Shown: positions 1 through 64,000 of the stretch, piece by piece
Layout: every line of letters starts with the position of its first letter
How positions within the stretch are numbered: position 1 is the first letter of the stretch
Assembly: GCA_016748015.1 (NCBI GenBank)
Contig: JAAOMT010000402.1
Span: 35,390 to 99,389, forward strand
Direction: 5' to 3'
From: Geosiphon pyriformis
Lineage: Eukaryota > Glomeromycota > Glomeromycetes > Archaeosporales > Geosiphonaceae
Length of the DNA: 64,000 nt
Translations under genes and position numbers: made by a program
The notes under the pieces: generated by a model
What the model saw: the letters and a program-made list of their open reading frames with translations, nothing else
Told to the model about the DNA's origin: nothing
The model's database searches: none

Positions 1-1440
1 GAGTGGACTATTTTTAATGCACCTTAAGTTAGTATACAGTATATATAAAATTAGAATATGAATTTCAATAACTTTAAACATTCCATTTGCATTTAGAACC
101 TTTTTTTATAAAAATATTAAATCAACACATGGTCCGATAAACCTTAATTGAATACAAATGCTTGGGTTTCAAGATTTTTTGTCACAGCTATTGCAAAACC
201 AAAATTAATTAAATGATTTTCTTTTGTTGTAATATTAATTGTAAACTTTATTTTTTTCTTTCTAATTCAAAATATTAATTTTTAATCAAAATTAATAATA
301 CTTATTTTTATGCATTAATTTTAAAATAAATTTGAATTTTACATAATTATTTACAGAAGCAATTTTTTTACAATTTATTATAATGAGGTTTTTTCAATTA
401 AGTACTTGTAATTTAGAGATTATGGATTTTAATTTTTTATAAGCAATTTTTGTTAATTTAAAATAATTTTTTTATTATATTTAGACAAAATGTGATCAAA
501 TTGCTATTTAACTACATACAATATATATATGTTACATATTAAGTGCAGCTTATGCACTTTCTACATGTGACAAGTTATTTAGCATAGGCTTCTTCATTTT
601 TAGTTCAGTAGGCTTTGGCTGAATCAAAGACAATGAGCAATGATTTGCAATGATATCCCCAACAATGGATGATCTTTAATTCAATAAGGAAAGAAATAGC
701 ATAAACAAATATTTTTCGTTGATAATTGCATTTTCAATCTAGTTGGTCAGCAGATAAAAACCAACCAATATTTAATTAAGATTCTAATTTAGAGACCTAA
801 ATACGCTTAAGTGTATTATTTTGGACGGATTTATTGACATGAGCATATGAAGAATAATATGATTTTTTTCCATATAACGCTTTTCCATATTATAATAATA
901 TTCAAATTTATGATAATGATTTTCGGAAAATAATGATAACTAAAATATTTTATTTTTAGGTGTAAAAATTAACTGTATTTATTCTTGATTATCTTTTCCT
1001 ATATAAGCCATAAAATAATTCGATTGATAATCGTTACTTTATCTATCCATTTATAATATCTTCGTCTCGCCCACGCCATGGAAAGTTCGATTTCAGTAAA
1101 TTAATTGGGATTTTAGCCTTAAAAATCTTTAATGTTTTCATTTTTGATGATCTACTCAACAATCTTCCCATAAAAATTTTTTTTTTATAAATTCTGGACC
1201 AATCTTCAGAGCACACTTTCACTACTATCATATGTTTTATTAATAAAATTAGTTTAATTCTTAAGAAGGCAAAGTTGCTTAGAAATTAACAATAAAAGAA
1301 AAATTCGCGTAACTAAATATGACTTTTAATCATTAAGGGCCATCAAAGAGAATAGATACCTAAATTAAGATATTAAATTCTACAACTTTTCTATAAAAAG
1401 TTTCAATATTTTTGACCATTATAAACCTAATATACCATAA
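1..1440. other. AT-rich intergenic DNA upstream of kelch copy 1
   Basis: No gene is recognised. Positions 1043-1440 resemble 4980-5380 upstream of kelch copy 2, so the duplication includes the promoter region. Positions about 730-1090 resemble 56230-56380, a diverged dispersed repeat. An open frame on the minus strand at 1043-1231 has no family resemblance and is probably chance. Confidence 0.6.
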
Positions 1441-1457
1441 TCTTGAAAAGAGCTCGA

Positions 1458-3127
1458 ATGATAAACCTATTTCTCATAATTCTTGTTTTTTTACAAAACG
1501 ATGCGATTCTTGTTTCTTCCTATTTCTCGCCATCTCCTCGGCTGGCCCATATAGCTTCTCTAATTGATAAGAGAATTTATTTCGTTGGCGGAACAATAAA
1601 TTTGATTGATTATGCAATTGATAATGCATACCTAGATCTTCCTCAAAATTTTTCCACTAATTCACCCGCTTTTTATGAACTTGAAACATTACCCAGATCT
1701 CTAAATATATCCTTCACATCAGCTGAGGTGGTAAAAACCAAAAATATAACTGAAGTTATTGTATTTGATGGATATGTAAGTTTCTTAAGTCGAACTTTAA
1801 TTATTAAAATACGTAGTTTTAATGCTCAAAAAAAAATTATTTTTCAAGAGGCTCGATCCCAAGGAGTATTATATTTATGCTTATAAAACAGCTCAAAATA
1901 AGCTCACATGGTTTCCAAATAATGATGCTCAAACGGGAAATCCAGGGGCAAAGAGTTATATTAATACAGTAATTGATAAAAAAGGAAGAATATATTTTTG
2001 GGGAGGGACTCGGAATTTTACTCACCTTGAGGATAAAGCCATGTATATATATGATACAAACTCTACATCCTGGACTAAAATTGAGCCAAAGAATTCTCCT
2101 TCACCAAGGCATTCTTATACTGCCACATTATTACCAGATGGACGCATTATTTTTATTGGTGGGGTTGGCCATTTTTATCCAAATCCAGAAGCAGATCTGA
2201 GTGCGGTAATTTGCAATCTAAAGCTCGAGGGAAATTTATTATGAGTTCTTAAATTTTTGATTTTTTATATAGATCTTAATTTTTAATATCAATGGAAAGC
2301 CTGAGGATCCATGGTCTTATGAGGTTATTTAATATAAAAATATTAAATTAAATTTTTTTAATTTTGATCACACTAACTTTGGTAAAAAATATAAACAGTC
2401 AACAAAAAGCGTCGTTGCTCTAGGATCTAGGAGGGGACATACAGCAATCCTTGGTAATTTAATAATTGATTGTAAATTTTTATTAATTGAATTTTTCTTT
2501 AATATCATTAAAACTATTTAGCTGCTGATGAATACAATATCATAATTTATGGAGGTCATGACAACTTCACTCGTCCAGCTTATCCTCTCATGGTTTTAGA
2601 TACAAAAACATTTACGTGGTCAGTGCCAATTGTAGAATCTCTTCCTAACGATTTATCTGTCCTTTCTTATCATACCGCTACAAGATATCAAAACTTGATG
2701 ATTATTGCATTTGGTAAGTCTTCTTAATGCGATACTTTTAATTTCTGCAATTCAAATTTTATAATAATATGTTTGCAATATAGGGGCTCATAATTTGACA
2801 AATCAAGTGTATAATTCGAGTAAAGAAATAAGAATATTCGATATATCTAACGGGACTTTTAAGTGGCTACAAAATTATGTAGCTCCATTAACTGTAATCG
2901 ACTCTCTACCAAAAAATCCGAAAAATTTAGGACTTATTATTGGAGTCCCTCTTGCTTCAATTGGTTTAATATTTTTGGGATTAGCTATTATAGTTATTTT
3001 ATATCGTCGTCGTTTAACAAAGACTAATAATAATGAAGGAAGCACGACAAACAACCAAGTAATCCAAAATTCAGGATTTCATATTAAAGGGAACACAACA
3101 AACAATCAAGTAATCGAAAATCCATGA
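1458..3127 (+). pseudogene. Kelch-repeat single-pass membrane protein, copy 1 (frameshifted)
   Basis: The start is the ATG at 1458 (MINLFLIILVFLQN...), which opens a hydrophobic signal peptide shared by all three copies. Kelch-type blades follow (SPSPRLAHIASL...YFVGG, IYFWGG, SPRHSYTATLLPDGRIIFIGG, RGHTAIL...IIIYGG). Then come a hydrophobic helix (LIIGVPLASIGLIFLGLAI), an RRR stop-transfer and an Asn/Thr-rich tail with NTTNNQ repeats. Two 3' introns are clear, 2454-2521 and 2714-2783, and both join in frame. A probable intron 2324-2398 is weaker. The reading frame changes by one base near the A-run at 1829-1837, and the stop at 2242-2244 lies before the next recognisable coding block. Probably a surface kelch/galactose-oxidase-like protein gene that has decayed, unless the A-run is a sequencing error. 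Confidence 0.75.
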
Positions 3128-3780
3128 GTTTAGTCACATTTATCAATGGCAATACCAAATATAATTTTTCAAAAATTTATGAAATTCTTAAAAAAGACTG
3201 AAAAAAAGTATTAAGACTGAATTTACTATTAAGAAACGTAATTAATTATATTTTAATTGACCTTCCGATTGAAACCGCGCTCGGCTAGCTGAGGGTTAAA
3301 TGATCGTCAGTTACCCCATATACATGTACCATAAGATTGGTTTCATAAAGATAAATTCACCTCTGAATTCTGTTAAGTTTTTATTATAAACCCGATTGAC
3401 AAGGCAAATTCATTTCAATTTAATAACAGCTAAAACGAATACAGCTAAAAATTATATCTAATGAAAAGCTTTAATTTATTTAGGTGAATCATTTGATTTT
3501 TTGCATAGCTATTTTTTGGCCCAATCCATGGTTAGTAAAATTGCTTGGAGTTCAAAATTAGATTCCCATCAACTACATATGAGTGAAAAAACTTTATCCA
3601 TTCTAATTAATTCCAAAACCGATGATAAAGAAAAATATGGCAATATACATTTCTTTTAGATGGTTATTTGTAGATGAAAAACAGGAAATATCTTTTATTT
3701 CTTAATAAACACAACGGAAATAGAAATATCTAAAGCATATTTGCTTCAAAAGATAATCTTGAATTCATCAATGGTCACAT
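3128..3780. other. 3' flank shared with the other kelch copies
   Basis: No gene is seen. The stretch around 3235-3320 recurs after copy 2 (7237-7314) and, inverted, after copy 3 (near 26760-26860). Positions 3360-3450 match 26650-26730 inverted. From about 3440 the sequence instead resembles the region upstream of the CAAX-peptide copy at 19622-19753 (20540-20640, inverted), so a boundary between two repeat families lies here. Confidence 0.55.
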
Positions 3781-4224
3781 TTAATTTACATAGTATAGAA
3801 TGAAAAAAAATAATCAAACTTAGCGTAAGGCTTTGAGCATTGCTCTTGCTATAATAATCTCACGGTTTTCGAACTCTGCTTTCAGCATGTTACTTAATGT
3901 AAAGCTGATATACAGTGTATATAGTGTATACATTGTAAAAAACCTTTCAAAAGCTGAATTGTATCATATTCATGTTTAATATTATATGTTATTCATAAAA
4001 TGCCTTCTCTAATCCTTCTTTAATGGATGAAAGCCAATATGTCTTTTGATCTCCTCGGGCATTGTTTAAGTATTTTAACAATGCATCTGTCAATCAATAA
4101 TTTAAAAAATAAAAAATTCGGCATATTATTTGTGATTTCCTATCGATTTTCGCTTTTTAACATTCTGTTTAAGTTATTATTGTTTCTAATGATAGATGTT
4201 ATTGTGAAAGCTATGATGTTTTGC

Positions 4225-4230
4225 TATAAA
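4225..4230 (+). promoter_or_regulatory. TATA box of CAAX-peptide copy A
   Basis: TATAAA lies in the shared context TTGCTATAAAACTGG, 106 bp before the ATG at 4331. The same box stands at nearly the same distance before all five copies. An open frame (4027-4269) runs across it, but that frame is not conserved in the other copies. Confidence 0.6.
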
Positions 4231-4330
4231 ACTGGAAGTGCTTTCCCAATTTCTTTTCATTCAATCTAACTAAATAACAAAGGGAAAAGCAAAGCAATAA
4301 CATTTAAATTAAATCAAATAATTTGAAGAA

Positions 4331-4458
4331 ATGCAACCAACAACCAATAATCAATCCTTCAAGCCCTCTCAATTATCGTTCCCGGTAACGGGTCTATTAA
4401 AGGACCAACCGGTGACCCTGACGACGGTAGTGGTACTGGCCAATGCTCGATCATGTAA
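4331..4458 (+). pseudogene. CAAX-peptide gene, copy A (4-base deletion)
   Basis: Homologous to the intact 43-codon genes at 17417, 19622, 22316 and 24545. The ATG and first codons (MQPTTNNQS) are intact. Compared with the copy at 24545, four bases are missing about 27 bases after the ATG. The start frame therefore runs out of register and ends at a TAG past 4458. The downstream frame still encodes the conserved tail GPTGDPDDGSGTGQCSIM and its TAA at 4456-4458. Its 3' part (about 4412-4495) is nearly identical to the copy at 24545, which suggests recombination between them. As read it cannot make the CAAX peptide from this ATG. Confidence 0.7.
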
Positions 4459-4691
4459 AGTCGAATATTATTGGCATTAGCAATTCACCTCTCCAATCCA
4501 TCATCGGCAACAATTTATTATCAGCCGAAATTTATAAAAGATATGGCCATTCCTTCTGATTATACTTTTTTAAGAAGAACTTTAGAATTTTATCTAAATT
4601 AATACAAAACTAAATTTAGACTTTGCACAGGATCATTTAACCTTTAATCATGAATAATTCAATTTTTTTAGAAATATTTCGAATTTTGCAG

Positions 4692-4750
4692 GCTATTCTT
4701 GTATGGGATCTGGTTGCACAGCATTATTCATTTTCAATGGTGTGTGTAGG
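4692..4750 (+). other. Exon-like Cys-containing segment (uncertain)
   Basis: After a TTTTGCAG acceptor-like sequence an open stretch reads YSCMGSGCTALF and ends at a GTGTAG/GTATTT donor-like site. A related segment, also after TTTTGCAG, lies at 20694-20743 and reads YSCDDCYHMAII. The shared acceptor and cysteines may mark a small exon or simply a duplicated repeat. No start codon or partner exon was found. Confidence 0.15.
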
Positions 4751-5397
4751 TATTTATTCCCGCATCACTTTCATATTCATTTAGATTGAAAATAGTAATG
4801 ACAATGGGAAACATAATATAACTTTAGAGTTAAATTAATTCCACACTATAATACATTTGTCATTGTTAGAACTTTTCTAGTTAGTTTTTTAGTGAAAATT
4901 TTATTTAACAAATAATATGAGAAGGGGTTTAAATTCAAATCCAAAAATAATTATTGAAAGGTCAAACTGATCGGGATCTAAACCTTTAAAAGCCTTTGTA
5001 CATGCATAAACAATGATTTTTGATGATCGATTCAATTCATTGATAGCGATCTTTCCATAAAACTAAATTTTCTATAAAACGCTGGGACCAGTCTACTAAG
5101 TATAGCATCACCTTCAAGTATCTATGGTCATATGCTTTATTAATAAAAAAATATTAGAAATAATCTAAAATTAATTTTAATTCTTAAGAAAAGAATTTTC
5201 TAAACCAGAAGGCAAACTTGCTTAAAAATTAGTAAAAGAAACCATTCGCGTAACCAAATATGCTTTACAATCATTAAGTGTTATCAAAGAGAATAGATAC
5301 TTATTAAAAAATTCAGTTTTACAACTTTTTTATAAAAAGCTTCAACCTTTTTGACCATTATTAAACCTAATATACCATTTTCTTGAAAAAAGGTCAA

Positions 5398-7120
5398 ATG
5401 ATAAACCTATTTCTTATCATTCTTGTTTTATTACAAAACAATGCGATCCTTGTATCGTCCAATTTCACGCCATCCCCTCGGTGGGGCCATACAGCTTCTC
5501 TAATTGATAACAGAATTTATTTGGTTAGCGGAGGGATATTTCATAGTTATGCAGTTGATAACGCATACTTGGATCTATCTCAAAATTTCTCCACTGATTC
5601 GCCCGCGTTTTATGAATTTGAGACATTACCCAAAATCTTTAAACGTGTCTTACGCATCAGCAGAGATAGTAAAAACTAAAGATAAAACTGAAGTAATTGT
5701 ATTTGCGGGAGATGTAAGTTTCTTAAGTTTAGAACTTTATTTGTTAAAATACGCAGTTTTGATGCTCAAAAGATTTTTTTTAAAGTCGATAGATCCAAAG
5801 GAGTATATTTACACTTATAAATTCGCTCAAAATAAGCTCACCTGGTTTAGAAATAGTGATAATAAGTCGGGAAATTCAGAGGGCAAGGACAGAGATTGAT
5901 ACAGTTATTGATGAAAAAGGAAAAATATATTTTTGGGGAGGAATTCGAAATAACGTTTATATGAATAAAAAAATGTATATATATGATACAAACTCTACAT
6001 CCTGGACTCAAATCACACCATTGAATTGTCCTTTACCAAGGTTTTCTTATACTGCCACATTATTACCAGATGGACGCATTATTTATATTGGTGGATCTAG
6101 TGGTTCTTATCCAGATCCAGAAGCAGATCTGAGTGCGGTAATTTGCAATCTAAAGCTCGAGGGAAATTTATTATGAGTTCTTAAATTTTTGATTTTTTAT
6201 ATAGATCTTAATTTTTAATATCAATGGAAAGCCTGAGGATCCATGGTCTTATGAGGTTATTTAATATAAAAATATTAAATTAAATTTTTTTAATTTTGAT
6301 GACACTAACTTTGGGTTAAAAATATAAACAGTCAGCAAAAAGCGTCGTTGCTCTAGGATCTAGGAGGGGACATACAGCAATCCTTGGTAATTTAATAATT
6401 GATTGTAAATTTTTATTAATTGAATTTTTCTTTAATATCATTAAAACTATTTAGCTGCTGATGAATACAATATCATAATTTATGGAGGTCATGACAACTT
6501 CACTCGTCCAGCTTATCCTCTCATGGTTTTAGATACAAAAACATTTACGTGGTCAGTGCCAATTGTAGAATCTCTTCCTAACAATTTATCTGTCCTTTCT
6601 TATCATACCGCTACAAGATATCAAAACTTGATGATTATTGCATTTGGTAAGTCTGCTTATTGCGATACTTTTAATTTCCGCAATTCAAATCTTATAATAA
6701 TATATTTGCAATATAGGGGCTCATAACTTGACAGATCAAGTGTATAATCCGAGTAAAGAAATAAGAATATTCGATATATCTAACGGGACTTTTAAGTGGC
6801 TACAAAATTATGTAGCTCCATTAATGCTCACGAAAATCACCAAAGCTCCTACACCTTCCACTGAAATTAACGTAACTCAAACAGCTACCGCTACCGCTGT
6901 ACTAAAAAACTCGAAAAATTCAGGACTTATTATTGGAGTCTCTATTGGTTCAATTATTTTAATATTTTTAGGATTAGCTATTATAGTTATTTTATATCGT
7001 CGTCGTTTAACAAAGACTAATAATAATGAAGGAAGCACGACAAACAACCAATTAATCCAAAATCCAGGATTTCATATTCAAGGGAACACAACAAACAACC
7101 AAGTAATCGAAAATCCATGA
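5398..7120 (+). pseudogene. Kelch-repeat single-pass membrane protein, copy 2 (frameshifted)
   Basis: Direct duplicate of the gene at 1458-3127, nearly identical over the last kilobase. The order is the same: signal peptide (MINLFLIILVLLQNNAILVSS), kelch blades (SPSPRWGHTASL, IYFWGG, FSYTATLLPDGRIIYIGG), TM helix and RRR, then an Asn-rich tail. The introns 6387-6454 and 6647-6716 match copy 1. It has two single-base frameshifts, an extra A near 5631-5636 and an extra G in the GGG at about 5880-5882. Both are inferred by comparison with the other copies. The juxtamembrane region differs from copy 1: it carries a longer Thr/Ala/Pro-rich insert (TEINVTQTATATAVL) between the last blade and the TM helix. 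Confidence 0.75.
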
Positions 7121-7319
7121 GTTTACCCACATTTATCAATGGCAGTACCAAATGTAATTTTTCAAAAAATTTATGAAATTCTTAAAAAGACACTGGAAAA
7201 AATATTAAGACGGCTTTTGAATTTATTATTAAGAAACGTAATTAATTATATTTTAATTGACCTACCGATTGAAACCGCTCTCGGCTAGCTGAAGGTTAAA
7301 AGATGGTCAGTTACCCATA

Positions 7320-8815
7320 AAGATATACTTTAAGCTTAGCATATTTATGAAAAATCTTTTAAAGAGAAAAGCAGCAGATTGTAATATCAAAGTTTATACT
7401 TGTTGAGTTATTGCTTTATAAATTATCAGTCTATTGATGGTGGTTGATTAGCCTGAATCTCGAAAAAAAAAAAAAAAAAATTACCGATTTTAGGTTTTTA
7501 TAATAAACTATTGTCAGATATCTATTTATACGCATATAATTGTGAAATTAATTAACTTTCTACAAATCTATTGAAAAATTCTTCATTTGTTTATTTAGGC
7601 TAAAGATAGCATCTTAAAAGATTAAAAACAGCCCCATAATTTATCATGGGTTTACTTTGTCGCAAATGTAGAATTAATATTTAAAAGCCTATAAAATTTT
7701 CCCACATTATAATGATTTTGAATATAATTTGTTTTATCGTATTTTAAGAAATTACAAATCATCTTAAAAAAATCCAAATTTCTAACATAGAAAAATTAAT
7801 CTATTAATAAAGTTCTTTTCAAATAATATAAGACATTTGATATTAATAATTTCAGAGTTATCTTTATAAGTTTATACTTTTTATTTCGAAATAAATTCAC
7901 TTATAAATCGATCATAATTGCGTATTAGTTTTTATTTTATTAGATATATCGATAAAAATATATTAATAAAATAAATGTGACTTGTCTTTTGATTGTATTA
8001 AACCAAAAATAAAGTTATTAAGTTTATTATTAACAGCAAGTCAAAGTAATTTAAAATTTTTAAAATAATATCTATTTATTTGATTTAATTTCAACTTAGA
8101 AACTGTGATTAGAAATTCATGTTATATAAATTCAGTTTTTATTAGTTTGTGTAAAATAATTTTTTTTAGTTTAATTCCAATTAGTTTTTGCCAATTTAAT
8201 AAAACTTTCCCTTTAAAAATTAGACCACTGAAAATTATTAAAATAAAATGAGAATTTTAAGATACATTTTTTTAAAATATCTTAATATCTAATAATTATT
8301 TATTTTATTGTATATTCTTTATTCAAAAATTAAATTATAATAAAAATAATTTTTTTTGTAATAGTTTTCTTTACTATTTAAAAATTATTTATTAAAATTA
8401 TTTCATTTTTTGATTAATTCGCGATCCACATCTAATGTACAGTAGATGTGTTGTACGATAATAATTGGTGGTTGGATTACATCGTGAATGGCAAGGAAAT
8501 AAAATAAAAATAAAAAATAATTTATTAGATAAGAATAAAAATAATTTTTTTTGCGAACTATATATATAAAGTTTATTAAATAAATATTATTTAAATTTGA
8601 AGTAAATTAATGTCATGATAGTTTAAAAAATTTATGTTTTTTTGATTTTTCATTTATTTGATTAAAATTTTTTGAAAAGGTAGTTTTTTTTTAAATAAGG
8701 GTCAATCATCAACTAATATCTTTTAAACCAAACAGCTTTCAATTTTTGTTGTAAATTAACTTATTTTATTGGGATTTTAATTTAATCAAAAAATTAATTT
8801 TGAAAAAGTCTAAGG
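7320..8815. other. AT-rich intergenic region, no gene seen
   Basis: Mostly A/T runs with no ORF of credible composition. It separates kelch copy 2 from the 3' end of the lipase gene. Confidence 0.6.
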
Positions 8816-11115
8816 TTAGGAGCTATTACTAATATCTGATTTATTATCACTTTCACACTCTTCCTCAAGAGCATTAGTAATATTAACGTTTCTGTCAAAT
8901 TCTTCTCCCTTATCACTCTTTCCGACAACTCTGTTAATTCTACTATTCTCGCTAGATTGATCATTATTATTTCTCTCATTAGCATTATGATCCTCATCCT
9001 CAACATTTTCAAAATGAACCCGAGCACGTTGCATCGCTTCGAAATATCTAATCGGTAAATGATTTTGGAAAAATGAAGGTAAAATTCGTTCCATCCATAT
9101 CAAAGGACTCCTAGCAGGATGTTCGTGAAGTGGTTTAGTACGAAAAACGTCTTTTCTACTTGACCATAATTTACCATTTTTCATAAATTTTATTCCTGTT
9201 TCATTTTCCGTGTCAACTTCTTCTCCTTTCAATGTATTCCATCCAAAAATTGAAGCTAAAGAATAGTCACTCCTTTTTCGTTCCACAATAACCGGTTCAA
9301 CCGCAGTATCAAAAGAATCGCAAGTCGATACTGGTTTCCTACCATTCTGGAAAAATCTTACTCCTTCACCAACATGCGCATAATTTAACAGATTCATTTT
9401 ATTAACGAGACGTCTGATACCAGGATCTTCATAGCCGGGCGGTAATTTTGTGATGATATCGGTATCATTGATCACTCGCCATAAAGTATTTGGGCGGTCG
9501 AAAGGATCATTTGAAACGGCTGAAAAATGAGCCGCGAAATCTGCGTCACCGATAGCCGGGGTACCGAAGAGATATCCGTCTCGTAAAATGCAATTCTCGC
9601 CAAGATCTAATGGGGAACGAAGGAGGCGAGAGTAGAATAGAGTTCCAAGGGCGGCACCTAATGAATGACCAGTTACCCAGAGATTTATTGGTTGATCAAG
9701 ACTAAAGCTGGAAGAGTTGTTATTTGATGTTGAAGCTGATGAAGACTGCCTAGAACGAATTTGTAAAGCTTTAGCGCGAATTGCTTTTATGATTGTTATA
9801 TATGGACTTGCTGAATGACCTCTTGAGGTTTTGTGGCCTCCGTCTGGAAAGAGGGAGGTGTAAAAACCTTCATGAATTTCCCCAAATACATATCCTCTTT
9901 GGTAGTGAAACATAAATGAATGAGGGGTGTAAATGTTTGATGGATGTTGAATAATAAAAATTTAAACGATCTTTTGAAATCATCATTATTCAAAAACTCT
10001 TTTTAAATTACCTCGCATCAATGCGTTGAATCATCGAATCTACCAAGAAATCCTCGAAATCAGTTGGTGTCGTTCCTTTAAATACGACCACTATAAATCG
10101 ATGTTCATATGACCAAAACATTCCAGCGAATGGTCCACCCAGCGAATTTAATTCTGATAAAGAGGTAAATTCTAATCCCCATTTTTGAGATTGTTCACGT
10201 ATACGAAGTTCGCTTTCATACAACTGTCGATTCACATCTTGATATGCTTCCGAAGTTCGTTCTAATTTATTTTTAGCGAGATCTGTAATCTTTTTATGAG
10301 CATTACGAACCTTCATATCATCACGTTCATAGACAATCGCGGACATTAGAAGGAGAGTTTCGGCAATATCTAAATTAAAGGGTCGAGCTTTTTTCGTGCT
10401 GGTTATATCAAATTTTGTAGCTTGATGGTGGTATTTTTGTGTAGTCGGTAGGGGTTGTTCTAACCCTAGAAGACCATCATTTATAATTTCAGAGACTTCT
10501 TCGGAAAATAATCTTGGATCCCCTAGGTAAAAGAAAATTAAAGTTATGTGAGTATTGGTGAATCATCAATTCAATTTTTGAGTTTAAATTTTAAATCACT
10601 TATTAGTGACAAATTAAAAATTTCCCATGTTTATACTCACACCAATTAACCGGACTCAAACCGTCACCCCATTTCTTCGAGATTCCATTTAACACATTTC
10701 CCAATCCACAATAAAAAGATAGTTTTAATGATAATTCGACAACTACCAGCGAAATGACAATAGTAGGGAACACGGTCATAATCAAAATAAAATTCACGGG
10801 ATGAAAAAGTGGCATTGACCAATCAAATAATATTGTGAATAGTAAATTTCTTATAGCGCGATGAACATAAACCATATAAGTTAAAGAGGGAAAAAGTGTT
10901 GGAAGAGAAGTAAATGATTGTGTAGCTGCTGATTTATTTTTATGCGTTTCTGTTAAATCGCGAAAATGGGGATTAGCATCTTCATTATAACTCTTGATAT
11001 AGTCACTAATAGATGGGGGAGACGTTTTGAGGTGGAATTGGGAGAGTGGATTCGATTTTTGATCAGGTACAGAGTTATTTGTGAATTGAAGGAAAGTTGA
11101 TTTTTGAGTTGGCAT
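8816..11115 (-). CDS. Class 3 lipase (alpha/beta hydrolase), three exons
   Basis: Exons on the minus strand are 10641-11115, 10012-10522 and 8816-9896. Introns 10523-10640 (GTGAGT...CCTAG) and 9897-10011 (GTAATT...AAAG) join in frame to give 688 residues. The nucleophile elbow is VTGHSLGAALGTLFYSRLL, the signature of Lipase_3 (PF01764). The likely catalytic Asp is in NDTDIITKLPP and the His in YAHVGEGVRFF, in the usual Ser-Asp-His order. A conserved VVVFKGTTPTDFEDF block precedes them. Exon 1 holds a strong hydrophobic stretch (FILIMTVFPTIVISLVVVEL), so the enzyme is probably membrane-anchored and acts on acylglycerols or related lipids. The C-terminal 100 residues are acidic and Asn-rich. 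Base composition is less AT-rich than the flanks and no break is seen. The family call is secure; the substrate is unknown. Confidence 0.9.
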
Positions 11116-14100
11116 TTTTGATGATTTGTTTTAATCTGATTTGATATATGAAATGATTCAATTTCGAATGGATTTAGATCAAAGAGGTTCTAAGATGAAA
11201 TCCAAAGGAACAAAGATGAACAAAGAAACTTTATAGAATATTTAAGAATTTTTTTATGTCAGATAGAATGAGTTTTTTGAATTTTTACCAAATATCGACA
11301 ATGTTTATTTAAAGGGAAACTAATTTCCTGACCTTTTTGAACGAATTAAGTCAAAAAACTGGTCTGGGTAAAAATGAAAATCAAATAACCTAATTTTATG
11401 ATGATGATGATAATGATGTATTGTTTGTGTCATTTTAAAAGATTTTCTTTCTTTGTTCTACGATCAGAAAAGCAAATAATTATGCATAAGATGATATTGG
11501 GAAAGGATTTTTTCAAAAGAGTCTTAACTTAATTATCTTAAATATGATTATGGTATACAACTTCATATGTCAAATATTTTTTATTAGATTCTAAATGGTT
11601 AAGTTCTAGAATAAAACTAGCTTTAAAAAAGATTATTTTAGAGCGTAATTTGACAATGATTAATTATATTTTCTATAAATTAAAACAGTTTTTGACAATT
11701 AGTATTTGAATCTATTTCAATGTAAATTAAATTTGAGATATTATAAAAGATTCAAATTTATTATACCATATATTTTATATTACAAATTTTTTTTTAAATA
11801 TTTATATTGAAAATAATTGTCGAGTAATTAGCGCAATAAAATTGTAATTAAATAAATTTTGCATTTTTGTTTGAATTGGTTAAAACATGAACCGATATAA
11901 ATAATAATTATAATATTTTTTTTTGATTATTTTGATTATTTATTTTTATAAGGTGGTATCATTTTGTATTTGGTAAAATTTATTTGTTTATTTGACTGTT
12001 TTTTTTTTACGTAAATCTGCGAATAATAAATTCATTTATTAATGATATAAAATTATCAAATAAAAATCTGCTTTCAAGAGGATATTTTTTTAATTTTCTT
12101 TTAAATAAATTTTTTTAACTATAATGCTAAGTAAATATTTTTTAATTTTTGAAAATCTATTAAATTTTTACAAATTTTAATAACATTTTAGATTGTTAAA
12201 TGATATGATAAATTGTATATACAACATATATCGTGTATATTCTAAACAATTGTGATCTGGTTCTACAACATGCTTAAATTTTTTGGTTGTTTGTTAATGA
12301 TGATGTAGTGTTTTGCTGACATGATCATGACGTATTAATCATTTTGCTACATACAATGCACAAATTTCCTATCTCTATGCCTACAAGTATATTCACATAT
12401 GAAAAATTAACAAAATTGCATGATTGACATAAAACCTATTATGCAAAATTTAACTGGTCATGAGATTTTCATTGAAGTTCGCAGAATTCTTGGGAATCAT
12501 GATTTATTTATTTCACGAGGCTGTACAGGTTGAATTTATTTATTTTTCATAAAATGATGAGTCTAATATAGATTAATTAAGATTGATTATGTGAGAACTG
12601 TGAGAACTGCTAAACCAAATGAGTTCTGTCATTATCTCCTTTTTAATTGCGTATTCAACCCTGTCTCGCTGCTAACAACGGGAATAGGAATTCCGGAAAA
12701 GAAAAAATTTGGGTCCCACATTACCTAACTTATTAATATCTCGGCTTCACATTATCTCAAATCAGTCATCAATTTTTAATGCTTTGTTATTGGTTGAGTT
12801 TTTTAATTATACTTTCTTATGATTGCCAGCATGAGAAAAAACCAGATTCTATCGATAAAATTTGGTGCTTTCGATATGTTGAGTGAAATAAACTAAATGA
12901 GAGAACTTAAAAACTAGATCTTTCAAGAAGTCATGCTTTTCTTTGTTTAGTCAAATAAAAATTCAATTTTCTTGAATACGCAAGTCATCTAAACGGAAAA
13001 TTATTCCTCTAATCTTTAGGCTGATAATATTTAGACTAATAAAATTTTTACAAAGAAAAAGTTTTTCTTTAAATCATGTATAACAGGAAAAAATTATATT
13101 TTATAATGTATTTTTAGCATCTGGATACAGTATCATTTTCATCTTAATGCAATTGGTAAATTTTATTCAAATTATCATAAGTATTTAATATAAACCCAAA
13201 GTAAAAATTTTATCATCAAATTAAAAATTTACTAAAATTTTAATTTTTAAAACTGATTTTTGAATGTTAAAAGCAATGATAATAATTCTTATTTTTTTTG
13301 AATATATCTAATTCTTAAAAATCAAAGAAAAAATAATTAAATATTGAAATATAGGTTTACAAAGAAAATTTCGTTTAAAAAAAATTTTATTTAAATTAAA
13401 ATCTTGATTTTTTGTAATTGATTTATTTTAACCAAAAAAAAATTTTAAAATTGTTTCTTGTAAAATTGAAATTATGAGATTATCTATTTATAAACAATTA
13501 TAATATCAATATAATAAAAAAGTTCTTTTAAATAAAAATTTTGACATTTAAAAATAATATAATTTATTAAAAAAAATTTATAGCCTGAAATTTTTTTTTT
13601 AAATAAAACAGTTATTTTTGATTTAAATAAAAATACACATGAATTAAATTTTTATAAATATATTCTATATATTGAAAATAGTTAATGAAACTCGGGATTT
13701 AAAAATATTTTTACTTTAAAAAAAAATTTTAATATTACTCTTAATATTATTATTTAATTTAATTAAAGTAAATTTACTTTGAAAAAAAATTAAATAATTA
13801 ATCTGATAAATTTTAATAAAAAACAAATGTATCCAAAATTTTTTTGAACTTCACATTATTTAAAAAGAAAATAATAAATCGGTTTTCTTCATTCTGTAAA
13901 AATTTGTCATTTTGATATGTTGAAAATCAAAATATTTCGTTAAATTTTATATAAGAATTGACAATTTTTCTGCAACTTAAAAATTTATTTTGCGCATATA
14001 AAATAAGATTTATATATCCCTATACATTTTTATCAATCAAGAAATAATTTGAATGTTTCATTTTTAATCTATAGAAAAAATTCAAAAGCCAATTTGCATT

Positions 14101-14545
14101 TAACAAAAATTTTTCAGTACCTTAATGAAAATTTTTTATTATGCATGAAATTATAAGATTTTAGAATAATTCCAGTTCATTGTAACAGTTACAAATTTTT
14201 CTCATTTATAGTTTTTTCTATATCAGAGGGAAATTAAATTCAATTAAATTAAACTAGATTAAATTAAGTAAAGTAATACAAGTTTTTTGGATTAAGATCA
14301 AAGAAATAATATTAGAAACCTAATGTCATGTTTAAAAATTTTGTGAATCGGAATCAAGACCAATCCTCTTAAATATAAAAAAAAAAAGTGTTAAAATTTT
14401 TAAATGATAAATTTTATAAAAATTTTCGGTTAATTTCTTACCTTCAGGAAGATAGACAAATTCTGTTAAAATTGACATTAAGAGAAGAAAGAAAAAAAGT
14501 TTAAATAAGTTAATCCATAAAAATTTTCAAAATGAATAAAGTTAA
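11116..14545. other. Long AT-rich intergenic region
   Basis: About 3.4 kb between two minus-strand genes. Positions 12240-12900 are somewhat less AT-rich and may hold old repeat remnants, but no protein or RNA gene could be recognised. Positions 13100-14400 are dominated by A/T homopolymers. Confidence 0.55.
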
Positions 14546-15965
14546 TCAATAAAAATCTTCAAAAATAAAAAAAAAAACTAAACCTTTTAAAAAATTAATC
14601 ATTCGGAAAGTTAAAAGTCGACTTGAATAAACTGCTTTTGGATGAATATTGGGTGGTGATTTAGCTGTTTCCAATGTTTCTTTTACGAGTTTATCTGCTT
14701 CGGAAAACTGTAAATACTCAGTTGTAGAAGAGTAATTATTAAAACGTCCAAGATCATAAAGTCTCAATCTAACTTGAGTAACAGCAGGACGATTCGATGG
14801 AATACTATCCCAACATTCTTCTATTAGTTCAGCAAGACAAGGTGGAATATGAAAAGTGATTTCAGGTCTAATACCATTTAAAATATCTATGACAAGTTTG
14901 GAGTCATGAGGACGATCATGAAAAGGAGGCTTTCCTGTTGCCAATTCCCATAATAACATTCCGAAACTATAAATATCACCAGCTTTATCGAACTCTTCAC
15001 CTCGTAAAACTTCAGGTGGTATGTATGGAATTACTCCAAATATTCCTTTTTCTGCTAATTTCTTGTTAGCAGGTTGACATAATCCGAGGTCTGAAACATT
15101 TGCAAATTCTCCATTGGCCAGGCGATAAATTAGAATGTTACCAGAGTGTAGGTCACGATGAACTAAACCAGCAGAATGAACTGTGATAAGACCTGACGCA
15201 ATTCCTGAAGCTATTCTCAACCTATCAGACCAATAGCTAGAATAAAAATTTGATGATAGATAATCTCGCATATCTCCATGTTCGGCAAATTCCATTACAA
15301 ATCCGTAATCAAGTGTTTCCGGGTTTTGAGTGATCCCAATAACATCAGAAATACCAATCACAAATTCGGGGTTATTTGCCATTATAGAACTTTGAATATT
15401 TATCTATTAAGAGACACCCCCCCCCCCGTAAAAATTTTTATCAAGTTCAAAAATTAAAAAAATATAAAAAGATCAAATTTTCAATGAAAAATTACTCAAT
15501 TACCTTTTTAAAGAGTTCATCCCCCTGTCTTGAATCATTCATAAATTTTACTGCAACATTTATCGATCCATTTCTTTTAAATTTCGTTTCACCATGGTGC
15601 TTTAAAGTCTCGAAATCAATCATTCCATCAATCCATGTTGCTTTATAAAAAATACCAAAACCTCCTTGGGCAATATAGGAAATATCTGTCAAACGTTCAT
15701 ATGGAATCCATTCATAGTGATGAATCTCATTGTAGAGGTTGGGATTATAAATTGGATTTTTGATTATCTCGTCAATTGCTTGATTTCCACTTGAAAAATC
15801 TTTATATAGATTTTGAAAAATTATGATTTTACATGTCGTGCAATCATTGTATCTATTATATCTCATGCTCAATTTGCATTTTTTACATTTATTACAATTA
15901 TGAGGCTTTTCTGGTCGAGTTCTCTTGCATCGAAATTTTTTTATTGATGAAATCAATAAACCCAT
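14546..15965 (-). CDS. TKL-type protein kinase with N-terminal Cys cluster
   Basis: Exon 1 is 15504-15965 and exon 2 is 14546-15403. The intron 15404-15503 (GTAATT...TAG) joins in phase 0, giving about 439 residues. The N-terminus has paired cysteines (CNKCKKCKL...CTTC), probably a small zinc ribbon. The kinase domain is complete: glycine loop AQGGFGIFY, VAVKF lysine, catalytic loop HRDLHSGN, DLG in place of DFG, PPE in place of APE, SFGMLLWE, and the distal SNRP arginine. It is likely an active Ser/Thr or dual-specificity kinase of the large TKL group expanded in Rhizophagus. The last residues (FRMINFLKGLVFFFIFEDFY) read into A/T-rich DNA, so a further small exon may replace that end. The intron carries a C-run (about 15416-15427). 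Confidence 0.88.
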
Positions 15966-17084
15966 ATTCGGTATAAGAAACGTGGATGAAATGTGTTTGT
16001 CGATGTTTATGAATATTTTTGTTTTTCAATACACTTTCTCTTAAGTTAGGAATGAGAGTTTTTAAAAAAGTTTGGGAACGAGATAAAAATGACATCAACT
16101 TTTTTACGATTTGGGAAATCTGATGTTTTAATCGGTTTTTATTTATCGATAAACATTTCTATTTTGATGATCATACGTTACAATCGGAATATTTGGGCAT
16201 CGAACAATGTTAATTTAAAGTTTTCCATTGTTTTGATAGACTTTTCCATGGAACAATGCCCCCGCTGTTCTGATCGGATCGAACATTAATCAGAGACTTT
16301 TTGTAAATATTCAAGATCTTTTAACATCAAAATAATTTATATATTAATATAAAATAATAATTTTTGAAAACTTTTGTATTTTTATAAAATGTCTGAAATC
16401 AATGTCAAATGAAATAAATTTTTTTCATTTTTCTTGGACTTTGATTTTTTAAGCTTATAAACAAACTTATGACATAAACATAAAAGTTTCAAGTATCAAA
16501 GGCATTAATAACTTTCTATATAAATATATATATAACATTTCTAAAAATTTACAATAAAAACAATTCCAGCATCACAATTCAATAAATAGGTCTTCTTATC
16601 ACATACCAAGTAAAAGAGTCAATAACCTTTTTTAATTCACTAACAAAATAAATGATCATTGTTTTTAATTAAAAACTATTTGTTTTGTTGTATTATAACA
16701 AATAGGTTTTGATTCAATCCAAAAATTTTGATTTATTCCTTGATAAATGAACCAAAATATTTTGAAATTATCAAAAGGATTCTATTATCATTTAAAAGTG
16801 TACACAATGTAAAATTTCAAGAGAATTTATTAGCAGTAAATGTCTCATTATTATTATTCAAAATGTTCGAACTTTCATTCTTTAAATTGCAAGTTAAACT
16901 GGGAATATTAAATTAATTGGCTTTCATTTGATTTTATCTAAAGCCAAAAAAATAAGGCTTAATACTAAGAAGCAAACAATTTAGTAGCCTTTCTATTGAA
17001 TAAATGACGGAAACCTGTATTATTCTTGAAAACACAAAATATTGTGATCCCTAAGATTTCTTTTGTTCACCAAACTCAATACTA
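15966..17084. other. Intergenic region, no gene seen
   Basis: AT-rich DNA between the kinase start and the left end of the palindrome. Short open frames at 16089-16289 and 16728-16916 show no recognisable family and are probably chance. Confidence 0.55.
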
Positions 17085-17416
17085 GAAACCAAGTCAAATA
17101 TAACGACAATAAAAAATTTAGTAAACAACATTGCACTAATGCTAAATATATATAATTAAGATTCAAAATAATATCTATATACTTTGGTTGTAAATAGTTT
17201 TAATAACTTTTCTTTTGTTTTTCATTATTAAAAGTTAAATAATCATGTAAAGAGCCTAAATTAGTATTATATTAATTTAGATAAAATTCTAAAGTTCCCC
17301 TTGAAAAAGTATAAATTAGAAGGAATGGCTATGACTTTTATAAATTTCGGTCGATAATAAATTGTTGACGGTGATGGATTGAAGAGGAGAATTATTATTG
17401 TGGATAAAATGTAACT

Positions 17417-17548
17417 TTACATAATCGAGCATTGGCCGGTACCACTACCGTCGTCTGGGTCACCGGTTGGTCCTTTAATAGACCCGTTACCCGGAGCGAT
17501 AATTGAGAGGGGATTAAAGGACGATTGATTGTTGGTTGTTGGTTGCAT
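17417..17548 (-). CDS. CAAX-box peptide, candidate lipopeptide pheromone precursor (copy B)
   Basis: An intact single-exon ORF of 43 residues, ATG (17546-17548) to TAA. It begins MQPTTNNQSS, has no signal peptide or TM segment, is Gly/Pro/Asp-rich in the second half and ends GTGQCSIM. CSIM is a canonical CAAX box; with Met in the last place it is a predicted farnesyltransferase substrate, as in prelamin A. The peptide is identical to copies C and E. It differs from C at 12 codons and from E at 6, all synonymous, so the protein is under purifying selection while the DNA drifts. A TATA box lies about 103 bp upstream. Size, lack of a signal sequence, CAAX end and multicopy state match fungal a-factor-like precursors. 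Another small prenylated protein is possible. The ORF is real with high confidence; the pheromone role is inference. Confidence 0.82.
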   Translation of the reverse strand: MQPTTNNQSSFNPLSIIAPGNGSIKGPTGDPDDGSGTGQCSIM

Positions 17549-17650
17549 TTTTTCAAATTATTTGATTTACTTTTAACGTTATTGTTTTGCTTTTTGTCTT
17601 TGTTATTTCAGTGAGATTGAGGGAAAAGAAATTGGGAAAGCACCACCAGT

Positions 17651-17656
17651 TTTATA
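17651..17656 (-). promoter_or_regulatory. TATA box of CAAX-peptide copy B
   Basis: TATAAA on the minus strand in the context TTGCTATAAAACTGG, 103 bp from the start codon. It is conserved in all five copies together with a downstream AACAAAG/AAAGCAAAACAATAAC leader. Confidence 0.65.
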
Positions 17657-19621
17657 GCAAAACATCATAGTCTTCACGCTAAAATTAAGTATTAGAAACA
17701 ATACTAAATAAATCAGAATAATAAAATGCAAAAAATGTGACTAATAATAAGTTGCGTTTATTGTTCTTTTTAATCATTATTTCGATGGATGCATTGTTAA
17801 GCTATCTCAACAATGCCCCAAATATTTAAAACAAAAAATTATTTATTTGATCATCAGTCAAAAAAGGTTGGAGATGGAGCATTATTCTTTGATATCATAC
17901 CCCCTATTTAATAAAACTATAGTACGGTAATGGTACAAATTCAGCCATTAAGGAGATTGCCTATGTGTTTATCTTTAGTTATGCATTAATTCATAAAACC
18001 GAAAACAGGATTTTCTTAAGAACAATGCTAAAAGCATTGCTTTAATATTTGATTATTCAGTTCCTAATAATCACTTGACGCTATGTATCACTAAAATTCA
18101 AATAGATTTCATTCTTGATAAATTAAGATTGTGTTTTTGGGAGCAAAATATCCTTATATTCCTAATTTTTTAGATGCAAATAAGAGAGTTTGCTATTTTT
18201 CTGGTGTAAAACAGCAGTCTATGAAGAAATGAATTTACCGTATTGTTCTTTGTTGGTCAAGTTTGGAAATTAATCGGAATTGATAAATTTTAATTAATTA
18301 ATTAATGTCAACTACTAACCATTTTGCTACATATGAATTTTGAGCTGAGAATACTTATACGGAAATTAATCTTGAAAATTACAAACTTTTTATTAGATCT
18401 AATTCTGTGGAACCACAGTATGTGTAAATATTTTTAAATCATTACTACCAAGTATTTGATGGTAAATTTTGCTTGTAAAATCAAGATTAAGTTTAGCAAA
18501 CAGGGAAAGCCGGAGAATTGAATAGGTTTTTTCCAGTTTGGAATTTGCTAACTAGCTTAATAAACTGCAAGATGAATTGAACTATTTTTCTCAGAACAAA
18601 ATCTTTAAATGAAAAAATAAATATCTTTCTATTTAAATTTAAAAATTACTCAATTATTTTGTAAATTTCAATAATTCCTATGAAATTTTTTGAGAATTTA
18701 TTCAATTCAATTTTTCTGGCTAAATCGATACTTAGTTTCCAAATTTCCAAATTTTTGGCTTTGAGCATTATTAAATAAAGGTCAATGTCACTTCAAAATC
18801 TTCTCTCTTTAAATATCTCACTTTTAAAGGTAGTAACTTTGTATTGTGATTATTTTGATCAAGCAATATTTTTGAATAAAAAATTGTTTCATAATGAAGA
18901 TGCCTATTGTAAGTTTTATTCAAATGGCTACTCTTGAAATCTTCAAACAAATTATACATAAGCTAGTAATAAAATTATTTTATTCACATCTCTTGCAAAA
19001 ATATTACATGACTATTTCCCAGTTTTAGGCAATCAGTATCGTATAAAAATTTATTTTATAACATTTTATTTGTATTGATATTAAAATCTTCGCCCAATTT
19101 TTGAATTGGAACTAATCATAAAATAACTTTTTGTATAACCCAAAATTAAATAATTTACTGAATCAAAACACAGTATAAAAGTTTGTTTCAATCATTAAAA
19201 TATTGTTTCTGCCATTTTAAGAAATTATCCTTTAATTTCAAGCCATGGTTCAAAGATATTTATAGAAGACCTGAATAACTTTCTTTATTGGTGATAAAAT
19301 TTTTGAAAAAAAACTTGCTTTTTCCAAATTAGCTATTTTTTGTGCTATTTTTTATTGGTAGATTAATATTATATTATATAAAAACAAGTCATGATATAAA
19401 ATTATTTAAAAATCTAGTCAAAATACATTGCCCTAAATGCTAATATATAATTAAGATTAAAACAAGGAACGAGAAATTCTCCTAATAATGTATATATTTG
19501 AAAGGTTAGGCAACTATGTAAAGAGTTTAAATTCGGCAATAAACCGGAGGTAACGGCCTTAATTCGGTTGATAGTAATTCGGTGACGGTGAGGAGGATCT
19601 TTAATGCGACTAATATCGAAT

Positions 19622-19753
19622 TTACATAATTGAGCATTGACCGGTACCGCTACCATCATCTGGATCACCGGTTGGTCCTTTAATAGAGCCATTGCCCGGA
19701 GCGATAATTGAGAGGGGATTAAAGGAAGATTGATTATTAGTTGTTGGTTGCAT
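19622..19753 (-). CDS. CAAX-box peptide, candidate lipopeptide pheromone precursor (copy C)
   Basis: A 43-residue ORF, ATG (19751-19753) to TAA, ending in CSIM. The protein is identical to copies B and E despite 12 synonymous codon differences from B (for example ACC/ACT, TCG/TCT, GGG/GGC, GAC/GAT three times, TCG/TCA). The 5' leader and TATA box are conserved. The flanks (19400-20650) resemble copy A's flanks at 3440-4560 more than copy B's, so C and A descend from one sub-lineage of the repeat. A longer frame in another register (19414-19761) is a shadow and is not conserved. Confidence 0.82.
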   Translation of the reverse strand: MQPTTNNQSSFNPLSIIAPGNGSIKGPTGDPDDGSGTGQCSIM

Positions 19754-19855
19754 TTCTTCAAATTGTTTGATTTACTTTAAATGTTATTGCTTTGATTTTT
19801 TCTCTTTGTTATTTAGTTAGATTGAATGAAAAAAATTTGGGAAAGCACTCCCAAT

Positions 19856-19861
19856 TTTATA
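19856..19861 (-). promoter_or_regulatory. TATA box of CAAX-peptide copy C
   Basis: TATAAA on the minus strand in TTGCTATAAAATTGG, 103 bp from the ATG, at the same place as in the other copies. Confidence 0.65.
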
Positions 19862-20290
19862 GCAAAACATCATAGCCTTCACGCTAACATCTATCATCAG
19901 AAACAATAGTAACTTAAACACAATGTTAAAAATGCAAAATCGATAGAAAATCATAAATAATATGTTGAATTTATTGTTTTTTAGATTATTGATTGACAGA
20001 TGCATTGTTAAGATATTTAAACAATGCTCAAAAGATCTAAAAAGCATATTGCGTTTCAAAATTCATTATCAATTAAAGAAGGATTAGAGAAGGCATTTTA
20101 TTCATAACATGTAATATTAAACATACATACGATACAATTCAGCCATTGAGAAGGTTTTTTACCATGTATACATTATATATTAGCTTTACATTAATTAACA
20201 TGCTGAAACCAGAGTTCGAAAAACGTGATATTTTTGCAAGAGTAATGCTCAAAGCCTTGCACTAAGTTTGATTATTCAATTTTTCTACCC

Positions 20291-21799
20291 TATGTAAATT
20301 AAATTTGACCATTGATGATTCAAAATTCTCTTTTTGAAGCAAATATGCTTTAGATATTTCTATTTTCATTGTGTTTATTCAGAAATAAAAGATATTTCCT
20401 GTTTTCCATCTACAAATAACCATCTATAAGAAATATATATCGTCATATTTTTCTTTATCATTCAATTTTGGAATTCATTGGAATGGATAAAATTTTTTCA
20501 TTCATACGTAGTTGATGGGAATATAATATTGGACTCCAAGCAATTTTACTAATCAAGGATTGGACCAAAAAATAGCTATGCAAAAAATCAATTGATTTAC
20601 TTAAATAAATTAAAGCTTTTCATTAGATATGATTTTCAGCTGTATTTATTTTTTTAGAAATATTTATAAAGATAATTTTGCAGGCTACTCTTGTGATGAT
20701 TGTTACCATATGGCAATAATATTTCATGTTTTGTGTTTGGTCATTGATATAGGTTTGAGAATGTTCTTGCTTGAAGTTAATTTCATTTGCAAAATGAAGA
20801 TTAATTATAATAAACAGGCGAATGAGGATGTATAAATTTTTAGTTTATAAAGCTAGCATCAAATTACAAGGATAAATTGCCTTAATTTTCTGAATTTTCT
20901 GTAGGGAATCAAATAAAACTTAATAAATTGTAGTTTCAAATACCTAAAAAGGCTATGAAAATACAAACATTAGATTTTTGTTTAACAATAATAAATATAA
21001 TAGATTATTTTATATTTTAAAATAATTATTATTTATTCTTGAAAAGTAATTAAAATTTTTAATAATATACAGTTTTTTAGATATTGTTTCTAAAATTGCA
21101 AAAATTTTATTATTGGGATTGAATATATCTTCAATTTTAATCAGACTAATATTATTTTTTTATTAATCATATGATTTTGGTTGAAACTGCATTTGTTTTT
21201 AAGCCTTATTATATTGTTAATTTTCAATTTTCTGTTTCTAACAATAAATTGATAAACTTCCACATAAAATAATATATGTAAATCAATTTTAAAAGTTTTT
21301 GAGTAAATGATTAAAAAAACTTAAATTTAGATTTGACTTCTTTGTTAATAACATAATTGTAAATTAGCACATAAATTCTAAATATTTGTTTATTATTTCA
21401 TATATTACAACCAATTTCATTATATTTTAAATCAATAATCTGTTTTTTGCGTGTTGTATCTATATGTTTTTGAAAAATCGTTTATTTGGCAACTTTTAAG
21501 ATACATTAAAGTAAGAAAAAGTAGCCAAGTATAAATGCCAATGACATTGAAAAATTTTATATTTTTTATTAATATGTATGGCATATCCAATTAGGGTGAT
21601 TCAGGAAATAAATAATTCAAAACGTTTCTTTAAAACAAATTTCATAAATTGTTATTGTTACCAAGGAAACTAGAAGGCTTTTTAATTTGCATTAAAGAAA
21701 TTTCAATTCCAATCTCTAAAATATTTTTTGGTTCGGAATATTCAAAAAATACTTCTAGTCATAAATTTCAAATTCAAAGTTCTTTTATTTTTTTTCCTA
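20291..21799. other. Centre of the palindrome, no gene seen
   Basis: AT-rich spacer around the axis of the inverted repeat. The left part (20290-20640) still resembles 3440-3780. An open frame at 20629-20835 begins inside this repeat and contains the exon-like YSCDDCYHM segment, but it has no recognisable family. Nothing else is supported. Confidence 0.5.
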
Positions 21800-22208
21800 T
21801 CACACAAGAATAGAACAATCAATATTTTTATTATTTTCTGTAAAAAATTCTCATTAATACAAAGGTGCCGAGAATTATGAATTGGTGGACACCTGATATA
21901 TAATGTACAAATGTAAAAAACCTTCTCAATTGCGGGATTTGTACCGTATTTATGTTTAATATTATATGCTATTAAAAACTATGCCTTCTCTAATTTTTCT
22001 TTAACTGATAATCAATTTTGAAAGCTAATATGCTTTCAGATCTTTTGGGGCATTTTTTAATATCTTAAAACTGCATCTGTCAATAAATAAATGAAAGAAC
22101 AATAAATTTAACAAATTATTTGTAATTTTCTATCGAGTTTTGCTTTTTAAACTTATGATCAAGTTATTATTGTTTCTAATTTTTGATGTTAGGATTAAAC
22201 TGTCTTGC

Positions 22209-22214
22209 TATAAA
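22209..22214 (+). promoter_or_regulatory. TATA box of CAAX-peptide copy D
   Basis: TATAAA in CTTGCTATAAAACTAAAAG, 107 bp before the ATG at 22316. The box survives although the surrounding flank has diverged more than in the other copies. Confidence 0.62.
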
Positions 22215-22315
22215 ACTAAAAGTGCTTCCCCAATTTCTTTTCATTCAATCTAACTAAAATAACAAAGAGAAAAGCAAAACAATAACATTTAAAGTAAATC
22301 AAATAATTTGAAGAA

Positions 22316-22447
22316 ATGCAACAAACAACCAATGATCAATCTTCCTTTAATTTTCTCTCAATTATCACTCCAGGTAATGCCTCTATTAAAGGACCAACCG
22401 GTGACCCAGACGATGGTAGCGGTACCCGTCAATGCTCAATTATGTAA
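22316..22447 (+). CDS. CAAX-box peptide, diverged variant (copy D)
   Basis: An intact 43-residue ORF with the same length and the same CSIM end. It differs from the common peptide at six places: P3Q, N7D, P13F, A18T, G22A and G38R. The block SIKGPTGDPDDGSGT and the QCSIM end are unchanged. Five of the six changes lie in the first 22 residues, the part that would be removed if this is a processed precursor. G38R places a basic residue two positions before the prenylated Cys. It may be a second peptide type or a copy under weaker constraint. Confidence 0.75.
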   Translation: MQQTTNDQSSFNFLSIITPGNASIKGPTGDPDDGSGTRQCSIM

Positions 22448-23238
22448 AGTCAGTTATTATTGACATTAGTCATCCTCCTCACCGTTACCAAATTACTATC
22501 AACCGAGATTTGCAAAGCTTAAGGCTGTTACCTCCGTTTTATGTTGAATTTGAACCCTTTACATGATTACCTAGCCTTCAAATATACATGTCATTAGGGG
22601 AATTTCTCTTTCACTGTTTTAATCTTAATTATACATTAGCATTTAGTGCAATGTAGTTTACAATATTATTAAATAATTTTATATTATGACTTGTTTTATA
22701 AAATATAATTAATCTACGAAATAGATATAAAATAATCCCGTATCAAACTTAATCAAAATAACACAAAAAAGATATCTACTCTGGAAAAAGGCAAATATTT
22801 TTTTCATTAACTTTTTTTGGATTTATTAACAATAAATAAAGCTATTCAGGCTTTCTATAAATATCTTTTAACTATAGCTTGAAATTCAAAGGTATTTTCT
22901 CAATATGGCAAAAACAATGTTTTTTTGATTGAAACAAACTTTTATACTGTGTTTTAATTTAGTATATCTATTATGTAGAATTTTTAATCGAAATTGATTT
23001 ATTTATTTTGAAGTTTTCGTAAAAAAATCTGCGGCATTTTATCATTGTAGAAAAGTTTCCTCAACAAGAAAGATAGTTTCGGTATGCGTGATAAAAGATA
23101 TTGTACAGACAAATCAAACTTGGTAGAGAAATAGACTGTTATATAGATATTGTTTACCTAAAACTAGTAAATACTCATGTAATATCTTTGCAAAAAATTT
23201 GAATAAAGTGATTCGATTACTAGCTTAGGTATAATTTT

Positions 23239-23466
23239 TTGAACATTTCACGAAAGAGCTATTTGAATGAAACCTACAATTGGTATCTTCTGTATGAAAC
23301 CACTTTTTTTAATTTTTCAACATCAACAACATTGCATGATCAAAATAATTACAATAGAATGTTCTCACCTTTAAAGTTGAGATATTTAAAAAGAGAAGAT
23401 TTTGAAATGACACTGACCTTATTTAATAATGATCAAACCCAGAAATATAAAGATTTAAAAATTTAG
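23239..23466 (+). other. Open frame shared by both palindrome arms, probably non-coding
   Basis: A frame of 75 codons (NISRKSYLNETYNWYLLYET...) has an inverted counterpart at 18771-18959 on the minus strand (SSHLNKTYNRHLHYETIFYSK). The two proteins differ at many positions and in length, so nothing shows selection on the protein. It is listed because it is the only other frame kept in both arms. Confidence 0.2.
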
Positions 23467-24436
23467 TATTTACAGACTAAGAATTTAATAGGTATCATTA
23501 ATATTTACAAAATAATTAAGTAATTTTTAAATTTAACTAGAAAAATTTTCATTTATTTATTTAAAGATTTTGGACATCTATATATTTTATTTTGTTCTTA
23601 AAAAAATAGATTAATTCATCTTTGGAATTTGCTAACTAGCTTAATAAAGAGCAAAGTGGAAAACCTATTCAATTCCTCGGCTTGCCCTGTTTACTAAGCC
23701 TAATCTTTGATATTTGCAAGCAAAATTAACCATCACAGGATCAGATCAAATGAAAAATTTAAGGTTCTCAAAATTAGCTTTCTGCACAAGTATTTGAATT
23801 AAAAAACTTATCATTTCTGATTAATTTCTAAACTTAACTAATAAAGGACAATATGATAAATTCATTTTTTCATAGACTGGTGTTTTACACTAGGAAAATA
23901 GCAAATCTTTTATTTTTCATCTAAAAATTAGAAATATAAGGATATTTTGCTCCCAAAAACACAATCTTAATTTATCAAGAATGAAATCTATTTGAATTTT
24001 AGTGATACATAGCGTCAAGTGATTATTAGGAACTGAATAATCAAATATTAAAGCAATGCTTTTAGCATTGTTCTTAAGAAAATCCTGTTTTCGGTTTTAT
24101 GAATTAATGCATAACTAAAGATAAACACATAGACAATCTCCTTAATGGCTGAATTTGTACCATTACCGTACCGTAGTTTTATTAAATAGGGGGTATGATA
24201 TCAAAGAATAATGCTCCATCTCCAACCTTTTTTGACTGATGATCAAATAAATAATTTTTTGTTTTAAATATTTGGGGCATTGTTGAGATAGCTTAACAAT
24301 GCATCTATCCAAATAATGATTAAAAAGAACAATAAATGCAACCTCTTATTAGTCACATTTTTTGCATTTTATCATTCTGATTCATTTAGTATTGTTTCTA
24401 ATACTTAATGTTAGCGTGAAGACTATGATGTTTTGC

Positions 24437-24442
24437 TATAAA
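24437..24442 (+). promoter_or_regulatory. TATA box of CAAX-peptide copy E
   Basis: TATAAA in TTGCTATAAAACTGGTGG, 108 bp before the ATG at 24545. Its flank is nearly identical to that of copy B. Confidence 0.65.
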
Positions 24443-24544
24443 ACTGGTGGTGCTTTCCCAATTTCTTTTCCCTCAAGCTCACTGAAATAACAAAGACAAA
24501 AAGCAAAACAATAACGTTAAAAGTAAATCAAATAATTTGAAAAA

Positions 24545-24676
24545 ATGCAACCAACAACCAACAATCAATCGTCCTTTAATCCCCTCTCAATTATCGCTCC
24601 GGGTAATGGCTCTATTAAAGGACCAACCGGTGACCCTGACGACGGTAGCGGTACTGGCCAATGCTCGATCATGTAA
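24545..24676 (+). CDS. CAAX-box peptide, candidate lipopeptide pheromone precursor (copy E)
   Basis: A 43-residue ORF identical in protein sequence to copies B and C, ending in CSIM. Its upstream flank and first two thirds match copy B, its inverted partner. The last part of the ORF and the sequence just after the stop (to about 24710) match copy A at 4412-4495 almost exactly. The gene is therefore a mosaic, consistent with gene conversion within the family. All six codon differences from copy B are synonymous. Confidence 0.82.
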   Translation: MQPTTNNQSSFNPLSIIAPGNGSIKGPTGDPDDGSGTGQCSIM

Positions 24677-25359
24677 AGTCGAATATTATTGGCATTAGCA
24701 ATTCACCTCTCCAAATTATCATCGTCAACAATTTATTATCAGCCGAAATTTATAAAAGATATGGCCATTCCTTCTGATTTATACTTTTTCAAGAGGAACT
24801 TTAGAATTTTATCTAAATTAATATAAAACTAAATTTAGACTTTGCACAGGATCATTTAACCTTTAATCATGAATAACAAAAGAAAAGTCATTAGGACTAT
24901 TCACAGCCAAAGTGTATAGATATTATTTCGAATTTTAATTATATATTTGTATTAATGTGATGTTGTTTGCTGAATTTTTTATTGCCGTTATATTGGACTT
25001 GCTTTCTAGTAAATTGCTTAATAATACAATAAATAATTATAATAATAGAAAAAAATTATAGGCTTTTAAATATTAAACTTGTATTTGCGATAAAGATAAC
25101 TCATAATAAATTGAAATAATTGTCACTGTTTTAAACTTTTGAGATGATATCTTTCGCCATAAAACAAAAATTTTTGGTAGATTTATACACTTACTGTCTT
25201 GTAAGAAAAAATTGGAAAAATATGAATCTACTAAGATTACGTTTGGTTTAACCATTTTTGGTAAGTTTTATGACAGTAAAATAGAAACAGAATATTAGGT
25301 AAGTCGCTGAGCTCTAAAAACGTATTAACTAATAGTTTTTTTTAAAACTTGTTTTTGAA

Positions 25360-26440
25360 ATGCCGACTTCAAAGCAAGAAATGCAAAGTCGTATTACATT
25401 TTTGGAAGCAAGAAATATGAAAGGCGAAAAAAATACAGAATAAAACGAATATACCCCTTTCTACAATCTATAATATCCTCAAAAAACTCAAAAAAAAGGA
25501 ACAATAAAGCATGCGAGTGGTAATGGTCAGCCAAGAAAGATTATGGGAAATTCTTTGAAAGTATTAGGGCAGATTCTTCGTAGAGATTCCTTAGTTTCGT
25601 CTAGATATTTAGCAATAAAGTTTACTAAGAAAAGAATAAATGTTTCTCATGTTACTATTCAAAACCCTATATCTAATCTTAATTATAAAAAAAGTCTTCC
25701 TAGAGCAACACCAATGCTGACTGAAGAGCATAAGCGAAAACGTGTAAAATGGGCCAAAAACACCTGAATTATTATTGGAAAAGAACAGTTTTTACTGATA
25801 AAACGTCTTTTCAACTTTTTCAAAACATAGTAAAATGTTGGCATAAAGGTACTCGACTAATTTGTTTTATGCCTAAAGATCAAACAAAAATTCTCGCATG
25901 GGGGGGTTTCTACGAAAAAGGAAAAACTAGTTTATTCTGTTTTGTTCAAATAATGAATGCTCAATTTTATATAGATATTCTTCGTAACCACTTACCTGAA
26001 ATTAGAGCAATGCTGGGGGATAATTGGCGATTCCAACAAGATAATAACCGCAAGAATACTAGCAAGCTTGCCAAAGAGTTTATTACTGAGAATACAACTG
26101 ATTTGTTGGGGTGGCCATCTAATAGTCCCGACTTAAACCCAATAGAAACCTTTGAGCTATTGTTAAAAAGAATGTAGAAAAAAGAATGTGTTAAAATCGT
26201 AGTGAATTAGAGAGATTTATTGGGGAAGAGTGGCAAGATATTTCTGAATCTATCTTAATTGGGTTAGTAGGATCAATAAGTGAAATGATAATTGAGACAA
26301 ATGGTGAAAGAATTTCCTATTAATTTTTTTTAATAAAATTATAATGGTATTTGACTTTCTAATAAAAGTTGTAATTTGGTACATTAGTTAAGACATAGTG
26401 ATTATTTTTATATTTCCGATTTTTTTTTTACCAGACTGTA
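25360..26440 (+). mobile_element. Tc1/mariner-type transposon, broken transposase
   Basis: Pieces of one transposase lie in several frames. A start (MPTSKQEMQSRITFLEARN) is followed after a frameshift by an HTH-like block (TNIPLSTIYNILKKLKKKG). Positions 25543-25767 hold the second DNA-binding part, and 25749-26177 hold the DDE domain with VFTDKTSFQLF, FQQDNNRKNTS and WPSNSPDLNPIE, the signature of Tc1-like enzymes. A one-base shift in an A-run at about 25755 separates the last two. The right end CCAGACTGTA (26431-26440) is a typical terminal-repeat end beside TA. The left end was not found. FTDK stands where the family usually has SDE, and several frameshifts are present, so the element is dead. 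Confidence 0.82.
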
Positions 26441-26963
26441 TTTTTGAGATTCAGATTAATCAACCACCATAAATAAACTGAAATTTATAAAACAAAATCA
26501 GCAAGTGTGAATTTTAACATTACAATCTGCTACTTTCCTCTTTAAAGATTTTTCAAACATAAAATACTGAAAATTTGTGCGCGAAGTGGTCAAAAAGATA
26601 CATAGAATTATTGTCATTGGTTTTAAAAATAGTAAATATCTGTCAAAACGGAATTCGTTTTAGCTGTTATTAAATTGAAATTTATTTGCCTTGTCAATCA
26701 GGTTTATAATAAAAACTTAACAGAATTCAGAGGTCAATTTATCTTTATGAAACCCATCTTATGGTACATGTATATGGGGTAATTGACCATCTTTTAACCT
26801 TAAGCTAGCGAGTGCAGTTTCAACCGGAATGCCAATTTATAATTAATTACGTTTCTTAATAGTAATTTCAAAGCCGTCTTGAAAATTGTTTTTCAGTTTC
26901 TTTCTAAGAATTTCATATAATTACATTAAGATTAACATTTTGTACTGTCATTGATAAATGTGG

Positions 26964-28514
26964 CTAAATTCTTGGATTTTTGATTGCTTGGTTGTTTGTT
27001 GTATTTCCTTGAATATTATTAGCCTTTGTTGAGCGGCGACGATATAAAATAAATACAAAAGCTGATCCTAAAAATATTAAACCAATTGAAGCAAGAGGGA
27101 CTCCAATAATAAGTGCTAAATTCTTCGGATTTTTTTGTGGAGCAGGAGTTACTGGAATTTCGTGGATTACAGTGGGGGTCAATGGAACTACATAATTTTG
27201 TAGCCACTTAAAAGCTCCATTAGTTATGTCGAATATTCTTATTTCCTTAGTCGGTTTGCTTTCTGTAGCTGTGGTATTATATTCCCCTATATTTCCAAAA
27301 AATATTATTATAAGATTTGAAATGCGGAAATTAAAAGTATCGCATTAAGAAGACTTACCAAATGCAATAATCATCAAGTTTTGATATCTTGTAGCGGTAT
27401 GATAAGAGAGCACAGAAATATTGTTAGGAAGAGATTCTACAATTGGTACTGACCATGTAAATGTTTTTGTAATTAAAAACCATTAGAGGATAAGACCCCC
27501 ATAAATTATGATATTGTATTCATCAGCAGCTAAACAAATATTAAATCATTTTAAAAAAAGTTAATTAATAAACATCTACAATTAATTATCAAATTACCAA
27601 GGATTGCTATATGTGCCATCCTATATCTTAGACTAACGACGTTTTTTGCCTCCTTTTTACATTAAATAACCTTGTAAGACCATAAATTCTCAGGCTTTTC
27701 GTTAATGTTAAAAATTAATATATATATATAAAATCAGATATTAAAGTATTTATAATAAATCTCGCTCGAACTTTTGATTGCAAATTACTCTACTCAAGTC
27801 TCCATCTGGATCTGGATAAGAATGGCCAAATTCACCAATATAAATAATGCGTCCATCTGGTAATAATGTGGCAGTATAAGAATTCCTTGGTGAAGGAGAA
27901 TTTAATGGAGTGATTTGAGTCCAGGATGTAGAGTTTGTATCATATATATACATTGTTCTATCCTCTGAGTAAGTATAATATTGAGGTCCTCTTCAAACAT
28001 ATATTCTTCTATTTTTATCAATTATTGTCTTAATATCTCTCCTTGCCTCTGAATTTTCAAATTGATTATGACTATTTGGAACCAGATAAGTTTATTTTAT
28101 AAGTATAAATATTATACTTTTTGGGACCTATCCACTTAAAAAAAATTCTTTTGAGCGTATTTTAGTATTGGATTTCTAAGCTTAAGAAATTTACATTTTC
28201 ATCAAATAAAATAACTTCAGATATATCTTTGGTTTCTACTACCTCAGTTGATAAATAAGATAGATTTGGAGAGTTGGGTAATGTCTCAAGTTCATAAAAT
28301 GCGGGCGAATCGATGGAGAAATTTCGAGAAAGATCTAAGTACATGTTATTACTTGCAAAAATTTCATTTGAACTCATTACCCCGCTAAAGAAATAAATTC
28401 TTTCATCAATTAGAGAAGCTATATGGGCCACCCGAGGAGATGGCGAGAAATAGGAAGAAATAAGGATCGCATCATTTTGTAATAAAACAAGTAATATAAG
28501 AAATAGGTTTATCA
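26964..28514 (-). pseudogene. Kelch-repeat single-pass membrane protein, copy 3 (decayed)
   Basis: Inverted third copy of the kelch gene. The start at 28514 opens a signal peptide (MINLFLILLVLLQNDAILISS). Kelch blades follow (PSPRVAHIASLIDERIYFFSG, NSYTATLLPDGRIIYIG), then a TM helix (LIIGVPLASIGLIFLGSAF) with RRR and an NTTNNQ tail. Breaks: an early stop at about 28162 after VNFLSLEIQY; a TGG-to-TGA change in the IYFWGG blade near 28000; and a deletion of about 20 bases in the YNIIIYGG blade near 27500, where copies 1 and 2 read HDNFTRPAY. Homology continues past both gene ends (26640-28700), so it is a whole duplicated unit. Confidence 0.75.
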
Positions 28515-28699
28515 TTTGGGCTTTCTTGAGTGTTAAAGCAGATAACATATTAGGTTCATAATAATGAAGGTGGAAATGATTTAGACTTTTTATAATTAAA
28601 ACTTAACGAGGTTGTAAACATTGTGAAAATTTCTAGTTTCTTAATATGGCATCTATTCTCTTTGATTACCCATTTTTGGATCTTGGTGATTGTAAAAAA

Positions 28700-29631
28700 T
28701 GCATATTACACCAAATTAAGATTTTCACTTAACCTCGATAGATTCGCCAAACAGTCTTTCAAAAAGTTTTACTAATAAAGAGCGTTGTGCTGGTTTAAAT
28801 GCACATTTAAGCTTAAACTCTAGTGTTATATTCTATTAATAAAGTAGTAACTTGCTGCTTCATTAATAACCACTTTATATAGAATTCAGGAAACTATGCA
28901 AGACTTGTTATTTAATATAGTATATATACATGTAGTATGTGACATTGTCCAATATAATATTGCTATAGAAATGATTATTCACTTGAGGTGATAAATATTT
29001 AGTGGCTAAGAGTTTTAGGATTTTTTGAAAATTGAACTCGGTTTAATCTTTTAGTTCATTTGATACAACATTTCTTGCTAGATGTAGAAAAAAAGTAATA
29101 TCGAAGGAATACTACATTAAATTCATAAAAGATTTAATGTGCATTTACATTGTCACACCTTTATCGGTAACTAAAATTTATCATGTTTAAATAATAATAT
29201 CCATCTCATAGATAGATAATTTGTTTCAGTATGCAATATGCTAAATCTTTTTTTCTGATGCAAATATACAGTTCTGATAGAAAGTAATGTTGGACAACTT
29301 TTTTTGGATTGGATAATTTTTTAAACACACTAAAAATTCAAGATAAAATTTACCCAAGCGAGAGCCTAAGAAATTATATTAAACTTGTTATTAAAACTAT
29401 TATTAAAGAAGCTAGCGAAACGATCTGCAACCCCAACTTAAGATTTCCATTTAAACTAAAAATAGCAATAACCAGTTTAAAAATATAAATGAGGGAACCA
29501 ACTAAGCATCTATTTTCATAGCTAACTTTCATTTCAGATTTCTTTGAATTATAAGTTGAAATCTTTATTTATTAGCGAGAAAAACTTTTTAAAACTTCTT
29601 CTTTACTAATCCAAAATATTGAAGTTTGATA
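28700..29631. other. Intergenic region; right part belongs to the Sel1-kinase duplication
   Basis: No gene is seen. From about 29000 onward the sequence resembles 43690-44290 upstream of the second Sel1-kinase copy, so the duplicated unit includes several hundred bases of 5' flank. Confidence 0.5.
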
Positions 29632-31727
29632 ATGCATTCTTCAACTTCATCAATTCAAAAGAAAACAATACCTCTCGAACGGCTTTAAGGAGCATTCATA
29701 GTCATCAAAGAAAATTTGGCCCTTTTTCCAGCTAGTGAACATTCAACAAAAGTTGCTAACTTGGTGAAAGAATATCTTGTGCATAATCAGAAAACACCTT
29801 AAGACTTATTCAATTGCTTGAATGATAAAAGTTCAAAGCGTTCGATAGACAATATTTTGCTCGGCTTTTCTTTAGAACATGGAATTGGAACTATTCCTAA
29901 TTTAACAAAAACATTTTTAGAATATCAGAAAGCAGCGAATGCAGAAGATTCTCTTGGACAATTCTTCTTAGGTTACTGCTATAGCTATGGCATTGGTGCT
30001 TCACAAGATCGAAAAAAAGCATTTGAACTCTTTTCAAAAGCAGCAGAGGCAGGAAATCCTTTTGCACAAAACAATCTCGGATGGTGTTATCTAAATGGAA
30101 TAGGAACAACGAAAAATGAGAAAAAAGCATTTGATCTCTTTTCAAAAGTAGCAGAGGCGGGACATTTAATGGCACAAAACAATCTTGGACTTTGTTATGA
30201 AGATGGGGGAACGACGAAAAACCTCTGAAAAAGCAGCAGAGGCAAATAACTTAAGTTATGGTAACAATTTTTCTAATTTGAATGCTCGCAACCTTACTTT
30301 AATGGTTCAAGATGATTTAGAACATTTCATGTTACAATTCCTAAATCGAGGTTTAAGACTCTCGGATGACTCTAAAGGGAATTTGTCGATTTTGAAGCTT
30401 TCTTCGACCAGCTTTTTGATGAATTCAAGTGTTTTAAATGTGGTAGCATGGGCATAATTATTACTGGATTTCTTATATGTCCATTTTGTGACACTGATAA
30501 TATTAATAATGATATATTTGAATCCAGATTACCGGAATGTCTGGAATGCTATCGCACATTAAAAGATCCACTTTGGTGTAATTTTTGTGAATCATTACAA
30601 TTTTCAAAGACTTGGGGTACATGGAATAGTGGAAATCATAATATTAATCACTATATAAAATATACACAAAGCGCTTCCGAAAGCTGTAGGGAATATTTAG
30701 AATGGATTTCTCCTGACGAGATGATATTTTTAGATCAGGTGGGAATGGGAGGATTTGGTGTTGTTAAAGAAGGCAGATGGGAGAGAGGCAAAATTCTTTT
30801 TTGGGACAAGAAAACTCAAAAGCATGAACGAGGCGGTGTTACAAAAGCTGCTTTGAAATATTTTAAAAATAGTCAAAATCTTAGAATATATCAATTTAAA
30901 TGAAGTATTTTCTTTTAAGAATATTGTTAAATTTTTATTAGCCTTAATTCTTATTCTAACACGAGAAAACATCTTAATTTAGTTCATTGCTCATCTTCGT
31001 TGTGCCTTTTGCAAATACATCCTTGAATTCTATGGAATCACAAAAGATCTTATAAACAATGAATTCGTTATGGTTTTACCATTTGCAGAACATGAGGACC
31101 TTAGAGCTATTCTAAAGATGAACAAGGATACTTTTACTTGATATATGTTTCTTCGTATTCTTTTTCAAGTCGCTGGTGGCCTACGATTTATACATGACTC
31201 AAAACTGGTGCATGGGGACTTACATCCTGGAAATATCCTTGTTTTGAAATTAAACCCCTTAAAATTAGTCATTTCCGATCTTGGATTTTGTTGTCCTGCC
31301 GATTATGCTTCACAGTCTGGGAAAATATATTGCGTTCTTGAGTATCTCGCACCCGAGATTTGCAAGGGAGCTCAAAATACTAAGTATAGCGATATATACA
31401 GCTTTGCTATAGTTTCCTGTGAAATTATTTCAGGAGAAAGACCTTTGAATAATACGGACCTTATTTACGATCAATTTGATGTGATTGATGGAAAGCGTCC
31501 TATAATCAAAAAACATACACCTCAATGTATTCAGGAAATGATTCAAAAAAATTGGCAATATAATCCATATTATCGTGATAGTGCAGATAACTGTAACTTA
31601 AAATGAACCTGTCCGTGAAAAAGACTTAATTCTGAAGAGATACAAGATGGTAACCATGACATGTCAAGATATAAAAGTCAATTAATCTCGCAATCTAGAA
31701 AAAAGGAATCTGCTTCTTTTACACATG
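29632..31727 (+). pseudogene. Sel1-repeat / zinc-ribbon / kinase gene, copy 1 (decayed)
   Basis: In order: an N-terminal helical part (IVIKENLAL...VANLVKEYL); three to four Sel1 repeats (LGYCYSYGIGASQDRKKAFELFSKAAEAG and repeats, 29818-30228); a zinc-ribbon-like block with CPFCDTD, CLEC and CNFCE (30448-30620); then the kinase with glycine loop GMGGFGVV, ALKYF lysine, catalytic loop HGDLHPGN, DLGF and APE (to 31606). Breaks: in-frame TAA codons in the N-terminal part, a frameshift in the last Sel1 repeat near 30210, and TGA at 31139-31141 where copy 2 has TGG GAT. The HRD arginine is Gly in both copies, so it is ancestral to the pair. An intron of roughly 100 bases separates the N- and C-lobes near 30900-30990. 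Confidence 0.75.
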
Positions 31728-32547
31728 GTAAGCATCCCATTTAATTTATTTAACATTTAACAAATTTTTCTAATACTAACGCCTTTTTTTTTAGATATGG
31801 ATTGTTCCATTAGCCTAAGTTATTCATTCAATTAAAATAGAAACCCACGAATAAATGATATAATATTTTATATTAACTATAAAAATATGAAGAATTTTCA
31901 TCAAAGAACGGGCTCTTTATAATAGTTTTAAATAATTTTTTTGTTTAAGATGATTTTGGAAACCGCTTTCTTATTTTTTTTTAATATTTTTATATAAAAG
32001 TATTATTCCATTTAACCATTAGTTAAGTTAATTTAATATTTTTATTCTCTAAAAAGAAACATGTATTAATCTTTTTAATATTTTTTATTAATAGCGTTGT
32101 TTTGCTGTTATGTTATTTATCAAATGAATACAAAACCCCCAAATCAATTTGACAAGAATGAATTGATGGGAGAAAGATTAATTAAAAAAAGGAGAAAATT
32201 ATGTGAGCGGGGCAAAACATTAAGTGCCTTTTACTTATATTTTTAGCATAAAAGGTATTAAACGCTTCAATATAAGATTTTAAATTATTAAAACTTATCA
32301 TGATATATGTAAATATTTTCAAAGGAATGTGTTAGGGTTTTAAATCTTTATCAGAATAGAAAGTTTCTCAAAATTCTAGAATCTAAAATAGCTTAATTTC
32401 CTAAATTATAAGGTTAACCTCTTTAATTCATAAAATCAAGAAAAAAAGCGGGCAAACATGATGGTACCATAAGGTCTATTAGGCTTTTTAATGGTGATTA
32501 CTTTTTTATAAATAAAGCAACAAGCATTATACTTCAATTTTTCATAT
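31728..32547. other. AT-rich intergenic region, no gene seen
   Basis: Homology to the second Sel1-kinase copy ends near 31740. Beyond that only A/T-rich sequence without recognisable features is present. Confidence 0.55.
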
Positions 32548-33066
32548 CAGATTAAACCTACAAAAACTGAATCAGACCCTAATCTTCTAATATTGAATAG
32601 ACCATTCAGAGAGGCAAATAAACGAGGTCATTCAACTCATTTTGATGAACGCGTTACAATTGATTCAGGGAAAGATTATTTATCACAAGAAATTTCAAAA
32701 TCAAATCTTGTTAGGAAAAGAGGATAAATATTTTGTGATGAAAAGTTAGATGATGACGTGGAAATAAAACCTTTAGACAAAAATTCGCAAAGCAAACCGA
32801 AAAATGAGTATAATAATTCTAAATTAATTTTTTATGAATTCTTTGCTTCTAATAAAAAAAAAGGGGATATTGACGAAAAGAGGGGTATTGAAACAAACGG
32901 TTTTAACAGTCTTCTAGTTTACAAAGATATGTCTCTTCTTTGTTGAAATTATCTTGATTGGAATCAAAGTGATGAAGGGGTCGTATATTTATCACACTAC
33001 CTTAATGTTTGTTTCGAATGTATAGATTTTATGAACAAAATTCAATATGACAACCAGATAAACTAC
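32548..33066 (+). pseudogene. Coding-like remnant of unknown family
   Basis: One frame reads with protein-like composition over about 500 bases: KPTKTESDPNLLILNRPF, then FDERVTIDSGKDYLSQEI, then EIKPLDKNSQSKPKNEY, then VVYLSHYLNVCFECIDF. It is interrupted by a TAA near 32728 and a TGA at 32944. A possible acceptor (TATCAG) stands just before it. The family was not recognised. It may be the tail of a neighbouring gene or an old transposon ORF. Confidence 0.35.
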
Positions 33067-33962
33067 TTTTTCCAAACATTAGCCTTATAAATGTACTTTA
33101 TAAAGATGCAGTAGCATCAACAAGTGAAGCAGGTAAGTGAGAACTTTAAAAAAAAAAAAAAAAGATACCATTAACAGTATTAATTTATTTGCTTCTGATT
33201 TTTTTATTGGTTCCAGTGTTGGGTAAACTTTTTGTTTGTAGGTATGCGTTTGGGCCAAAAAAGGGACTTTACAATAAGTTGAAAAAAGATACACCAGTGG
33301 GATAAGTTTGACAAAATCTGTAATTTTCATTTTTATTATTTCCCATCAATCTCTGTTTAATGGAGAACCCATTTTGAAACACAGGAATCGTATATGCACT
33401 TAAGAGTTGCCAAAGTGTCTGTCTATTCTTCACGTTATAACCAGGATGTGAATGCAGTTGTTACCAGTTTAATCTATGTGTGAAGACAAAAAAGGGCAGA
33501 GGCCAGTGGAATTTTCATATGTGTGTATGTATGTATGTATGTATGTAAGTGTGTGGTAAAAATGGATATCAATCTTGAGATGTTATAACTATTCCAAAAG
33601 TCTCTTATAACTAGTAAAGGCTCAAAAATCTGAAATAGAAAGAGCAGAAAATTCTTATCAATTTAAATCTATAGGTTTCAAGCTATTAAAGATCGCTCAG
33701 TTTTTAAGAGGCCTAAGATGACAGCATATATTTTTTGTGTAAGAAAATAAAAAAAAAAGGTTTATACTCAAAAAATCATTCTTTTTTTGGGGTCTTAAAA
33801 CTAAAACAAGATTATCCTCAAAATTATCTTTTTTAGCATTATTTAAAATTGAAAAGATTTTTTTGGTGCAACAATTAATCTTTTGTACAGCAATGTACTC
33901 AAAAAGTTATTGTTTTTGAGCGAATATACAGCAAGATACATATTTATGCATGTACTTTACGT
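33067..33962. other. Intergenic region with GTAT microsatellite
   Basis: No gene is seen. A (GTAT)n tract lies at about 33521-33548. An open minus-strand frame at 33085-33330 has no recognisable family and contains long homopolymers. Confidence 0.5.
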
Positions 33963-34285
33963 GGGGGGGGGGGGGGGGGGNNNNNNNNNNNNNNNNNNNN
34001 NNNNNNNNNNNNNNNNNNNNNNNNNNNNNNNNNNNNNNNNNNNNNNNNNNNNNNNNNNNNNNNNNNNNNNNNNNNNNNNNNNNNNNNNNNNNNNNNNNNN
34101 NNNNNNNNNNNNNNNNNNNNNNNNNNNNNNNNNNNNNNNNNNNNNNNNNNNNNNNNNNNNNNNNNNNNNNNNNNNNNNNNNNNNNNNNNNNNNNNNNNNN
34201 NNNNNNNNNNNNNNNNNNNNNNNNNNNNNNNNNNNNNNNNNNNNNNNNNNNNNNNNNNNNNNNNNNNNNNNNNNNNNNNNGGGGG
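33963..34285. other. G-run and 300-N assembly gap
   Basis: 18 G residues (33963-33980) are followed by exactly 300 N (33981-34280) and GGGGG (34281-34285). The fixed N number suggests a scaffolding gap of estimated or arbitrary size within a poly-G or G-rich tract. Confidence 0.95.
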
Positions 34286-34923
34286 TTTTTTAATTAAACA
34301 ATCGATTATGTCAATATTAGTTGATAATCAAAATTGTGAAACAATTGTTTAGGAAAAAAAAACTCGTTTAAAAAGTTATCTATGGGAAAGAGGTTCGAAA
34401 ATTAGATTTTCCAATAATAAAAAACTTGTCAAATACTATTAAATGATTCATTTTACACTGTGTGTTGGTTTGACTTGTAATTATTTAATTTTCTTCCTTT
34501 TGACACTCAAAATATTTTTTTCCAAGCTTTTGTTTATATAAATAAAATAATTATCGAAATTCACAAATCAATTGTAAACAAACATACATGGATATTAAAT
34601 AGCTTGTTATTAGAAAATAATATAGTCTAACTTTCGAAATTCTTGATCAAACATTACTTTCCATCAAGTATTTCTCAATTTCTTATAAAAAGAACAGTTG
34701 AGTTTCTTCTACTTTTAGTCATCAAAATTTAATATTGATTCAAAAATAAAAACTTGAACTAAATTTCACACCAGATTTTCCAATGCTATTATTTTAACAA
34801 GTTATTTCAAAGCTTTTTTATTTATCCAACCAAAAATTTCGAGAAATTCAATTTTGTCTGTAGTGTTATCAGTTATTTCTCCATGGAAATCATTCTTTAA
34901 AGTTAATGAGAGTAGAGTGAACA

Positions 34924-34924
<1 letters not shown>

Positions 34925-34957
<33 letters not shown>
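34925..34957. repeat. (CAT)n microsatellite
   Basis: About 11 perfect trinucleotide units, with no gene around it. Confidence 0.9.
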
Positions 34958-34960
<3 letters not shown>

Positions 34961-35404
34961 AATTTGATAATAAATATGTTTTCAAAGTGGGTTGTATTTG
35001 TAAGGGAAATTTAAAGATCAACAAATTTCTGTATAGCTTGGCTTGAAATAACAATTCTTGGGCCGAGAAAATAATGAGTTGAGTTGGCACTTTAATAATT
35101 AAAATTGAATTTCTGTCATAGAAACAAAAATAACGAAAGAAACTTTCTGGCTATTATTGATGTGACAAAAAGATGTGAGATTTACCAAATTTATCATTGA
35201 ATCTAGTAATTGAGTTGATTTCGGAGAAGCATATATTTGATCCCTTTTGAAAATATCAGATATAATGGTGGTGGTGATACTTGAAGCCTAAAAAAAATGG
35301 AAATTAATTAAACGGCTATTATAGCTCAACTAACAAATCAAATCAAAAAGCTTTTTATTTAATAGAAAATTCGATTACCATTTCCTTCTATAATTAGTTC
35401 ACAA

Positions 35405-35740
35405 CGTCACTTCTTCTAGCCTTTTAAGAAGGCAATAGACTGTGGTAAAAGGGACGTTTGTTTGAGCTTGTATTTCTTTTTCCATTTTGTATACCCTCCT
35501 TCCTTCCACAAATGTAACACGGCTTGGCGTTTCATCTCTGTCTTGGAAACCGATATTTCAAAGTAAAGTTTTTTTAAAAAAGTTATTTACAACCTAACAA
35601 ATTCGGGGCCAATTTGCATTCTGTAACATACTGTAACATAGAATTAGAACTAGAGCACAAGATAGGTGGCTAAGTCTTTGATAATTTTTTAGCGCATTAT
35701 TATTATAGTAGATGTAAAAGTTTTTTGTCCCAGACTGTAT
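35405..35740 (-). mobile_element. Truncated Tc1/mariner element, 5' end only
   Basis: On the minus strand the end ACAGTCTGGGACAAAA (35723-35738, next to TA) resembles the terminal repeat of the element ending at 26440. It is followed by the start of a transposase: ATG at 35533-35535, KRQAVLHLWKEGG, then after a frameshift QTNVPFTTVYCLLKRLEE, an HTH typical of the family. No DDE catalytic domain follows in the next several hundred bases. Confidence 0.65.
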
Positions 35741-36039
35741 TAATAATTTATTTCAAGCCTCATCTAAGGCTTCTTTGACTTAGATTTTTATTGAGGAAAT
35801 AAAAAGCAGCAGGATAAATAGGTTTTTTTTTAATTGAAATTTGAGATTTTTTTTCAATTTATAGCTTTCTTCACATTACCAAGAGCTCCTCTCTATTTAT
35901 GATGATAATAATTTTATAAAATTTTTGATATACTAACATCATTTAATTCAAATAAAATCAAGAAATTTAAAAGAAGTTTCAATTGTTTTTTAAATTAAAT
36001 ATATACTATACAAAATTTAATTTACCAAAAAAATTTAGT

Positions 36040-36125
36040 TCCGGGTAACTAGCCACGTGTAGAAAGCGTCTATAATTACCACTATGTAGTTGCAGTAGAT
36101 AGCGGTTGGGAACCCACTTTTTTAA
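36040..36125. repeat. Short repeat with CACGTG core, copy 1
   Basis: GGGTAACTAGCCACGTGTAG followed by AAAGCG and a GGTTGGGAACCC-like end. A diverged copy lies at 36412-36492. The function is unknown. The palindromic CACGTG could be an E-box, or the unit could be a short interspersed element. Confidence 0.45.
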
Positions 36126-36318
36126 ATTTTTCCTCGAGAGAGTTATTCCTTGTGACAAGAGTATAATAAAAAAAAAATTAAGTCTTTAATTCAAGTTACA
36201 AAATTTTTTATTCAAAAATGTCAATTTTTACAAGAGACATTTTATTAATAATGATTCTTTAAAAAAAAAAAGTTGAATTAAAATGCTAAATACATGTACT
36301 TGCTTTTTAATAAATTTG

Positions 36319-36319
36319 C

Positions 36320-36386
<67 letters not shown>
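36319..36386. repeat. (TTA)n microsatellite
   Basis: About 22 perfect ATT/TTA units. It separates the two CACGTG repeats and creates a spurious poly-Tyr frame. Confidence 0.92.
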
Positions 36387-36411
36387 GATCTGATAAAAGT
36401 AAATTTAATTT

Positions 36412-36492
36412 CTTCGGGTAGCTGGTCACGTGTAGAAAGTGCACCTATTTTAGTAATAGGCAGTGGCTGGGTCGCACTAGAAAAAAAAAATT
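36412..36492. repeat. Short repeat with CACGTG core, copy 2
   Basis: GGGTAGCTGGTCACGTGTAG followed by AAAGTGCAC and TGGCTGGGTCGCAC. It aligns with 36040-36125 over about 75 bases. Confidence 0.45.
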
Positions 36493-36599
36493 TCCTAATT
36501 CTGATTACCCAAACCTCAAATTATCACATCTACATGTTAGCTTTTTCCGCAATGTCTAGACAATTAATCAATTCCCATAATGAACACACAATCTAACTC

Positions 36600-37516
36600 T
36601 AGAAAAATATACGTAATCACGCATTGAAAATTTCTATTATACCAAATACTGCTCTGTCATTTTTTATATTTGTATGCGTTAAACTTACAGCTTGCAGATT
36701 TCAAGAGCATTATTATGAAATCATGAAAAACTCAACAGAATTAAATACTTTATTCTTCAATTTAAAAAAAAATTTCACAATTGAAATCAAAAATGGGTAA
36801 ACACGGTACACCCGTGGCCAGAACAATGAAACTTCTTGAGAACATTCTAGCAATAGTTTTAGTTCAAAGAATCCTTCAAAATGGTAATCCCTCCTACAAA
36901 TTTAATGTGTTCAAATGCAAAGGTATGTGGGCTAAGATTGTGAATCGGAATACAAATTAAATTAACTGCTTTACACCACCTTATTATTTAATCTACAGAT
37001 GTGTGTAAGAGTTACCTTTCATTTATATATTTTAGAAAGGAATTGGCTTTTACGCAGTTATCAGAATAGAACGTTGGAAATACATAAAAATTCTTAACTT
37101 TATTTTATCTCTATAACGCTCAAAGGAACTTTGACATCATGTACTTTTAAATTGCGTCAAGAAAAAAAAAGAAGAAGCCCTTTCAATAGCCTATATCGGG
37201 AGTTGTGTATGAATTAAATGTTGATGACGAACAATTTTTCTAGTTAATTTATCATCATCATCATCAAAGATTATCTTTAATAAATTTCCAAGCATTGAAA
37301 CGCTGTCTCCCTTTTTCTCAAATATAATATTAAGTTTTTATCTTAAAGCCAGTGAAATCTTATAGCATTAAAAAGGTTTCAAAAAGAAAATAGGTTCATC
37401 TTTCCATTAATAAATATCTCACATAATTGTCTAAGGTGGGACAATAAACCCCCTAGTCCATTTCCTCTCTCAATTACTACTACTACTACTACTACTACTA
37501 TTATTACTACTACTAT

Positions 37517-37548
<32 letters not shown>

Positions 37549-37658
37549 ACCTACCGAAACTATTCTCCAACCAACCATTTCCAAAAGTATATTGTTTATG
37601 AGATCGTGGAACCTATCGTATCACACCTCACTCATAAATACTAGAGCCAAAAGCAAAT
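36600..37658. other. Upstream region of the pseudokinase gene
   Basis: No gene is recognised. A small open frame at 36794-36961 (MGKHGTPVARTMKLL...) has no support. An (ACT)n/(ATT)n microsatellite at about 37474-37548 lies roughly 110 bases upstream of the start codon and may fall in the promoter or 5' UTR. Confidence 0.5.
37474..37548. repeat. (ACT)n/(ATT)n microsatellite
   Basis: About 24 trinucleotide units, mostly ACT, upstream of the pseudokinase gene. Confidence 0.9.
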
Positions 37659-40600
37659 ATGTCTGAACGTTGTCAACTCTTTCAACCTTTTACGAACATT
37701 ATGGAAAATCTTGGAGTTTTGCGTAAACAAAATCTTAATAATTCTTTCGCTAATCAGGGTAGTGATTTTGAGAGTGATTTTGAAGACCAACGAAACCCAA
37801 ATACCGTAAATTCATTGATTAAAACGATAGATGTTGGAGGTAGGTTTTGATTGCTAAGTGCAGGATTTTTGATAATCAAGTTTTTACAATATTATGTACA
37901 TGTACAATAAATTTTTATGATATAAATGAAAATATTTTAAAAATTCCAGTGATAGTCCGTGGTCGGTACAAAGTAATAAGAAGATATGGCCTTGGCACAT
38001 CACATTATGTGTGGAAAGCAACCGATAAAACCAAAAATTTTGCCCTTAAACTTTATCTTGAAAAAAAACTTTTTGAAACAGAATCTCATATGTTGAATGA
38101 ATTAAAGGATCAGGGTGCAAAGGTGAAATTCTAATCTTAAATTTTATTCCAAAAATTAGATAAAATCGTTAAATAATATTATTCCCATGTGAATATAGCA
38201 TATAGTCCAAATTAAAGAAGCCCTTTTACCAGAGCTGATTATTTCCTTTGAATTTGGTCTGGTATGTGAAAAAAATATTACAAAAATACCCTTTCTAAAC
38301 TATTCAAGTTCTCAGCAATATGCTAACTATTTTTATCTTTAGTATGACCTGGAAACCTTTGTACGGTATTTGACTTACAATGAATGTCAACAAGAAAAAT
38401 TTCAAATTATTGAGGTAATTCCCTGTAGATATTTGATTTCTAATTCATTGAATCATCTTTTAATCTCTTACTTTTTATAGAGCATAATTGCAGGTTTAGA
38501 AGAATGCCATCGAGCTGACATTGGTAATTTGATAATAAGTTGATTTTTTCATTTAACTAAATTTTTATTGTATACACCCCCTAAATCTTTTTGGGGCATG
38601 ATGAAAATTCTTAGTGCATACAAACTTGACGCCTAAGAATGTAATGCTTTTCAAAAATGGAAATCGAAAAATTTGGAAGTTAATCGATTTTGATAGTGCT
38701 TGCCAGGTTGACGATGTCGTACAAATTGGTTCCCGTTCCATTCATTATTGCTGGTAAAACAAAAGATGTTTTTTAAATAGCGGCTCTTTCATTTATTTGA
38801 TGAAATTATTCCTTTTTTCGAATTTCATAAAGTCCTGAATTGATTCGAGCAGAATACAGTCGAAATGGAAAGCCTCTTAAGGCTCATCAATCAATGGACA
38901 TGTTCTCCTTTGGACTCTTGTTATTTTTCCTTGAAACAGGTTGCCATTACTTTAGTGGTGTTACAGAAGAAACGCTTGAATCATTAAAATCACCCGAACC
39001 ACTACCGGAACGTCATGAAGTTATTGATGTAAAAGCACGTGAACTAATCCAAAAGTTATTAGAGAAAAAGAAGAAAAACCGAATGACGATTAAACAGTTC
39101 AAGGTGAGAAAATTTAATACTTTTTTAATTTATTATAATCCATAATTCTGATTCCTTTAATCATTTACACACATACAAAAATACCGCAAGGAATCTGAAT
39201 TCTTGCCACAGAACTCAAAAAGGGACAGTACTGGTAAGTTCTTATAAATAATTATCGTTTGTCTCCGCTGGTACTAGACCTTTGGAGAGTTTCTACTGGA
39301 TAAATGAATACTACTAAATAGATTTGCCAAAGTAGGTAAGAAAAGTAGCTTTACAAGAACGCAAAACTATGCTGTTGAGAAACTTGCGCAAGAAAGTCAG
39401 CCCCATAATTCTGTTATGGACATGGAGGAATATAAAGTAATTTAAATATGTTATGACCTCTACTTAAGTTTCCTGACCCTTTTGCCTTTGAATTTTTTAA
39501 TTTAATCTTTTTTTTTTCTAATTAGCGAGTTCTAATGGAAACGTTAAAAAAATACCAAGAGGACAGAATGGATCGGTTAAATTCAATCGAAGAAAAAATA
39601 GGGGAAGTCCTTAATGTCTGCAAAGAATTAAAACAATTAATTCCAAGATGGGTAAATCATTGCTTGAATTCTGTGACTTCCACACGTTTGGCATGCTTTC
39701 TTTTTTACGCTCAATAATGATGATTATATATTTAGCTGTCGAAATTAAAAAACGAAAAAATGCCACGTATTTTTTTCCTATTACCTAATCACCCTAACTG
39801 GAAAAATCCTGCGTAAATTTTAAACCCATCCTTTTTGAGTTTCTTTTTTCTGCCGTGAGAAGTTCTAATCACATACATTTCATTCTGAAAAGTAATTGGC
39901 TAAGTAAAAGTTTTAAGCTATACTTCGTATGTGAGCACAGTCAACAAATGCATGTTCCAAAGCATGACGGCTATGAAGTTAAACAGATACCAGAGTTTAT
40001 CAAAAAGTATGGGCCTTGGATCAAGATAGGGTATGTTTTTTTGTCATTTTTACTTGAAATTTAAAAAAAATTGATCTAATAAGTATTCTCATGTCACTCT
40101 TGAAAGTCTCCAAACACTATCAGGTGTCTTTCGAGCACTGACTTCCAATATCTTTCCCGGAGGTATTGTTGAAATGTTGGGCTCAGTCTTTGATATCCGC
40201 ACAGATTGTGATCTGGTAAAATATGTCCAGCAAATTGCTGACGCTATGGACGCCTGGAATGAATTTATGCCTGATACAAATCCACGGTTAAAAGCTTCGG
40301 AATTTGATAGCGCATCAAAGTATCAAACCCTTAGCATTCAAGGGTTAAAGGCATTGAAAGGTGAGTATTCATTCACTTTCATGCAAAAAAGAATTTTCAA
40401 TTGTCTAAATCTTTGAAATTTTTTTTTGTAAAGGGTATATTGACGAAATGGATAGCAATCATTCTTATGGTGGACTCGTCCAAGGAATTCATAAAGAAAC
40501 CAAGGAAGTTGTGTGGGTGTGTGAAGAACACGCCCATGAATATTACGGACAATCACAAAAAGAAGTTCATATAGAAGATCAGCAAAACTTACCACATTCT

Positions 40601-43232
40601 CCGAATAGTAGTGCAGCTGGAAAACAGGAACAATACTTTCAGCATGAAAGAAATAGGCGTATATCAGAGGGCTTAAATACCGATTGGTCCCAAAATCAAT
40701 CCTGTGAAGTTGTTGATCGTTATAGCATGGCGGATCATCATAGCACGATGGATCATCATAGCACGACGAATCATTATAGCACGATAGATGAATATTCTCT
40801 GTGTAGGCACGCTTCAAGATATTCTTTTAATAGTGTTTGTTCTTCTGTCGGCACAGATTTCGGTTTTTCCACCACTACATGCACAGATATTTTGAAAAAC
40901 GTTCAATTTCTCATAATTGACATTCAGAAAAGTGCAAATAACACACAACATCGAAAACGATATCGTCAACGAATCAATAAATTTTTGGAAACAGCTGTTG
41001 ATAATGCATCGAATCTTCAAGCGGGGCTCATAAAACTAACGGAATACGAAAACCAACATAGACTTTTACCAATCTTGAAACGTTATGTCGCCTTGCTGCT
41101 CTACCTTTTACGATTCATAGTTCGTTGTAATTTCGGTTGTGTATCATTCCATTCTTTTTATTCATTTTAAAGGATTCATTGATAACTATTTGATCTGATG
41201 AAACATTGATGCTTTCAAATTACAGTGGATCGAACCACTGCTTTTCTCAACGTTGTCAATGCTCATAATGTATTCCATGAGTAAGTAATTTTTTGTTTGA
41301 AAATTTTCTCATAATCGATAACATAATTGACACAGCGTTTGATATATGATTTAGGTTACATAATAATGGGCTCAATTTTCACAAATCTTTTGAGAGAATA
41401 GTGAAATGCTTGGATGCCTACCAGCGTTCTCCAACCTTTAGAGAAGATCCCAACGTTGCTCTCTACCAAAGAGCTACCTCAAACGAAGTAAATTCATTTT
41501 TTGAATGGGCACAAAACCTGAAATGGGAGAATCACCGATGGCTCCCTGAAGAGTTCATGATTAGTAATTATATAAACACAAATAAAATTACGACACCTGA
41601 TGCAAGTTACTTGCGAGATCGTGATGGGGAGTCGCCTTTTCGAATTATCAAAAAGACTCTGGATAAGAAGATTGCAGTTGGCGAAATGTCTTTAAAAGAA
41701 GCAACTGATGTTGAAGAATTGCATATGCTAGAGAAAATTGTCTATATGTACACAAAGTTTGAGTTCAACAAATGTTCAAATATTATCCAGGTAATTAAAA
41801 TGTTGAATGTCAAAATTAATTTTTAAACGTAAATTTATTTATTTTTCTCGTAATTTACCGTCTCTCTAAAGTTCTATGGATATTCTGTGAGAGATGAAGC
41901 ATGTTTCTGTTTATTATTTGACTGGGCCGAAGGCGGGGATCTCTGGACTCATATGAGAAAGTTTAACAAAGTGGAATCCCTCGATTCTCCTGCACTGAAG
42001 TGGGATGAAAGGATTAGGCTTTCATGTGAAATTGCTCAGGCTGTTAATTATTTACATAAGGTTTGTTTTTTCATTTCTTTTAGATTTTTAAAACGTACAG
42101 TGAATATAATAAAAATAAAAATATTATTATTATTATTATTATTATTATCATTAAATTTATCCAATCTTCTCAGAAATCAGTCGTACATCTTGATTTACGT
42201 GCCAGCAATATTCTTCTCGTTCCAGACAAAACATCAAACACAATCAAACCAAAGTTGACCAATTTTATTTTCAGTCAGCATTTAATCGGTGAAAGAACAA
42301 ATGTAAGATGCATGATTAATAATAAACTTCGAAAACGTTGGTATGACCCACAACGTCTCGTCCAAGCTCAATTTATCCCAGACTTACCCTCGGATGTATA
42401 CAGTCTATCCATTTTATTCTGGGAAATTCTGAATGGAACTGGCGAAATACCCTATGCAGATGTTAAAGATGATCGTCTCAAAGACCATGTATCGCGTGGT
42501 CAACGAAATAAAATCCCAGAGGTTCCAGAATGGGCCCAAGAAATTAAGGTTTTGATGAACCAGATGTGGCGACATGACGCTAGTGAAAGGCCCAACATAG
42601 AAGAGGTTGTCAGTATCCTTGAGAAGATAATTGAAACCATGACACAATTAAACACACTACAAATCCTTCAGGATATACCCCGAAGTTCAAGCCCTATAGC
42701 AATTACTTCATTACCGGAATCACAAGAAACTCAAAATATTTTACCAATCGAAGAAGCGATCAACTTATTTGAAAGTAAAGCCTACGAAGAAGCCTTCCCA
42801 TCACTTTTATATCATGCTGATCGTGGAAACATTCTGGCATGCGATTACGTTGGAAAATCCTATCAATCAGGACTTGGCACGTTGCCTGAGGTTGAAAAAG
42901 CCATTGAATATTTTATCAAAAGTTCTCGACTTAAGCAGCAGGCAAAGGTGATCCCATTGACACCTCCAATACCAAATCAGGATGAATATAATGTCCTAAA
43001 CATATATGGACGTCAAAGCACCATCAGTTCTATTGATTCTTGGACATCTGATTCAACATTATCAACTCATGAAGGTTTTACAGATGAGAAAAGGGTTTTT
43101 AATATTGATTCAGCTAAAATATACCGTGAAACACGTGCCCCAACTCAACTAAAGTTGGACTTTGATACTGCCGAATATCGATCAAGAGCCGGACGAATTG
43201 ATTCGGCAATTGGGTCACCTCTTTTTGAATAG
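37659..43232 (+). CDS. Tandem pseudokinase protein with helical middle region and Sel1-like C-terminus, 18 exons
   Basis: Exons: 37659-37839, 37950-38122, 38199-38261, 38343-38414, 38481-38523, 38615-38753, 38833-39103, 39191-39233, 39336-39436, 39526-39651, 39736-39812, 39860-40030, 40107-40360, 40434-41126, 41226-41280, 41355-41790, 41872-42060, 42174-43232. All joins keep frame, giving about 1381 residues. Kinase-like domain 1 keeps the ALKLY lysine, but its catalytic loop is HTNLTPKN (Asp to Asn) and DFG is DFD. A coiled coil (METLKKYQEDRMDRLNSIEE) follows, then a module with LYFVCEHSQ, HDGYEVKQIPEFIKKYGPW and VVWVCEEHAHEYY, then a helical bundle (about 40890-41430). Domain 2 lacks a glycine loop, has IAVGEM for VAIK and NFI for DFG, but keeps HLDLRASN. 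A Sel1-like repeat (42820-42940) and a disordered tail end it. Probably a non-catalytic signalling scaffold. Small exons and the 41126/41226 junction are the least certain. Confidence 0.82.
42120..42149. repeat. (ATT)n microsatellite in an intron
   Basis: About nine ATT units inside intron 17 of the pseudokinase gene (42061-42173). It does not disturb the splice sites. Confidence 0.88.
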
Positions 43233-44296
43233 GATTTATAAATCAATTAATCATTATTTAATCTTTTTTAATAGGTTTCAAGTCGGAAGGAATAATAGGC
43301 TTTCTTTAATGTATATTAGAGGTATCGGTTATTTATTCAAGCTTAAAAATTAGGAAACGAAACTTTTACTATATGACTAGCTCATGAGCTTTCATAAGTC
43401 TAACAATAATTTATAATCTTTTGGTTTACTTTTAAAAATTCTACCACTTTTTATTATTGTATTATTGTAATTATTGTAATTATTATAATTATTTGCTTGC
43501 TGACTACGCTAACAATAAATTAATTTAAAAATCAGGTTTTTATCTATATTCAAGTTCTGAGTTAATAATATTTCAAAGATCAAAGAAAGCAAATTTTTTT
43601 CTTTTTAAATTATTTTTTTTCGGCCAGACCACCTTAAATTTTTTTTAAAAGAAATAGATGTAAAGTTTAACATAGAATATCTAAAACTTTGCTAAAATCA
43701 GTTTTTAACTTTGGATCGAGATTATTATTAGATGAAAGGTTTATAATAAAGTTGATGTACGACACATGTATATCAAATGCTTCAAGAATATTTAGATTCG
43801 TCACAGGAAAACTTAACTAATGTTATTTAAGAAGGTAGATATGAAAGCAGAAGCTTGATTTCAATTAATTTGCCAGATTTTTTCATGTTTAATTTATTAA
43901 AAAGCAGTTTCTAAATTAAGTTTGGTTTTATCGACTCATTGAAATCCAACATAAAAATTTACTCAAGTGGGAACCTTTAATTTCTGGATTTGATCTTGAG
44001 AAAGATTTTTGGAAGCGGCTAGGGTTCAAAGAGCAATCACCAATCAAAGTGTCAAGTTTTCATTTAACAATGGCAATAAACCAATGACAAGCATAGTTAG
44101 CCTTCATATCCCTTTACAGTCATTTGAGCTCTAGACGATCTCTATCTATTTAAGCAATGTAAATAAGAGAATGGAGTAGGTATCTATTTTCAAGCCCTAG
44201 CCTTTCCGGGAATGTGATTATAGATTGAAATCCTTATTTATTAACAAGAGGGAACTCTTTAAAAATACTTCTTTACCCATACAAAATATTCAATTC
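43233..44296. other. Intergenic region; right half is duplicated 5' flank
   Basis: No gene is seen. From about 43690 the sequence resembles 29000-29630, the flank of the first Sel1-kinase copy. Confidence 0.5.
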
Positions 44297-46543
44297 ATGT
44301 CTTCAACTTCATCAATTGAAAACGCAACTTCACTCCTTGACTGGCTTGAAGGAGCATTGATTGTCATCAAAGAACATTTGGCCATTATCCCAGTTAGTGA
44401 ATGTTCAAAAGTTGCCAACTTTGTGAAAATATATCTTGAGCATAATCAGGAAACACCTGAAGACTTATTCAGAAAGCAGCGAATGCAGAAGATTCTTTTA
44501 GACAATTATTTTTAGGACGTTGTTACAATCATGGACTTGGTACTTCACAAGATCGAGGAAAAGCATTTGAGCTATATTCAAAAGCAACAATGGGGGGTAA
44601 TACAAATGCACAATTGAATCTTAGACTTTGTTATCAATATGGATGGGAACAACAAAAGATTCAGAAAAAGCATTTGAACTCTATTCAAAAGTAGCAGAAG
44701 CGGGACATGCAAATGTACAATACAATCTTGGAAACTGTTATCAATATGGATGGGGAACGACGAAAAATGAGGGAAAAGAATTTGAACTCTATTCAAAAGC
44801 AGCAGAGGCAGGAAGTTAACTTGGACATATCGCTCTTGGAGAATATTATCTAAATGAACTAGAAACGATAAAAGATCCGCAAAATGGATGGGAAATAGTG
44901 AAAAATCTGGATGAAACGTTTCAATTCTTTTTAAAAACAGCAGAGGCGGGAAATTAAAATACACAATATAACCTTGGATGGGGTTATCAAAGTGGATGGG
45001 GAACCACAAGAAACCTAGAAAAAGCCTTTGAACTCTATTTAAAAGCAGCAGGAGCAAATAAATTTTGTTTTCAAAGTGATTTTCCTGATTTGAATGTCCA
45101 TGACCTTACTTTAGTGGATCAAAACAATCTGGAATATAACCTTTTACGATTCCAAAATCGAGGTTTTAAATATCCAGATAATTTGCAAGGAGAATTTTTA
45201 AATTTTGAAGCTTTCTTTGACCAGCTCTCGGATGAATTCAAGTGTTTTAAATGTGACAACTTGAGTATAATCATTAATGGATCTGCTATATGTCCATTTT
45301 GTGATACTGATAAAACTGATGATACCTTTAAAGCCGGATTGCCGAAATATCTAGAATGCTATAGAGCATTAAAAGATCCACTTTGGTGTGAATCTTGTGA
45401 ATCATCGCGATTTTCACGGATTTGGGACACATGGAAAAGTGGAAATGAAAATATTGATCAGTATATACTATACACACAGCGAAATTCTGAAAACTGCAGA
45501 GGCTGTCTGGAATTGATTTTTCCCGATGAGATTATATATTTAGATAAAGTGGGAGAGGGAGGATTTGGTATTGTCGGTGGGAGAGAGGCAGAATTCTATT
45601 TTCGGGATAAGAAAAATCAAAAGCATGAAGGAAGCGGGGTTACAAAAGTTACTTTAAAATGCCTTAAAGACAAATAAAACATACAATATATCAATTCAAA
45701 TGAGGTATCTATCTTTAAGAATCTATGTAGTTTTTATTATACTCATTTCTTCACTAAAATCAAGAAATTTATTGAATAGTTTATTCCGCATCTTAGGAGT
45801 GCCTCTTGCAAATACATCCTTGAATGCTATGGAATCACAAAAGATGTTACAACTAATGAATTCGTTATGGTTTTACCATTTGCAGAACATGGGGACCTTA
45901 GAGCTTTTCTAAAGATGAACAAGGATACTTTTACTTGGGATATGTTTCTTCGAATTCTTTTTCAAATTGTTAGTGGCCTAAGGTTTATGCATGATTCAGA
46001 ACTAGTGCATGGGGACATGCATCCTGGCAATATCCTTGTTTCGAAATCAAATCCCTTAAAAGTGGCCATTGCTGACCTAGGATTCTGTAGTCCTGCCAAT
46101 TTCTCTACACAACCTAACGAGATCTTTGGCGTTGTTGAATACTCAGCGCCTGAAGTTTGTAACTTGTCGTCTCATACCAAATACAGCGATATTTATAGTT
46201 GTGCTAACATTTCCTGGGAAATTATTTCAGGAGAAAGACCGTGGAATGATGTTAAAAATTTTATGTACATTCAAATAGACATAGTTCAGGGAAAGCACCC
46301 CATAATCGAGAAGCGTACGCCTCAATGTATTCAGGAAATGATTGAAAAGAATTGGGATCAGAATCTATATTGCCGTGATACTGCAGAAGAACTTCAACAA
46401 AAAGTTATTTGCTGCTCGTGACGATTGCAACTTAAACAAACTTGTCCGTGAAAAAAGACTTAATTTCGAAGAGACACAAGATGCTACCCGAGATACAACA
46501 AGATATAGAAGCCAATTAATCTCAAAACCTACATTTTCTATGG
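44297..46543 (+). pseudogene. Sel1-repeat / zinc-ribbon / kinase gene, copy 2 (decayed)
   Basis: Direct duplicate of 29632-31727. N-terminus MSSTSSIENATSLLDWLEG, then Sel1 repeats (for example 44640-44819), zinc ribbon (CFKC, CPFCDTD, CLEC, CESCE), glycine loop GEGGFGIV, HGDMHPGN, DLGF and APE. It has a deletion after DLF (near 44470) relative to copy 1. Breaks include frameshifts between Sel1 repeats near 44515 and 44640, stops at 44817-44819 and near 44955, and TAA at 45675-45677 at the end of the N-lobe exon. A further frameshift near 46400 separates the kinase end from the tail (KLFAARDDCNLNKLVREKRL). The kinase C-lobe (45867-46421) is otherwise open. An intron lies at about 45705-45795. 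Confidence 0.75.
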
Positions 46544-46599
46544 GTAAGGCCTTCTATTTATTATTATTATTATTATTTAATATCTAAAAAACTTTCTAT

Positions 46600-49500
46600 G
46601 ATTCGCTTCCCATTTTTGAGTGCGAGAGTTATTAACTATAAAGCGTTGCCTTCTTCATGATATTTATATATAACACATTTTGAAAGCGAACCATTAGGTA
46701 ATTTATTTTTTTTGATTGAAGTATTCAACTGCAATTTTTTTTTATAGGTGTTAAAGATTATAAACATATTTTAGTATATCCTAAATTAAAATCTCAAGTA
46801 ACCAAAAATTATACAAATATATTAAACCTAAAATAGTTATATATATATTTCTCAAATGAATAATGATTAATAATGTTATTGTGGATTTTTCGAAATGGGT
46901 ATGAATTAATAAAATTGTTGTTTTTAACTTATTAATTTGATGATTTCAATAAAAAACAATAGAATGAAGTGAATTTTTTAAAAAAAATGAGAACTCTATG
47001 TGAATGTTTTTAACCATAAATTGAGATTATTTTCATTCTGAAAATTAACAACTATTAAATAAATAAAAATAAATATATATAATAATTAAAAATCTATTAG
47101 GCTTTCTTAATAATAATAATAATAATAAATTTGGAGTAAAATTTTTGTTTAACTTATTATTTCTTCATGAAATTCAGTCAGATTTTAATTTAAAAAAAAG
47201 TCCAGTATTTTTATAATATAATAAAAGAGAAAAATTTTTTAAACATTAACACTTTAATAATAAAGCAAAATTTGAAATCAAAAATAAATAATTTGTTATA
47301 AGTTATAATATCAATAATAAAAAAATGTGAAAATTTGAAATCGCTGTTGAAAATAAATAAAATTGCAAAAATGGTAACAAATAAGTTTTCTAAAATAAGT
47401 TTTCAATTAATTGAAATTATAATAATTATTATTACTTAGATTTTTAAAATGGGAAACGATATTTTAAAAAATGGTCATTTTTAACCACAAAATATATTTT
47501 TTAAATAATATTATATTTTGTTGTGTATTTATAACATGTCGCGTTATAAGCAGTTATTAAATATCAATATGCGATTAAAAAGATATTGTATATGGTCTGA
47601 TTAATATTACAATTACTTTTTGATATTTAAACATTATTCAAAAAATCTTAAAATTACCTTTTTAAAATATATTATTCATTTAAATCTTGGTGCTTTTCCA
47701 AATCCTTTATGTATATATATATATATATATATATATAAATATATTTTCAAACCTTTTGAAATGTAAAAAGCCAAATGATTTAAGAAGGACTTATTAAAGT
47801 ACGCATCTTAAAAGTTTAGTTTAAAATTTTATTTATCAAATCTAATTCATTCCTTTTTTTCATGTTTAATTGGTATCAAACATAGAATCCAATCAAGATT
47901 TCATGAACTATAGTAATTAAATTAATTGTCAACATTACTAAGCTTATAAGAAAGCTTTATTATAGAATATTTTGATGATAAATAATTTAGTTGAATAATA
48001 ATAATAATAATAATAATTTAATTAAATATAAATTTTTTTAAAAAAGTCATATATTTACAATCAGACTCGTATTATGAATTGTAGAATGAGAGGGTTTTTT
48101 AATCTGCTACTCAAATAAATGGTGCTGTGATATATTGTTTTCGAATGTTATATAGCCGCTTTAAAATTAAAAAATTCATATATAATTTCTTCAAATGAAA
48201 AAAATATTATTATTATTACAGTGTCTTATGATGGTTCATTAATTGAAACCTATAGAAAAAAAGAAAATGTACTCATTGTAAACTTACATGATTAAAATAG
48301 AATCTGAAATATTTTAAATTGGATTCAAAATTTAATTCAGAATTAGGAGTGTTAATGAGATTGAATGGAATAAAAGATTATAGAAGAATAACTACTGTTT
48401 TTGGTAAATATTTATAATATTTGATTTGATAAATTAATGAAAATTAAGCTATCACTTTGATTTTGATTATGATTTTCATGATTGAATTTGACAATCATAA
48501 ATAAAGATAGTAAAATAATCAAATCAATTAATCTATTCAAAAGACAATATACGATTTATTACACATTCCAGATTATCTCAATAAAACTGATTCAAGAAAA
48601 GAATTTTTCTTTATACTGGACATGGAAGAAAGTTCTTAAAAAACTAATAAACAATCTTTTTCTGACAAGAAGATTATTATAATCTGTATTTTCATAAAAA
48701 ACATTTAATATATTTTTGAAAAAGATATTTTACCCCGAAAGTTTTTCATAAAGGTGTAGCACAATTTATATAAAAAAATTAAAAAATGAAACGAGTTTCA
48801 CAGATTTGACTTTTAATTAAATGTGATGAAAGAAAATTATTTGTCTTATTTCTATACAAGAATGTTCAAAACCAAGGTGGAAGCATGGATATTCGTGAAA
48901 TAGATAGAATAAATACCCCCATATACCTTACTATATAAATAATTTAAAGGTTCTGACAGTTAAAAAAAAGTTTGGTTTGAAAAATAGATTTATTCTCAAT
49001 TTTCTCAAGTGGTATAATGACTTTTGTAAGCCACTATACTTCTATCTATTTATTTATCTATCTATTTATCTATCTATCAAAGCGATAAACTAAACCTGAT
49101 TCTGATGCAAAGGATTTCTGCAAATTCACAATATTCATGGAAGGCGGGGTGATGTTGTAATGATGAAAATTCATAAAAAAATTTGGTAATTCAAAACAGG
49201 TAAATGTAAATACTCAGTTTTTACTTTCTTAAAAAATTTTTTATAGATTAAATATACTTTCTTTTTTTTTATGAGTCATTATAAAAAAGTTTACTATCAG
49301 AAAATTTTGAATCTTATTATTACTATTGATTTTTAAGCTACACCGATTAGACTTTTACATTTTGATTTAGAAAGAACCTCAAAAGTAAATTCTTTTAAAA
49401 TATTAAAATATTTATTATCTTTTACAATTTCAGTTGAACAAAAATCATTAATCATAAGACTAATAAAATTAAAATCAGAATCAGTAGACGGGGAAATGAT

Positions 49501-52200
49501 ATGACGTAAAATTCTTTGAAATAAAGATTTTATTGAATACAAAGTTTAGGATCAAAGAAAAAATTTTTCCTTATTTTATATCTGACATTTTAAATGGAGG
49601 CGTTTTTATGTCTGGATCTAGAAGGAATCTCGAATTTTACCCAATGTAGAAAAATAAAAATAGAATTCTTCAAGACACTTGAAAATTAATTATCTTATAA
49701 TTTCAGTTGTATCAAAATTATTATTAATCAGAATCAGCAGGCCAGGAAATATTATGATCTTAAATTTTTCAAAAAGGGCTTAGAAATCCAAAGTAAATAG
49801 CAAATAATTTTGATATAATGATTCAAATAAATAAATAAATCACTTCCATTAACATTTAATTGACATATGAGTTTTCAGTAATATTAATAGCTTTATATTT
49901 CATAAGAAAGAGGAAAATTTTCAATGTATGTTATTTTCACTGCTATCTATTTTGTAGCAATGATTGTTTTAAATTTAAAATTAAGTAAATATTCAACAAC
50001 TTTTGTTCAGTTAAGATAACAGTTTTGTAGTTGTGTTTCTATTAAATGAATTCCAGTCTCTATTGATGTTATAATCGATTCATATTCATAATAAATAATG
50101 AAAAAGATGTGAAAGCTTTATATTTATTAAAGCAATCTTTAAAGTTTTCAAATTTAAACAGATTTATCGTGTGCACATTTTTAATTCAATATTTTTTTTC
50201 TCAAATTTCTTATAAATTTTATTTTGTGCAAATGTTGATAACTTAAGAAATTAGTACATTGAGCAAATCAAAATAAAAAATTTGCTTTCTTAAATAGATT
50301 AACTTTTGGTTTTAAATAATGTCAATAGCTGAAATCAGAACTTAAAAATAAATTAAAACCATTACTTATTTGTAAAATTAAATTTCCATCGTTATTTATT
50401 ACTTTCAATTATTTTTGTCAAAATTACCGTAATTTGCCGCATAAAAGAGGGTCTGTTACATTTCTACCCTTGAATTTTTTATTTTGACTCCCCCCCTCCC
50501 AGAAGGTGTTGAGGAGGTACTATATTTGGAGGGTATTAATCGTGATTTTTTTTATCATTACTTTTTTTGATTTTTTTTATAAATCACATGGCAATCACAG
50601 CATCTAATTAATATTATAGACCTGAATCTACAGTAATCATCTTTAACCAATTGATTTTGATCGATAATTTTATTTTATTTTATTTTTTTTCTAATTTTTT
50701 ATTAAGAATTGAATTGTTCTGCTGATGACTTAAATAAGTATTGGGACTGTAATTCTATTTCGCTTTCAATTAGTCAAAGAAAATTATGGCTCTATTCGCA
50801 GTAATATTTTTTGATTAATAGATTGATTAATATATATATCAAAAGCAATTAGCTTTAAAAAAAAAAATTTCGAAATAGGACTCCATATATGTTGATTTAT
50901 ATTATATATCTATAATTTCTTTATTAATAGTCACATTTCAAATTAATATATTAGAGAGAGAATGTATTTATGGAAAATATTTTTCATGAAAATACTTCGA
51001 GGAAACTGTTATCTCAAAGCGATATTTCTAAATATACAAAATAAAATTTCCTAATTCTTATATTACTACTGTTTAAAAGGCATCGTGAAAGTTCTCAAAG
51101 TTAATTTTATATAATTCATTATTAATAATAGTTAATAAATTTGATATGATAAATTTATAATTATAATTATATTTATATTTATAAATAATTTTGTATATAT
51201 GTTTTTATTAAAAGTGTAGAAAATCGTTTAATTAATTATTAACTTTAAAAAAATTTATTTTTTACTTTTTTTTTATTTATTACATTAATTAAAAACATAA
51301 ATTGTTTAATTTGAAAATAATTTGAGATTAGACTTTTACACAAAATATGACTTTTTTAAAATTATTATAAATAGTTAGAACTGGTTATAAATTTTCAAAA
51401 AGTGGCTTTAAAACAGAACCCAATTGAGCCTTTTTAAAAATAATAATTAAATTACACTCAATTAAGCATATTAAAAAAAAATAATTAAATATTTTAGTTT
51501 GAAATAATTTTTTACGACTTAAAAAAAAAGTCAATAGCCAAATTTATGATTAGATTAAAAACTTGATTAAAAATCAGATTAATAATTTGGTTATTAATTA
51601 GATTAATGATTAAATAAATAATCTAATTCTAATTAAGATATATATATTATTAATAAAAAACATATAATTATTTAAATAATAATAATAATTATAAGTTTGC
51701 TAATTTGAAAATTCAACTATAATAATATGTTTAAATTAATTTTGAAAATTTTTAAATTGGAAACTAAATTATTGTCTTAATAAGCAATTTTGCTTCAAAT
51801 TATAATATTATAAATCGCTAAATTTTTTAATTTTTTTTATATAATATTCTTTTAAATGACTAAAATAATTTGATTCATCTTATCAATTTTAAAAAGAAAT
51901 AAATGTCTAAAAAATTATGAAAAAACTACAAGTTAATAACAAAAAAAAGAATTAAATTTAAGACTAGAACTCTATTTACATGGAATTTAATTCATTCATC
52001 TTCTGAGGTTTATCCGTTTATTTTTGAACATGGAACCAAATAAAGACACCATAAATTCGAGAAATTAAATTCATGCTCAAAATTATTGAGTTTATAATAA
52101 GACTTATTAAAAGAATAATATTATAAACGAATGTTTTTTGATAATAAATAATATATTTGAAAATAATTATATAAGATATTTAATCTAATCAAGCATTGAA
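46600..52200. other. AT-rich desert
   Basis: No intact gene. It holds (AAT)n tracts (about 47111-47128 and 47999-48016), a (TA)n tract (about 47707-47737) and a (CTAT)n-type tract (about 49041-49078). A minus-strand frame at 49333-49542 (FQRILRHIISPSTDSDFNFISL...) has a diverged duplicate at about 49650-49800, perhaps remnants of one old exon. A short GC-richer island with CTCCCCCCCTCCC lies near 50450-50540. Confidence 0.5.
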
Positions 52201-52223
52201 AATTTAATTTAGCTAAAACGTAC

Positions 52224-53311
52224 CTGAATTATAAATTGTGGAATATTTTTAATGAAAATATTAATACCACTACCCCAGAATATTAAATATTCAACTCTTT
52301 TGAATATTGGGGCATTGAAAATATCAAAGTTGGCGTATTTCGAATAGAAGAGATTTAGGGTATCAATATCGGTAGCGGAGAACAAAGTAAATAACGCAGC
52401 GGGTTTTGTATGTTTCTGTAACCACAAAACATATTCATCATTTATGGTAATCTCTGTAATTACGATTTAAGCTGCTAATCCACTATTAAAAAGAAAAGAT
52501 ATAACTAGGAAAAGAATGCTTATTGATAAAATAATTAATAAGATTTTTGTAGATTTTAAGGAATTTACTAAAGATTTAAAAATTTTTGAGAATTACCTTG
52601 GTAAATATAAATCTCTCACATGTTTTCCATTATTTACAACAAATATGATTTCGATTACAACATCGAATAGAATTAATGTAATAGAAACGATTATAAAATT
52701 CTTACCCTAAAATTGTAAAAGTTATTAAATATTTGTTAAATTTTTAATTTCAAACTAGCAATAATTCTAATATACTGTAACTATAAAAAAGTTTAATACC
52801 TCGGGATTTTTCTTTCTTCCTATAAAATATAGTGCCATTAATATTACTGCAATAATAGCAATCGCAATTAACTTTAATTTATTTTCTTCCCAAAGATTGG
52901 CTAAAGAAATAGAGCAAGTACACATGTATTAGATGATATGTAATTTAATAAAAATCAAGTGTTGAAGATTATATTATAATTACTCACATTCAACTTGAAA
53001 CCCATAAGCTTCATCTAAAAAACCTGTATGTGAATAATTACTAATAGGACTGAACCATTTATTTTTAACTATTGTATCAAGATTATTTGTAATTTCTTTT
53101 CAATTTATCATTTATTGAAAATATTTTGAGTTGTAATATTTTGTGACTGATTTATCAGTCTTATAATTAATGATTTTGAAATAATGGCTTTTAACTAGAA
53201 TGGTTAAAGCCAATTGATCTTCAAGTGTCTCGAAAAATTCACTGCTGTTTCTACTTTCGGTGAAATTCGAAGTTCCGTCTTGATTCAGACGCAAAAGTCC
53301 AGTCAAGATAG
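52224..53311 (-). pseudogene. Multi-exon membrane-protein gene, decayed
   Basis: Four exons in order on the minus strand: 52988-53311 (ILTGLLRLNQDGTSNFTESR...HTGFLDEAYGFQVE), 52800-52900 (TM segment KLIAIAIIAVILMALYFIG), 52597-52706 (FIIVSITLILFDVVIEIIFVV...DLYLP) and 52224-52518 (SILFLVISFLFNSGLAA...GSGINIFIKNIPQFIIQ). Splice sites are GT-AG and phases agree across all three introns. The protein resembles a polytopic membrane family that I recall as large and uncharacterised in Rhizophagus. It is broken by TAA and TGA within exon 1 (about 53105-53125) and TAA at 52467-52469. The first and last exons of the family were not found. The exon structure is clear; the function is unknown. Confidence 0.6.
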
Positions 53312-56300
53312 CTTAAATCAATAAATGATATGTATTTTAAATAAATGGCAATTTTCAAAATTTTTTAATAGAAAATAAACAATAAACTTTCTTATCTGCA
53401 TAAATGCTCTTTTGCTCTAAATAAATAAGTGAACAAACAAATTAATGAATGAATAAATGAATAATTAATAATTAAATTTTAAAATAAATTTCTTAAAAAG
53501 CAAAAAAAATAAAAAATGAATATTTCCTTGTTTTAAATTACAAAATATTTCTATGAATTTCCCTAATGACTTCATTATATTTTACATCTTTTACAAAATT
53601 ATTAGTGATAATTATAAAATAAACTTAATCTGGTTAATTAAATATGCTTTCTAATAGTTTCACAATAATTGTTTTCTTATCTAAATAACAATTTATTCTA
53701 AAGATATTTTGTCATAGAATTGGTATAGTATTATTTTTGATAAATAGAATTCATTAACAAAAAAATGTTTAAATATTAATATAACTTTCTCTTCTTAACA
53801 ATAGTAATAAGTAATTTGCTGATAAACAAAGATGTATTAATAATCTATTAGTTGATAGAAACAGTTATAATTTTGTTAATATTAATAGATATACTATTGA
53901 ATTTAAAAAATTTACTTGTAATATTGAAAATACACTATATTTTTACATAATTATTGTCAATTTATATAGTATTATCAACAAAAACATTAGCAGCCAAAAA
54001 ATATAAGACTTGCTTGATTCTTTATACAACCCAATTTGGTTATAAATTTGGTATCAATATAATAATTACAGAATTGTTTATACTTTTTAATCTTACACAA
54101 AAAAAAGTCATTAAAAATCTGTCAAAGCAAAAGAAAAAACACTTTATTTTGATCTAAACTATCATAAATTTTATAGTTATTTATAAACTAAAATCTGTTA
54201 TAACACAATTAATTTTTTTACTTTAAATATTATTAACAAATTTAACAAACCTATTACTATTTATTAAATAAAACTAATTTATTAAATTGTATATTTTGCA
54301 CATGTTCTATAAAAACCAGTCACACTTTAAAATTAAACGTATAGTAAAAATTGGTAAAAAATGAAATTATTTTTTAAAACTAAAAAGTTGTCTCTTTAAA
54401 ACATATTAAACTTATTACAAGTAACAAAAATATAATTATACAACAGTTTTAATAAAGTTTTTTTGGAAGTTTTAATCAGAATTATTAGTTAAGTATTAAT
54501 TAAAATATTTTTCCAATCATAAAATTTAAAAATTATTAAAACTCAAATATGTTTTTACTAAATAGATATTAATTCTAAGATTAAATAAGAATTAATTAGA
54601 TTTAATAACAAATTATTAATACACTTACTACAGTAATTCTAAAATTTAATTAAAATGCTTAACAATTTAGCAGTTTTGTCATTAAAAAAAATTTTAATTA
54701 TATTTAAAATTTTATTTTAAGTAACTTAATTTATTATGTTTGCAAAAGTATTTTTATTAACATAGTCAAAAAAAGTATATTAACATTATTAAAAATGATA
54801 AAATTTATGAAAAATAATATGTTTTTTGGTTCAGTTTTTTATAATTAAATTAACAAATAATTTTACATTATTAATATTCAAAATAAAATTATTATTTACA
54901 ACCAAATAATTCAAAACTATTTTGTAAAAAAAATATTTTAAAACATTGTATATTACATAATTCTTATTAATAATAAAGTTTTCTATATATTAATTAATAA
55001 CAATATAAATTTTATTTGATTTGATCTTGTAAAATTTACAAAATTTTAAAACATAATAACTCTTTTTGTTTTATACAAAACTAATCTAATAATATTAATT
55101 TTAAAATTAATATACATTAGATTCCAAACTACAATAACTTTTAAAAAATTTAAGGCTAACTAATTGTATATAAAACAAATAAAATTAAGATTTAATATTA
55201 AAGCAAATAATTTAAAAATAAAAATTTTAACTTATAAAATATAATATATAAGCATTTTTTTATATATAACAATTTATTATATCAAGATTTTAAAAACATC
55301 TAATTAGCAACAAAATATACAATCTTTTTATATAATCTCTAAATTACTAACAAATTTTAATTTTCTAAAAGCATTTAAAAAGACAGTAGACTAAAACAGA
55401 AAAGTATTCTTAAATTTAATCTATTTAAAACCATTAATATTTTTGAAATTAAATTTTTAATAATCTTTATTGGTTTGCTTATACAAAGTAAAAAGCTATA
55501 TATCTAAAAAAAATTCCAAATTAACCAAATTACTAAAGTTTTGTAATTTATAAAAAAAATTTTATATTTTTATAATATCATAAACAATTATTGTATTATT
55601 TAAAAAAAGATACTAAAATACAATTAATTGTTTTTTTAATACCATGTAAATTTTTTTAAGTTATAGTTTTAATAAATAAATTATGAAAGAGAAAATTAAC
55701 CAAATCTAAATTTAAACATTTTTTAAATACAAAGCGTCACTTTTTGAAACCTTGGTACTTTCTGGAAATTATTTATATTATTACGCGGATCCTCATGACT
55801 CATTTTTTTGACTCTGTTATCCTAAAATGGCTAAATACAATCAGTATGGAAATCAAATTCACATCCCCCTTAAAACCGTGGGATTCATTATAACGTTTAA
55901 TTTAACTCTTCTCTTTGTCTAAGAAAACAATATAAATGGTCACAGATGGATTAGCCATTAAGAACATATCTCGTATCCGAAAAAAAAATTAATATACTAG
56001 ACTGAATAATGTAAAAAAAATGGAAAACCACCGGGCGTAGCCAATACGCGTACTCCCTGTTGTAACATGGGATCTGGAAACACGACTGTTTACTTAAAAC
56101 ACAGCCTCCAAACATTCAAAAGATTTCAAAACAAGTTTAGTGTTCATCATTATCATATCAAGATTACATTTTCAACATGAGATACTAAAAAAAAATAGGG
56201 CTTTGGCAATGGGCAACAAATGACAAAGAATTGGAAAAGTATTGACAATCAACAAATAATTAACTATCTAATTTAAAGACCTGAATAAAATCGAGCGCAT

Positions 56301-58560
56301 TATTTTAAATGAATTCCATTCCATGGAAGCGTATCCCCGCCTCGACCCACGTAACGGAAAGTTCGAATGTCGGTAAATATTTACATTTTTAGATGGGTGA
56401 TTGATTTAATTCACTTGATTTAATCTACTTAAACAGGCTTACTGGGTGATTGATTTAATACACTTAAACAGACTAGTTTTTCAAAAAGTTCTTGGTTAAC
56501 TTTACAAGAGATTATTAAACGTAATTAGACTTAATAGGGATTTTTCTATATTAATTCCCCTCATTATAACACAATAATTTCATTAAGATTGCATGAAATA
56601 AATAGAACTTATTCCAATAAAGTCTCATAATCTAAAAATAACAATACTAATATTTCTATTTATTAAATCACTGTGCCTAAACCAAATAATATCCTATGAG
56701 AAAACATTAATGCAGGCAAGAACATTAATTGTTTATTTCTATTAGAAATTTTTTAAACGATTGCCAGCTAAATAAAATACATAATAAATGTTTTTGTTGA
56801 TTTTAAGCTACCATTACTGGGCTTTTGCATTTGAACCTCGATATTCACCAAAAGTGAACATAATAGTAAATTTTATGACAAAAAAATCTGAAAATAAAGA
56901 ATAGTCTATATTGTCAATAAAAAATAATACATTAATATAATTTTATGTCTTATGTTGATGTTTTTAGAATTTAATATTAGGCATTAGTTATCTTTTTTAA
57001 TAAATGTTTATTTAATATACTTTACAAAAACTAACAATTATACAAATCAAGAAAAGAAAAAAAATAAATAGTGGAAAAAAATAAAAAAGTTGATATTATT
57101 GTATTGATTTAAGTGTAAATTCGAATGTAAATATTCTTTTACAGCTTTACTTATATACTTTTAAAAAAGAAAATAATGATCAAATCAATAATTTAATTAA
57201 TAATTAAATCTATAATTAAGTTAATAATCAAGTTAATAATTAAGTTAATAATTAAGTTATTGATCAAATTAATAATCATATCAACAATTAATTCTAAAAA
57301 TAGAATAACTAATTAATAATATTAATGACTAATACATATGACTAATTATAATTAAGTAAATAAATAAAAATTAAAAAGTAAAAGTTTCAACTATAACAAT
57401 ATTATTTTTAACAAATTTTATATCAAATATTTTAGACAAAAAAAACTAATCAAAGATGATATTAATAATTATATTTTTAAACTAATATATTACAACTTTA
57501 TTACTAAAATAAAAAAATAATAAAAAAACAGAAAAAAAAATTTAGCTAAATATTATAGTTTATTATAATAACTTATTTATAATAATTAGTAAAGAAAAAA
57601 ATATTTAAGATAAATTATTAATTATAACACAAATATTAAATAATTATATTTAATTTTGAAATTTATTTACTTTCAATAACTTATTGTTTATTTTAATTTT
57701 TATAATAAAAAATACATATTTGCAATTTTACTATTATTATATAAACAATATAACAGACTTAATAACAAAATATTAACTAATTATATCGTAATAATATATT
57801 TTTATTAAAAAAATAGATAAATCAAGTATTATTGATCTTAATTTTTATAAAAAATTTTACCAAATATGTTTTTAGGCTTATAACCAATTAGAATTCTTAA
57901 TTATTATCTTATAAAATACTTAATAGTAATATATTTGACTTTAATTGGTTTTATGATATTTTCTAAATATAAATATAAATTATAAAATACTATATAGCAT
58001 ATAATTATAATGTTAAAAAAACTTTATAAGATAAATATTTTAATTAGAAATATTTATTAAAATAATATTTTAAAATTTTCAGATAATAATTAAATATAAA
58101 TTAACTTTAAAAAAACTGTTTTTTTAAAAATTTTAAAATACAATAATAATAAAAATATTGTCTTATAATTAGATATGTTTGTTATTTATTTTACAAAAAC
58201 CTTTATTGTTTTTTAAAACTTTAGAATTTAAATTAAAAACAAATTGGTATAGTATTACAAACAATATATTGTTATAGTCAGATATAACATATTAATAAAT
58301 AGCAAAATAAAATGGTTATTAATTATATTAGTAGCTAATACATGAAACTACTATAACTAAATAAATAAATAAAAGCTGAAAAGTAAAAGTTTTAATTGTA
58401 ATATTATTATCTTTAAAAAATTGAGCTCTAGTAAAATAAAATTATGTATAAATAGTTTTAGTGTTTTTATCTTAAAACTAATTAATTTGTTAAAATTTTT
58501 AACTAATAAGATATAAAAAAGCTGTAACAATATTAGTTTTAAGTTCACAAAACCAAATTT
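53312..58560. other. AT-rich desert with one GC-richer island
   Basis: Extremely A/T-rich, without recognisable genes. Positions 55735-56390 are less AT-rich and contain ACCACCGGGCGTAGCCAATA and a stretch (56230-56380) that resembles 730-1090. The latter includes AGTTCGAATG, similar to a Pol III B box. No complete tRNA fold was found. Confidence 0.5.
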
Positions 58561-59559
58561 TTGTACAAGTATATTGGCTTTTTTTGCAATAATTAAAACT
58601 TTTGGGACATTATAAATATATAATGTCTAAGAATTTTGCCTAAATTCTTGCAGTTGTTTTTTTTATAAGTTTTATGTCTTTTATTATTTTACCAAGTTTT
58701 TTATAATATTTCAGTTGTCTTTTATATGACAATTTTTGGTCTATAGGTAAAATTCTTTTATTATTCTTCTAAATATATTTAAAAAAAAAGTATTTTGGCA
58801 GTTATGTATTTAAATATATATTTCTCTATTTTAGTACCAATTTTTAGTTTTTTATAACAGTTTTTTAGGAAATAATAACAGAATGTACTCTAATTTTGTC
58901 TTCAATTGTTATTTGTTTTTTGATAGCAAGCAAAACATCTAAGTAAATTTATTATGTATTTGCTTTTAAATAGCTTTTGATGTGAAATTTGCTGTTTCGA
59001 GTTTTAGTTTTTTTTATGTAGTATTTTTTCAATATAAAAATATCTATAAATTGGAAGGTATTTATTGTTCTGTTTATTAAGACACTATTGGAGTTTTTGT
59101 TGAATTGTAATATTTGGAGGAATATCAATAGAGACGAATAATAAGTTTTCTCTTAAAGCTTGCTTTAAAAGTTTTAGTAAGTGAACTTTAGAATAACTTC
59201 TTGTATTTTTTCTATAAAGATAATAATTTCGAATCTCTGTTATTAAGATTATAGTAGATTCTATTTGAATATAATTAATTTGTTTTTTAATAATTTTTAT
59301 GAATAATTTGAGAAGTGTTTTTAAAGTTAATATTAGTTTTTAAAATATTTGTTGAATGTTTTAGAGAATAGTTATTGAAAAAATTTTAAAGTATAAAAAG
59401 AAAATGAAATTATTTTTGGTATACAGAATTTATATTATTTTTGTTATTGGATTTTTTATGTAATTTTAACTTGTTTTTGTGTAATTGTTTTTGTTATCCT
59501 TAAATCATAAGAAATAATTTTAAGATAATTAAATTTAATTAGTTCAAGTTCAAAAGTTG

Positions 59560-60360
59560 TTCAATAACAACTATTGGTTTTAAGTTTCAAAAAATATCTT
59601 TTAAGTTAATTAAGAAAAATTGTATATTAATTTGTAGAATTAAAGATTCAATATTAGTTCTTAAATATTAGTATTTTAGTTTGTCATCATGTGTAACCTT
59701 CTTTAAAACTTTATTATTATGTCTTAATTTGTATAATCTATTTCTTAGAATTTCGTTTGCATAAAATAATTTATTTCATTTATGATTGAATTTTCTATTC
59801 TAACGTTTTTTAGCCTTAGTTTTATATAAGCAAACTTTGTTTTCAACTTTAAATTTGGTGGTTAATAACAGTTTATTGTTATGGCATTCTTTTTGTTGAA
59901 CTTGAAAATATTTTATATAAGTAGCTGCAATTTTGTTTTTTTCTTTTTAAAGGGCTAAGTAATGTGTAGGTTTTTTATTAGAGTGTTTTTTGGAAGTTTT
60001 TTCTGTAATTGATTAAACTATATAAGTTTCTATTGTAAAATTGATTGGTAATTTTGCTGTTTTTCTATAAGTCAAGTCAAATAATATATGTTTTGTTGTA
60101 TTTTGTTTTAGTGTTCTATATACTAATAACATTAATGAAATAAAAATATTCTATTTTTACTCAAAATTAGTTAAAACTTTGGTTAATAATTTATAAAGTG
60201 TTCTGCTAAAACATTATATAAATCTATTTGTTTGTGAATAATAAAATGATAATAAAGATTTTTTGGCATTAAATTGTTTACAAATGTTTTGTATCAAGTT
60301 GTTTACAATGTTACTGGAGGCTTTTTGCCCTCTTTTTTAATATTGTTAATACTGTTTTGC
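59560..60360 (-). mobile_element. Ty3/gypsy integrase relic, copy 1
   Basis: Read on the minus strand with many stops. An integrase C-terminal half is recognisable: KSLLSFYYSQTNRF (family SPYHPQTNG), SRTLYKLLTKVL, LVYRTLKQNTTKHILFDLTY (family FAYRTKKHTTTKYTPFYLVYG), AKLPINF, and near the low end LYKLRHNNKVLKKVTHDDKLKY. It is a fragment of an LTR-retrotransposon pol gene. Sequence changes are mostly toward A/T. LTRs were not identified. Confidence 0.6.
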
Positions 60361-60959
60361 TATTAATTTTTTGTTGATAAGAACTAGTAAATTTCCAAGA
60401 AGTTAATTTATCTTCTAAATTATTTTTCTATATTTTAGAATATGTTTTACTGTTGAACTTATAATAGAATGAGCTTTAAATACTGTTCTGTAATTTTCAA
60501 ATAGTAATCTAAAATTATTAAAGTAATTTGGTTTAAAAATTGTTAGAATTTCAGTTTTGTAAGCTTTCTAATGTATTGAATTTTCAATAGTTGTAAAATT
60601 GGGTTTTGTAAAATATTTTTACAGATATAAAATAGATATAGAGTCTTAAAGCTGCTTTGATTTTGTAACAGATGTTTGTTGATCCGACTGTTGTCTTGAA
60701 TTCATTGTGTATTTGCAATATTTGTTAAATGTTTTAGAGAATAGTCATAATAAAAGAATTTGTGATAACAATGAATTTATTATATATTAATTTTATTAGT
60801 TTTTAGTATAAGATTTTTATATTATTTTTGTTTTGAGTTTTTATGTAATTTTTTTTCATGTTTTTGTTTCTGTTATCTTTTAAATTATTAAAATTAAAAT
60901 ATCAAATAAATGAATTTTAAATGTTTAAGTTTGAAAGTTGTTTAATAATAACTATCAGT

Positions 60960-61560
60960 TTTAAGTTTCAAAAAATATTTTTTGGATTAATTAAGAAAAA
61001 TTGTATACCAACTTGTGGAATTAAAGACTTGAGATTGATTTTTAAATGAGAATGTTTCAGTTTGTCATTATGTACAACTTTTTTTAAAATCTTATCATCA
61101 AGTCTTAATTTATATAATTTTGTGTACATAAAATAATTCATTCTATTTATAATCAAACTTTTCACTTCATTGTTTTTTAGTCTTAATTCTGTGTAAAAAA
61201 ACTTTGTTTTCAACTTTGAACTTATTGGTGGCAGGTAATAATTTGTTGTCATGTAATTCTTTTTGTTAAGCTTAAGAATGTTTAATATAGGTGGCTGTAC
61301 TTTATTATTTTTCTTCTAAAGTGCTTAGAAGTGTGTAGGCTTTTTACTTGGAAATTTTCTTCTATAATTGACTGGACTAAATAAATTTCTACTGAGAAAT
61401 TAACTAATAGTCTTGTTAATTTTCCGTAAGTCAGATCAAATAGAATGTGTCTTTACAAGTTTATTTGTCTGTAGATAGTATGGTAAAGATTAAGATCTTT
61501 TGATATTGAATCATATATGCAAAAAATGTCTTTGTAAATAAAGTTTGCTACTGATTTCAG
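60960..61560 (-). mobile_element. Ty3/gypsy integrase relic, copy 2
   Basis: A second, less broken copy of the integrase end: VANFIYKDIF, then HILFDLTYGKLTRLLVNFSVEI, then a 94-codon open part (60968-61252) with LYKLRLDDKILKKVVHNDKLKHSHLK, the KLxxLDGKxLKxPxxGxxLK motif that ends many gypsy pol proteins. An internal segment present in the first copy (the SYYSQTN block) is missing here. It is clearly a duplicate of 59580-59930 at DNA level. Confidence 0.6.
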
Positions 61561-61585
61561 ACATTATTCACCGTCTAAGGACCAC

Positions 61586-61854
61586 ATGGACGATGTGGGT
61601 AAAAAAAGAAAAGAGAACAAAATAGCAGGCCAAATATTTTCTAATCCTCAAAGTGGCTTATTGAAAAGAAAAAAAATAGAATAGCTTTAGCAGGAATAGA
61701 AACTCAATATTTAAAAATATTAAGTGTCGAATTAATATCACGCATAAAAGACACCTCCACAGCAAGTTCCTCTCCAATTTTTGATGACAACTCCTCAAAT
61801 CGTCTCCCCAAATACACATACTATAGAGATGTCTTGGATAAATCTACCATATAA
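61586..61854 (+). pseudogene. Coding-like fragment, unknown family, one frameshift
   Basis: ATG at 61586 reads MDDVGKKRKENKIAGQIFSN and on to a run of eight A. One base out of register the frame continues as RIALAGIETQYLKILSVEL...PKYTYYRDVLDKSTI to a TAA at 61852-61854. Further protein-like pieces follow to about 61990. The composition is unlike the AT desert. It may be part of the same unit as the oxygenase-like gene that starts at 62255. The family was not recognised. Confidence 0.35.
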
Positions 61855-62254
61855 AGAGAGCAAAGTTAAGAATCTCTTATTGTAAAGTGATACGTAGCAG
61901 GTAGAAAAACGGGACTTATAGCTAAAGTTCTTCCTTCTCCAAATTGCCATCCCCATAAGACTTATCAGTATAACCAAATAATAGGATCCCTCTTTATCGT
62001 TCATAATTGACATAGAAAAAAAACAGTTGTTGGCACAGCAAAATGAGCAATACCAAAACAAAGACACACGTATAAATTTTTGTAAGACTGCTGATCAAAA
62101 ATATTTTCACTGCCATCTGATGTCATGATGACGATTTGATCAGTAGTCATACAAAACTGTTTTTCCTATGTCGGTTAATTTTTCATTCCACGTTTATTTC
62201 ACCGTTAGAGTTACCATATATTCCGAGTTCTCGTAAAGAGGAATTAAGCAAGCA

Positions 62255-63923
62255 ATGGACGAGTCAAGTAGTAAGCGAAACGGACCGACCTTCTCGAAGC
62301 GGAACATGCGGTGAAGTTACAACGACATGCCAAGAAGGCGAAGGTCGAGATTTTTTACGATCCAGTTAAAGTAAGTTAAATTATATAGTTAGTATTTTTT
62401 AGCGGTTTCGAGATATATTGTATATATCATTCGACAGTTGAACTTGAAGTATAGTGGCAATCATTTGCCTTTCGAGGCAAAGTCTAGGGGCTGATTGAAC
62501 CCTCCCTTGCAAAGTTTTACTTTATATATTTTACCTTCAAGAATGGGTTACCAAATTATTATTGTCCTTTAGTGAGGAGAGAAAGTTCCGATACGCTTTC
62601 TAAAATCTCCGAGCTATCTATAGGATAAGAAATTTTTTGCGTGTATCCTTCTTATTCTTCTTGAAATCTATGACTGCTTAAAATATATTACCCCTTTAAT
62701 ATCTACATATATTCATATCTATTATATATTTTTTTCTTAGCACAAAACACAAGCGGAGACTCGCAAACTTACAAAAAAAGAAATCCGTGATTATATTCAG
62801 TCATATTGGGTTTCTAAAGACTTTGACTCCGACGATCTTAAATTAACTAATATATCGCAAGATCTACATTCATCGAAAAACTTTTAGAAGATAAATTTCA
62901 AAGACATATTAGTGAAATAAATTCAAACGATTTAATTTCCAACGACAATAAAGAATACTCAGTACTCACTCAATATTTAGAATTGTCCGAGTGTGAAATT
63001 TTTCATGCTAGAGACCCTTTTAGATCAAACCTCTTCAGAACTATGGGAAAAGTTTGAACAGTGGGCAGGTTTTGAAAAAACTAAAAATTTCGACATCATT
63101 GCTATCACTTATGAAGAAAAAAACAAAGCACGCGTACGAACTACATATAGAAGCCCAAAAAAGTCCTATGGAACTTTATGATATCCTAAATGTGTTCCTA
63201 TGCCATCTGAATGATAAAATTTTTATAGTGAATGAAACAACTAAGAAGGTTGCGATTGACGTCCATCTAGACGGTTACAAGTATATTTCTAAACCTAGGT
63301 GTTTTAAAAATGCAATCAGTGAAACAATGATAGATTTCTTCGACCTCAACAGCCACCTGGTCGTAAAGACTGCATGGGTGATAGTAGATCAATATTATAA
63401 ACACAACCTTAGTGAGCCTTCTCATTGATCTAACCAATTCATCAAAAATTTAATAGAACATTTCAGTTGTTTTACTGATAATAACAATATACCATATGTC
63501 ATTTCGAATATTGCTTTTACACATTCCCAGGAGCATCGTAAGTGTGTTCAGGATTTGATCCGAGGACTTCAGTCACTTTCCGACGCAGTAAACAATTATA
63601 TTAACAACGCATATCCAGCATTATACGCTAAAATGAAAAAACTCAACTTACGTCTTAACACTCCTAAATTTTTTGGAGCCTTCCCCACTATTAGTATTAA
63701 CTTTAATAGCATCTGCCAATTTCATCGAGATCTAAAAGATCATCGTAATACACTCTGTATCGTCTGCCCTCTCAGAAGGTTTGAGGGTGGGCATCTAACA
63801 TTTCCTGAACTAAAGTTGGCAGTTATGGTGAAGCAAGGGAAAATGAATAAAGCGGGATATAGCGATTCGTCTTCGGCTAGGAAATTAAAAATTTTTTCTA
63901 GGTATTCAGGCCATAGTAAATAG
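62255..63923 (+). pseudogene. Tet/JBP-like 2OG-Fe(II) oxygenase gene, broken and truncated
   Basis: The start ATG at 62255 (MDESSSKRNGPTFSKR) loses frame after one missing base near 62299. The true frame continues EHAVKLQRHAKKAKVEIFYDPVK to a donor at 62370/62371. An intron of 370 bases ends at TTTTTCTTAG (62740), and the protein resumes HKTQAETRKLTKKEIRDYIQSYW. Further frameshifts lie near 62870, 62995 and 63125, with a stop at 63426-63428. The C-terminal part carries FHRDLKDHRNTLCIVCPL and GGHLTFPELKLAVMVKQGK: an HxD iron-ligand motif and the following strand of a Tet/JBP-type dioxygenase, as I recall from transposon-linked fungal copies. The frame then diverges and ends at TAG (63921-63923), so the distal iron-binding His and the 2OG-binding Arg are missing. 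Certainly inactive as read. Confidence 0.6.
62464..62481. other. Perfect 7-bp hairpin with TTCG loop
   Basis: TTTGCCT-TTCG-AGGCAAA inside the intron of the oxygenase-like gene. The loop matches the UUCG class, which is very stable in RNA when closed by C-G. Here the closing pair is T-A, so the special stability is not guaranteed. The function is unknown. Confidence 0.5.
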
Positions 63924-63959
63924 AGTATATAACGAGGTAATAAAAAATACTTATCTTTA

Positions 63960-64000
63960 ATTTGGGGAGGCTTAGCCTCGTTGCTCCGCAACCCCGAAAT
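63960..64000. repeat. Nested hairpins (three-way-junction fold) at the window end
   Basis: Two adjacent 5-bp hairpins, GAGGC-TTA-GCCTC (63967-63979) and GTTGC-TCC-GCAAC (63980-63992), are enclosed by an outer stem ATTT+GGG (63960-63966) with CCC+AAAT (93-95 and 97-100 of the last hundred, one bulged G). It is GC-rich compared with its surroundings. It is possibly the end of a MITE or a non-coding repeat, and the rest may lie beyond the window. Confidence 0.5.

Follow-up and report, generated by a model that had tools for sequence, protein, structure and literature searches.

Geosiphon pyriformis carries a family of small genes, present in more than 30 copies, whose 43-codon open reading frames (ORFs) are genuine protein genes under strong purifying selection on the protein. 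We consider it probable that these genes code for a precursor protein that yields a farnesylated, a-factor-type fungal signalling peptide, and that its presumed receptor is encoded in the same genome. A bolder reading, which we hold tentatively and regard as possible, is that arbuscular mycorrhizal fungi (AMF) own a dedicated farnesylated pheromone that is encoded in more than 30 copies, is sensed by the Ste3 of the same genome, and acts as a cue, to the self or to the whole species, for fusion of hyphae or for cryptic mating; it may be the retained trace of an a-factor that predates the Dikarya split.

A constrained family of 43-codon genes

The window, which is the whole stretch of 64,000 nucleotides analysed, covers positions 35,390-99,389 of the forward strand of contig JAAOMT010000402.1 in assembly GCA_016748015.1. 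A sequence-only reading had described four intact 43-codon ORFs ending in CSIM and one decayed copy near position 4331; all are present (Table 1). The C-terminal CSIM directly precedes the stop codon in all four intact ORFs, and those at 17417, 19622 and 24545 encode one identical protein. An inverted repeat and arms of related repeats contain the window ORFs, and a fragment resembling a DDE_3 transposase is found close to the copies (25734-26177).

Table 1. Gene copies, putative promoter elements and repeat arms in the window (L-numbers are copy labels)
Feature	Position	Strand
Decayed copy L034; one in-frame TAA, N-terminal part disrupted	4333..4455	+
Inverted repeat, left arm, contains one copy	17258..18170	
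Intact 43-codon CaaX ORF, consensus protein, copy in L021	17417..17548	-
TATAAA, 108 bases upstream of ATG 17548	17651..17656	-
Intact 43-codon CaaX ORF, consensus protein, copy in L024	19622..19753	-
TATAAA, 108 bases upstream of ATG 19753	19856..19861	-
TATAAA, 107 bases upstream of ATG 22316	22209..22214	+
Intact 43-codon CaaX ORF, divergent, copy in L032; 6/43 residues unlike consensus	22316..22447	+
Inverted repeat, right arm, 95% complementary to left arm	23923..24835	
TATAAA, 108 bases upstream of ATG 24545	24437..24442	+
Intact 43-codon CaaX ORF, consensus protein, copy in L023	24545..24676	+

A scan of the whole assembly (124.7 Mb) places the family at 37 sites at E <= 10, of which 33 hold intact 43-codon ORFs spread over 12 contigs; recurrence on this scale argues that the ORFs are not chance occurrences. 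The 33 intact ORFs comprise 29 distinct DNA sequences and 8 distinct proteins, and 24 of them share exactly one protein sequence. CSIM is the C-terminus of every intact ORF and precedes the stop at 35 of the 37 places.

That this is a real, strongly constrained gene family is borne out by the pattern of substitution. Pairwise pN/pS is 0.044 across the 33 intact copies and 0.020 when the two most divergent are set aside, and variable columns at codon positions 1, 2 and 3 number 9, 12 and 33 of 44 each. Among copies with identical proteins, up to 73% of synonymous sites differ; L005 and L024, for example, encode the same protein although they differ at 22 of about 30 synonymous sites. In the ORF frame the amino-acid difference averages 0.030; the other five frames give 0.112-0.291, and stop codons interrupt four of them in every one of the 33 copies and the fifth in 5. 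Since pN/pS is low, synonymous divergence is high, and only the ORF frame is so conserved, we conclude that these are real protein genes. The CaaX residues 40-43 show zero amino-acid changes in the 33 copies while three of their four codons vary synonymously. Constraint extends to residues 1-21, the presumed leader, and in the 32 copies tabulated a few codons (24-26 and 29 among them) do not vary even at their third positions.

The ORF and a short promoter region form the core of the conserved stretch: identity peaks in the ORF, and most bins farther than about 280 bases upstream of the ATG or 290 bases past it score far lower. TATAAA occurs 103-147 bases upstream of the ATG in 32 of the 33 intact copies, whereas background windows contain it in 63 of 407 cases; nearly every copy has its own short predicted TATA promoter. 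A 240-base stretch taken from upstream of one copy has 26 distinct matching places in total, its own included, and 25 of these adjoin a gene copy (23 intact, 2 degenerate).

The putative precursor and its likeness to known pheromones

The precursor has 43 residues and a C-terminal CSIM, and so falls within the class of small CaaX/CPAX proteins (100 residues or less) used to delimit a-type precursors (PMC10569646). Its N-terminus is polar; the proposed absence of a signal peptide agrees with a Kyte-Doolittle profile whose maximum 11-residue mean is 1.05, with no hydrophobic leader. The presumed mature part is hydrophilic, a feature that speaks against the a-factor reading.

Database searches return no known relative. 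Two of the peptides match no Pfam profile, PF08015 (Pheromone) included, up to E 10 in hmmscan, which also counts against an a-factor; a genome search with PF08015 is silent, as are its control profiles. Among solved structures the peptide has a single match at chance level (E 1.2). In the prokaryote genomes of GTDB 60 places match the pattern, and in the viral contigs of IMG/VR 12; none of them is confirmed as a relative, an expected outcome because neither is a fungal collection. The strings MQPTTNNQS, SIKGPTGDP and IKGPTGDPDDG occur in no paper of the literature collection searched, and no AMF a-factor gene is among the results listed for AMF pheromone precursors.

The closest likeness is to the a-factor of Saccharomyces cerevisiae (MFA1/MFA2), which is likewise made as a short precursor that starts with MQP, lacks a signal peptide and ends in a CaaX box. 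The yeast box is CVIA, whereas here it is CSIM. The IKG-xxx-DP motif stands at the same residue numbers as in Mfa1, and it is not known from other yeast and ascomycete a-factors. The peptide described here differs in its copy number of more than 30, in its hydrophilic character and in an additional DDGSGTGQ between DP and the cysteine. In a post hoc comparison with the Mfa1 precursor, the ungapped alignment at offset 0 has 11 identities, and 27 of 20,000 shuffles reach its score and 1 of 20,000 its identities; with Mfa2 the likeness is weaker (771 and 99 of 20,000). Mature yeast a-factor is YIIKGVFWDPAC-farnesyl-OMe (PMC7035247). The MQP and IKG-xxx-DP likeness that the sequence-only reading pointed to therefore beats most shuffles, in a test that is post hoc and for a peptide whose DDGSGTGQ is absent from yeast.

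Basidiomycete pheromone precursors (PF08015) are also small CaaX proteins, paired with STE3-type receptors and often several per genome. The present peptide differs from them in having no PF08015 match. Basidiomycetes also have many specificities, whereas here there is nearly one invariant peptide, and none of the 37 places lies on C303, the contig that carries STE3; this last point weighs against the a-factor reading. Putative a-factors of Leotiomycetes, identified without sequence homology to known a-factors, have 45-64 residues, an S/T-rich N-terminus and CaaX variants that include CSIM (PMC10569646). The peptide here shares the S/T-rich N-terminus and the CSIM box; it lacks their GY motif, belongs to another fungal lineage, and occurs in over 30 copies within a single genome. 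The h-type precursors of Hypocreales, such as HPP1, are likewise of about 5 kDa and end in a polar-aliphatic CPAX box with a terminal Met, but they carry a repeated (L/I)GC(S/T)VM and dibasic Kex2-type sites, and the peptide has neither (PMC3068285). In Rhizophagus irregularis, pheromone-like KEX2-processed repeat proteins with STE13 signatures are reported as alpha type (PMC6339444). Those proteins combine a signal peptide with repeated motifs, while the precursor here is leaderless, ends in a CaaX box and contains one peptide each. The main text of that paper uses none of the words farnesyl, CAAX and a-factor.

Receptor, processing enzymes and a candidate pathway

The genome contains one STE3 locus, on contig C303 (E 1.3e-41 and 3.6e-19), with a splice model of 526 residues that is free of stops; its first exon has no match among solved structures. 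A genome search for STE2 is silent, but so are its control profiles, and the result therefore carries no weight. In terms of processing, the search finds genes for farnesyltransferase beta, Ste24 and an isoprenylcysteine methyltransferase (ICMT, Ste14-type), together with two loci of farnesyltransferase alpha-type repeats. Such prenylation and CaaX-processing enzymes serve other proteins too. Rce1 was not found in the genome search. PF00664, a domain common to ABCB and ABCC transporters, has 36 matches, no single one of which is assigned as Ste6, and M16 proteases give five matches at three loci, none assigned as Axl1. Of the machinery that an a-factor pathway would call for, STE3, farnesyltransferase and ICMT are therefore in place, while Rce1 is missing from the results and Ste6 is not singled out among the ABC transporters. 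The reading as an a-factor-like pheromone is partly supported: most genomic tests are favourable, and those for Rce1 and Ste6 are not. The lack of an assigned Axl1 counts against it too, as does the constraint on leader residues 1-21.

In the proposed pathway, Cys40 would be farnesylated, SIM would be cleaved off by a CaaX protease, for which Ste24 is the candidate, and methylation would follow. The N-terminal extension of about 21 residues would be trimmed away, and the product would leave the cell through a Ste6-type ABC transporter and be sensed by Ste3, either on the hypha of origin or on its neighbours. Expression, export and Ste3 binding of the peptide are what we infer. As for its use, we regard as likeliest a self signal or one common to the whole species, for instance in hyphal homing, anastomosis or competence to mate, and not one tied to a mating type, because ligand copies and receptor occur in one assembly and 24 of 33 intact copies encode one peptide.

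AMF are often considered anciently asexual, and sex has never been seen in the group. Whether they mate is disputed (PMC7490403, PMC11414155), and the 2024 argument that R. irregularis is likely asexual speaks against a mating role (PMC11414155). The ligand of a mating response could also be another, because R. irregularis has the alpha-type pheromone-like precursors noted above (PMC6339444). Mucoromycotina are reported to be without the Dikarya pheromone recognition genes (PMC5705715). A 2013 study of AMF reported STE3 and STE6 but no peptide pheromone gene (PMC3834313); the candidate ligand would address that gap. With a concrete candidate, a single synthetic peptide and a single receptor are enough to put the AMF mating question to the test, and, if the reading is true, the genes would be markers for partner sensing or anastomosis.

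Alternatives to a secreted pheromone

We judge it unlikely, if deserving of attention, that the peptide stays inside the cell as a farnesylated microprotein anchored in the membrane, for example a regulator of G-protein or Ras signalling, and is never exported. The CaaX box is not exclusive to pheromones: seven Leotiomycete genomes encode 2 to 12 short CaaX proteins each, most of them not pheromones, and one family was retained as the a-factor candidate (PMC10569646), an observation that tells against any a-factor reading of a short CaaX protein. Constraint on the N-terminal 21 residues, which a discarded leader would not need, and the failure to pin down Ste6 among the PF00664 matches point the same way. 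Against such a microprotein stand its length of just 43 residues with no Pfam domain, a copy number above 30 for what is nearly a single product, which would fit the dosage of a secreted ligand, and the presence of STE3, for which no peptide ligand gene was reported in AMF (PMC3834313). It is improbable that an exported farnesylated peptide addresses a target other than Ste3, such as the plant host, endobacteria or competing fungi; the organism is apparently a root symbiont and Ste3 is a presumed receptor, but the usual partner of such peptides, a fungal STE3, is in the same genome.

Two further readings concern the DNA itself. That the ORF is a functionless passenger of a mobile or recently amplified repeat is very improbable. 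The copies do occupy inverted and direct repeats, some of the six pairs compared being 94-99% identical over 1-3 kb, and the DDE_3 fragment is close by. The protein nevertheless stays constant despite large synonymous divergence, in the only frame so conserved; identity drops beyond the ORF and promoter, and the upstream stretch occurs without the ORF at 1 of its 26 places. This reading is strongly disfavoured, and we reject it on codon pattern and flank decay. We give next to no credence to the idea that what is conserved is some RNA structure or another kind of nucleic-acid element and not a protein. The few codons with invariant third positions would suit it, but the window has no Rfam match, shuffled versions of one copy have the same folding energy as the copy itself (z 0.22), and third positions hold most of the variation; on these three grounds it is rejected.

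The 43-codon open reading frame as a gene family

The 43-codon open reading frame (ORF), which ends in the CaaX box CSIM, is a real gene. Among its 33 intact copies, compared in 528 pairs, pN is 0.017 against a pS of 0.387, a ratio of 0.044 that falls to 0.020 without L033 and the divergent window copy L032. Copies L005 and L024 encode the same protein, with 22 of about 30 synonymous sites differing between them. Of the 44 columns at each codon position, 9, 12, and 33 vary at positions 1, 2, and 3, respectively. Mean amino-acid difference is 0.030 in the ORF frame versus 0.112-0.291 in the five other frames; a stop interrupts every copy in four of these and 5 of 33 copies in the fifth. CaaX residues 40-43 show no amino-acid change in the 33 copies, with synonymous variation in three of the four codons. 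Amino-acid changes occur at nine codons among codons 1-21 and six among codons 22-40. Mean pairwise DNA identity (30-base bins; 32 copies, excluding L033, L034, and L037) is 0.87-0.91 across most of the ORF and 0.81 at its end; it is 0.75-0.77 at -160 to -71 and drops to 0.51 at -70 to -41, while past about 280 bases upstream or 290 bases after the ATG most bins fall below 0.5 (exceptions: 0.51 at -370, 0.64 at +350). Folded as RNA, one copy shows no stability beyond that of its shuffles (z 0.22).

The sequence-only reading placed four such ORFs and one decayed copy in the window, and both the window sequence and a genome search bore out their positions; they sit among repeats in both direct and inverted orientation. 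Searched with the 43-residue protein, the assembly containing the window (124,688,122 bases, 406 contigs) gave 37 matching places at E <= 10, all fetched, of which 33 hold intact ORFs: 11 on contig C380, five each on C241 and C216, three on C283, two on C318, and one each on C254, C160, C394, C353, C402, C401, and C356. These comprise 29 DNA versions and eight protein versions, one protein being shared by 24 copies. The remaining four places are the decayed window copy L034, the degenerate L035, the weak remnant L036, and L037 (C393:605211-605276), where only the C-terminal part NIKGPTSDPDDDSNTSQCSIM is left in an open frame lacking the usual N-terminus; L037 could be either what remains of a gene copy or an exon farther downstream. 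Certain copies may be alternative versions of a single locus, such as L008 and L009 (98% identity across 2.9 kb, L009 at a contig end), and the final copies on C380 and C241 each lie within about 1.5 kb of a contig end; the copy number is therefore approximate.

Upstream regions of the copies

A CTATAAAAC box is visible in the aligned upstream regions. All but one of the 33 intact copies have TATAAA between -103 and -147, versus 63 of 407 background windows; with L034 and L037 included the count is 33 of 35, L030 and L037 lacking it. Of the 33 intact copies, 28 carry an ATTGTT/AACAAT element, which we take to resemble HMG-box sites, between -135 and -160 (against 91 of 1,120 background windows, each 31 bases long), and 17 have it as a dyad farther upstream. 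Judged by its promoter, nearly every copy is predicted to be a separate transcription unit.

Among the matches listed, a 240-base upstream stretch of one copy accounts for 29 rows at 26 distinct places, one of them its own: 23 adjoin intact copies, two adjoin L034 and L035, and one has no ORF; 10 of the 33 intact copies were missed among these matches. The pattern does not fit a transposon with a passenger ORF, as the stretch nearly always lies beside a gene copy (25 of 26 places among the matches listed). The ORF-less place is a promoter and leader remnant on C394 (L083 1-170; C394:182150, match C394:182215).

Candidate pheromone function

Precursors of a-type pheromones are small, leaderless, and end in a CaaX box, and the peptide shares this layout. 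CSIM also ends members of a putative Leotiomycete a-factor family in a few species, according to excerpts of PMC10569646. The sequence-only reading noted a likeness to yeast a-factor. Aligned without gaps from the first residue, the peptide and Mfa1 are identical at 11 positions, including MQP, N21, IKG at 24-26, and DP at 30-31. Shuffles rarely do as well: of 20,000, the local score was attained by 27 and the number of identities by one (771 and 99 of 20,000 for Mfa2), and IKG-xxx-DP appeared in 26 of 200,000. However, the comparison was selected once the motif had been seen and, unlike in yeast a-factor, whose mature sequence, but not those of the precursors compared, was located in print (excerpt of PMC7035247), eight residues (DDGSGTGQ) separate DP from Cys; for these reasons we regard homology as no more than possible.

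The partner genes that the sequence-only reading proposed to look for were recovered in part. STE3, the a-factor-type receptor, has a single locus, where two exons match (E 1.3e-41 and E 3.6e-19); a splice model picked for its longest frame has 526 residues, with a first exon that hits Pfam STE3 at E 3.5e-44. Prenyltransferase beta subunits occupy three loci (C320, C282, C227): among solved structures, FTase beta entries are the best matches of a C320 exon (E 3.9e-15), and a C282 exon matches GGTase-I beta. Alpha-type repeats occur at two loci. At C306 lies an M48 protease whose matches include CAAX prenyl protease 1 homolog (E 1.8e-29), presumably human ZMPSTE24, and Ste24p (E 3.7e-27). The best ICMT locus, C80 (E 3.0e-26; two weaker matches elsewhere), is Ste14-type by eye. 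Rce1 was not found in the genome (controls positive in 11 of 14 genomes), and no gene there was assigned to Axl1 or to the exporter Ste6, which PF00664 (36 matches) cannot separate from other ABC transporters. PF08015 and STE2 had no matches in the genome, but control genomes were silent as well. We infer that the peptide would be farnesylated, and every subsequent step of its pathway likewise.

In arbuscular mycorrhizal fungi, STE3 and STE6 are reported, while a search for peptide pheromone genes, whose method also overlooked the known Ustilago maydis genes, turned up none (excerpts of PMC3834313). Rhizophagus irregularis isolates switched on putative mating genes when co-inoculated, but no pheromone gene was reported among those upregulated (excerpts of PMC7490403). 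A competing class of ligand is the alpha-pheromone-like, KEX2-processed repeat proteins of R. irregularis, which carry STE13 signatures (excerpts of PMC6339444); the case for asexuality is argued in another study (excerpts of PMC11414155). Because one main ligand and a receptor occur in one assembly, we consider the CaaX peptide more likely to be a self or species-wide signal, used in hyphal fusion or mating competence, than one specific to a mating type.

Other features of the window

Features of the window, with positions and strands
Feature	Position	Strand	Remark
Peptide gene, decayed (L034)	4333-4455	+	
Peptide gene, intact	17417-17548	-	
Peptide gene, intact	19622-19753	-	
Peptide gene, intact (L032)	22316-22447	+	divergent
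Peptide gene, intact	24545-24676	+	
Protein kinase	14546-15403	-	PK_Tyr_Ser-Thr/Pkinase (Pfam)
Protein kinase	31142-31606	+	PK_Tyr_Ser-Thr/Pkinase (Pfam)
Protein kinase	42084-43232	+	PK_Tyr_Ser-Thr/Pkinase (Pfam)
Protein kinase	45780-46421	+	PK_Tyr_Ser-Thr/Pkinase (Pfam)
DDE_3 transposase-like open frame	25734-26177	+	near palindrome
Repeated unit	1446-7191		
Repeated unit	26653-28527		
Run of N	about 33.9-34.3 kb		assembly gap or withheld stretch

The window is AT-rich, a property that together with its several protein kinase genes forms the basis for the assignment to Glomeromycotina. Direct and inverted copies of a repeated unit surround the peptide genes and encode fragments that appear kelch-like by eye; a Pfam scan of one such fragment gave no hit. 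Protein kinase genes of the kind seen here are expanded in Glomeromycotina, and two of the four in the window belong to blocks that recur at a distance of about 14.8 kb.
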